Shown piece by piece: positions 1 to 36,268 of a DNA stretch of 36,268 nucleotides. Origin of the DNA: a virus; the IMG/VR virus record IMGVR_UViG_3300042543_000115, positions 1-36,268 of that record; one strand, written 5' to 3'. A program made the position numbers and the translations under genes. The first letter of the stretch is position 1; every line of letters starts with the position of its first letter. Under the pieces are notes generated by a model that did not search any database, was not told where the DNA came from, and worked only from the letters and a program-made list of their open reading frames with translations.

Positions 1-127
1 GGCTTCATGCCGAACTTCTCGACGCACTTGCGGTATTCCACTCGGCCGCCGTGGGTGTCGGTCGTAAACGGCCAGCCCATTGAGTTGCCGTCGCGGTCGA
101 AATCCTCGACCGAAACGTTGCCGCTGG
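1..127. repeat. Left copy of 127-bp terminal direct repeat
   Basis: Bases 1-127 are identical to 36142-36268. Exactly 127 bases is a common largest k-mer in short-read assemblers, so this is most simply the overlap left when a circular or concatemeric phage genome is assembled as one contig. A true short terminal repeat cannot be excluded. The repeat lies inside a small gene and carries no regulatory features. Confidence 0.95.
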
Positions 128-185
128 CGTGAACCGTGAACTTGGTCGTGAATCCTCTGGAGTCAATCAGCTTGAAGGTCTTCAT
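1..185 (-). CDS. Small conserved-looking protein (63 aa) crossing the contig junction
   Basis: Starts at ATG 183-185, preceded by a GGGGA-type ribosome site about 8 bases upstream. Reading leftward it runs off the window at base 1. In the second copy of the terminal repeat it continues to a TAA at 36135-36137, giving 63 residues that begin MKTFKLIDSRGF and end FGMKPV. The sequence is Asp/Gly/Thr-rich with alternating hydrophobic residues (FTVHASGNVSVEDFD), compatible with a small beta-sheet protein. I do not recognise a family. It is the second gene of the leftward early transcript, after the excisionase-like gene, and is followed by competing hairpins. An excision- or regulation-linked role is only a positional guess. 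Confidence 0.7.
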   Translation of the reverse strand, partial: MKTFKLIDSRGFTTKFTVHASGNVSVEDFDRDGNSMGWPFTTDTHGGRVEYRKCVEKFGMK

Positions 186-236
186 CGTTTCGTCCCCGGT
201 TCGCGTTGCGTCAGGTCTCATGTGCCCGACGCCCGT

Positions 237-265
237 ACTGTAGTCTATCGGTAGTTGGGTTGCAA
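237..265 (-). promoter_or_regulatory. Possible sigma70-like promoter upstream of the 63-aa gene
   Basis: On the minus strand TTGCAA (260-265) and TACAGT (237-242) are separated by 17 bases, 4/6 matches to each consensus box. The spacer contains one copy of the operator-like motif described at 243-260. It lies in the 128-bp gap between the excisionase-like gene and the 63-aa gene. A weak match, supported mainly by its position. Confidence 0.3.
243..260. promoter_or_regulatory. Operator-like repeated motif, copy S2
   Basis: GTCTATCGGTAGTTGGGT on the plus strand matches the copy at 35952-35969 at 16 of 18 positions. Weaker copies lie at 605-622 and 35930-35947. Its core is a degenerate dyad, CTA-N4-TAG. 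All copies lie in the control region; S1 and S2 fall in the -35/-10 spacers of predicted leftward promoters. Candidate binding site for a phage regulator. Confidence 0.4.
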
Positions 266-313
266 GGGGTGCAGAAAAAGATTTTTTGGGGCCGTTTTTC
301 GCCGGGGAAAACG

Positions 314-583
314 CTACTTCCGGCGACGGGCAGCCTTTTTGGCCTTGGCTCGCTTGGCGGCCGGCCGCTTGGCCAGGTGCTTTTTGCCCTTGGCCCTGGT
401 GGTCAGCGTGTCGCGGACGTGGGCCGCAGACCTCTTGGCCACGAGCCGCAGCCGCTTGCCCAGCAGGCGGCTCTCGAGCTTGCCGTCACGGCAGAGGATT
501 CGCACCCAGCCGTCGGTGCAGCCCATGAACTCGACCGCCTCGGGCACGGTCAGGTATTCGACCCCGTCGATGTTGTACGCCAT
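314..583 (-). CDS. Excisionase-like HTH protein with histone-H1-like basic tail
   Basis: An 89-residue protein from ATG 581-583. Residues about 9-55 (YLTVPEAVEFMG then WVRILCRDGKL and LVAKRSAAHV) fit the MerR/excisionase-type winged helix found in Xis-like directionality factors. The last ~28 residues are almost only Lys, Arg and Ala (KKHLAKRPAAKRAKAKKAAR), like the tail of bacterial histone-H1-like proteins, and should bind DNA non-specifically. It is divergent from the integrase and is the first gene of the leftward transcript, the classic place for an excisionase or Cro-like regulator. Upstream in-frame starts exist at 592 (ATG) and 598 (TTG). The promoter at 599-627 would start RNA near 592, so a leaderless start at 592 is possible. 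Confidence 0.7.
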   Translation of the reverse strand: MAYNIDGVEYLTVPEAVEFMGCTDGWVRILCRDGKLESRLLGKRLRLVAKRSAAHVRDTLTTRAKGKKHLAKRPAAKRAKAKKAARRRK

Positions 584-598
584 TGAGACCATGCCCAA

Positions 599-627
599 AT
601 ACTAGGCTGCCGATAGTTCGGCGTCAA
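599..627 (-). promoter_or_regulatory. Leftward sigma70-like promoter for the excisionase/early transcript
   Basis: Minus-strand TTGACG (622-627) and TAGTAT (599-604) are separated by exactly 17 bases (5/6 and 4/6 matches). Predicted RNA start is near 592, at the ATG of the excisionase-like gene. A perfect dyad (625-640) overlaps the -35 box, and the spacer holds a copy of the repeated operator-like motif. This is probably the main promoter of the leftward early operon. Confidence 0.5.
605..622. promoter_or_regulatory. Operator-like repeated motif, copy S1
   Basis: The plus strand reads GGCTGCCGATAGTTCGGC and matches copy S3 (35952-35969) at about 13 of 18 positions. It sits almost exactly in the 17-bp spacer of the leftward promoter, where a bound protein would block RNA polymerase. 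Confidence 0.3.
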
Positions 628-640
628 ACTGCCCAGTTTG
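625..640. promoter_or_regulatory. Perfect 7-bp dyad overlapping the leftward -35 box (operator candidate)
   Basis: CAAACTG (625-631), two bases CC, then CAGTTTG (634-640) form a perfect inverted repeat. Its left edge overlaps the -35 hexamer at 622-627. Size and position are those of a dimeric HTH repressor site. No cognate repressor can be assigned from sequence. Confidence 0.45.
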
Positions 641-684
641 CCCCGGCCAGCCGACCCGCCATAGGATCGACTGCCGGGGCAAAG

Positions 685-710
685 TTCGAGTGGAGGCGAG
701 TCCCCTCGAA
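685..710. repeat. Imperfect inverted repeat upstream of integrase
   Basis: TTCGAGTGGA (685-694) pairs with TCCCCTCGAA (701-710) over 10 positions with one mismatch, around a 6-base loop. It lies 45 bp upstream of the integrase start, in the divergent control region. It could be an integrase or excisionase arm site, an operator, or part of attP; nothing in the sequence decides which. Confidence 0.4.
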
Positions 711-754
711 TAAGTGTATACCTATGTACAGGCAGACCACGAAGGGAGGCACCG

Positions 755-1657
755 ATGACGCTGGCAGAACTTTTCGAGCGGTACGCAGATTTGAGGAACC
801 TGGACGCGAAGACCACCGCCCTCTACGGCATGCTCCTGGAGCGTCTGCGTGCGTTCCTAGGACACGAGCCGACGGTGGCCGACTTGGATGACCTGACGAT
901 CGCACGCTACCTCAGAGCCCGTGCCACGCAGTCCTGCCGGGGCAAGGTCGTCAGGCCGGCGACGGTGCAGAAGGACAAGGTGATGCTGCAGGCCGCGTGG
1001 AATTTGGCAGCCCGCAAGCGGTGGGCGGCCGAGTTTCCAGAACTGCCGAGAATCAAGGTCGCCAAAAGCATCCCGACGGGGCGGGCTTACACCGCCGACG
1101 ACGTGGCAAAGTTGATTCGCCGGGCCCACATGCGGTGCGGCCGTACTGGCGGCAAGCCTTCAGGCTGGTGGTGGGCCACGCTCATTTATATGGGCTACTG
1201 CAGCGGGGAGCGGGCCACGGCCCTCCTGTCGCTCCGGTGGGGCGAGCTCGACCTTGAGCGTCGCCGGGTGCGATTCCTGGGCGCGACCCGCAAGAACAGC
1301 ACGCACGACATCGAGCGGGACTACACGCCAGACTTGGCGGCGATGCTGGCCACTCAGCGAGGACGACCGGAGGATCTCGTCTGGCCGTGGGATCGCCACA
1401 AGTCGAGCATCTGGACAAGCCTCAAAGTGCTGTGCCGCCTGGCCGGCGTGCAGTATCGGGGCTTTCACGGGCTGCGTCGTACGCGGGCGTCATACGCTGC
1501 CTTGGCCGGCGGGACGGCGGCGGCCACCCAGGTACTCGATCACAGCGACCCCAAGCTCCAGGAGCGGTACGTCGATCCAACGATCTGCCCAACGCAGCAG
1601 GCCAGCGTAGACGTGATGCCGCCACTCGACCTCGGCGGGCCGGGAAAGCCCCGGTGA
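755..1657 (+). CDS. int: Tyrosine-type site-specific recombinase (phage integrase)
   Basis: A 300-residue protein whose C-terminal catalytic domain shows every expected residue: R153 in GERATALL, K180 in TRKNSTHD, H238-x-x-R241 in HGLRR, H263 in LDHSD and nucleophile Y272 in ERYV. The N-terminal ~100 residues match the SAM-like core-binding domain (LAELFERYADLRNL, LRAFLG, DLDDLTIARYL). Its length is normal for short phage integrases lacking a large arm-binding domain. Ribosome site GGGAGG lies 6 bases before the ATG. It would join attP and attB to make the prophage. It is one of two rightward genes, divergent from the excisionase-like gene and convergent with the end of the late operon. Confidence 0.95.
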   Translation: MTLAELFERYADLRNLDAKTTALYGMLLERLRAFLGHEPTVADLDDLTIARYLRARATQSCRGKVVRPATVQKDKVMLQAAWNLAARKRWAAEFPELPRIKVAKSIPTGRAYTADDVAKLIRRAHMRCGRTGGKPSGWWWATLIYMGYCSGERATALLSLRWGELDLERRRVRFLGATRKNSTHDIERDYTPDLAAMLATQRGRPEDLVWPWDRHKSSIWTSLKVLCRLAGVQYRGFHGLRRTRASYAALAGGTAAATQVLDHSDPKLQERYVDPTICPTQQASVDVMPPLDLGGPGKPR

Positions 1658-1682
1658 CGGGCCGAGCACCTGCGGAGCGGCC

Positions 1683-1710
1683 GGCAGCGCGGAAAGGGAG
1701 ACACGCTGCC
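1683..1710. terminator. Hairpin between convergent integrase and late operon
   Basis: GGCAGCG (1683-1689) and CGCTGCC (1704-1710) form a perfect 7-bp stem with a 14-base loop, in the 77-bp gap where integrase and the leftward operon meet. It has no U-tract on either strand, so it is at best a weak or factor-assisted bidirectional terminator. Position is the main argument. Confidence 0.4.
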
Positions 1711-1734
1711 AGCACGCTCAACGCAGGGCCCGGC

Positions 1735-2295
1735 TCACTGCTCCTGCTCTTCGCGCCGCAGCACCTCGGCGATCACGGCGTAACACGCAATATCTCGCAA
1801 GGTGTCGGACAGTCCGTCAAACTCCACCTTTCCGCGGCGGAAGTACGCCTTGAGCCGGTGCATCTTGTCCATCATGCGAAGGACGCATCCGGCCCAGGCC
1901 GGCATGTTGACGATGTCGGCCGACAGCCGGATGTTCGACAACGCGTCTTCGTCCACCCCGTAGTCGAGCGTCTTGCGGAGGTGCAGCTGCTTGAGCTCGT
2001 CGAGCACGGCCAAGAACTCGGCCGACCCAGGCCGCAGCTGCTGGCCCTGAAACCCCGGCTCCCACTCGGCGTACGTCTCGCTGCCGCCATGCCCGTAGAA
2101 CTTCCGCCCCTCGCAGCACGACTCGCCCTGCCACGCATCGGACAGCACCTTCGCCGCACACTCCTGTGCGGGCTGGCAGCCGGCGAGCGGCGAGTAGCCA
2201 GCGAGTTTCGGATCATCGGCCGGCGTCGCGTCCATGCGGGCCTTCACTGCGGATCGCAGCACGTCGTTCGCCTGTTGCAGTGTCGTGGTGGTCAT
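1735..2295 (-). CDS. DUF1599 / nucleotide-modification-associated-like protein
   Basis: A 186-residue protein. The second half (about 98-180) reads ELKQLHLRKTLDYGV, RMMDKMHRLKAYF, then LSDTLRDIACYAVIAEVL. This follows the pattern of DUF1599-type domains: a Lys-rich helix with DYG, an R-x-x-DK-x-x-RL helix, and D-T-x-x-D-x-x-x-Y near the end. Those domains are seen in phages and have been linked computationally to nucleotide or DNA-base modification systems; no activity can be assigned here. The N-terminal half has four Cys (C40, C46, C60, C61). It is the last gene of the leftward operon and starts inside the stop codon of the phosphoesterase gene (ATGA). Confidence 0.55.
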   Translation of the reverse strand: MTTTTLQQANDVLRSAVKARMDATPADDPKLAGYSPLAGCQPAQECAAKVLSDAWQGESCCEGRKFYGHGGSETYAEWEPGFQGQQLRPGSAEFLAVLDELKQLHLRKTLDYGVDEDALSNIRLSADIVNMPAWAGCVLRMMDKMHRLKAYFRRGKVEFDGLSDTLRDIACYAVIAEVLRREEQEQ

Positions 2296-3377
2296 TCCTT
2301 TGCCTTCCTCAAGTCGCGGTCGCAGAACAATGGATACGCTCGCGTCACCTCATTGCGACCGTGGTCGATGATCGCCATGCCTTGGCACGGCCGTTCCGGT
2401 GACGCAACCCGCTCAGCGTATGGGCTGTGTCCAATCACGCTCCCATTTGCGACGTAGCGGGCACCACGCAGCCAGCCCCACGAGTGGTAGTGACCGAAGA
2501 TCGTCAGGTCGGCGCGGCGGCCAGCGTCCCACCGGGCGATTGCCTTGCTCGCCGGCAGGGCCAGCCCGTAGACGCCGCCAGCGAACCGAATACTGTGGCC
2601 ATGGGTCGTGCGAACGAGGAACCCGTCGAGATCGACGTAGCCCAAGTGCCCCTCGGCAATCTGCCAGCGCACGTTCTTGTTGCGTTCCTCGCGGGCGAGC
2701 GTGAAATACATCAGCTGCTCCCAGCTGTGCTCGAGCTCGGTGGCGATCCTGGGCTTGCCTTCGTTGCTGCGGCCGTGGTTGCCGGCGTTCGTGCAGATCA
2801 CCACCTCGTCGGCGTGCTGGGCCACGCTGTCGATGAGCCCTCGTAGCCGCTCGGCAATCCACCGCGTCGCGTTCATCGGCGACAACTGGGCCACTTCGAC
2901 GCAATCGGGATGGATGTGCCCGGTCAGGAAATCGCCGCCCAACCATATCAGCACACGGCGGATGTCGGCCTGGTTGCGTTCGTGGTGCAGGCAGTCGAGG
3001 AACCGCTCCTCCAGTTCCTGTAGCCGGCGTTGACATACGTCAAGCGAATAGTCGTTTTCGCCGTTGACCGTCTCGGGGAGCACCCGCTCCTCGCAATGCA
3101 CGTCCGAAAGCATCAGGATCGCCGTGGCGTCGTGACGCACCCGCTTGCGGCCCTTGACGCTTTTGGTCAAGGCCACGCCTTGCACGCCCTGGAGAGACGC
3201 CATTGCGTCGGCACGACCGCGCTCGCGGTCAATCTGTGCGAGCGCCGCCTTATACCGATTCCGGTACGACGCCAATTCAGACCGAAGCCGGGCGAGCTCG
3301 GCGTCGGCGGCGAGTTGCTCGGCCGAGGCGACGTGCTCGGCGATCTCGGTCACTGCCGTGCGTTTCGCTGCAGCCAT
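2292..3377 (-). CDS. Calcineurin-like metallophosphoesterase
   Basis: A 361-residue protein with all metallophosphoesterase blocks in order: SDVHCEE (D92, H94), GGDF (D149), AGNHGR (N200, H201), THGH (H261) and GHYHSWGW (H296, H298). Residues ~18-55 form a Glu/Arg-rich coiled coil. The fold hydrolyses phosphodiesters or phosphomonoesters with two metal ions; the substrate (nucleic acid, nucleotide or protein) is unknown. ATG 3375-3377 was chosen because a G-rich ribosome site precedes it and longer in-frame starts run back through the upstream gene. It lies downstream of tail genes, between small unknowns and a nucleotide-modification-like gene, which fits accessory DNA metabolism better than virion structure. 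Confidence 0.85.
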   Translation of the reverse strand: MAAAKRTAVTEIAEHVASAEQLAADAELARLRSELASYRNRYKAALAQIDRERGRADAMASLQGVQGVALTKSVKGRKRVRHDATAILMLSDVHCEERVLPETVNGENDYSLDVCQRRLQELEERFLDCLHHERNQADIRRVLIWLGGDFLTGHIHPDCVEVAQLSPMNATRWIAERLRGLIDSVAQHADEVVICTNAGNHGRSNEGKPRIATELEHSWEQLMYFTLAREERNKNVRWQIAEGHLGYVDLDGFLVRTTHGHSIRFAGGVYGLALPASKAIARWDAGRRADLTIFGHYHSWGWLRGARYVANGSVIGHSPYAERVASPERPCQGMAIIDHGRNEVTRAYPLFCDRDLRKAKE

Positions 3378-3607
3378 GTCAGCACCCCCTGAAACCCGAC
3401 TTCGACTCCGTGATTCGTCAGCCACGTTGCAATAGCCTGCGCGGCCGGTTTGGCATGCGGCCCGAACTGGCCGTCGTGGTACGCCTGCAGGATGCCGGGC
3501 AACGATTCGGCCACCTCCGGGCTCACGCGCTCCCACCACGCGAGGCTGCGTTTGCTCTTGGGCACCAGGGCGGCGATCTCAGCGACCGGCGACAAAGCCT
3601 TAGCCAT
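3350..3607 (-). CDS. Small protein of unknown function (85 aa)
   Basis: Starts at ATG 3605-3607 behind a strong ribosome site (AAGGAGGAGG) and overlaps the preceding metallopeptidase by 8 bp and the phosphoesterase by 28 bp. The sequence is mostly helical, with the motif SLAWWERVSPEVAESLPGIL, then an AYHDGQFG turn and a C-terminal amphipathic region ending VLTWLQRN. The WWERVSPEV and AIATWLTNHG stretches feel like a recurring phage protein, but I cannot name it. Tight coupling to its neighbours is the main evidence that it is real. Confidence 0.7.
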   Translation of the reverse strand: MAKALSPVAEIAALVPKSKRSLAWWERVSPEVAESLPGILQAYHDGQFGPHAKPAAQAIATWLTNHGVEVGFQGVLTWLQRNARQ

Positions 3608-3899
3608 CGGCCTCCTCCTTGGGCGTCACGTCGTAGAGCGTCCACAACACGCGGGCGAGATCCTTGCCGGCCTGCTCGATCACGCCTTCGTCGGCCTGCG
3701 GGAATATGGCGTGCAACAATTCGTGGATCAGCACCGTCAGCCGATGCTTGCCGCGCATCCCGTCGTGCAAGACGATCCGCGGGCTTTTCGACTTGCGGGT
3801 GTAGGTGATCCCGTACGCCTGGCCCTTGAGCTCGGCGAAGCGAATGAGCCACCGCTCGTCGCCGTTGAGCGTGAATACGTGGTCGCGCGGCACGGGCAT
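3600..3899 (-). CDS. Small HExxH zinc metallopeptidase-like protein
   Basis: A 99-residue protein with the zincin motif HELLHA at about 59-64, flanked by hydrophobic residues (RLTVLIHELLHAIFP), and a possible third metal ligand in the following DEGVIEQAG helix. The pattern resembles minimal SprT/WSS1-like or ImmA-like peptidases; the family cannot be decided by eye. If active, it would cleave peptide bonds using zinc. ATG at 3899 directly abuts AAAGGG, whereas GTG at 3893 lies 6 bases downstream of it, so the true start may be GTG, giving 97 residues. It is translationally linked to the 85-aa gene. Being in the late operon, a virion or host-takeover role are both possible. Confidence 0.65.
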   Translation of the reverse strand: MPVPRDHVFTLNGDERWLIRFAELKGQAYGITYTRKSKSPRIVLHDGMRGKHRLTVLIHELLHAIFPQADEGVIEQAGKDLARVLWTLYDVTPKEEADG

Positions 3900-3928
3900 C
3901 CCTTTCGCCCGTCATCGTGGCCGGCGTG

Positions 3929-4330
3929 TCAAGTCGAGGCGGGACCCCACTTGCCCACGGGGCAGGATTCGTTGGCCCAGGACAGCTTCGAGATGTACTG
4001 CTTTTCACGAACGATGGGGCAGCCACACTTCCGGCACGCCTTGCCGTCGAAGTGCTCGCACGACTGGCAGATAGCAAACCGCTCGGCGACTTGTTCGTCA
4101 GTGGCTCGGGGCATCCCTGCGGCCAAGTGCTTGGCGGCCGACGTTGCGAAGTTCGCCACCTTCTGCGACAGCGTCAGGCCGGGCTTTTCGGTGCGAGGAT
4201 ACGCCGGATGCGTCTCGTCCACCGTGATCTTGTCGCCGTCCTGGCTGACGATGCACGGGCGTGCCTCGTCAAGCGTAAATCCACGCTCGTGGCAGCGGGC
4301 AGCGAGGTGCTTGAGTTGGCAGGAGATCAT
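3929..4330 (-). CDS. Zinc-ribbon protein (133 aa)
   Basis: The C-terminal third carries CQSCEHFDGKACRKCGCP followed by a Lys/Trp stretch ending WANESCPVGKW. Four or more Cys in CxxC spacing indicate a zinc ribbon; this SCPxGKW-ended module recurs in phage tail-region genes. The N-terminal half begins MISCQLKHLAARC and has a T-H-P-A-Y-P segment. The start overlaps the stop of the upstream Cys-rich gene (ATGA), so the two are translationally coupled. Function unknown; possibly a tail or host-binding accessory. Confidence 0.7.
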   Translation of the reverse strand: MISCQLKHLAARCHERGFTLDEARPCIVSQDGDKITVDETHPAYPRTEKPGLTLSQKVANFATSAAKHLAAGMPRATDEQVAERFAICQSCEHFDGKACRKCGCPIVREKQYISKLSWANESCPVGKWGPAST

Positions 4331-4968
4331 GGGAGTGGATTTTCCTGCTCATATTCCAATTCCGAACAGGACGGCGAGGCGTTACAAGAAACGCCGAGCT
4401 CAAAACGGCCCTGGCAAAATTGATCGCAAATCTCTTTTGTGACTTGGATTATCTCATCATTAAAAATTAGTTCCGGGCCGACGCAATTACCTTTGATATA
4501 GGGACCAACACATGGATAAAATTCGCCCTGGCCAAATGCACCCGGCCCTTTGTCGTATACAATCGGTTGGCTGGTGTAGTCGACACTCCCGCAGCAACCG
4601 GCCTGCACTATGGACGCACCCGGTGTTCGGTAACTCGTAAAATAATTTCCGTTTTCGTCAACACACTGATATTCCTCCGGAGTTACTCCCCCGCCGCTGT
4701 AACTGGTACACACCCAACCGTTGTCCTGTAACAAACCCATGAGCACCGTCGCTGCCGCTTCTCCCGCATCTAAATGCGCCTGTATCACCTCTTTTGGAAA
4801 ACAAGTAAGAGAGCCCAAGAATATATCGGAGTCAAAACTAATACTGCAAAAACAGCAGCGGCCAGCGTTTCCGCCTCCGCCTCCGCCTCCGCAGCAACAC
4901 GCCTGCCCAGTGCCTAACTTGCCGTCGCGCACGACGAGCTTGCCGTCTTGCGTTGTCAGCGAAGTCAT
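4327..4968 (-). CDS. Cys/Gly-run protein, probable distal-tail or virion protein
   Basis: A 213-residue protein starting at ATG 4966-4968, which overlaps the upstream stop codon. The N terminus (DGKLVVRDGKLGTGQACCCG) runs into seven consecutive Gly, then GRCCFC. Further Cys pairs follow (GCCGSVDY, FCQGRF, SCNASPSC), about 18 Cys in total, which suggests disulfide cross-linking or metal binding. Base composition over about 4330-4880 is visibly more AT-rich than its neighbours, suggesting separate acquisition. It lies among genes downstream of the tape measure, the usual place for baseplate and tip proteins. I associate this kind of protein with Planctomycetota prophages from memory only. Confidence 0.6.
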   Translation of the reverse strand: MTSLTTQDGKLVVRDGKLGTGQACCCGGGGGGGNAGRCCFCSISFDSDIFLGSLTCFPKEVIQAHLDAGEAAATVLMGLLQDNGWVCTSYSGGGVTPEEYQCVDENGNYFTSYRTPGASIVQAGCCGSVDYTSQPIVYDKGPGAFGQGEFYPCVGPYIKGNCVGPELIFNDEIIQVTKEICDQFCQGRFELGVSCNASPSCSELEYEQENPLP

Positions 4969-5669
4969 GACGTTGTCGCCGTAGAGCACGTCGCGATAGT
5001 AAGTTCAATGTTGCTGGCCGTTCCGGCACCGAAGCCGCGGATCGACCTGCGGCCGAACACCACGGCAGTGTTAGTCACGGTCACGCTGGTGACTACGTCT
5101 TGCGTGGCAAACGGCAGCAACACGTTGCTGGCAGAATTATTACACAGCACGCCAACAGACACGCGCTGCAACGAAATTCCGGTTCCTGTAATGGTCGCCG
5201 CCGTGACAACCGGCACGGTCTGCACCTCCATCGTGAACGTGTTCGTGGAGTGCGACGCCAAGGCGATACCGGGCAGCGTCTGAAACTTGATGCCGCACTG
5301 CATAGTAGTTGTGGCGGCCGTAAAGAAGTCGCCACGGAACAACTGCGGCACCACCAGGAACCACGCCGTGCCGTCCTTGCCGATTGAGCAGTCACGCTCC
5401 TCCGGGGCGTCGTCATCCAGCGGCCAGAACAGATTAGTGGCGCTAACTGTGTTGGGCGTGTTTGTCTGGTTTTTGAACGTGACCGTCTTTGACGATCCGA
5501 GAGGCCAAGATCCAGTAAATGTGCAGACGCGAAACACGGGCCGCGTCCGCGACTGATGCACAGGGTCGAACGTCAGCGGCCGTGTCCGTCGCGGCTCCTG
5601 CTCAACGGCCCGCACAACGCGGGCCACGCGAGCGGCAGAGCCGAGGTCGAACTGCGCGAGTTCAGCCAT
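4965..5669 (-). CDS. Putative virion/tail protein (234 aa), family unknown
   Basis: The region after residue ~50 is rich in Thr, Val and Asn and predicts as beta strands (VTFKNQTNTPNTVSATNLF, TNTFTMEVQTVPVVTAATIT), like a tail-surface or Ig-like domain. The N-terminal ~45 residues are Arg-rich helix. It starts at ATG 5667-5669 behind GGTGACGC, four bases after the upstream stop, and its own stop overlaps the next start. It stands second downstream of the tape measure, consistent with the distal tail. No catalytic motif seen. Confidence 0.6.
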   Translation of the reverse strand: MAELAQFDLGSAARVARVVRAVEQEPRRTRPLTFDPVHQSRTRPVFRVCTFTGSWPLGSSKTVTFKNQTNTPNTVSATNLFWPLDDDAPEERDCSIGKDGTAWFLVVPQLFRGDFFTAATTTMQCGIKFQTLPGIALASHSTNTFTMEVQTVPVVTAATITGTGISLQRVSVGVLCNNSASNVLLPFATQDVVTSVTVTNTAVVFGRRSIRGFGAGTASNIELTIATCSTATTS

Positions 5670-5672
5670 GCG

Positions 5673-6572
5673 TCACCCCGTGGGCAGTGGGGTCGTGGGC
5701 GGCGTGCCGAACAGCGACTGGAAGTCCACCTCCGGGTTCACGCGACGCACGAGGATGGCCGGAGCGTTGAGCGTCATGCCGCCATTGCCGTCGAGCCCGA
5801 CCGGATTCGGCGAGGCGATCCATTCGGAGTTCTCAAAGTCGAACACCATCGCTCGGCGTTTCTGGTCGTCGCCGATGAAGTTCCAGCCAATGTCTGGCAG
5901 TTGGAGATTGTGGCCGCTCTGGCGGTAGTGCAACTCGGCCGTGGCCTTCCAGTAGGCGACCATTCCGCCGTTGAACTCCTCTTGCGTTTGCTGCACGCTG
6001 ATTTTGTCTACCTTGACCGAGTGAGTAGGACACCCGAAGTAGGGCGCATCATTCACGCACTGGCTTGCGGAGAACCAGTTGCTTGGAAACTGGGCGAAGT
6101 TGTACGTCACCCGAGCGACCGACAACGCCTCTTGTGTGACCAAGCCAGGGAAGTAGTCGAAAGCGCTGTTCGTCAGCGGTCGGAGCGTGCCGTTGCCGCT
6201 TCCTTCGTAATAGAACAACGCCGGCACTTCGCCCGGCGCGCCATCGAACTCCCATAGGCCGGGGCGGTCAGTAGGCTGCTGCAACTCCCACGCCATGACC
6301 ACGCCGTATTCGTAGAGAATGTGAACGTGGTACGGCGAACCCTCGAATCCCTCCGTAATCGTGGCCTTTCGGCACCTGTTGTAAGTGTAGAACGGGTGCG
6401 GAGAGTTCAGGTTGACGCCCGTGGCCGCGACTAGCTGGTTGTCGTCTATCGGGGCGGATGTCAAAGCGTCATCGCTCAACACGCAAACAAACTCTCGCGT
6501 CACTTGGCGCGGCTTGTTGATCTCAAAGACGCCCTTGCGCGGAAGTTCTTTTACGCTGACGACGCTAGCCAT
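5673..6572 (-). CDS. Putative distal-tail/baseplate protein (299 aa)
   Basis: First gene downstream of the tape measure, in the position of distal tail (Dit) or tip proteins. The sequence is aromatic- and Pro-rich with many beta-strand stretches (PHPFYTYNRCRKATITEGF, YHVHILYEYGVVMAWEL, VARVTYNFAQFPSNWF). I do not recognise a named family. It is followed closely by two further small virion-like genes. The product probably sits at the tail tip; this rests on gene order only. Confidence 0.6.
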   Translation of the reverse strand: MASVVSVKELPRKGVFEINKPRQVTREFVCVLSDDALTSAPIDDNQLVAATGVNLNSPHPFYTYNRCRKATITEGFEGSPYHVHILYEYGVVMAWELQQPTDRPGLWEFDGAPGEVPALFYYEGSGNGTLRPLTNSAFDYFPGLVTQEALSVARVTYNFAQFPSNWFSASQCVNDAPYFGCPTHSVKVDKISVQQTQEEFNGGMVAYWKATAELHYRQSGHNLQLPDIGWNFIGDDQKRRAMVFDFENSEWIASPNPVGLDGNGGMTLNAPAILVRRVNPEVDFQSLFGTPPTTPLPTG

Positions 6573-6575
6573 GTG

Positions 6576-9347
6576 TCACCCAAGAATCCGAGATGGGACG
6601 CCGATGCGGTTCAGGTTGCCTGTCAGTCCCGTGGCCATCTGTTGCAGGATTTTGTTGGTCTGCCGGGCGGCGATGAGTCGCGGGTCTTGGGACTGGGCCG
6701 CCGCGTCGAGGATCATCTGCTGACCCTCGGCGGTTCGCGCGTCCGCCACCGCGATCTGCTGCGGGCCCAGCATCAGCGACGCTTGCTGTTGCCGGAAGAT
6801 GCTGCGCATGCCGTCGGCACTGGCCGCCAGGGCCTCGTTCACGCCGCCGATTGAGCTAGTGACCGCATTGTTGAACTGCTGCACCTGGCGGCTGGCAGCG
6901 TTGGCAAACTGGTCGAACGTGCTGTTTTGCTGTTGCGACGCCCTGGAGAATGTCTGCTGCACCCGCTTGGTCGTGCCCTCGGCGATCCGCTCTTCTTCGC
7001 GCTGCAGACCACGCAGCTGACGCAGGCGGGTGGCACTGTCTCGGGCGTCCCGCAGGTTGCCCTTGTCGCGGGCCTCCTGGTTGCGGCGAGCCTCTTCGTC
7101 GATCCTGGCCTGGATGGCCGCGACGTTTTGGGCCGCCTGCTTCCTCCGCTCCTCGAGCTGTGCCGCGGCGTCGAGTTCGGCCTGGCGGCGGGCGTCGATG
7201 CCGGTGCGCAGGAAGTCATCGACACGCTTGGCGGCGGCAAGCTTTTCCTGTTCTTCCTGGCGAATGGCCGCGACGGTCAGTTCAAACCCTTGCCGCCGTG
7301 CAGCGATCTCTTGCTCGTACGCTTCACGGCTGAGAAATCCTTGTCGCACCTTGTCCTGCGTTTCGGCAATTCCGTCGCGCAACGTCTGGGCCGCCGCCAG
7401 CCCGGCCTCGCCAAACGCTTCCGTTTTGCGGATAAGGTCTTCGATGCCTTTCGTCGTCACGTCGAAGGTCTTGGTGAAACCTTCCGTGAACCCCTGCGTC
7501 GCGGCCTGCTGTTGCTCTTGCAGGCTGGCTTGCAACTGATCGAGCTGAGCCAATCGTGCCGTGGCTTGGTCAGCCTGTTGCCGCTGGCTGGAGTCGCGGG
7601 CGGCGTTCAGTTCTTTCTGAACCCGCAGCTGCTCGCGCTCAACGGCGGCCAGGTCGTCGGCGATCTTGTTCTGTGCCTGGTTTGCTTTTTCAAGGTTGGC
7701 GATTCGCGATTGGTCGGCTTTGACTTGCGCCTCGGCCGCCGCACGCGCCTCTTCGCGAAAACCTTTTTCCTTTTGCAGTTCGGCGTTCAGGTTCTTCATG
7801 AACCCTTCCATGATCTGCAACACGGTGGCGTTCGTTTCGCCGCTCTTGATCATCTGCTGATACGTCTCGAGCGTGCCCTGCGATTGCTGCAGGAACTCGG
7901 AGCCGCCGTCCGTGGCGGTTTTCAGGAATTGGTCAAGGTCTTCTTGCGTCCGGGCGAGGTTTGTCTGGATCTGCACCTCGGGCTTGCGGGCCTCCTGAAT
8001 CTGCCGCTGCAGCCCTTGCAGGAATTGGCTGGCAGCGCCGCGTCCTGCCTGCTGCGGGCCGCCCTCGCCGCCGGTGAACACGTCCACGACGGCGTTGGCA
8101 GCGTTGGACGCTGCGGCCTCGAGCTCGCGGGCGTTCCTGTCGTATGCCTCTTGGGACTGGGCCTGCAGCTCGCGGCCAAACTGAGCCACGTCGTCGCTTA
8201 CCCAACTGCCAATGCCCTCGAGGAACTTTCCAAGGGCCATCGCCAGGGCGTTGCCAGCAATTTCAAAGATGTTGAATAACGCGCGAAACGTTTCGCTGAT
8301 TCCGATGAGCGTATCGGCCGTAGCCAAAAACCCTGTGCTGACGTTTTCAATGGTTGGCAAGAACGAGCCAAAGTCCTCCACGAACTTGTCGAACACGCTG
8401 GCAAAGTATTCGGCACCTCGCAGCAGTACGTCCGTAATTGCGTTGGCGATTCCCGTGCCGCCCTGGCCCTGGGTGCTGCTCCACTCCTCGACAAACCGCA
8501 GGAACTCTTCCGTGACGGCCGTGACAGCCGGCGCGAGGTTGCCGATCACTTGGCCAATGATGCCTTGGATCGTGGCTCGCACGGTGTCAAAAGCGTCGTT
8601 CATCGCCGCCACGTTGTTGACTTGCGTTTCGCTGACGATGACGCCAAGCCGCTCGGCACGGGCCTGCAGCTCTTCGATGCTGGCGGCACCTTCGCGGAAC
8701 AGCGGGGCCAGAGCGGCACCCTGTTTGCCGAACACGGCCACCGACGCCGCGGCGCGATCGGCGGCAGTCGGCAACTGCGAAATGGCCTGGCCGATCACAG
8801 AGAACTGCTGCTCGGGCGCGAGGGCCCGTAGTTGCGTCACGCTCAGGTTGATGGCCCGCAGCGACTTGTCGAGCTCGCCGCCCGGCGTGGCTTTGCCGAT
8901 GTTCACGGCGAGCTTTTGGACGGCAGTGCCAAATTGGGCGGTATCCACGCCGGCCAGCTTGGCCGCGAAGGCGTACTTCTGGAGCTGCTCCACCCCGATG
9001 CCGGTACGGGCCGACAAGTCGTTGAGCGTGTCGATGGACGAATTGACGTTCGACACCAGGCCGGAAACCTGATTCGCAATGGACGAGAACGCGCTGCCGA
9101 TGGCCTGCGCGCCGTCGATTAGCAGGCGACCGATCTCAATGCGAGACAGCAGCGTGGTCGTCTTGGTCAGGCCGTCGAGCTGCTGAGACGTTTTGGTAGC
9201 TTGCTGCCCGAACCTCGCCATCGACTGTTGATTCTGCTCGACGATCTTTTGCAGCAGCCCAAGCGCACGCTCGCCTTCCGACAGACCTTCGGTCATGCCG
9301 GCGGCCGAAGCCGTCATCTGCATCCCGACGCCGATGACCGTCGCCAT
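6576..9347 (-). CDS. Tail tape measure protein
   Basis: At 923 residues, the longest gene in the window, placed directly after the frameshifting tail chaperones as in lambda-like phages. The N-terminal part is typical of tape measures (TASAAGMTEGLSEGERALGL). A hydrophobic Gly-rich centre (about 250-400: IIGQVIGNLAPAVTAV, IFEIAGNALAMALGKFLEGI) could cross the host membrane during injection. From about 440 to 830 it is Gln/Ala/Arg/Glu-rich coiled coil (LAAVEREQLRVQKELNAARD). At the usual ~0.15 nm per residue it predicts a tail of about 140 nm (inference). It spans the tail lumen, sets its length and leaves with the DNA. Confidence 0.9.
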   Translation of the reverse strand: MATVIGVGMQMTASAAGMTEGLSEGERALGLLQKIVEQNQQSMARFGQQATKTSQQLDGLTKTTTLLSRIEIGRLLIDGAQAIGSAFSSIANQVSGLVSNVNSSIDTLNDLSARTGIGVEQLQKYAFAAKLAGVDTAQFGTAVQKLAVNIGKATPGGELDKSLRAINLSVTQLRALAPEQQFSVIGQAISQLPTAADRAAASVAVFGKQGAALAPLFREGAASIEELQARAERLGVIVSETQVNNVAAMNDAFDTVRATIQGIIGQVIGNLAPAVTAVTEEFLRFVEEWSSTQGQGGTGIANAITDVLLRGAEYFASVFDKFVEDFGSFLPTIENVSTGFLATADTLIGISETFRALFNIFEIAGNALAMALGKFLEGIGSWVSDDVAQFGRELQAQSQEAYDRNARELEAAASNAANAVVDVFTGGEGGPQQAGRGAASQFLQGLQRQIQEARKPEVQIQTNLARTQEDLDQFLKTATDGGSEFLQQSQGTLETYQQMIKSGETNATVLQIMEGFMKNLNAELQKEKGFREEARAAAEAQVKADQSRIANLEKANQAQNKIADDLAAVEREQLRVQKELNAARDSSQRQQADQATARLAQLDQLQASLQEQQQAATQGFTEGFTKTFDVTTKGIEDLIRKTEAFGEAGLAAAQTLRDGIAETQDKVRQGFLSREAYEQEIAARRQGFELTVAAIRQEEQEKLAAAKRVDDFLRTGIDARRQAELDAAAQLEERRKQAAQNVAAIQARIDEEARRNQEARDKGNLRDARDSATRLRQLRGLQREEERIAEGTTKRVQQTFSRASQQQNSTFDQFANAASRQVQQFNNAVTSSIGGVNEALAASADGMRSIFRQQQASLMLGPQQIAVADARTAEGQQMILDAAAQSQDPRLIAARQTNKILQQMATGLTGNLNRIGVPSRILG

Positions 9348-9350
9348 ACA

Positions 9351-9662
9351 TCACCCGCCTAGTGCCGCCTTGAGCATCTGAATCTGTGCCAACATCTGAT
9401 CGCCGTGCTGCGGTGCCTTCTCAATCGGCACGAAATCTTCCGCCCGTGGTGCCTTGCCCTTCTCGCAGTGCGGTGCCAACAAGGCGCTGACCGTCAGCCC
9501 GGTCTGCCGCCACGCATCGGGCAGCGCCTCGTAGTACCGCGTGTATGCCATCCACTCCGTGAGTTCTTGCGAATCCATCCGCTCCGACAGTTCCTTCACC
9601 GTCATTTTCAGGTGACCAGCGAGGGCGAACATGAAGCGCCGCGTGGGCGACGCTCCTAGCCT
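9351..9662 (-). CDS. Tail assembly chaperone downstream frame (gpT-like, made by -1 frameshift)
   Basis: This frame is reached from the upstream chaperone by slipping back one base at GGGAAAA, adding 103 residues to make a fusion of about 216. It contains KMTVKELSERMDSQELTEWM, a DUF4035-like segment typical of the T part of G/GT chaperones. An internal ATG at 9630-9632 would give a 93-residue free product, but no convincing ribosome site precedes it, so frameshifting is the likelier route. In lambda the G and GT proteins coat the tape measure and recruit tube subunits; they are not in the finished virion. Confidence 0.8.
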   Translation of the reverse strand, partial: RLGASPTRRFMFALAGHLKMTVKELSERMDSQELTEWMAYTRYYEALPDAWRQTGLTVSALLAPHCEKGKAPRAEDFVPIEKAPQHGDQMLAQIQMLKAALGG

Positions 9663-9668
9663 TTTCCC
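9635..9668 (-). promoter_or_regulatory. Programmed -1 ribosomal frameshift site with stimulatory stem-loop
   Basis: The minus strand reads G GGA AAA (9662-9668), a perfect X-XXY-YYZ heptamer in the zero frame, six bases before the TAG of the upstream chaperone. Seven bases downstream AGCGTCGC (9647-9654) pairs with GCGGCGCT (9635-9642), an 8-bp stem with one G-U pair and a 4-base loop. Heptamer, spacing and hairpin are those of known -1 sites, and the new frame reads straight into the gpT-like frame. Confidence 0.85.
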
Positions 9669-10000
9669 AGCTGCTCCACATCGGCCTCGCTCATGTTGTT
9701 GTGCCGCAGTGCCTCGTCGAACAGGCGGCCCATCACCGCGCCCGACTTACTGGCGAGCTTCTCGACCTGGTCGCGGGTGAACAGCAGCCCGCCCTTTTCG
9801 TCGCACAGGACACGCGCGAGGTACTCGGTGCGGAAGTTGTCCACGCCCGAATCTTTCTTGCCGAGCCACATCCGCTCGTATGAGTCACGCTCGCCGACGC
9901 TCATCACGCGGATGAACACGTCGCCGCCCCACTCCTTGACCGTGACTTGCTTGAGGCCGAGGTCATCCGCCGCGAGGATCTGATCTGCCGTTAGCGCCAT
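9656..10000 (-). CDS. Tail assembly chaperone (gpG-like)
   Basis: A 114-residue protein starting at ATG 9998-10000 behind AGGAG at 8-base spacing; longer in-frame starts lie in the previous gene and lack a ribosome site. The sequence (MALTADQILAADDLGLKQVT, then GDVFIRVMSVGERDSYERMW) matches the phage tail assembly chaperone pattern, which begins with a substrate-like segment and an E-R-D-S/A-Y/F-E motif. It lies between tube and tape measure genes and carries the slippery heptamer in its last codons. Confidence 0.85.
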   Translation of the reverse strand: MALTADQILAADDLGLKQVTVKEWGGDVFIRVMSVGERDSYERMWLGKKDSGVDNFRTEYLARVLCDEKGGLLFTRDQVEKLASKSGAVMGRLFDEALRHNNMSEADVEQLGKG

Positions 10001-10005
10001 GCTTA

Positions 10006-10329
10006 CTACTCCTGGACGATGCGAAAAATGGTCTTGGTCCGCCACGCATCGTTCACTGTCGCACCGATGTCAACCGACAAGAGCACGGCCTTCGTGGTCA
10101 CGCTGACCAGTTGGCTGGTAATGGCCAGCGTGCCCTTCAGCCCTTGCGTGGCCAGCGAGACAGTGCCAAAGCTCGACACCTCCACGGTGCCGGCATCAAC
10201 GGCAAAGACGCCTTGGCGAGCAATGGGCAGGCTGCCGCCGGCGAGGTAGCGGATCTGTGCCACCTCGCCTATGGCGCTGCCACGCCACGTTACGGTCGTG
10301 CCTGACCCAGCGTGCGGCGTACTGGCCAT
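10006..10329 (-). CDS. Tail tube-like protein, second paralogue (107 aa)
   Basis: The beginning STPHAGSGTTVTW and the end ATVNDAWRTKTIFRIVQE parallel the neighbouring gene at 10349-10741 (VTPHDGAGTSLTF; ALNDAIRGSATFRVAR). Both also carry GTLxIT, indicating tandem duplication. It is predicted beta-rich, as tail-tube subunits are. Start at ATG 10327-10329, inside a 20-bp palindrome that also covers the G-rich ribosome site. One paralogue may build the tube and the other a terminator, ring or decorating domain; which is which cannot be told by eye. Confidence 0.7.
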   Translation of the reverse strand: MASTPHAGSGTTVTWRGSAIGEVAQIRYLAGGSLPIARQGVFAVDAGTVEVSSFGTVSLATQGLKGTLAITSQLVSVTTKAVLLSVDIGATVNDAWRTKTIFRIVQE

Positions 10330-10346
10330 GACGGGCTCCCGTCATG
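10327..10346. promoter_or_regulatory. 20-bp palindrome covering ribosome site and start codon
   Basis: CATGACGGG (10327-10335), centre CT, CCCGTCATG (10338-10346) form 9-bp arms. On the mRNA (minus strand) this would fold the GGGAG ribosome site and AUG of the second tail-tube gene into a tight hairpin, in the short gap between the two paralogues. It could lower translation of the second paralogue or mark an RNA processing point. Confidence 0.55.
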
Positions 10347-10348
10347 CG

Positions 10349-10741
10349 TCAGCGGGCCACGCGGAACGTCGCGGAACCCCGGATGGCGTCGTTGAGGGCG
10401 AACGTCACGCTCGAGCTCGCCACCGTGGCCACCGCCGACAGGAACGTCGTGCCGCTGTGGGTGATCGTCAGCGTGCCAGTAGCTCCGTCCGCGATGATCG
10501 ACTTGCCGAGGTACTCAACGGTGACCTCGCGGCCCGTCGTGCCGCCGGCAGCCGTCGTGCCAGACAGCGGCCGGCTGATCGTGGTGATGGCCTGGCCGGT
10601 CGTCTGGCCGAGGTGAGAAACGTCGATTGCGTCCTGCTGGTTGTCCTGCTGCCCCAGGCTGTAAACGATGTTGGTGACGGTGTAGTTCGCGCTAGCGAAC
10701 GTGAGGGACGTTCCCGCACCATCATGAGGCGTAACCGACAT
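10349..10741 (-). CDS. Major tail tube-like protein (130 aa)
   Basis: A 130-residue Thr/Ser/Gly/Val-rich beta protein in the tail-tube position, after the tail completion gene and before the chaperones. TSLTFASANYTVTNIVYSLG and GREVTVEYLGKSII fit small tube proteins of siphoviruses. ATG 10739-10741 is preceded by AGGAG with 9-base spacing. It is paralogous to the next gene at 10006-10329. As the better-initiated copy it is the likelier major tube subunit. Confidence 0.75.
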   Translation of the reverse strand: MSVTPHDGAGTSLTFASANYTVTNIVYSLGQQDNQQDAIDVSHLGQTTGQAITTISRPLSGTTAAGGTTGREVTVEYLGKSIIADGATGTLTITHSGTTFLSAVATVASSSVTFALNDAIRGSATFRVAR

Positions 10742-10744
10742 GAG

Positions 10745-11155
10745 CTAGTTCTCCTGCCAGAGGACGTTAAAGGTCTGCGTGACTTGGTACACGGGAGGAA
10801 GGTCGCCGCCGGCCAGCTGCACGAAGTCGTCTGACTCGTTCTCGAGGCTGACGTTCTTCACTTCTGTATTGTTCACGGTGCCGCCGTATCCATCCAGAAC
10901 CAAACGCACCCGGTCGGCTACCTCGCGGGCGTCTTCGTAGGTCGCCGCCAGCGACTGCATTTCCACGCTCACGTTCGGCATGCCCATCGGCCCGGCGAGG
11001 GTGTGCTCGCGGCTAATACCCGCCCGACGCCAGACGACAAACGGCAGGGCCGCCGTCTTCGGGGCCAGCAGCGGGTAGATCCGCGTGCCCACGATCGAGG
11101 TCACGTTTGTGTTCGCCACCAGGGCGGCGCGGAGGACGGCTTCGGGGGATTTCAT
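10745..11155 (-). CDS. DUF3168-type tail completion protein
   Basis: The 136-residue sequence follows the DUF3168 pattern (SPEAVLRAALVANTNVTSIV, GTRIYPLLAP, LPFVVWRRAG, then YEDAREVADRVRLVLDGYGG). Members, such as HK97 gp11-like and SPP1 gp17-like proteins, join head and tail at the tail terminator/completion position. Located immediately after the HK97 gp10-like gene and before tube genes, the canonical order. Confidence 0.85.
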   Translation of the reverse strand: MKSPEAVLRAALVANTNVTSIVGTRIYPLLAPKTAALPFVVWRRAGISREHTLAGPMGMPNVSVEMQSLAATYEDAREVADRVRLVLDGYGGTVNNTEVKNVSLENESDDFVQLAGGDLPPVYQVTQTFNVLWQEN

Positions 11156-11157
11156 GG

Positions 11158-11886
11158 CTAGCCACCAAAAAGTCGTTGGATGATCTTGCGCTCGCGGTAT
11201 TGGTTGTAGGTCGTTTGTAGGCCCCGCTTGGTGCGGCCCTCAAGTTCGGCCCACGCCTTTTCGATGCGGGCTCCGAGCTGCAACCGCAGTTCTGTTTCCA
11301 TCGCAGTCCGTGATTGAGTGAACGCCGTTTTCACGGGAGGCACGCCGGTACGGCCGCCGATTGGCATCTTGCCGAGCTTGACGTTCTCGCCTTGTTTGGC
11401 CGACTTGAAAAACGCCTTTGGCGGACGCGGTTGCGTGACTAGTTTTCCGGCGTTGCGGCCTCGCTTCGCATTGATGATGCGAAACCCGCCAGCGGTGTAG
11501 CTGGCATTGGTCAAGCTGCTTCGCTTCCAGCTAGATGCGAAACGTCCTTTCTTGGTCGTTCGCTCCTTGGTTCCAAACTCAATGAATCCTTGGTGGTAGC
11601 CCTTGTTCTCGCCGCCCCACGAATAGCCCACCATTCCGACTGCGTTACCGTTTTTGGGGTAGGTCTTCACCTTCGTCTTGATCGATTTCCGCAGGTTTCC
11701 CGTAGGCCCCTTTGGCGTGTTCTTGCGGAGCGCAGTCAGACCCGGCTGCGTAGCCTTTCGCAACGCCGCCCCAAGATGCTTGGCGGCTAGGTTGTTTGGC
11801 AGCCGCCTAAGCTCGGCGCGCAGCTCGTCTAAGTCAGGGAAATACAAATCCAGTTTGAGCGTTGAATCCGGCTTGGGCTTCGCCAT
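11158..11886 (-). CDS. HK97 gp10-like head-tail protein
   Basis: A 242-residue, Lys/Arg-rich protein. The centre has TPKGPTGNLRKSIKTKVK and YHQGFIEFGTKERTTKKG, the GxxR-S-I and xxE-F-GT signatures of the HK97 gp10-like family, whose members are thought to act in head-tail completion or tail assembly. A ~70-residue insertion rich in Lys and Gly lies between them and the C terminus, making it longer than the usual ~150. Its start overlaps the adaptor stop (TGATG). Confidence 0.8.
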   Translation of the reverse strand: MAKPKPDSTLKLDLYFPDLDELRAELRRLPNNLAAKHLGAALRKATQPGLTALRKNTPKGPTGNLRKSIKTKVKTYPKNGNAVGMVGYSWGGENKGYHQGFIEFGTKERTTKKGRFASSWKRSSLTNASYTAGGFRIINAKRGRNAGKLVTQPRPPKAFFKSAKQGENVKLGKMPIGGRTGVPPVKTAFTQSRTAMETELRLQLGARIEKAWAELEGRTKRGLQTTYNQYRERKIIQRLFGG

Positions 11887-12203
11887 CAGCTCTGCTCCTC
11901 ACAGATCGCCTCGTGCTCGCTGCGGTTGCCGTGCTCGAGCAGGCTGACGATCTCCAGCGTCCTGGACCGCCACGAGAACCGATGCTGGCTCGTCAGGCCG
12001 GGCAGATACCGCATCCGCACGCGATGCGTGACGACCGTTTCCTGCTGCCCGAGGGCCAGGGCCTCGCGGGCCGACACGCCTTCCACGCTCGCCCAGACGC
12101 TCGTTGAGTCGCTCCACGCCATGACCGTCTCGCCCAGCGTGTTGGTGCTGCCGCTGGCGACCTGGACCGTGACACGCTCGCGGAGCTTGCCGGGGTCGAT
12201 CAT
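11886..12203 (-). CDS. Head-tail adaptor (SPP1 gp16/HK97 gp9-like)
   Basis: The 105-residue protein (MIDPGKLRERVTVQVASGST, then VWASVEGVSAREALALGQQE, HRVRMRYLPGLTSQHRFSWR and LEIVSLLEHG) matches the phage head-tail joining family. These form the stopper ring under the connector. Start at ATG 12201-12203 overlaps the stop of the connector gene (ATGA). Length and context are standard. Confidence 0.88.
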   Translation of the reverse strand: MIDPGKLRERVTVQVASGSTNTLGETVMAWSDSTSVWASVEGVSAREALALGQQETVVTHRVRMRYLPGLTSQHRFSWRSRTLEIVSLLEHGNRSEHEAICEEQS

Positions 12204-12790
12204 GTGTAGGAGCCCCACCGATAGGCGTCGAGAAGGGCCTTTGCGGCGGCCGGCGGCTCGCCGTTGCCACGCTTCTCGTAGAGCTCGGTGACGTAGAGCA
12301 GCATGGCGTTCTTGATGCCCTGCGGCACGTCGGTCGAGTTGGCCCCGTACCCGGCCCAGTAGGTAATCGCCAGCGAGTTGTCGTCCTGGCGGTGCGGAGG
12401 CCACGTCTGGCCGTACAGCGGCTTCACCGCGCCCGGCGTGCTGTGGCGGTCCACCCGGAACAGGTTGGTGCTGTAGGCCGCCGTGGTGCCGTCCTCGAGC
12501 GTGTAGGTCACGCTGATGGCCGTGGCCGTGCCTGCGGTCGCCATCGGCGGATGCGGCAGTTCGACCTCGTCCGTGCTGTCGGGCGGAAAGCGGTCGCCTC
12601 GCACGGTCCACTGGGTCAGGATCAGCGTGCGGTCGAGGTACTCCTCGACCCACTCACGGGCCGCCCGCACGAGCCCGGCGATGTAGGCGTCGTCTTCGTT
12701 GCTGTCTACCCGGAGGTGCTGCTTTGCCTCGGCGAGCGTGACCGGCTCGATCGTCGGCTGCGTCGTGCGGGTGATGCTGCGGAACCTCAC
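12200..12790 (-). CDS. Head-tail connector (gp6/gp15-like)
   Basis: The 196-residue protein starts with EPVTLAEAKQHLRVDSNEDD then YIAGLVRAAREWVEEYLDRT, the hallmark of phage head-tail connector proteins that ring the portal exit. The C terminus (GIKNAMLLYVTELYEKRG) is helical as expected. A Thr-rich beta insertion lies at about 65-150. Start overlaps the preceding stop (ATGA). Confidence 0.88.
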   Translation of the reverse strand: MRFRSITRTTQPTIEPVTLAEAKQHLRVDSNEDDAYIAGLVRAAREWVEEYLDRTLILTQWTVRGDRFPPDSTDEVELPHPPMATAGTATAISVTYTLEDGTTAAYSTNLFRVDRHSTPGAVKPLYGQTWPPHRQDDNSLAITYWAGYGANSTDVPQGIKNAMLLYVTELYEKRGNGEPPAAAKALLDAYRWGSYT

Positions 12791-12987
12791 CGGCGGCGTC
12801 TCCGTTTGGGCGTGGCGTCTGCCGTCTCGACTTCGGGATCGACAGCTGCCGTTTCGATGAACTCGGCCTGGCGGTCTTCGACGGCAACCTTGCGGGCGAC
12901 GAGCTCGGCCGCGAGCCCGCCTGGAATCTCAACCACCTGCCCGATGCGATACGCACGCCACGACCTTACAAATCTCAGTTTCTTCAT
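12787..12987 (-). CDS. Small head-region protein (66 aa)
   Basis: Starts at ATG 12985-12987, overlapping the glycosyltransferase stop. Residues 1-35 (MKKLRFVRSWRAYRIGQVVE then IPGGLAAELVARKVA) form a short basic beta-hairpin/helix module seen as a small gene between capsid and connector genes in many HK97-like phages. The tail ends in five Arg. Function not known. Confidence 0.7.
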   Translation of the reverse strand: MKKLRFVRSWRAYRIGQVVEIPGGLAAELVARKVAVEDRQAEFIETAAVDPEVETADATPKRRRRR

Positions 12988-13718
12988 TCGGGCACACTCC
13001 ATGCAGTTTCCGGGCGTTTCATCGTGTTGGCGAACTCGGTGCTGTATTGGAAAACCGGCTTATCAAGCTTTTTGCCGGGCCACGTCACCATGTATTCCCC
13101 GTGGCCGAGAACGATGCGAGGCGAGACGTAGACGCGGTTTCCGGCCTTGCGGAAGCTTTTCCAAAATCCAATGTCGGAGTCAGTTCTGCCTTCACCGAAA
13201 CCGCCCTGCGGATCGGCTTGCTCCCAGAACCACGGCTTCGGCGTCCGCTTGAGGGCGGCCGTGCTGATGACCGTGCAGCCGAAGTGCGCCGTGTCCACCT
13301 CCTGCACGGGCTCGGCGAACCAGCTCATGGGCAGGCTGGTCTTGCCGTCCTCGGGCGGGTTGTCGAGCGTGCCCTTTAGCGTAAGCATCGGCCGCCCGTC
13401 CTCCCGTTTGGTTTGCAGCCCGGTGATGGCGTCGCACTGGAAGGTCATCGCTAATGCGAAGAGCTGCTCTACGTCCTCGCGGGTGAAGAACGTGTCGTAG
13501 TCGATGGTGAGCAGGTATTCGCACTTGTCGATAAACGTCTCAAAAACACGGGTCATGCACTGACCGTAGTAGGCCCCAGTGACCTTGGTGGGCCGGATGC
13601 CCAGCGGCATCAGCACCTGGGCCCAACTGTAGAAGTTGTCCATGAACCCGAGCCGAGGCACGCTCATGACGGCCTCCACCCGGATGTCGCAATCAGTGTT
13701 CCCGACTTTGACGATCAT
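12984..13718 (-). CDS. GT-A glycosyltransferase-like protein in the capsid cluster
   Basis: A 244-residue protein with a DxD-type nucleotide-sugar/metal motif, LLTIDYDTFF (D73-Y-D75), preceded by a Rossmann-like half and followed by TAHFGCTVISTAALKR and TDSDIGFWKSFRKAGNRVYV. The second stretch resembles the acceptor/catalytic region of family-2-like transferases (S-D-I/xxD-x-x-F/W). It lies directly downstream of the major capsid gene and upstream of connectors, where the order is normally uninterrupted, suggesting that it modifies the capsid or another virion protein. It could equally be a moron acting on the host surface. Confidence 0.7.
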   Translation of the reverse strand: MIVKVGNTDCDIRVEAVMSVPRLGFMDNFYSWAQVLMPLGIRPTKVTGAYYGQCMTRVFETFIDKCEYLLTIDYDTFFTREDVEQLFALAMTFQCDAITGLQTKREDGRPMLTLKGTLDNPPEDGKTSLPMSWFAEPVQEVDTAHFGCTVISTAALKRTPKPWFWEQADPQGGFGEGRTDSDIGFWKSFRKAGNRVYVSPRIVLGHGEYMVTWPGKKLDKPVFQYSTEFANTMKRPETAWSVPE

Positions 13719-13737
13719 GCAGACCTCGCAAACGAGA

Positions 13738-13765
13738 GCGGGCCGCCCCGTTTGGAGCGGCCCGC
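13738..13765 (-). terminator. Strong hairpin after the major capsid gene
   Basis: GCGGGCCGC (13738-13746) and GCGGCCCGC (13757-13765) form a perfect 9-bp GC stem with a 10-base loop, in the 78-bp gap downstream of the capsid gene. On the mRNA strand it is followed by TCTCGTTTGC, only a weak U-tract, and a second small stem (13725-13736). A partial terminator or 3' RNA stabiliser after capsid, giving high capsid and lower downstream expression, is likely. Confidence 0.6.
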
Positions 13766-13796
13766 CCAGTTTGCACGTCGCGTCAAGCCGTGAGGC

Positions 13797-15137
13797 TCAC
13801 GCACCGACCAGGGCGATCATCGGGCCGGCGACGGTCGAGGTGCCGAGGTTGGCGTGGTTGATCGCCACGCGGGCCACGGCGCGGATCACCGTCTGGTCGC
13901 TCAGGAAGTTGACCTGATCGCTGGACGCGATCTCGATCGACTGCCGGATGCCGTAGTAGCTCGAGTTCGCCATGTCGCCGTAGAGGCACATGACGACCCC
14001 GGTGTGGTCGCCGCTCGACGGCAGGCGGTCGGTGAGAACCACCGGCTTGCCGAGGAACGTCAGGCCCATTCCGGCCTGCATCGACACGGCCCCGCCGAGC
14101 GCCAACTCCAGCCCCTGCATGCAGGTGGCGAAGAAGAACGGGCTGCAGAACCACTTGGCACCGGCCTGACTGTGCTGCGGGATGGTGCCGACCATCTGCA
14201 GCAAGTTGGCGCGGGTCACTTCCGTCACCTCGTCGCCGGCAGCCGTCACGAGCGACGCCGCCAAGTCGTAGGTCGTGACGTTGTTCGCAGTAGTGGTCTT
14301 GATCAGACCGCCCGCGTGGCTCGTCACCAGACCCGCGACACCGGGAGCATTCGACGGATTGCCGCTCCACGCAGCCGCCTCGATGGCGTTGGACAGCGAC
14401 AGAGCCAGCTCCGCAGCGATCCAGTCGGCGATGCTCACGATCGAGTCCTGCAGGAGCTCTGACGCGATCGTCACCGCACCCGTAACCTTCTTTGCCGTCA
14501 GCGTGACCTGGTTGGAGGTCGGGTCGCTGGGAGTGATTGCCGTGTTCTCGTCGATCCACGCCGCCGTCGCACCGCCGGTGCGGCGCGGGAAGAGCACCAC
14601 ATCGGAGGGCATCGTGACGTTGCTGGCGTTCTGGGCGAAGGCCGAGTACTGATCGACCAGCCGGATGACGGCCGACGACAGGACATCAGGCACGAAACTC
14701 GATCCAGTCGTAGCGCCGGTCGAACCCTGGGCACGCGCCTCGACGCCGTGGTCAGCACACCACCGACGAGCATCGACATCGCCCGCCTTGGCCTTGAACC
14801 ACATGCCGACGCTGTAGGCGTCCTTGGCGTTCTGGAACGCACGCAGTTTGCCCGAGAACGGCACCGCCTCGACGCGGACCTTCTCGCTCCGCTCCTCGGT
14901 CACCTCGGGAGCCGGGGCACAGCGGTCAACGACCGCCCGCAGGTTCTTCGCCGACTCGGACACCGACTTCTCAAAGTCGATCTTCTTGGCGAGCTTCTCG
15001 GCCGAAGCGTTGAGCGTCTCGAGCTCGAGGTCACGCTCCGCGATCTTGTCGGCGTCGGTGCTCTCGATCGCCCGCACGGCGTCGATCCGGTCGGCGAGGG
15101 TAACGGCCTCGTCCTGAAGCTTCTTGAGGTTGTCCAC
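13797..15137 (-). CDS. Major capsid protein, HK97 fold
   Basis: A 446-residue protein. Residues 1-~75 are coiled-coil (LKKLQDEAVTLADRIDAVRA, DLELETLNASAEKLAKKIDF), the delta/scaffold domain removed by the prohead protease. The rest follows the HK97 capsid pattern: GSTGATTGSSFVPDVLSSAV start, FPRRTGGATAAWIDENTAI, VTGAVTIASELLQDS, then a C-terminal GIRQSIEIASSDQVNFLSDQ and RAVARVAINHA. Start is GTG at 15135-15137. It assembles the icosahedral shell. A strong hairpin follows the gene. Confidence 0.95.
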   Translation of the reverse strand: MDNLKKLQDEAVTLADRIDAVRAIESTDADKIAERDLELETLNASAEKLAKKIDFEKSVSESAKNLRAVVDRCAPAPEVTEERSEKVRVEAVPFSGKLRAFQNAKDAYSVGMWFKAKAGDVDARRWCADHGVEARAQGSTGATTGSSFVPDVLSSAVIRLVDQYSAFAQNASNVTMPSDVVLFPRRTGGATAAWIDENTAITPSDPTSNQVTLTAKKVTGAVTIASELLQDSIVSIADWIAAELALSLSNAIEAAAWSGNPSNAPGVAGLVTSHAGGLIKTTTANNVTTYDLAASLVTAAGDEVTEVTRANLLQMVGTIPQHSQAGAKWFCSPFFFATCMQGLELALGGAVSMQAGMGLTFLGKPVVLTDRLPSSGDHTGVVMCLYGDMANSSYYGIRQSIEIASSDQVNFLSDQTVIRAVARVAINHANLGTSTVAGPMIALVGA

Positions 15138-15185
15138 TGTGTGTGATCTCCGCCGGCGGTATTGCCGATGGAGTCCACGATGCCA

Positions 15186-15356
15186 CTACGGGCGTGGAGC
15201 CTTGCAGAAGCGGATTGCGGAAAGTGTTGTTTTCACAAACGCCACCGCACGCTGTCCGCACCGTGGGCAACGCAGATACCGCTGCCGCTCGTCGCCGCAC
15301 GCGCGGCTGCTGCGGGTCCGAAGACGTTCACCGCATGTGCAGCGTGGCTCAGACAT
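15186..15356 (-). CDS. Small zinc-ribbon protein (56 aa) between protease and capsid
   Basis: ATG 15354-15356 lies inside the last codons of the prohead protease gene (8-bp overlap) and reads to TAG at 15186-15188. The product begins MSEPRCTCGERLRTR and contains RCPRCGQRAV; its Cys at 6, 8, 20, 30, 33 and 51 suggest a zinc ribbon. No clear ribosome site, so coupling to the protease would be needed. It fills an otherwise unexplained 211-bp gap in a compact operon. Com/zinc-ribbon-like peptides occur in some phages; no role assigned. Confidence 0.5.
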   Translation of the reverse strand: MSEPRCTCGERLRTRSSRACGDERQRYLRCPRCGQRAVAFVKTTLSAIRFCKAPRP

Positions 15357-15993
15357 GCTTCAGCCGGAGAATGGCGGCCCAGGCGGCGGCGACGCCCCGC
15401 AGGGCCGAACGCGAGCAGTCCGCCTGGGCCGCAGGCTCGGGAGTGGCCTGCGATGAAAGCCACGCCTCGTAGGACCGCATGGCGACGCCGGCCGAGGTCT
15501 GCGGATACGCTGGCACCAGCACCGGGCCCACGTCGTACAGGCCAGACACCTCGCGGATTTGGCGAACTGCCTTGCCATCCTCGGCAGTGCGGAACGACTC
15601 GTTCTTCGGGTCCACCGTAAAAGCGAACGACGAGCCACGCACGTCACGCCGCTGGATGAGTTCCAGCACGTCGGCCCGGCTGACGGGCGGCGTCACGACG
15701 TACCGCAGCCCCTTCTCGTCAGACGAGAGCTCAAGCGTGCCAGACGAGGAACGGCCCAGGACGATGTTGCTGTCGTGGTTGAACAGGGCCACCACGTCGC
15801 TCTTGCCCCGCTGGCGGTTCAGGATCTTGTCGAAGGCACCCGGCAGAATCTCCTCGCGGAACCCGCCGAGGTCGAGGGAAAGCCGGTTGTAGACGGCGGC
15901 GTAGCCGATGATCGCGGCCCGGCCATCGGCCCGGCTCTCGACGATCAGCTCGTTCTCTTCCTCGAAGGCAAAGTCGCGGCGTTCAATTTCCAT
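15349..15993 (-). CDS. Prohead maturation protease (HK97 gp4 / U35 family)
   Basis: A 214-residue protein; ATG 15991-15993 follows AGGAGG at 8-base spacing. Family landmarks are GRAAIIGYAAVYNRLS, GFREEILPGAF, the His block VVALFNHDSN and the Ser block DVRGSSFAFTV. It is a serine protease of the herpesvirus-assemblin-like fold that cleaves the capsid delta domain and itself. The order portal-protease-capsid is canonical. Confidence 0.93.
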   Translation of the reverse strand: MEIERRDFAFEEENELIVESRADGRAAIIGYAAVYNRLSLDLGGFREEILPGAFDKILNRQRGKSDVVALFNHDSNIVLGRSSSGTLELSSDEKGLRYVVTPPVSRADVLELIQRRDVRGSSFAFTVDPKNESFRTAEDGKAVRQIREVSGLYDVGPVLVPAYPQTSAGVAMRSYEAWLSSQATPEPAAQADCSRSALRGVAAAWAAILRLKHV

Positions 15994-17272
15994 TGGTGCT
16001 GTCCTCCTCTTCGGCCTGGTCTTCTGTGTCGTCTTCCGGTGAATCCTCCACATCCGCGACGGGCGCGGGCATCGACTCCGGTGCCGGCTGCTCTTCGCCC
16101 ACCTTGTCGAGCGTGGTCATGTTCAGCTGCACGAAGTGCTTGTCGCCGTCAGGCCCAATGGGATTGAGGTTCTCGAGCTCGCGGATCTCGTTGATCGTCA
16201 TCCAGCCGTTCTGGAGCGCTGAAACGTAGTAGGCCGACCGGCTGGCGTGGTCGCCACGCAGCAGGCCGCTCACGCTGTGCTCGGCGAAGTAGGTCTCGTC
16301 GTCCACGATCAGGTCGCGGCTGATCGCGGCTTCCCACCGCTTCAGATGCGGCAGCAGGCAGTGCTGCACGAACTCCGTGCCCTGAACTTCGATGTTTGAG
16401 TAAGTCGAGCGGGTGAGATCCTGAATCATGTGCGGAGGCACGCGGAACGCCCGGCAGATCTCAATCACTTGGTACTGCCGCGTCTCAAGGAACTGGGCCG
16501 CTTCGTTGCTGCCGCTGAGCTCGTGGGCCTTCACGCCGTTGGGCAGCACCGCCGTGCGAAACGCCCGGTCGCTGCCCCGGTGCATCCGCTCCCACTGCTC
16601 CCGCAGCCGCTCGGCAGCCTCGGCCGGGATCGGGTTGTCTGACTCCAGCACGATGCCGGGCCGGGCACCGTTGCCGAAGTATGTGCTGCCGTGGGCTTCA
16701 AGAGCCTGGGCCAGGCCAATGGCGTTCTGAAAAATCTTGTACGTCGGGATCGGCCGCACGCCGTCCTCGGTCGTGAACCGCAGGGCGAAGATCTGCTCCT
16801 GCGAATACACGGTCTGCCGGCCGTTGGGCTCGCGGTACAGATACCGCAGCGTGCCGTTCTCAAGCCGCTCGCACTCCATGCGGGAACTGTGCAGCGGCCA
16901 CAGCTCCGAGATCGCACCTCGAGCACCAGGTCGGATCTCGGCGTAGCTCGCACCGTAGTGGAGGTACATGCCGGTCATCCAATCCCGGAACTCCTGCGCC
17001 GTCTGCCACGGGTTCGGCTGCATGTGCAGGAGCCGGTACACCGGATGCGTAGCGGCCTTGGCCTTGCCGCCGTTGGCCAGCCGCTCGTAGACGTGGAGCG
17101 GCAACGACGAGACGGCGTCAGAGATGACCCGGATGCAGGCCGTGTAGGCCGAGCAGGCCATCGAATTGTCTGCGGTGACGCGGATGCCAGAAGGCGTCCG
17201 GTTGCTGCTCACCTCGGACCAGTCAATGCCGCGGAGCTCGAGCATCCGGTGATCGGCGAGAAGGTCACTCAT
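15983..17272 (-). CDS. Portal protein (HK97 family)
   Basis: A 429-residue protein with CSAYTACIRVISDAVSSLPL, HPVYRLLHMQPNPWQTAQEF, a wing/stem region (EICRAFRVPPHMIQDLTRST) and PHLKRWEAAISRDL, all typical of HK97-type portals. The last ~45 residues are an acidic tail (DVEDSPEDDTEDQAEEED). The dodecameric portal is the DNA entry channel and terminase dock. Start overlaps the large-terminase stop (ATGA). Confidence 0.95.
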   Translation of the reverse strand: MSDLLADHRMLELRGIDWSEVSSNRTPSGIRVTADNSMACSAYTACIRVISDAVSSLPLHVYERLANGGKAKAATHPVYRLLHMQPNPWQTAQEFRDWMTGMYLHYGASYAEIRPGARGAISELWPLHSSRMECERLENGTLRYLYREPNGRQTVYSQEQIFALRFTTEDGVRPIPTYKIFQNAIGLAQALEAHGSTYFGNGARPGIVLESDNPIPAEAAERLREQWERMHRGSDRAFRTAVLPNGVKAHELSGSNEAAQFLETRQYQVIEICRAFRVPPHMIQDLTRSTYSNIEVQGTEFVQHCLLPHLKRWEAAISRDLIVDDETYFAEHSVSGLLRGDHASRSAYYVSALQNGWMTINEIRELENLNPIGPDGDKHFVQLNMTTLDKVGEEQPAPESMPAPVADVEDSPEDDTEDQAEEEDSTNGN

Positions 17273-18831
17273 AGCGTGATGATGTCCCAGGATTGCTCAG
17301 GCGGCGGGGCGGTTGCCGTCGCGTGGATGCCGAGGGCCATCGTCAACGCCACGATGCCGTCGATGCGTTCGTTGCTCTTCGCCTTGCTGGGCTTGATGTT
17401 TCCGGCGTGATCCTGCTGGATTGCCACGTTCGACGCCTGCCACGCCAAGACGGGATGCCCGCCGTGGTGCAGTCGCCCCGCTACGCAGGCCGCCTCAAGG
17501 GCCTTCGCTGCGGAACTCATCGAGCCGTAACCTTGCCCAAAGCCTAAGACGTTGACCCCATCGCCTTGCAGTTGCGTGGCCAGCTGGGTCGCGTTCCAGC
17601 GGTCAATCGCCACCTGCCGGATGTTGTATTTCTTGGTCAGAGCCATGATGTCAGCCCGCACCTGGTCGAAGTCCGTGACGTTGCCGTGCGTCAGGTGCAG
17701 CTTTCCTTCCTTCGCCCACTGGTCGTACGGCACGCGGTCCCGCTTTACCCGCTCCCGCATGTTCTCCTCTGGGATCCAGAAGTGCGGCTCCACCCAGAAG
17801 GTGCCGTCGTCCAACTGGAACAGCAGGCAGAAGCAGGTGGTATCAAACGTGCTGGCGAGATCGAGGCCCGCGAAACACTCCCGGCCGTCGAGCATGACCG
17901 GGCACGGCTTGTTGCCCTGTGCCCAGTGCTCCATTCGCAGCCAGCGAGTATCCTGCTCGGTCCACTGGTTCAGGTGCAGCCGCCGGAAGGTGTTCTCTTC
18001 GCTCGGCATGTCCTGGGCACGCTTGCACCGCACCCGCAGGTCGTCGAGTTTCACGCTCACGCCGAGGTTCGGGTTTGCCTTCCGCCAGGTCTCTTCCTTC
18101 GTCCAGTCGTCTTCGGGATCGGCGGCGTAGATCGCAGGCAGGAACGTCTCGTCTTTGATCGCCCCGTCTCGCACGGCCAGGGCGTAACGCCAGATTTCCC
18201 AGCAGATGCTCTTGCGGTCGAAGCCCGCCGTGGTGATCGCCACGCACAACGGCTGCCGCCTGGCCCCGGTGCTCGTGGTCATCACGTCCCACAGTTCCCG
18301 GTCGGGCTGGGCGTGCAGCTCGTCGAAGATGATGCCGTGAGCGTTCAGCCCGTGCTTGGTGAACGCCTCGGCCGACAGTGCCTTGTAGGTGCTGTGCGTG
18401 TCCTCCCGCACGATGGAATTGCGAAACACCCGCAGGCGGCTCCGCAACTTCGGCGAGTTCTCCACGCAGACCTTCGCCATCTCGAAGACGAGCCGGGCCT
18501 GGTCGCGATCAGCGGCGCACGAGTAGATCTCGGCCCCCGGCTCGCCGTCAAACATCAACTTCAGTGCGATCCCCGCACACAGTGTGCTCTTGCCGTTCTT
18601 GCGGGGGATCGCCAGCAGGCTCGTGCGATACTGCCGCACCTCGCCTTTCATTGTGCCGAAGAGACGGCCGACGTAGTCCTTCTGCCACGGCTCGAGCAGG
18701 AACGCTTTGCCGCCGAGCTCTCCCTTCGCGTGCGTCAGGTTCTCCTCAAAGAACCGCACTGCGATTTCCGCAGCCTTCGCATCAAGCGAACATGCGGGCG
18801 TCGTCTTCGTTTTCTTGCGGGCCTTGGTCAA
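17269..18831 (-). CDS. terL: Terminase large subunit
   Basis: A 520-residue protein with Walker A at about 94-101 (IPRKNGKST), Walker B GIIFDELH, the coupling region AITTAGFDRKSICWEI, and RNase-H-like nuclease acidic residues in CFAGLDLASTFDTT and further on (NERIDGIVALTMAL). It is the ATP-driven motor and nuclease that packages DNA (Terminase_1/HK97-like type). Start is taken as TTG at 18829-18831 behind GAGGG with 9-base spacing, overlapping the small subunit by 50 bp; no ATG is available before conserved sequence. Confidence 0.95.
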   Translation of the reverse strand: MTKARKKTKTTPACSLDAKAAEIAVRFFEENLTHAKGELGGKAFLLEPWQKDYVGRLFGTMKGEVRQYRTSLLAIPRKNGKSTLCAGIALKLMFDGEPGAEIYSCAADRDQARLVFEMAKVCVENSPKLRSRLRVFRNSIVREDTHSTYKALSAEAFTKHGLNAHGIIFDELHAQPDRELWDVMTTSTGARRQPLCVAITTAGFDRKSICWEIWRYALAVRDGAIKDETFLPAIYAADPEDDWTKEETWRKANPNLGVSVKLDDLRVRCKRAQDMPSEENTFRRLHLNQWTEQDTRWLRMEHWAQGNKPCPVMLDGRECFAGLDLASTFDTTCFCLLFQLDDGTFWVEPHFWIPEENMRERVKRDRVPYDQWAKEGKLHLTHGNVTDFDQVRADIMALTKKYNIRQVAIDRWNATQLATQLQGDGVNVLGFGQGYGSMSSAAKALEAACVAGRLHHGGHPVLAWQASNVAIQQDHAGNIKPSKAKSNERIDGIVALTMALGIHATATAPPPEQSWDIITL

Positions 18832-19240
18832 CGGCAGACACCCTCGACAACGCCGAAGCAGTCAAGCCAAACTCGGCCGCAAACTTCAGCATCTGATTCC
18901 GTGCGTCACGCTTCCGATTCCACGCGGGATGATTCGATACCCTACCCTTGTCGTCCATCAACGTGGTGCCGTTGGCCTTGAGCTCCTGATCGGCTTGCAC
19001 CATGTCGGCGAACGAATCGCAATACGCCGCGAGTGTCTGCTGGTGGCGCGGGCTCATTACCTTTGACGCCTCGAGCATCGGCACGATCCGCTCCCACTCG
19101 GCGCGGGCAATGTCCGACAGCCACGCGGGGGATTGCGGAACGCCCGGCGGCGCGTCGATGCCGGTCGCGTGCGGCCCCCTAATGCGGCTGCCACGCAGGC
19201 TAAGGATTTGTTTAGGCGTCGGCTTACGGCCCCTACCCAT
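18782..19240 (-). CDS. terS: Terminase small subunit, P27 family
   Basis: A 152-residue protein beginning MGRGRKPTPKQILSLRGSR, the characteristic basic N terminus of P27-type small terminases, followed by PAWLSDIARAEWERIVPMLE and an HTH-like helical stretch LAAYCDSFADMVQADQEL. It binds the packaging site and stimulates TerL. ATG 19238-19240 matches family starts; no strong ribosome site is visible. Together with the nearby HNH gene this argues for cos-type packaging. Confidence 0.9.
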   Translation of the reverse strand: MGRGRKPTPKQILSLRGSRIRGPHATGIDAPPGVPQSPAWLSDIARAEWERIVPMLEASKVMSPRHQQTLAAYCDSFADMVQADQELKANGTTLMDDKGRVSNHPAWNRKRDARNQMLKFAAEFGLTASALSRVSAVDQGPQENEDDARMFA

Positions 19241-19412
19241 ACGGCAAAATCCAACTTCCAATTTCAACCAAACGTACCCACAGCACACACCCGGGGTTTA
19301 TATAAACGCAACCCATGATGATATATGGCACCCCCCCCACGCCTGGGGGTAGGGGGTAGGAGGGGTGGCCCCCTGCTATCATTCCTTCCCATTCGCCTCG
19401 AGGTTCAATCGC
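19241..19412. other. Non-coding G/C-tract and AT-palindrome region (candidate cos / late promoter)
   Basis: This 172-bp gap lies between terS and a rightward gene. It contains the perfect 12-bp palindrome GTTTATATAAAC (19296-19307), very AT-rich for this genome. Then come runs of eight C and five G within about 30 bases (near 19330-19360) that can pair with each other, and a GGGGTGGCCCCC dyad. HNH-P27 phages often have cos near these genes, so this is the best cos candidate. It may also hold promoters for terS and the rightward gene. Confidence 0.4.
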
Positions 19413-19706
19413 ATGAAGACTAAAGCCATCTGGCTCGTTCGGTCCATCGCTGCATTCATCATGCTCGGCTCAGGCTTAGCAATGCTGGGCATGGTGCTAT
19501 TCAAGTTCAACGCTGTTGTTGCTGCACTGAGTGTGCTGTGGTTAGTGGGTGGTGCCTTCTCGTTCCCTCGCAGGCCCAACGCCTGGCGTCGCGACAGGCC
19601 ATCAGAGAAGCAGCTGGCGTATGCCATGAAGCTGGGCATTGATGTACCTGATGACGTGAGCAAGGGCGAGCTGTCCGAGATGATTACGAGCGTGGCAGGG
19701 CGCTAG
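19413..19706 (+). CDS. Two-transmembrane protein on the opposite strand (moron-like)
   Basis: A 97-residue protein from ATG 19413 with GAGG 9 bases upstream. Two hydrophobic segments (about 7-31, SIAAFIMLGSGLAMLGMVLF; and about 34-52, AVVAALSVLWLVGGAF) are followed by a soluble tail with PSEKQLAYAMKLGIDVPDDV and KGELSEMI, a short helical module found at the C terminus of assorted bacterial and phage proteins. The only rightward gene besides integrase. It overlaps the HNH gene tail to tail by 23 bp. Strand, location and membrane nature suggest a separately expressed moron, perhaps for host-surface change or superinfection exclusion. Confidence 0.75.
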   Translation: MKTKAIWLVRSIAAFIMLGSGLAMLGMVLFKFNAVVAALSVLWLVGGAFSFPRRPNAWRRDRPSEKQLAYAMKLGIDVPDDVSKGELSEMITSVAGR

Positions 19707-20016
19707 CGTTCTGCTCCTGCCGTGTCTTCCTGCCATGGCATCGCACGCACCTAGCCTCGCCATTGGCCACGTCATAGCGTGCCCCACCTTGGCTGATTGG
19801 CACAACGTGATCGGCGTGCATCTCGCGTCCATGAGCCACGCGCCCACAGTCCACGCATTGCCACGCGCATCGGTTCAGCACAGCCTGACGCCAGTGCTTA
19901 TGTGCCTTGTCGCAGTAGCCTCGAGCTGCTGCATTGGGCCGAGCCGTATCGTCACGCCTGGTGCGTGCCGTTCGCAGCCTCGGCGGCCTATGCGTGGGGA
20001 TTCGCTGCGGCATCAC
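19684..20016 (-). CDS. HNH endonuclease
   Basis: A 110-residue protein with CVDCG (C54, C57), the HNH core MHADHVVPISQGG (D69-H70), N85 in DVANGEARC, and CVRCHGRK (C90, C93). Cys pairs hold the structural zinc. HNH proteins beside P27/HK97-type terminases assist cos cleavage. The Arg-rich first 30 residues probably contact DNA. It is followed by the non-coding candidate cos and terS, separated by the rightward gene. Confidence 0.9.
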   Translation of the reverse strand: MMPQRIPTHRPPRLRTARTRRDDTARPNAAARGYCDKAHKHWRQAVLNRCAWQCVDCGRVAHGREMHADHVVPISQGGARYDVANGEARCVRCHGRKTRQEQNASALPRS

Positions 20017-20029
20017 GCCCTCGCCTATC

Positions 20030-20179
20030 TCACGGCGTAACCAGCATCTCGCCGCCGAGCGACTCTGCCACCGCTATATCGGCGTTTTCAAAGTACACGG
20101 CGGGCTTGTCCACCCCGTCTACGATCACCGTGCTCTCTCCAATGATGATCCGCGCCACATCATCCGGCAGTGATGTCAT
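20030..20179 (-). CDS. Small protein (49 aa) after the repeat fibre gene
   Basis: Reads MTSLPDDVARIIIGESTVIV then KPAVYFENADIAVAESLGGE to a stop at 20030. GTG at 20183-20185 overlaps the preceding stop (GTGA) and is in frame, so a 51-residue version is equally possible. Alternating hydrophobic residues suggest a beta-rich domain. No family recognised; coupling to the upstream gene supports it. Confidence 0.55.
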   Translation of the reverse strand: MTSLPDDVARIIIGESTVIVDGVDKPAVYFENADIAVAESLGGEMLVTP

Positions 20180-20181
20180 GC

Positions 20182-21420
20182 TCACTGGCTCAACGCATCC
20201 GCGAGTTGCTGCCCCGTGCTCGCCACGGTGGCGACGTTCGCCAGCCTGCCCGACGAGAACGCCGACAGTGCTGCCGCACAGCCTGATTGGATGTCCGCGG
20301 ACGCGACGGCCGCCGTGCCAACCGTGTTGTCTACGGCAACGCCAACCAGCACGCTTGCGGCTCCTGGCACGGCGCAGGTGCCGGTGCTGTTGCCGCCGTT
20401 GTAAACGACGCCCGAGCGGACATTCGACGCCGCTGGCATCAGCCCGCCCGCGTTGGCATCCACCAACGTCTTCTTCGCCGCTGACGGTATGTAGATCAGG
20501 GCGACGTTGCTGGTGTTGCTCGTAAACCGGATCGCGCCGCTGGTCGGAGACGCCCCGAGGTCGCCCCACTCGACCTCCTGGACGCTGACGACGCCGTTGC
20601 CAGCCTGCGACACACCAACGGCGCTATTTGACGATGAGCCGCCCTTGGCTCGCGTCGCCGTATTTGCTCCGCCTGCGCCTGTGGATACAGACATCCCGGC
20701 TCCGACGTTGCCAACAGCAGTCCCTGTCAGCGTAGTCGCGCCGGAAGACGCTACAGAGATTCCATGCCCGCTCGCAGTAGTCCCGCCAGTGGCCGTGCCG
20801 GTCACCGTCGCCGTGCTGCTGCTGGCCGTTGACAAGCCATGCGCTTCCGCCGATCCGCCAGTGGCGTTGCCGGTCACGGTCAGCGAACCGCTACTAGAAC
20901 GCGATATGCCGTGCGCTCCAGTGGCAGAACCACCGGTAAGGTTGCCGGTGACGACAACTGCCCCAGACGAGGTGGCGCTGATCCCGGTGCAGGACGTGGC
21001 ACCGCCGCCAGTCACGTTGCCAGTGATCGTCAGCGTGCCGCTGCCCGAGTGCGTCATGCCATGAGACGACGACCCTCCCGCTGGCCCGCCCGTGATGTTG
21101 CCAACCACCGTCGCACTCGCCGTGCTAGCAAGCGTCGCGCAAGAGGTACTCGCGGCCGTGCCGCTGATGATGTTTGCCGTGAGCGTGATGCCGTTCGACA
21201 GCGAGAACGATCCACCGTTTGTCGCGCCGCCCGTGGTGTCGTTACGCACCTCGCCTGTCGCGCCCAGGTTGGTGGTCACGTTGACGGTGACGGTGAACGA
21301 GTTCGCAACCAGAACGTCGCCCGCTACGAACGTCACCGCGCCAGCCGTGCCAGTTGGCGTTGTCGCCCAGATGTCTGCGGCGTCGATATTGGCTGCCTTG
21401 CGGGCGTAATAGGTGGGCAT
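20182..21420 (-). CDS. Repeat-rich beta-solenoid protein, probable tail fibre/adhesin
   Basis: A 412-residue protein. From about 75 to 240 it consists of about six or seven repeats of ~25 residues on the theme SGSLTVTGNxTGGSxxxxHGI (examples: SGTLTITGNVTGG, SGAVVVTGNLTGGSATGAHG, SSGSLTVTGNATGGSAEAHG). Such Thr/Ser/Gly-rich periodic strands fit a right-handed beta-helix. The N terminus (MPTYYARKAANIDAADIW) is a conserved-looking anchor like other structural proteins that label gp coats. Likely receptor-binding or surface decorating, near other fibre genes. Confidence 0.65.
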   Translation of the reverse strand: MPTYYARKAANIDAADIWATTPTGTAGAVTFVAGDVLVANSFTVTVNVTTNLGATGEVRNDTTGGATNGGSFSLSNGITLTANIISGTAASTSCATLASTASATVVGNITGGPAGGSSSHGMTHSGSGTLTITGNVTGGGATSCTGISATSSGAVVVTGNLTGGSATGAHGISRSSSGSLTVTGNATGGSAEAHGLSTASSSTATVTGTATGGTTASGHGISVASSGATTLTGTAVGNVGAGMSVSTGAGGANTATRAKGGSSSNSAVGVSQAGNGVVSVQEVEWGDLGASPTSGAIRFTSNTSNVALIYIPSAAKKTLVDANAGGLMPAASNVRSGVVYNGGNSTGTCAVPGAASVLVGVAVDNTVGTAAVASADIQSGCAAALSAFSSGRLANVATVASTGQQLADALSQ

Positions 21421-21421
21421 T

Positions 21422-21709
21422 TCACAACCCCTTGGCGACGAGGTAGCCGACCACCGCCTGCTGCACGGCGGCGAACGCCGCCTGCTCCACGGGGTCGCTG
21501 ATCTCTGTCTCGCTGCCCCGCAGCACTGTCACGGCAGCCGAGTCGAGCGTCGATACTGTGCCGTCGTCCGCGACGCGGGACGGCACGCATCGCAGGGCAA
21601 ACGAGATCGGCTGCGAGCCGTCGGCTTTGAGCGTCTGCGAGATGGCGAGCGAAATCTGCCACACCGGGTAGGTCTGGCCGTTGATGGTCACGGGCGTGGT
21701 GGCGTTCAT
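21422..21709 (-). CDS. Small virion-associated protein (95 aa)
   Basis: ATG 21707-21709 is preceded by AGGAG with good spacing; longer starts lie in the fibre gene. The sequence NATTPVTINGQTYPVWQISL is strand-rich, ending in a helix (VEQAAFAAVQQAVVGYLVAK). Its place between two fibre-like genes suggests a fibre chaperone or connector. No named family recognised. Confidence 0.6.
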   Translation of the reverse strand: MNATTPVTINGQTYPVWQISLAISQTLKADGSQPISFALRCVPSRVADDGTVSTLDSAAVTVLRGSETEISDPVEQAAFAAVQQAVVGYLVAKGL

Positions 21710-21717
21710 GCGTGCTC

Positions 21718-23265
21718 CTACGAATACGAGGCTGTGAGTCGGTCGTCCCATTTGACGCTTGTGGCCGTCGCCGTCGTCACCGTACCAGCGGCGGCAACGG
21801 TGGTTCGGCGGATCGTCCACACGCTCGCGCTCGTCGCGCTGCCAGACAGGGCGCGGCCGATGTACGACACGCCCGACACGGTGTCGCTGCGGACGGCGTA
21901 GGCCACGGCACTCGCCGACAGGATGCCGTCGCCGTCAATGGAGAGCCCTGTGCCGACGCGGACGCCGCCGATCACGCTGCTGGATGCCGTGACGGGTGCG
22001 AAGGTAGACGGGACGTTCGTGAGCGATGTGTAGTCCCCGTCGAACAACGACGGCTGGTCGTCTAGGTCGTCGTACGAGTTGGAGGTCGCCACCGTCGCCA
22101 GCCCGGTGACGTTCGCGGCGTCAACGCCTCCAGTCCATGCCGTTGTCTGTTGGCTGTCGTCGGCAAACTTGATACCGGCGAGCGTGAGATCGCCGAGGCC
22201 GCCGCCGCTCTGCTCAACGCGGAGCCTGTTGGCCGAACTCTGGATAAACGCCGATTCATCGCTCGCGCGGACGCCAACAACAAGCGTGTCCAGAATCGTC
22301 TGGTCGCTGTAGGCAGAAATTTGCAGAAACGGATCAATTGCAAATGGGTCGATTTGTAGGCCGATGAGGCTGTCACCTATATCTGCGACAATGCTTCCGC
22401 CGTCGCCCAGCGTCAGGCCAGCGAACGTCGGCGAGTCGGTTTTGTTCAGTGATTGGTCGTAACTGCTGCCACCGCCACCCGACACCGAGATCACGCCGTT
22501 GCCGTCGATGCTGACGCCGTTACCGATTCGCACCGCGCCTCGCGTGTTCGCCGACGCCAGTGGCAGGCGATCCGCCCCGAGCGTCCCGGCGTTGATCGCG
22601 GAGGCGTCGTGGTTGTGCGACGACGCGGCCTTGCCGTCGAGGGCGGTCTGCAGTCCCGTGACGCTGGCGATGGCCACGGTGCCAGCGGTCCACTCGCTGC
22701 CGCTCCAAGCGACGACCTGGCCCGTCGTGCCGGTGCCGAACGAGTTGCGGGCCCGAGCGTTCGTGAAATACAGGTTGCTAGAACCCTCTGGCACCGCGTC
22801 CGTATTGGCCGGCGGCGTGCTGATCTCGAAGTACGCCGAACCGCTCCAGCGGTAGATGCGACCCGTGTTCAGGGCGACGTAGATTTTGCCCGACTCGCCC
22901 GTCACCGGCAGCGATGCGACGTTCGCGAACTCGAGCACGTCGTCAACATAGCTCGGCAACTGGGCCGACGGCACCGTGCCGCCGACGAGCGTTGCGTATG
23001 TGCCCGGCGTCACCCGCAGGCTGCCACTCGACACCGACAGGCCCTCGCCCAGCGAGATGCCAATGTCGGCCGCGGAAGCCGTGCCCGTGTTCGTGATGGG
23101 CGCGGTCACGTTGACCACGCCAGACGGGCCCTGTGCTCCTGTAGCCCCAAAACCGGCTGTGACGGTAGCCGACGACGTATTGCCGCCAGCGACCGACGCC
23201 TTCACGGTCTGGTCGTTCACCGTAGCCGTGACGCTCTGCTTCGATGTCGAGACGCTGATGCCCAT
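21718..23265 (-). CDS. Tail fibre protein
   Basis: A 515-residue Ser/Thr/Gly/Val-rich protein. A short collagen-like stretch (TGAQGPSG) lies near residue 45. The module DDVLEFANVASLPVTGESGK followed by IYRWSGSAYFEI, a common tail-fibre unit, lies at about 108-150. Two related segments, GAVRIGNGVSIDGNGVISVS and GGVRVGTGLSIDGDGILSAS, are internal repeats. It probably forms a trimeric fibre for host recognition. Start overlaps the previous stop. Confidence 0.8.
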   Translation of the reverse strand: MGISVSTSKQSVTATVNDQTVKASVAGGNTSSATVTAGFGATGAQGPSGVVNVTAPITNTGTASAADIGISLGEGLSVSSGSLRVTPGTYATLVGGTVPSAQLPSYVDDVLEFANVASLPVTGESGKIYVALNTGRIYRWSGSAYFEISTPPANTDAVPEGSSNLYFTNARARNSFGTGTTGQVVAWSGSEWTAGTVAIASVTGLQTALDGKAASSHNHDASAINAGTLGADRLPLASANTRGAVRIGNGVSIDGNGVISVSGGGGSSYDQSLNKTDSPTFAGLTLGDGGSIVADIGDSLIGLQIDPFAIDPFLQISAYSDQTILDTLVVGVRASDESAFIQSSANRLRVEQSGGGLGDLTLAGIKFADDSQQTTAWTGGVDAANVTGLATVATSNSYDDLDDQPSLFDGDYTSLTNVPSTFAPVTASSSVIGGVRVGTGLSIDGDGILSASAVAYAVRSDTVSGVSYIGRALSGSATSASVWTIRRTTVAAAGTVTTATATSVKWDDRLTASYS

Positions 23266-23585
23266 CAGCCGCTCACTTCCACATAGCCGTCGAGGTACGT
23301 TCGCACGGCCGTGCCGTCCGTCGCCTTGAGGTTCCAGCGATACGTTCCGGCCGCCAGCGCGAGAGTCGCTTCCTTGCTGAGCGAAATGGTGACCTGTCCC
23401 GCCGACGCGCTGGCAAACGACACCGTGATCGGTGCCACGGTCAGCCCGCTGACAGACGAAACCAGCGTGGCCGATACGGTCTGGCCCGTGAACGACACCG
23501 GGTCGAAGTCGATCAGCGTGGAGACGAAATCACCGCGCCTGAACGCCAGCCCCAGCGTGCCTGGCAGTTGCTCATACGTCGCCAT
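23265..23585 (-). CDS. Small beta-sandwich-like structural protein (106 aa)
   Basis: The sequence (LGLAFRRGDFVSTLIDFDPV, TVSATLVSSVSGLTVAPITV, QVTISLSKEATLALAAGTYR, WNLKATDGTAVRTYLDGYVE) resembles the BppU-like N-terminal or Ig-like domains found before receptor-binding proteins. It overlaps both neighbours by one base (TGATG), so it is made with the fibre protein. Likely fibre attachment or baseplate upper protein. Confidence 0.65.
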   Translation of the reverse strand: MATYEQLPGTLGLAFRRGDFVSTLIDFDPVSFTGQTVSATLVSSVSGLTVAPITVSFASASAGQVTISLSKEATLALAAGTYRWNLKATDGTAVRTYLDGYVEVSG

Positions 23586-23833
23586 CAGTTCGCTCCATCG
23601 GGTTCTTTGGGTGATCGTGGTTGGAGGGCATAGAGCAGGCGGGTCTGCTCGCTAATCGCCGCACTGATTTCCTTTTGCGTGGCCGCAACGTCCCGTAGGA
23701 ACTCTCGGTGTGCCTCGACCATCGGCAGAATTACGTCTTGCCTGCCGACCCAGAGCAGCGCAATCGCCAGCACGGTTGCGAATCCATAGTCGCGGAGCAC
23801 CGACAGCAGCGTGTCTTTTGTCTCGGTGGTCAC
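23585..23833 (-). CDS. Holin-like single-pass membrane protein (82 aa)
   Basis: A GTG start overlaps the previous stop. One transmembrane segment near the N terminus (YGFATVLAIALLWVG, about 15-30) is followed by an amphipathic coiled-coil tail (HREFLRDVAATQKEISAAIS) and a Pro/Lys-rich end. This layout matches one-TM holins, or the membrane anchor of an inner-membrane spanin. It lies in a cluster of membrane proteins around the papain-like peptidase, which points to lysis. Confidence 0.6.
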   Translation of the reverse strand: MTTETKDTLLSVLRDYGFATVLAIALLWVGRQDVILPMVEAHREFLRDVAATQKEISAAISEQTRLLYALQPRSPKEPDGAN

Positions 23834-24189
23834 GTCGTCAGCTCCGCTTTCATGGCCAGGAGCAGCACGCGATTCGCCCGGCGCTCAAGCCACCACCGCA
23901 GCAGCACTTGTACCACGGCACTCGCGACCGCTTGCAGGATGAACGCCCACACAACCCCGTACTCTGCCGGGTCTTTCCCGCTCACGACTTGGTGGCTGCG
24001 TCGCATGTTGTCGAGGATCACGCCGCACACCATGCGGCGGTCGTTGTCGTTCTGGCAGTAGTTCAGAAAGGCCCCGGCCCAGTTCTCGATCGCGAGCACG
24101 ACCAGGTCGTCAACCACGGCACGGCCGACGAGGTGCTTCCGCACGCCGAGGCGACGCCAGACGTAGCCCTTCGTTTGCGCGAGCGTCAT
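23830..24189 (-). CDS. Membrane protein with C-terminal TM segment (119 aa)
   Basis: ATG 24187-24189 overlaps the lipoprotein gene stop (ATGA). A soluble N-terminal domain (about 1-80, with VDDLVVLAIENWAGAFLNYC) precedes a hydrophobic segment VVWAFILQAVASAVVQVLL at about 85-103, followed by a basic WWLERR end. No family recognised. It could be part of the lysis cassette, for example a holin partner or antiholin. Confidence 0.6.
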   Translation of the reverse strand: MTLAQTKGYVWRRLGVRKHLVGRAVVDDLVVLAIENWAGAFLNYCQNDNDRRMVCGVILDNMRRSHQVVSGKDPAEYGVVWAFILQAVASAVVQVLLRWWLERRANRVLLLAMKAELTT

Positions 24190-24449
24190 CGCACCTTCCC
24201 GGTGCCGCCGCACGCGCCACATGGAACGACGACGCGGCCATCCGTTGGCAGCTTGCCCGTGCCGTTGCACGGTTCGCACTTGTCCCCCGGCTTCGGGGCC
24301 GGGGCCGGCGGCTGCTCGCGACGCAGGGCCATCACCGCACGAGCCGTCTCGGCGGCCAGGTCGGCAGAGATCGTCGGGTCGTTCGGGATGCTGGCGACGC
24401 AGCCCACGAGCGTCAGGGCCAACAGCACCAGCCAGCGCCACGGCGTCAC
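24186..24449 (-). CDS. Lipoprotein with two DnaJ-type CxxCxGxG motifs
   Basis: The GTG start overlaps the stop of the peptidase gene (GTGA). Residues 1-17 form a lipoprotein signal (WRWLVLLALTLVGC, lipobox LVG|C17). After a Pro-rich linker come CEPCNGTG (C58, C61) and CGACGGTG (C77, C80), two zinc-binding motifs of the DnaJ cysteine-rich type. The 87-residue length and coupling to a putative lytic enzyme fit an outer-membrane spanin-like (Rz1-type) lipoprotein, but the zinc motifs are unusual for that role. Confidence 0.65.
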   Translation of the reverse strand: MTPWRWLVLLALTLVGCVASIPNDPTISADLAAETARAVMALRREQPPAPAPKPGDKCEPCNGTGKLPTDGRVVVPCGACGGTGKVR

Positions 24450-25372
24450 AGCGTGCCTCCAGTCCAGTCGGGCAGCTGCGTCGGCTGGAAGCCGCTGTAG
24501 CCGGCGTAGACGTAGGAGTCGCGGCCTGAGAGCATCCGCGTGCATACATCGGCGTCGATCCAGAACGAGCAGTTGCGGACGACGACGGGCATCGTCTCGG
24601 GGTAGTGCTTGCCGACGGTGTTGGAGTCGCCCCATGAGTTGAAACAGAGCAGCCCAGGTCGCTTGCCCCAGCGCACAGCCGCCAGAACCATCGCGTGCCA
24701 CCAAACCCCACCAGGGCGACAGAATCCCATGTCGTCCCGTGACATGGAAAAGCCTTGGCCACTGCAGACCACGCACGCAAAACCGTTCTGGATAGCTGCG
24801 GCGGCCTGCTCAAAATCCACAACGAGCGTCGTCTCGCTGCACCGCCGCAGCTTGGCAAACGGCTCGAGCTCGTCGGGCACGCCCATTCGGCCCCAGGTGC
24901 GGTCGCGCTGGGCCTTGTCGGCCTCCGCGATCACCACGCCGCCGTAGTCGATGCCGTAGTGCAGGGCACCAAAGTCGCGGATCGACTTCGCAGCGTGGAA
25001 CCCCGTCGAGCCGTCGCCGCCATTGTTGACCTTCTGCCCGCGGGCCTCGACCCGGCTGAACCCGTACAGGCTCGACTCGATTGTCCGGGCCCGCATGACC
25101 TCGGGCTCCTTGCGGTACACCACGTCGCACGCTGCCACGAGATCCACGGCCAGGCTCGCGCCCCACCCGACGCACGAACCAACGTTGCCCTGCGAGCCAC
25201 GACGCCAGCCAGGTAAACACTCCAGCAGGGCCGGGTACAGCATGACCTCGCGCTTCTCGTCAGCCCGGAATCCCGGTGCCGCGGTAGCCAGCGTGGGATG
25301 CGGCAAGGTGGAGACGAACGCCTCGGCCCCAGCGGGATCGGGTTCGTAGCCAAAGGCATGAGGCTCGGCCAT
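24446..25372 (-). CDS. Papain-like (C1) cysteine peptidase
   Basis: A 308-residue protein with all papain-family catalytic sites: oxyanion Q61 and nucleophile C67 in SQGNVGSCVGWGA, H226 in WWHAMVLAAV and N245 in CFNSWGD. The spacing C-160-H-19-N is normal for C1 enzymes. No signal peptide and no evident pro-domain. ATG 25370-25372 follows GAGGTG closely. It heads a run of coupled membrane/lipoprotein genes, and no peptidoglycan hydrolase is visible elsewhere, so it may be the lytic enzyme or a virion-associated protease attacking a proteinaceous envelope (inference). Host-takeover proteolysis is an alternative. Confidence 0.8.
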   Translation of the reverse strand: MAEPHAFGYEPDPAGAEAFVSTLPHPTLATAAPGFRADEKREVMLYPALLECLPGWRRGSQGNVGSCVGWGASLAVDLVAACDVVYRKEPEVMRARTIESSLYGFSRVEARGQKVNNGGDGSTGFHAAKSIRDFGALHYGIDYGGVVIAEADKAQRDRTWGRMGVPDELEPFAKLRRCSETTLVVDFEQAAAAIQNGFACVVCSGQGFSMSRDDMGFCRPGGVWWHAMVLAAVRWGKRPGLLCFNSWGDSNTVGKHYPETMPVVVRNCSFWIDADVCTRMLSGRDSYVYAGYSGFQPTQLPDWTGGTL

Positions 25373-25375
25373 GCG

Positions 25376-25978
25376 TCACCTCGTGCCGGCCCAGGCGATG
25401 GCTCTGGCCACCTCGGCGTAGCGGGCCCGCACGTCGGCTGTGACGGGCACGGCGTCCAGGCCGAGGGCGTACTTCATCGACGCCTCGACAGCCTCCTTGA
25501 GCCCAGCTACGGCCCCTGGGGCGTGCCCGCCGATCCGACGCCAAGCGATGTCGAGCGTCGTGACGGTGAACGCCCGCAGTGCCGGCGTGTCGGTGAACAC
25601 CGCCACGCTTGTGGCACCCTCGGCCTCGACCACTAGGGCGGCCTTCGCCCAGGTCGCCGCCCACAGGGCCCGGTCTGCCGGCGAGAGTGTGCCGAGGGCG
25701 GTGGCGATGGGCCCGACGCTGTCCCGCAGCTGCTTGCTGGGCTCGGGCACCGTGACGCTCGGCACTGACACTGGGCTGAACGACGGCATTGGCAACTTGC
25801 CCCACGCTGCGGCCACGATCAGGCCGGCTGCGGCGATTCGCCCGAGGGTGGCGCGGTGCTGGCCGGCGGCTGCGGCGGCCTGAGCGAGCCAGCCAGCGAT
25901 CCGCTCCCAGTAGGGTGCGGCCAGCAAAGCAGCCGCCGCCACCACGGCGGCAAGGCGAATGAGGCTTTCATCGTTCAT
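25376..25978 (-). CDS. Two-transmembrane protein (200 aa)
   Basis: Starts at ATG 25976-25978, overlapping the previous stop by one base. Hydrophobic segments lie at about 8-24 (LAAVVAAAALLAAPYW) and 47-62 (AAAGLIVAAAWG), followed by a Pro/Ser/Val linker and a soluble Ala-rich helical domain. It directly precedes the papain-like peptidase gene with a 3-bp gap. Possible membrane component of the lysis cassette; family unknown. Confidence 0.65.
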   Translation of the reverse strand: MNDESLIRLAAVVAAAALLAAPYWERIAGWLAQAAAAAGQHRATLGRIAAAGLIVAAAWGKLPMPSFSPVSVPSVTVPEPSKQLRDSVGPIATALGTLSPADRALWAATWAKAALVVEAEGATSVAVFTDTPALRAFTVTTLDIAWRRIGGHAPGAVAGLKEAVEASMKYALGLDAVPVTADVRARYAEVARAIAWAGTR

Positions 25979-26277
25979 CACGCAACGCCCGCTTGTAGAA
26001 GGCAAAACCGGATGAGCTGCTCGCCCTCCTTCGTCTTGGCCACGTCGGCCAGGAGCCGCACGAGCTGGTCGTCAGTCGTGGCGTCCGTCTTCGACGCCAG
26101 CCACTCGCAGGCTTCGCTCACGATCAGGCTCTTTGCATACGGGTCAACCGTCTGCACGAACCGCTGGCCGTAGGCAATCAGCGGCGACCACGTTTGCAGG
26201 AGCTTGATCGCCTGCCAGATGTTGAGCGTGTTGCCGTACTGGGCCTGCTCTTGGGCCGTCATTTCGAACTGTGGCAT
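25978..26277 (-). CDS. Small helical protein (99 aa), unknown
   Basis: The protein (MPQFEMTAQEQAQYGNTLNI then AYGQRFVQTVDPYAKSLIVS) is predicted all-helical without TM segments or catalytic motifs. It is coupled to the downstream membrane protein (TGATG overlap). AGGAGG precedes the start. No family recognised. Confidence 0.6.
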   Translation of the reverse strand: MPQFEMTAQEQAQYGNTLNIWQAIKLLQTWSPLIAYGQRFVQTVDPYAKSLIVSEACEWLASKTDATTDDQLVRLLADVAKTKEGEQLIRFCLLQAGVA

Positions 26278-26288
26278 GGCGTGTCCTC

Positions 26289-26546
26289 CTAGTCCGATTC
26301 TGGCGCGTCCTCGTCCCCCTCTTGCAGCGTGCCGTTCACGGCGTCCGTCATGTGCTGCCAGATCCAGTCGTAGAGATCCTTGGCCTCCTCACGAACTTCG
26401 CTGATGTCCAGCACATACGGCTGCTGCCAGGATTCCTCGTTGTCGCCCACGATCTTGCCGTCGCCGCTGGTCATATAGGCGTAGATGTACCGCCGCCCGT
26501 ACTCGATCACGAGGCGACGCTCGACGTAGTCTCGCGGCGATTTCAC
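26289..26546 (-). CDS. Small acidic protein (85 aa), unknown
   Basis: A GTG start overlaps the stop of the HTH gene (GTGA); a second GTG codon lies directly upstream in frame. The sequence has VIEYGRRYIYAYMTSGDGKI and an acidic C terminus (LQEGDEDAPESD). Not recognised. Position and coupling are the evidence that it is real. Confidence 0.6.
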   Translation of the reverse strand: MKSPRDYVERRLVIEYGRRYIYAYMTSGDGKIVGDNEESWQQPYVLDISEVREEAKDLYDWIWQHMTDAVNGTLQEGDEDAPESD

Positions 26547-26905
26547 CACTGCACCTCGCGGTTCAAGTCGTCCACGAATCCGCGCACGTCGTCGGGAACC
26601 TTGAGCGGGCCGACGATGAACGACCGAGTTTTGGTGACACGCCGTTCCTCCCGCGTGCGGTCGTCCCAAGTCGCCTGGATGGCCAGGCACGCCTGCTGAA
26701 TCTCGGTCGTCGTCGGGTCGCGCTGACGCACGGGCTTTGCCCGCAGCTTCCGGTCGTGCCGGCGCGGCAGATGCCACACTTCGGCGAGGCGAATGACCTG
26801 GTCGCGGGTGATCGTCCACCGCTCGCACAATGCCCGCATGGGCATGTGCGTGCTCCAGTCCACGCGAAAGGCCGCCACGCTAATCGTTGCGGTGTTGCCC
26901 GCCAT
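26543..26905 (-). CDS. HTH protein (120 aa), GcrA-like or terminase-like helix
   Basis: Residues about 14-50 (VDWSTHMPMRALCERWTITR then DQVIRLAEVWHLPRRHDRKL) fit a helix-turn-helix of the GcrA/small-regulator kind, followed by a basic linker. The C-terminal half is helical with RRVTKTRSFIVGPLKVPDDV. GGAGG lies 6 bases before ATG. A transcription regulator of late or middle genes is possible; partner unknown. Confidence 0.55.
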   Translation of the reverse strand: MAGNTATISVAAFRVDWSTHMPMRALCERWTITRDQVIRLAEVWHLPRRHDRKLRAKPVRQRDPTTTEIQQACLAIQATWDDRTREERRVTKTRSFIVGPLKVPDDVRGFVDDLNREVQW

Positions 26906-27779
26906 CGTCGGCCTCCGGCAGCCAGTGCATCACCATCCGCATGGCCGGGTCGAGGTACAGTCGCTGCCCCGTCGCCTTCGCCATCGTGACGTGGAACGGC
27001 ACATGCTCGCAGTCGCTGCCGTCGTATGTGCCTTTCAGGTAAGCGTGCGTGTCGTAGATCGCCATGCCGCCAAACGCAGACACGACAGGCACGGGCGGCG
27101 AGCCCACCATCGGCAGCCAGGAGTGCTTCCAGCCGCCTTGCCCGGCGGTGTAGTCATCCCACGCCGAGTTCAGCCGCAGGGCCCAGGCGTCGTAGTGCAG
27201 CCAGCCGGGCGCGACTTTGGGCGTGTTGTTCTCGCCCATAGTCACATGAGTGTGTTCGAGCAGCGACACGCTGGCCATGCCACAGGCATCGGGGGTCAAC
27301 TGCAACGCACCGACGCCGTGCATCACACCGGCGTGGCTCCAACCGCCCCAAGCGTCGAAGTCGATCACGACGACGAAGTCCGCGTACCGGGCGTGTTCCT
27401 GCACCCATCGCTGGCACGCCGTGCGGTACTCGGCCAGCGCCTGCGTGCGACGGCCGGCGAACTCGGCACCGTACTGAGCACGCCCAAGTCGCTGGCTTGT
27501 GAACGTCGCCTGCCGGTAAGCCGCACAGAAGTCGAGCAGCGCCTGATCGGTGTCGTCTGTGTTGTCGTTTGTCTCGACGTGCAGCTGCCACTGGCCGCAG
27601 TTCTGCACGAGCCCTAGCAGTCTGCCGAGATTGGCCTCGAGGTGCTGGGCGCAGTTGCGGGCCAGGCCCACAAACGCCACGCTGGCGTCGGACCACACCT
27701 GCTCGCCGATGTCGTGCAGGATCTTGAAGTCGTCCGCGAAGTAGTCGATCGGATAGATCAGGTGGTCAGGGACTTTCAT
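26880..27779 (-). CDS. Glycosyltransferase-like protein (GT-A, DxD)
   Basis: A 299-residue protein with ASVAFVGLARNCAQHLEANL then WQLHVETNDNTDDTDQALLD, a GT-A Rossmann beginning, and FVVVIDFDAWGG (D140-F-D142) as the metal/nucleotide-sugar site. ATG 27777-27779 follows GGGAG. It overlaps the FkbM-type methyltransferase by 14 bp, so the two probably act on the same glycan. Sugar donor and acceptor unknown: either host surface glycan (superinfection control) or a virion glycoprotein. Confidence 0.7.
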   Translation of the reverse strand: MKVPDHLIYPIDYFADDFKILHDIGEQVWSDASVAFVGLARNCAQHLEANLGRLLGLVQNCGQWQLHVETNDNTDDTDQALLDFCAAYRQATFTSQRLGRAQYGAEFAGRRTQALAEYRTACQRWVQEHARYADFVVVIDFDAWGGWSHAGVMHGVGALQLTPDACGMASVSLLEHTHVTMGENNTPKVAPGWLHYDAWALRLNSAWDDYTAGQGGWKHSWLPMVGSPPVPVVSAFGGMAIYDTHAYLKGTYDGSDCEHVPFHVTMAKATGQRLYLDPAMRMVMHWLPEADDGGQHRND

Positions 27780-28371
27780 TGGTTGCTCCCGGCCTGCCAA
27801 TCGCCCAGCAGTGGCCTGGGTGTGCTGTCGCATGCGGATGCCGCACCAACTCCACCGATTTGCCAAGCCGCCGTAGCTGCTCGCTGACAGCGGCAAAAGT
27901 GTCATGGCACTCGACCACGAACGTGGCCCGGCTCCAGGTCGTCGCCGGCGCTGCTGACAAGACCACGGCCTCGGCACCCTCGATGTCGATCTTCACGAAG
28001 TCCGCGCCGCCTGGGCACAGGTCGTCAAGCGTGAACGCATTGACGATCACACGCTCTTGAACCGGCGCGGACCCGCAGTCGCTCGCTCCGATTGGGTGCG
28101 CCTGCAAGAGCGACGATTGCTCCGACGACGGACGCTGGTACAGCCTGGCCGCTCCGTGGTAGTCGCACGCCGCTCCGTGGATGGCGACGACGTTGCCCGG
28201 CAGGCGGCCGCGCAGCACGGCGTACGCACGCTCGTCGGCCTCGACCGCCGTGACCGACGCGAACTCGGCCGCCAGCATGTGCGTCCATTGGCCGACGTTC
28301 GCGCCAACGTCCAGGGCGTGACCCCTGGCGACGCCGTCCAGCGAGTGCAGCAGGCAGTCTTCGACGTTCAC
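27766..28371 (-). CDS. FkbM-family SAM methyltransferase
   Basis: The 201-residue protein has the SAM motif I HALDVGANVGQWT (about 19-31), acidic motif TAVEADERAY, and DFVKIDIEGAEAVVL (124-138), the FkbM signature. Start is GTG 28369-28371 overlapping the RusA stop (GTGA). FkbM-type enzymes O-methylate sugars or polyketides, and are common in glycan clusters. Beside a glycosyltransferase, methylation of a surface or virion glycan is the likeliest role. Confidence 0.85.
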   Translation of the reverse strand: MNVEDCLLHSLDGVARGHALDVGANVGQWTHMLAAEFASVTAVEADERAYAVLRGRLPGNVVAIHGAACDYHGAARLYQRPSSEQSSLLQAHPIGASDCGSAPVQERVIVNAFTLDDLCPGGADFVKIDIEGAEAVVLSAAPATTWSRATFVVECHDTFAAVSEQLRRLGKSVELVRHPHATAHPGHCWAIGRPGATNESP

Positions 28372-28769
28372 GTTATTCGCACGGTCGTGCGCCCATCGGT
28401 GCCGTAGGTCTTCCCGACCACCAGCCGCGTGACCTGCGAGTCGTCTTCCCACGCCACGCCGTTCAGTGCATCCAGCACGGCCTTCGCGCAGTTGTCGAGG
28501 TCAATTCGTGGCGTCTTGGGTGCGTCCGGTTTCACGCCCGACTTCCGCATGTGCGACTTTGGGCGGGCGAACACAAGGTCGATCACCACGTCCACGGGCT
28601 CGCCGTGAACGCCGGCCCCGGCAGCTCGAGCAGCGGCGGCGACCGCCTGGCGGTACGCATGCACCGGATGCTGTGCCGGAACGTACGCCCGCGCAAACCC
28701 GCCCGCAGTCGAGACTCGTGGCCGTGGCTGCGGCACGGGGTCGCCTGGCACGCTGAACGTGATCGCCAT
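28368..28769 (-). CDS. rusA: Holliday-junction resolvase, RusA family
   Basis: The 133-residue protein begins ITFSVPGDPVPQPRPRVSTA and has the conserved core PRIDLDNCAKAVLDALNGVA then WEDDSQVTRLVVGKTYG, with the catalytic Asp residues of RusA. It cuts Holliday junctions made during recombination, probably together with the RecT protein in replication and packaging. Normal length. Confidence 0.93.
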   Translation of the reverse strand: MAITFSVPGDPVPQPRPRVSTAGGFARAYVPAQHPVHAYRQAVAAAARAAGAGVHGEPVDVVIDLVFARPKSHMRKSGVKPDAPKTPRIDLDNCAKAVLDALNGVAWEDDSQVTRLVVGKTYGTDGRTTVRIT

Positions 28770-28790
28770 GCCCGCAGCATCGCGAGCGTG

Positions 28791-28994
28791 TCAAACGTCC
28801 AGCAGCTCCGCCGGGATCATGTTGCGGATCGTCTCGGCCAAATCTCGCACCTCGGGCGTCGGCTCGCCGTGCTTCAGGAGCGACCGCAGATGCTGGTCGA
28901 TCTGCCAGAGCGTCGAGATGGCCAGCGGGCCGAGCCGGGCGCGATCGAAGTCGCCCTGGTCGTCGGGCAATGCGAATTCGAGCGTGGCTTTCAT
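28791..28994 (-). CDS. Small acidic phage protein (67 aa)
   Basis: The protein MKATLEFALPDDQGDFDRAR has the common phage small-protein pattern (beta strand LEFxLPxDxxxF, then helices LWQIDQHLRSLLKHG and LAETIRNMIPAELLDV). ATG 28992-28994 lacks a clear ribosome site; an in-frame TTG lies 6 bases upstream. Function unknown despite wide occurrence. Confidence 0.65.
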   Translation of the reverse strand: MKATLEFALPDDQGDFDRARLGPLAISTLWQIDQHLRSLLKHGEPTPEVRDLAETIRNMIPAELLDV

Positions 28995-29039
28995 TTGCAA
29001 TCGTTAGCAAACATGATGTGTTTTTCTTACAGCGGACGA

Positions 29040-29060
29040 GCCGCTGATCGCTGGCGTTCT
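29040..29060. repeat. 21-bp direct repeat, downstream copy
   Basis: GCCGCTGATCGCTGGCGTTC plus T is identical to 29372-29392. The two copies flank the 88-residue gene 29086-29352. Such flanking repeats allow gain or loss of the gene by homologous recombination. Confidence 0.85.
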
Positions 29061-29085
29061 ACGTCTTCACTTTCGCTCAATAGCG

Positions 29086-29352
29086 TCACTTCGTCCGATG
29101 CAGCAACCCCAGCAGAGTCCTCGCGTGTTTGACGCCGCCGCCCGTAGACCAATATACGCCGGCTTCCGAGTAGAACTTGACCGCCTCCCGCTCCGCGTCG
29201 GTGAGCCGCAGTCGTTCGATCTCGGCCTTGGCGGATTGGAGCAATCTCAAATCAAACTCCTCCCCCAACACGGCACACCCAAGCCACTCGCAAACATCTC
29301 GGCTGCGAGAACCACGCGATCCAACGGACATCTCATCTACCTCGTCTGCCAT
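29086..29352 (-). CDS. Small phage protein (88 aa) in a direct-repeat-flanked cassette
   Basis: ATG 29350-29352 follows AGGAG. The C-terminal part RLTDAEREAVKFYSEAGVYW then GVKHARTLLGLLHRT fits a widespread small phage protein with a T-D-x-E-R-E-A-V/I helix and a final L-L-x-L-L-x-R-T helix. Not functionally known. It is exactly bracketed by the 21-bp repeats at 29040 and 29372. Confidence 0.65.
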   Translation of the reverse strand: MADEVDEMSVGSRGSRSRDVCEWLGCAVLGEEFDLRLLQSAKAEIERLRLTDAEREAVKFYSEAGVYWSTGGGVKHARTLLGLLHRTK

Positions 29353-29371
29353 GGTCGCTCCTGTGTTCGAT

Positions 29372-29392
29372 GCCGCTGATCGCTGGCGTTCT
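29372..29392. repeat. 21-bp direct repeat, upstream copy
   Basis: Identical to 29040-29060; begins GCCGCTGATC and ends GGCGTTCT. It touches the stop codon of the 48-residue membrane protein gene and precedes the ribosome site of the next. Confidence 0.85.
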
Positions 29393-29538
29393 CATCCTCT
29401 CGCCGCCATGTACAGCCCCACGTTCGCCGCCGCGTACCCGGCGTAGGCGATGGCGAGACCATGCTTGCCATGCCACGCCAGGTCGCCGGCCACCCACACG
29501 TAGATCACGCCAGTCAGTGCGATCAGCCACGGGCTCAT
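29392..29538 (-). CDS. Tiny two-TM membrane protein (48 aa)
   Basis: ATG 29536-29538 overlaps the stop of the upstream HTH gene (ATGA). The product (MSPWLIALTGVIYVWVAGDL then GLAIAYAGYAAANVGLYMA) has two hydrophobic helices around a short basic WHGKH turn. Holin-like in topology, but it sits in the early region; a membrane-acting early protein is as likely. Confidence 0.6.
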   Translation of the reverse strand: MSPWLIALTGVIYVWVAGDLAWHGKHGLAIAYAGYAAANVGLYMAARG

Positions 29539-29873
29539 ACGTCACCTCGCTGCCACGATCCAGCCAGCCCGAGCTCGCGGATGCGGCCCTGCACCCACGA
29601 CGACAGCTCGAGAGACTCGTCTGCCGGCGGCTCGCCCCAGTCGTCGGGTCGGGCCTTTTCCTCGCCGTGGCCCACGAACACGCGCGGCGGCAGCTTGTGA
29701 CGGTCCACGAGCTTCTTCAGCTGCCCGTCCGTCACGCCCAACTCACGGCACACGTCGGCGCGACTCATCGACGTGTTCGACCAGACCCGGTACAGATCCG
29801 GCACCGACACAGTCACCTTGCGGCGACTGCGCGGCGGCCGGGCCTGCACCTGTGTGAAGATGTCGAGCTGCAT
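29535..29873 (-). CDS. HTH DNA-binding protein (112 aa)
   Basis: The protein starts MQLDIFTQVQARPPRSRRK. The segment about 25-55 (VPDLYRVWSNTSMSRADVCR then ELGVTDGQLKKLVDRHKLPP) is a clear helix-turn-helix. GGAG lies 8 bases upstream of ATG 29871-29873, 5 bp downstream of the sliding clamp stop. Likely a local transcription regulator. Confidence 0.65.
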   Translation of the reverse strand: MQLDIFTQVQARPPRSRRKVTVSVPDLYRVWSNTSMSRADVCRELGVTDGQLKKLVDRHKLPPRVFVGHGEEKARPDDWGEPPADESLELSSWVQGRIRELGLAGSWQRGDV

Positions 29874-29878
29874 CGTCG

Positions 29879-30979
29879 TCACTCCGCAGCAAGGGGCATG
29901 ATGACGCCCGTGTACGGCCCACACTTGAGCAGCACCCGGCTCTGGGGATCCGTGGCGTACACGTCCACCTGCGGCTCCTCGTCACTCGGGATGTGGGCCA
30001 GGAACTGCGACAGGAATCGCGGGTCGAGCTTCGTCGCCGAGGTCGAGCCCGGCGTCACAAGGTCGCACTTCACCTTGCTCTCGCCGTACTCGCTCGAGCG
30101 TCCCGAGATGACGACGCCAGACGCGGACCACGTCAGATCGACGCCCTTCGACTGCTCGCTCGTGACGATGGCCGCCGACTGCACCGCCGACAGGAGCTCG
30201 GCAACCTGCAGCACGCTCGGGTCGCCATCGACCTCGCCCACCACGTCACGCCACCGGGGGAACTTGCCGTCGAGCAACTTCGCCGTCACGGTCGCACCGT
30301 CCATGGTGAACCGCACGTCGCTGCGGTTGGCCTCGACCTGGACGCTGCCCTCGCCGTGGGCGAGCGTCGCAGCCACGAGCACGGCCCGAGCCGGCACGAT
30401 GGTCTGCGAGTCGTCCACCGCCTGGTCAGTCTCCGTCTCCACGCACGAGAGCCGCCGGCCGTCAGTCGCCACCCAGGTCGGATTGCCCTTCGTCACGTCG
30501 ATCAGAACGCCGCCGAGGGCGAATCGGGACGACTCGCTGTCGCACGCGTACGCCGTCGCATGGACGGCCCGCCGGAACTGGTCCGCAGGCAGCCGGCACA
30601 CCGCCTTGAGCTCGCCCGTGGCGTCCGCAGGGAACTCCGCAGCGTCCTCGGTCGGCAGCGTCCACGAGCCCCGGCCCACCTTGACGACGATGGTCGCACC
30701 CTTCGGCGTCAGCGTCACCTCGTCACCGGCAGCCGCCTTCAGGATCGCCGCCAACTTCGCCGCCGGCAGCAGGATCGCATCGCCGTGGTAGTCGATCTCC
30801 CGGTCGATCCGCACCTCGAGGTCCGTCGCCGAGAGAAGCCCGTCGCCGAGCCGCACGTTCTGCAGCACGGGCTTCGGCGACTTCGCAGGCACCGCGCGCA
30901 GCACGTCGAACAAAGCCGCCTTCAGCGTCGCCGCGTCCAGCGTGATACCGCCCGTCTTGGTCTTGGTCGCAGTCGTCAT
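29879..30979 (-). CDS. dnaN: DNA polymerase III beta subunit (sliding clamp)
   Basis: A 366-residue, full-length clamp with three repeats: VLRAVPAKSPKPVLQNVRLG and LLSATDLEVRIDREI (domain 1), FRRAVHATAYACDSESSRFA then GVLIDVTKGNPTWVATDGRR (domain 2) and FPRWRDVVGEV to the C-terminal PYTGVIMPLA (domain 3). It encircles DNA and tethers polymerase. ATG 30977-30979 follows AAAGGA and overlaps the stop of a 36-residue membrane peptide. No phage polymerase or clamp loader is seen, so it must use host ones. Confidence 0.93.
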   Translation of the reverse strand: MTTATKTKTGGITLDAATLKAALFDVLRAVPAKSPKPVLQNVRLGDGLLSATDLEVRIDREIDYHGDAILLPAAKLAAILKAAAGDEVTLTPKGATIVVKVGRGSWTLPTEDAAEFPADATGELKAVCRLPADQFRRAVHATAYACDSESSRFALGGVLIDVTKGNPTWVATDGRRLSCVETETDQAVDDSQTIVPARAVLVAATLAHGEGSVQVEANRSDVRFTMDGATVTAKLLDGKFPRWRDVVGEVDGDPSVLQVAELLSAVQSAAIVTSEQSKGVDLTWSASGVVISGRSSEYGESKVKCDLVTPGSTSATKLDPRFLSQFLAHIPSDEEPQVDVYATDPQSRVLLKCGPYTGVIMPLAAE

Positions 30980-31086
30980 GTCGAATCCTTTCGTGATAGA
31001 GCCAATCCTGTGAAAACACCCACCGCAAACGTGATGGCGAGGAGAATCTCGCCGGTCGCAATCCACACGAAGTCGCTGATGGTCAT
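30976..31086 (-). CDS. Single-TM peptide (36 aa) coupled to dnaN
   Basis: MTISDFVWIATGEILLAITF then AVGVFTGLALSRKDST: one transmembrane helix with a charged tail. Its start overlaps the upstream stop and its stop overlaps the dnaN start (ATGA at both ends), strong evidence of translation. Function unknown. Confidence 0.65.
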   Translation of the reverse strand: MTISDFVWIATGEILLAITFAVGVFTGLALSRKDST

Positions 31087-31331
31087 AGGCCACCCTTGTC
31101 TTCCATCCCGATCGCCACGATGTACGCCTTGAGCGTTTCGTTTTCGGCCTCGAGCTTCTCGGCCCGGCTTGCCGATCGGTGGCTCTGGCTGACGCATAGC
31201 CGGATCACGTCGGCGGCCCACTCCAGGAGCTGCCGGCTCGTGTCGTCGATGTCGTCCGACCATGCGTGGCGGGCACACATTGAGGCGAGCACGCCAGGCG
31301 ACGGTGGCGGTGGAGGTACGTCAGTCCGCAC
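31083..31331 (-). CDS. Coiled-coil protein (82 aa)
   Basis: A GTG start (31329-31331) lies behind GAGG at 6-base spacing. The N terminus is Pro-rich (VRTDVPPPPPSPG); the C terminus (ASRAEKLEAENETLKAYIVA) is a leucine-zipper-like coiled coil. Likely dimeric. Not recognised. Confidence 0.6.
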   Translation of the reverse strand: MRTDVPPPPPSPGVLASMCARHAWSDDIDDTSRQLLEWAADVIRLCVSQSHRSASRAEKLEAENETLKAYIVAIGMEDKGGL

Positions 31332-31551
31332 GGATCACCTCGATTCCTCGGGCCACGTTCGGCGTGCGGCGGATGTAGCCCTTTTTCTCAAGGGCCCGCA
31401 GATGGCCCACGACGCCGGTGACGTTGTTCACGCCAATGGCGGCGGCTATCTGCCGGATGGTCGGCCCGTACATGCCAGAGTTCGCACGGATGAACTCCAG
31501 CACCTCGGCCTGGCGGGCGGTCAGCGGGTACTCGTCGGTGGTGGTGGTCAT
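31321..31551 (-). CDS. LexA-like winged-helix DNA-binding domain without peptidase
   Basis: The 76-residue protein LTARQAEVLEFIRANSGMYG then PTIRQIAAAIGVNNVTGVVG and HLRALEKKGYIRRTPNVARG closely follows the LexA N-terminal DNA-binding domain, including the PTxRQIAxAIG recognition region and K-G-x-I-R-R wing. The autoproteolytic C-terminal domain is absent. It could occupy LexA sites without SOS control. ATG overlaps the replication gene stop (ATGA). Confidence 0.8.
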   Translation of the reverse strand: MTTTTDEYPLTARQAEVLEFIRANSGMYGPTIRQIAAAIGVNNVTGVVGHLRALEKKGYIRRTPNVARGIEVIRAD

Positions 31552-32396
31552 GTGTCCTCGTCCTTGAGTTTGAGAGTTGCTGCAAGTGCCTCGGCTTCCG
31601 CTGGCCGGCGGTACGGGGCAGGGCGGTACTCGTCGATCCACCGCTTCGGCGGCGGCTTCTCGTCTGTCCTGACGCCCGGCGTGCGGTTGGTGCCGCCCTT
31701 GTCCTGGCAGCGAGACAGCCACCGGACGAGGAACGAACGCCAGTTGCGGCGGCCCGCCCGTGTCGGGTTTGCCCGAAGCCAGGCGGTCGCCTTGGCGAGC
31801 TCCTGGTCGATCACCGCGCCGGGGTAGGCGGCGGCCCACTCCTGGCGGTCGGCGTCCGTGATCCCCTGCCACCCGGCGTCAGCAGTCCACGAGACGGCAG
31901 GCTTCGCCCGCGAGCGAGACGGCTTTGCCGGATCGCTCGTGGGAACCGGCGCAGCCGGTATGTCTTCTTGTCCTATGGGAAGGCTAGGGGAAGGATTAGG
32001 GGCGATACTTTTGCGATCCGTTTGCGATCGATTTGCGATCCGTTTGCGATCCGTTTGCGATCCCCACCGGACGGCATTGCCTATCCTGCCAGCCTCTGAT
32101 CTCTGATCACGGATCTCGGCCACGGCCACACGTTCAAGCTCGAGCCGCTGGTGGGTCAGCCTGCCGTCGTCCAGCTGCACGAGGCGACCGCGGATCGCCT
32201 CCCAGTCGCCGGGCTCCAGGCCGCCCGTGATGCGTGTGCAGGCCGCCTCGTTGTCAGGTATGCCGCCGCGTGTCCATGCGTAGCAAAGCAGCCGCATGTA
32301 TGCCCCGAAGCAAGCCGGCGTCATCTCGACGCAGGACGCGATCAGGTCGTCGCAGAACAGCGGCAGGACATGGTGGCTATCGGGCTTGCGTGCCAT
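31548..32396 (-). CDS. DUF1376/YdaU-like replication protein
   Basis: A 282-residue protein. The N-terminal domain (about 1-100: SHHVLPLFCDDLIASCVEMT, CFGAYMRLLCYAWTRGGIPD, LERVAVAEIRDQ) is the DUF1376 pattern found in phage replisome-organiser/O-like proteins. A linker follows with an 11-residue repeat (QTDRKRIANRS/QTDRKSIA) encoded by the iterons at 32011-32062. The C-terminal part (ADAGWQGITDADRQEWAAAY, NWRSFLVRWLSRCQ) resembles helicase-loader-type ends. AGGAGG precedes ATG 32394-32396. Likely recruits the host helicase to the origin within its own gene. Confidence 0.75.
   Translation of the reverse strand: MARKPDSHHVLPLFCDDLIASCVEMTPACFGAYMRLLCYAWTRGGIPDNEAACTRITGGLEPGDWEAIRGRLVQLDDGRLTHQRLELERVAVAEIRDQRSEAGRIGNAVRWGSQTDRKRIANRSQTDRKSIAPNPSPSLPIGQEDIPAAPVPTSDPAKPSRSRAKPAVSWTADAGWQGITDADRQEWAAAYPGAVIDQELAKATAWLRANPTRAGRRNWRSFLVRWLSRCQDKGGTNRTPGVRTDEKPPPKRWIDEYRPAPYRRPAEAEALAATLKLKDEDT
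32011..32062. repeat. Five 11-bp iterons (TTGCGATC), replication-origin candidate
   Basis: TTGCGATC occurs at 32011, 32022, 32033, 32044 and 32055, an exact 11-bp period (about one helix turn) with variable three-base links CGT/GAT. It lies inside the replication-protein gene, as lambda's ori lies inside gene O. The encoded linker repeat follows from the DNA repeat. Confidence 0.75.
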
Positions 32397-33147
32397 CCGT
32401 GGCCTCCTGTACGCGCTTAGACCTTTGCGAATCCCTTTGGGCAGCACGCAAATTGGAAGCGCCATTGCCAGCGGGATTCAGAAGCCCGACGAAAAGAGCC
32501 TCAATGCGAAGCCTGTCGTTCTTGTCGCAGTGCAATACACCAACCATCCTGTCGCCAATCTCTGGCCGCGATGCCTGAACGCGAGAAGGAACGTTGATGC
32601 TTTCTCCTACATAGTGGGCTGTTCCGTCACTGTTCCAAGCGATGTACACACCAGAAAACGGGTCCATGGCGTTGACATCTCTGGCCGTGTAAAGCGGCGG
32701 CGGCGGCGTAGGCAACGTGTTAAGTAATTTGCCGCACTCAGCCGCAAGGATTGCCTCTCTGGCCTCTGGGTTTCTTGCTGCGTCACGCCAAGAGGCAAAA
32801 AGGAACTGCCTCACTATTCCAGCGGGCCACTCAAAACGCTTGACATTGCCTTCATACCCAGCCTTCTTGATTCGTAACCCCTTCGTCTTCGGGTGCAGTT
32901 TCTGGTCCGTTTGCCCAACGTCCGCACTGCCGCTCAAGTCCATCGGAAGCCTGTGCTCGTCGCGCCTACTCCAATCAAATGTGACGTGAACAGAGCCTTC
33001 CGGCTGACGCTTTAAAATCCACACCTTGGCGGCCAGCGGATCGCCAATGTGGTCGAGCTCATAAAACAAATCGAGCGGCGTCCACGACGGTTCAAGCACA
33101 ACAACGCTGGTCGTATTGTCAGGCCACAAGGCAACGACTGTAGGCAT
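32377..33147 (-). CDS. GIY-YIG-like nuclease domain protein (256 aa)
   Basis: The C-terminal domain (166-230) shows the GIY-YIG order: GVYIAW (166-171), HYVGES (178-183), R189, E216 in RIEALFVGLL and N224 in NPAGN. The N-terminal ~150 residues (WTPLDLFYELDHIGDP, KVWILKRQPEGSVHVTFDWS) match no family I know. Composition is more AT-rich than its surroundings, suggesting recent acquisition. Start ATG 33145-33147 overlaps the preceding stop. It could be a junction/homing-type endonuclease or an anti-host nuclease. Confidence 0.65.
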   Translation of the reverse strand: MPTVVALWPDNTTSVVVLEPSWTPLDLFYELDHIGDPLAAKVWILKRQPEGSVHVTFDWSRRDEHRLPMDLSGSADVGQTDQKLHPKTKGLRIKKAGYEGNVKRFEWPAGIVRQFLFASWRDAARNPEAREAILAAECGKLLNTLPTPPPPLYTARDVNAMDPFSGVYIAWNSDGTAHYVGESINVPSRVQASRPEIGDRMVGVLHCDKNDRLRIEALFVGLLNPAGNGASNLRAAQRDSQRSKRVQEATDGTQAR

Positions 33148-33449
33148 CACGCACACCTCCACACCCGCTCCGGCCGCCCACTCGCGCTCGGCCTGGTCGT
33201 GCCCGTCGTCTCCACTCTGCCGGCCCGTGCAAGCCCGTGCATCCGCCGCGCCACCTGTTGCTCTGATAATCCGCAGCGGCTGGCGATCTCGTCCTTGGTG
33301 CCAGGCCCAGCCGCCAGCGCCTCGAGGATTCGCCGCTCGTGGTCGCCCAGGAACTCGCGGGCCGCGTCGCCCGCGATCTTCGACGTGACCGGATCGGTGC
33401 GGCGAAAGAGCGGGAGGTGCTCAACGCTCGCGGAAAAGTAGTCGCTCAT
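33147..33449 (-). CDS. Winged-helix regulator (100 aa)
   Basis: ATG 33447-33449 overlaps the sigma-like gene stop. Residues about 35-90 (HERRILEALAAGPGTKDEIA, SRCGLSEQQVARRMHGLARA, GRVETTGTTRPSASGRPERV) form a MarR/ArsR-like winged helix ending in a W-x-x. The N terminus (LPLFRRTDPVTSKIAGD) is the same segment that precedes wHTH domains in many phage proteins. Likely DNA-binding; target unknown. Confidence 0.75.
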   Translation of the reverse strand: MSDYFSASVEHLPLFRRTDPVTSKIAGDAAREFLGDHERRILEALAAGPGTKDEIASRCGLSEQQVARRMHGLARAGRVETTGTTRPSASGRPERVWRCA

Positions 33450-34132
33450 GACCACCGCGCCTCCAAAAACTCACGGACGCTAGCCTTCTGTAGTTTTCGA
33501 ATGGCCTTCGCTTCTATCTGCCGAACTCTTTCTTTCGTCACTCTGAACGCTTTGCCCACCTCTTCCAGCGTGTATTGGTTGCCGTCGGCAAGCCCGTAGC
33601 GCATCGCTATGATTTCGCGTTCCCGATATGTGAGACACTGCATCGCCGCAGTAATGTCTTGCCGCACTTCGTCTGCCTCTGACGGCAAGCATGGGTGCGA
33701 TGCAAGCCGCATCCTTTCGGCTGTAGCGATTGCGTAACGCTCCATCGCGTCAGCCCGCACGGCGGCCGTGTGTTCGTAAACCTTCGGTGCCTGCAAGAAC
33801 GCAACGCTGGCGCGCAACTCCTGCGGGAAAAGTTGCTCCATCGTCTTGCCGGTTAATTCAATGAGCTGGCTTTCGAGTGTCGCCAGCCGCTCCGCAGGCC
33901 ATCCTTTTGTTGGCTTGTCAGGAGGGCATGACCGCAAATTCAGCCAAAGCCCAATCTCTGAAGGAGTCACGCCAAGATGCCGCGCAAGTCCAGATTGCCC
34001 GCCGTAACGTCCGTGGCAAAACTTTTTGCACGCATGCCACAGCTCTGCGTGCTTGAGCCGAGTGACAGCAGTCACGTCCACCGCTCGGCTATCGTCTTGC
34101 GATTGTTCCGGCACTGACATCGCGGCGATCAT
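33446..34132 (-). CDS. XRE-type HTH fused to sigma-70 region 4 (regulator)
   Basis: A 228-residue protein. Residues ~44-66 (GQSGLARHLGVTPSEIGLWL) form a Cro/CI-type HTH. Residues ~165-216 (LTYREREIIAMRYGLADGNQ, TLEEVGKAFRVTKERVRQIE, KAIRKLQKA) are a complete sigma-70 region 4, the part that reads -35 boxes and binds the beta flap. No region 2 is seen, so it cannot open promoters alone. ATG 34130-34132 sits at better spacing from AAAGGA than the in-frame GTG at 34135. A hairpin precedes it. Likely the phage's switch for middle/late genes. Confidence 0.75.
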   Translation of the reverse strand: MIAAMSVPEQSQDDSRAVDVTAVTRLKHAELWHACKKFCHGRYGGQSGLARHLGVTPSEIGLWLNLRSCPPDKPTKGWPAERLATLESQLIELTGKTMEQLFPQELRASVAFLQAPKVYEHTAAVRADAMERYAIATAERMRLASHPCLPSEADEVRQDITAAMQCLTYREREIIAMRYGLADGNQYTLEEVGKAFRVTKERVRQIEAKAIRKLQKASVREFLEARWS

Positions 34133-34153
34133 CACGCTTCCTTTCGTGTATTT

Positions 34154-34170
34154 GCCCGGTTACGCCGGGC
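34154..34170 (-). promoter_or_regulatory. Hairpin in the leader of the sigma-like gene
   Basis: GCCCGG (34154-34159) and CCGGGC (34165-34170) form a 6-bp GC stem with a 5-base loop, ending about 9 bases before the AAAGGA ribosome site. No U-tract, so more likely a leader RNA structure than a terminator. The rest of the 150-bp gap (34133-34286) shows no credible gene. Confidence 0.35.
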
Positions 34171-34286
34171 GGCGGTCGCATTACCCGGTGGAGGCCAGGC
34201 TGCGGCTGCACTGATACGACGCCTCTTGAGTGCGATGGCGGCAGATGCGGCTGATGAGGCCGCTGGCAACTGCGTGCCGGCGAAGG

Positions 34287-34595
34287 TCAGACCTCGTGTG
34301 TGGTGTGCTGTAGGAGCCGTTGATGCAACTGGTCGATGAGCGTGGCGATACTTGCCGCCGCCGACTCGAGCTCGTCGATCGCGGCCTTGACGGCGTCGTC
34401 GTGGGAGTCACGCCACAGCGGCCCTCCCTCGTAGGGAATCGGGATGTTGCCCGCGCCCGTGTGGACCCACTGCTCGACACGGTTGCGGCCCGGCTTCTCA
34501 CGCAGCTCGCCGCTTTCGTGGACGGCGAACGGCTGAAACGGGTACAGCGGCATGGCGTAGCGGGCGTAGAGATACACGCGGTGCAGCGTCTTCAC
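34287..34595 (-). CDS. Small protein downstream of RecT (102 aa)
   Basis: The start overlaps the RecT stop (ATGA). The first half is aromatic and Pro-rich (RVYLYARYAMPLYPFQPFAV), the second a long helix (DELESAAASIATLIDQLHQR). It is not a recognisable exonuclease. A RecT-partner role is a positional guess. Confidence 0.6.
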   Translation of the reverse strand: MKTLHRVYLYARYAMPLYPFQPFAVHESGELREKPGRNRVEQWVHTGAGNIPIPYEGGPLWRDSHDDAVKAAIDELESAAASIATLIDQLHQRLLQHTTHEV

Positions 34596-35467
34596 GTCGT
34601 CACCTCGTGCTGGGCGGCCTCGTGGGCGAACTCATGGCCACGGTCCTCAGGCACGGCCGACAGGATGTCGAGCTTGCCGTTGATGAGGTTCAGCAGCTCG
34701 TCGGCCTGAGCCGGCGTGTAGAAGCCGCTCTTGAGCCGCTGCTCAACGATGCCCTGCATCCGCTCGAGCTGCCCGGCCGTGGCCGTCTGGACGTGGTGCC
34801 TGGCCTTCTGCATGTCCTCGGCGGTGGCGGTGGTCGCCTGGGCCGCCGTCTGGATCTCGGGCCGGTGCGTGGTGGGCGCGTCGAACTTGGGCCGCACCAC
34901 GATCGGCTCCGAGGCCGGCTGCGGCGTCGGGTAGTCGCCAGCCTCCTCGGCCGTCACGAGGCCCTTCAGCACGTCAGGGAACGCATCACGCAGTGCGAAG
35001 CCTCGGGCACGCAGTTGCAGCATCCTGCGGCTGTATTGGCTCCACGGACCTGACTTGCCCCACAGCCCGGCTTTCTTGGCGTCGGCCACGCTGAACCGAG
35101 CGACCGTCGGCTTCTCGTAGCCACGCCGCTTGGCCTCGCATGTGGCGACCATCGACTCGCCGTCGCCGTCGATCTTCTCGGTGACGTACTCGCACACCGG
35201 GCTGGCCATGGCGACCGCCAGGGCGGCATCGCCCCATATCGCCGGCCGCCCGTTGATGCAGGCAATGTTCTGGAGCGACTGCATGGGCGAGAGCCCGATC
35301 TCGCTGCCGTGCTGGATTGCCAGCAGGCACGACTCGGGCTTGCCCTTGAAGTCCTTCGGGGCGAAGTCCGACTTGGCCACCATCGTGGCAAACCGGAACG
35401 CATCGTCGAACGAGGCGAGGGCCAGCCCCCTCGCGGGCGTCGTGTTTGTGGAGAGCTCCGTGGTCAT
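34592..35467 (-). CDS. recT: RecT-family single-strand annealing protein
   Basis: A 291-residue protein with the RecT core IGLSPMQSLQNIACINGRPA then WGDAALAVAM, TCEAKRRGYEKPTVARFSVA then DAKKAGLW, and YSRRMLQLRARGFALRDAFP then DVLKGLVTAEEAG. The C-terminal ~80 residues are a Thr/Ala/Gln linker and helical tail. It pairs complementary strands in recombination-dependent replication. No RecE/lambda-Exo homologue is visible. ATG 35465-35467 follows AAAGGGA and overlaps a 28-codon leader reading frame. Confidence 0.92.
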   Translation of the reverse strand: MTTELSTNTTPARGLALASFDDAFRFATMVAKSDFAPKDFKGKPESCLLAIQHGSEIGLSPMQSLQNIACINGRPAIWGDAALAVAMASPVCEYVTEKIDGDGESMVATCEAKRRGYEKPTVARFSVADAKKAGLWGKSGPWSQYSRRMLQLRARGFALRDAFPDVLKGLVTAEEAGDYPTPQPASEPIVVRPKFDAPTTHRPEIQTAAQATTATAEDMQKARHHVQTATAGQLERMQGIVEQRLKSGFYTPAQADELLNLINGKLDILSAVPEDRGHEFAHEAAQHEVTT

Positions 35468-35550
35468 GTCGCATCCCTTTCTGCGTTGTGAAAATCCCGC
35501 CTGGCGTCCTGCTCGGCGGGTGGTGTCCCTTCCGTGGTCCCCGGCTCCAT
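35464..35550 (-). CDS. Leader peptide frame (28 aa) coupled to recT
   Basis: ATG 35548-35550 is preceded by AAGGAG at 5-base spacing and reads MEPGTTEGTPPAEQDARRDF, then eight more residues, to a TGA that overlaps the recT ATG (ATGA). Good ribosome site plus exact coupling argue that it is translated. Its acidic/polar sequence has no recognisable domain. It may exist to control recT translation. Confidence 0.5.
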   Translation of the reverse strand: MEPGTTEGTPPAEQDARRDFHNAERDAT

Positions 35551-35596
35551 GCCGGCTCCTTCCGCACCCACGGCTCCACCGCGGGGCGGTCCTGTG

Positions 35597-35821
35597 TCAG
35601 ATCGCCGGCGTCACCTCGTCCACCGTGTAGCCCAGGTGCTCGCCGTTCACGTCCACCGTGATGAGGTCGCCCCGCGTCTCGAGCACCGTGGCTTGCACGA
35701 TGTCGCCGTGGAACGGACGCTCCACGAGCACCGTGTCGCCAGGCGAGGGGCGGTAGTCAGAGCGGTAGATCGAAGCCATGCCGCGGATAGCAGCGGCGTA
35801 CTCTCGAGAATGGGGGTCCAT
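35597..35821 (-). CDS. Small SH3-like protein (74 aa), first gene of the main early operon
   Basis: ATG 35819-35821 follows CACGAAAGGA. Residues ~25-70 (PSPGDTVLVERPFHGDIVQA then TVLETRGDLITVDVNGEHLG) fit a five-strand SH3/KOW-like barrel. A small nucleic-acid- or protein-binding early product is likely. A promoter (35852-35879) lies 30 bp upstream. Confidence 0.65.
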   Translation of the reverse strand: MDPHSREYAAAIRGMASIYRSDYRPSPGDTVLVERPFHGDIVQATVLETRGDLITVDVNGEHLGYTVDEVTPAI

Positions 35822-35851
35822 GTGGCGATTCCTTTCGTGATGGGTTGCGGG

Positions 35852-35879
35852 AATGTACGCCCGTCCAGTAAGGCGTCAA
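35852..35879 (-). promoter_or_regulatory. Sigma70-like promoter for the early operon
   Basis: Minus-strand TTGACG (35874-35879) and TACATT (35852-35857) have a 16-base spacer, 5/6 and 4/6 matches. A second TTGACG lies 16 bp further upstream (35890-35895). Followed by the CACGAAAGGA leader and the 74-residue gene. Confidence 0.5.
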
Positions 35880-35929
35880 GGGGGCGGATCGTCAAAATTA
35901 GGGGAGTCGAACTTCTGTACACCTGTGGT

Positions 35930-35947
35930 GCGTAGCGGTAGGTGGGC
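35930..35947. promoter_or_regulatory. Operator-like repeated motif, copy S4 (weak)
   Basis: GCGTAGCGGTAGGTGGGC shares about 12 of 18 positions with S3, including the core TAGCGGTAG, and lies 22 bp from it, one to two helix turns, as paired operators often do. Confidence 0.3.
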
Positions 35948-35951
35948 AATG

Positions 35952-35969
35952 GTCTAGCGGTAGTTCGGT
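35952..35969. promoter_or_regulatory. Operator-like repeated motif, copy S3
   Basis: GTCTAGCGGTAGTTCGGT matches S2 (243-260) at 16/18. It lies upstream of the early-operon promoter and reaches the stop codon of the 23-residue peptide. Confidence 0.4.
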
Positions 35970-36040
35970 CACCGTGTCAAGGTCACGGCCAGAATCCGCA
36001 GGACGACGACGACGAGCTCGAGCCAAAGGTCTGCAGTCAT
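35969..36040 (-). CDS. Hydrophobic micropeptide (23 aa)
   Basis: ATG 36038-36040 has a near-perfect ribosome site, AAGGAGG, 6 bases upstream. The product, MTADLWLELVVVVLRILAVT then LTR, is a single hydrophobic helix with an acidic start and basic end. Too short to assign. The ribosome site is the best in the control region. Could be a membrane-active early peptide or a leader. Confidence 0.5.
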   Translation of the reverse strand: MTADLWLELVVVVLRILAVTLTR

Positions 36041-36083
36041 GGTGGGCCTCCTTGCCCTGGGGGTGTCGATCCGTCAGAAAATT

Positions 36084-36136
36084 GCCACCCGTTTCGCAGC
36101 TGTCGGCAGGCCGGGTGGCCCCACCCTTGTTTTGTT
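36084..36136. terminator. Mutually exclusive hairpins (attenuator/terminator candidate)
   Basis: GCCACCCG (36084-36091) pairs with CGGGTGGC (36112-36119), 8 bp. The right arm also pairs locally: GGGTGG (36113-36118) with CCACCC (36121-36126). Read leftward, the long hairpin is followed by AATTTTCT, a terminator-like end, and the short one would prevent it. Read rightward, the short hairpin is followed by TTGTTTTGTT (36127-36136). The site sits immediately after the 63-residue gene. Confidence 0.5.
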
Positions 36137-36268
36137 AGACAGGCTTCATGCCGAACTTCTCGACGCACTTGCGGTATTCCACTCGGCCGCCGTGGGTGTC
36201 GGTCGTAAACGGCCAGCCCATTGAGTTGCCGTCGCGGTCGAAATCCTCGACCGAAACGTTGCCGCTGG
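36135..36268 (-). CDS. 3' part of the junction-spanning 63-aa gene (second copy)
   Basis: Same gene as at 1-185; here the window holds the 3' end including the TAA at 36135-36137, preceded by codons for KPV. The 5' 58 bases of the gene are found only at the left end of the window. Confidence 0.75.
   Translation of the reverse strand, partial: SGNVSVEDFDRDGNSMGWPFTTDTHGGRVEYRKCVEKFGMKPV
36142..36268. repeat. Right copy of 127-bp terminal direct repeat
   Basis: Identical to 1-127. Removing one copy gives the 36,141-bp circular map. Confidence 0.95.

Follow-up and report, generated by a model that had tools for sequence, protein, structure and literature searches.

A papain-like cysteine peptidase as candidate lytic enzyme in a conserved gene cassette of environmental tailed phages

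A 36,268-base virus record from a freshwater-type environmental phage (the window, meaning here the whole stretch of DNA that was analysed) carries a compact gene block in which a C1 (papain-like) cysteine peptidase is encoded among membrane and exported proteins. On balance, and with modest confidence, this block is read as a lysis module with the C1 peptidase as its sole lytic enzyme. The reading is drawn from the membrane partners of the peptidase, their universal linkage, the lack of any other recognised lysin in the window and in 30 related records, and the existence of membrane-anchored homologues. Such a module would belong to a tailed, probably temperate phage in which the papain-like peptidase replaces the endolysin; we infer lysis itself, the holin activity of g82, the substrate and every step in the timing.

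The phage and its cassette

The record has a direct terminal repeat of 127 bases at its ends (window positions 1-127 and 36142-36268) and is therefore probably a complete genome. Its GC content is approximately 0.64, and neither a tRNA nor a convincing tRNA-like attachment site was found in the window. Tailed-phage genes are represented by a large terminase, a head maturation protease (15349-16053; phrog_80, 1e-47), head-tail connectors, a tail tape measure protein and a tail assembly chaperone. An integrase (755-1657) and a RecT-like protein are also encoded, and these suggest that the phage is probably temperate. Elsewhere in the window, a small protein at 3600-3899 carries a HELLH zinc-metallopeptidase motif and shows weak similarity to DUF6782, M78 and SprT, and the C-terminus of a protein at 33446-34135 is of the sigma-70 region 4 type, with matches to RpoD-type models as low as about 1e-23. 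Two genes just upstream of the cassette encode a glycosyltransferase-like protein (26880-27785) and an FkbM-type methyltransferase (27766-28380; phrog_8156), and another glycosyltransferase-like protein (12984-13718) is encoded among the head genes; all three are possible surface-glycan modification genes.

The initial annotation had delimited a five-gene cassette at 23585-25978, and the genes were confirmed at exactly those coordinates on the minus strand (Table 1). Their starts and stops overlap or sit within a few bases of one another. Equally tight packing continues into g106 and the fibre gene, and packing alone therefore does not define a lysis unit. Dozens of contigs keep the reading frames, gene lengths, gene order and catalytic residues, which places the cassette genes far beyond chance.

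Table 1. Genes of the peptidase cassette and of the adjoining upstream block, in window coordinates.
Gene	Position	Strand	Description
g82	23585-23833	-	82 aa; holin-shaped, N-terminal TM segment followed by a charged helical tail
g117	23830-24189	-	119 aa; one-TM membrane protein, TM segment near residues 79-97
Lipoprotein	24186-24449	-	87 aa; lipobox LVGC; CxxCxG..CxxCxG zinc-type hairpin
C1 (papain-like) cysteine peptidase	24446-25372	-	308 aa; candidate lytic enzyme
g209	25376-25978	-	200 aa; N-terminal membrane segment(s) and all-helical C-terminal domain
g99	25978-26277	-	conserved protein with no TM segment, at the 5' end of the block; in nearly all window-type cassettes
g26289	26289-26546	-	small conserved block protein; present in many relatives
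HTH-like protein (g26600)	26543-26905	-	upstream of the cassette; possible regulator; HTH assigned by reading the sequence only

Small membrane proteins always adjoin the peptidase. The size of g82, its one TM segment and its charged tail fit a holin shape (alignment A4) with no family-profile match, and no holin-family match was obtained in Pfam or PHROG for any of the cassette membrane partners. The adjacent g117 is conserved in relatives. In g209 a hydrophobic segment lies near residues 5-23, the N-terminus being shorter, with a single segment, in three of the relatives in alignment A3 (L034, L036 and L043), and the structural model places five helices in residues 82-199. A lysozyme hidden in g209, within the cassette the likeliest place for one, was considered and rejected: the domain is predicted to be all-helical and has no PDB fold match. 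No spanin match with a useful score was obtained for g209, which is membrane-anchored with a predicted helical outer domain.

The Cys residues of the lipoprotein are invariant in alignment A6, and the protein has weak similarity to DnaJ_CXXCXGXG and Anti-TRAP. Its lipobox is present in the window-type lipoprotein and missing from the corresponding exported proteins of two variant cassettes (L343 and L349), a loss that speaks against a simple o-spanin (Rz1-type) role for the lipoprotein and weakens the idea of it as a spanin.

The peptidase and the search for peptidoglycan hydrolases

The active site of the peptidase is intact and strongly conserved. More specifically, Q61, C67, H226 and N245 occur at exactly the positions given in the initial annotation, and these four together with 107 other positions are invariant in an alignment of 45 near relatives. 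In a broader alignment of 246 distinct ORFs the columns of the catalytic Cys, His and Asn contain only C, H and N, respectively, wherever a residue is present, and in 236 of 236 cases a Gln is found 4-7 residues ahead of the catalytic Cys. The catalytic residues are kept even across divergent types that share only about 22-25% identity.

An AlphaFold2 model of the peptidase, built from 49 aligned relatives (mean pLDDT 76, pTM 0.83), has the predicted fold of a C1 peptidase. Its best PDB match is xylellain (3ois, E 1.5e-8), followed by cathepsins and papain relatives, and C1 peptidases stand on top of the 131 PDB matches at E<=0.001, with TM-scores of only 0.4-0.6. Fold neighbours in BFVD include Peptidase_C1 proteins of uncultured Caudovirales; other neighbours there, mostly with weak scores, are labelled phage "Lysin A", "endolysin", "N-acetylmuramidase fragment" and "peptidoglycan binding-like". 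Sequence searches of the peptidase against the PDB returned chance matches only, and no family-profile match was found in Pfam, PHROG or NCBIfam, with 0 of 12 members of alignment A1 matching. The missing C1 profile match reflects a limit of detection, such a match being no defining feature of the family, and the assignment rests on fold and active site. The window copy has no signal peptide or membrane anchor, and no wall-binding domain was recognised in it. In one related record (L423, 3300043774_000236) the peptidase seems to be divided between two frames, with matches at 16602-16757 and 16709-17581 of that record.

It had been proposed earlier that the genome holds no recognisable peptidoglycan hydrolase, and within the limits of profile searches this is true of the roughly 40 window proteins scanned, none of which matched such an enzyme in PHROGs or, for the larger unassigned proteins, in Pfam as well. 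The scan took in all but a handful of proteins: those identified by reading as portal, capsid, clamp-like, RusA-like and HNH-like, the one at 21422-21760 and very small ORFs. No known endolysin catalytic domain was matched in the peptidase or elsewhere in the window. Of 30 long related records, which are not certified complete, none contained Amidase_2, Phage_lysozyme, NLPC_P60, SLT or Amidase_3, and controls were positive for each of these; M15_4 was likewise found in 0 of 30, with a control in one genome only, and the search of these records for GH19 was uninterpretable, its control being silent. Profile absence may leave room for a lysin of unknown fold, for example among the unassigned proteins at 4327-4989, 4965-5669 and 5673-6572.

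Distribution, linkage and variants of the cassette

The peptidase is carried by hundreds of relatives of the phage. Scans of IMG/VR returned 47 loci at first, 112 relatives in a second round and 254 with a broader profile, and the set gathered comprises at least 248 distinct homologous ORFs, with IMG/VR as the source of nearly all. For g82, 346 relatives were found in IMG/VR, of which the best 80 were kept. No homologues of the peptidase, g82 or g209 were found in cultured phages (INPHARED, 50,697 records).

Gene order in the first 47 loci (HTH, g99, g209, C1, lipoprotein, g117, g82, terminase) is conserved as far as the contigs extend, except that in L017, L018 and L024 the HTH gene was undetected and g99 has diverged. 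In two of these, at L017:9078-9392 and L024:9087-9392, either another gene stands in for g99 or g99 itself has diverged strongly (about 20% identity), the rest of the cassette being kept; the L017 copy in the g99 position matches phrog_402 (2.5e-4). When loci were anchored on the HTH gene, with at least 4 kb of sequence downstream, the peptidase was found downstream in 62 of 62, and it is also present in all 30 long related records. A recognised endolysin occupied the peptidase slot in none of the loci found. Loci located from the neighbour genes lack a detected peptidase in 14 cases of 226, nine of them truncated by a contig end within or close to the cassette, and the other five with a displaced g82 (L136, L137, L138, L141 and L142). 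Loss of the peptidase in the latter five was rejected as an explanation: two longer records hold a divergent copy elsewhere, which has its own g209-like, zinc-hairpin and g117-like partners, and the other three are shorter fragments.

This constancy bears on the possibility that the block is a module for host takeover or superinfection exclusion, in which the protease would act at the membrane to degrade envelope or receptor proteins of the host and would not be a lysis enzyme. The membrane and periplasmic partners fit such a role, as does the integrase of the phage, given that lysogenic conversion modules often contain protease and membrane genes of this kind. However, such modules are usually accessory, whereas the peptidase block occurs in 62 of 62 loci and 30 of 30 records, and all these phages would be left without any recognised lysin. 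This explanation is therefore considered rather unlikely.

The large terminase subunits of cassette-bearing contigs score from 312 to 1113 bits against that of the window (self-score 1221), a range from which the cassette is judged to be common to phages with very different packaging genes and to travel separately from them. Three peptidase types occupy the same slot, type a being that of the window. The type b peptidase (L343, L325, L275 and L276) is divergent and about 333 aa long; in L343 the remaining cassette is standard. Type c was found at 85 loci and has an N-terminal membrane segment in 36 of the 36 proteins checked, an anchor which suggests that this peptidase acts at or beyond the inner membrane. 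Its partners are a g209-like protein (72/72), a one-TM protein (65/65), a small GlsB-like membrane protein (67/70), a two-TM protein (63 of 70 eligible loci) and an exported zinc-hairpin protein (56/61). At these 67 of 70 eligible loci the membrane-anchored peptidase is directly followed by the GlsB/Transgly_assoc-like gene (weak similarity, E 0.03; for example L349:7518-7772 and L353:4293-4526), whose product is a possible holin of the type c branch.

These neighbourhoods also weigh on a second alternative, that the peptidase belongs to the virion or acts in its maturation (for capsid, tail or fibre processing, or as an entry enzyme) and that the lysin is an unrecognised protein encoded elsewhere. 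Phage virions do carry envelope-cutting enzymes, several window proteins are without a family match, and the packing of the block extends into g106 and the fibre gene. Yet the cassette stays together while the fibre genes downstream vary, the immediate partners of the peptidase are membrane and exported proteins, one branch has a membrane-anchored peptidase, and the genome already possesses a head maturation protease; a virion or maturation role is thus quite unlikely.

The host was sought through related sequences in cellular genomes. Peptidase patterns revealed no prophage copy in 84,980 GTDB species genomes. A search of species genomes with g82 gave one match, on a 3.5-kb contig of an Alphaproteobacteria-labelled MAG (LLD_269) that holds two short phage contigs (L277 and L510) with different peptidase types; no further match was found among 385 genomes of the same class. 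Because only two short phage fragments are involved and the class yielded no other match, this is probable binning noise, and the match is not taken to indicate the host. Shine-Dalgarno-like motifs in 20 of 30 cases are uninformative on the host, the motif being lenient, no background having been determined and two of the coordinates not being start codons.

Proposed lysis and comparison with known systems

If the block is a lysis module, its proteins would be made late in infection, and the holin candidate g82, together with the membrane partners g117 and g209, would open the inner membrane or depolarise it. This would let the peptidase into the periplasm to cut envelope peptide bonds, its substrate being either the cross-linking peptides of peptidoglycan or proteins by which the envelope is held together, and the exported zinc-hairpin lipoprotein and g209 would assist on the outer face. 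Lysis with no dedicated enzyme, whether through one small lysis protein encoded by a single gene or through passive release, and with an unrelated role for the peptidase, is very improbable, for single-gene lysis is known in small phages whereas tailed dsDNA phages, to our knowledge, nearly always carry an endolysin, and the peptidase is strongly conserved with its catalytic residues kept.

The initial annotation had suggested a protease-based lysis cassette that works by proteolysis instead of peptidoglycan cleavage, in a host with a protein-rich wall. The protease in the endolysin slot is the best-supported part of that proposal; the two remaining parts are unsupported, since papain-fold enzymes commonly cut peptidoglycan peptides and the search of cellular genomes pointed to no host. 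Planctomycetes, the usual example of such a wall, have been shown to possess peptidoglycan (PMC4432640, PMC4432595), and the literature consulted on their phages and phage lysis gave nothing useful. Cutting of peptidoglycan cross-links is at least as likely as the reading that invokes a protein-rich wall, and a true C1 active site could cleave ordinary envelope proteins. It is unlikely that environmental tailed phages of a large group lyse their hosts through a stand-alone C1 (cathepsin-type) protease cutting envelope proteins and not peptidoglycan, with a membrane-anchored (SAR-like) variant, and we know of no precedent for lysis by envelope-protein cleavage in bacterial dsDNA phages.

Were the peptidase confirmed as the lysin, a stand-alone C1-type enzyme would join the catalogue of phage lysis enzymes, and it would be explained how a large, apparently lysin-less phage group (at least 248 distinct peptidase ORFs) completes its cycle. 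The peptidase would also serve as a marker with which to annotate lysis modules in phages left blank by current family libraries, and would offer a handle on the host envelope as that which a cathepsin-type enzyme must cut to open it.

Among known enzymes, the C1A peptidases (xylellain, cathepsin B/L and papain) share with the window protein the same predicted fold, the arrangement and spacing of Gln, Cys, His and Asn, and an NSWG-type motif. The window protein differs in falling below detection by Pfam, PHROG and NCBIfam and in residing in phage cassettes, and the phage enzyme has a short N-terminal extension or a membrane anchor in place of the typical propeptide and secretion signal. CHAP and NlpC/P60 are papain-superfamily enzymes that cut peptidoglycan peptides and are common in phages (PMC10318531), and mycobacteriophage Lysin A contains an N5 domain of the papain family (PMC3314691). 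All of these belong to the same superfamily as the window enzyme and act, or are proposed to act, as lytic enzymes; however, CHAP, NlpC/P60 and N5 are shorter domains, those of Lysin A being mostly joined to other catalytic and wall-binding domains, whereas the window enzyme is stand-alone, of C1 type and with no recognised binding domain.

The type c peptidase resembles SAR endolysins such as P1 Lyz (PMC9025707; PMC9239132) in having an N-terminal membrane segment ahead of its catalytic domain. By contrast, the window protein is without an anchor or a signal-arrest-release segment at its N-terminus, and its predicted fold is that of a C1 peptidase. The pseudomurein endoisopeptidases PeiW and PeiP of methanogen (pro)phages lyse their hosts through cleavage of peptide links (PMC2989375, PMC4592898). 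Although these are other peptidases, with a pseudomurein substrate and archaeal hosts (a distinction made by description and not by sequence), the likeness lies in a virus-encoded peptidase that cuts the peptide links of a wall, a role shown for PeiW and PeiP and a candidate one for the enzyme described here.
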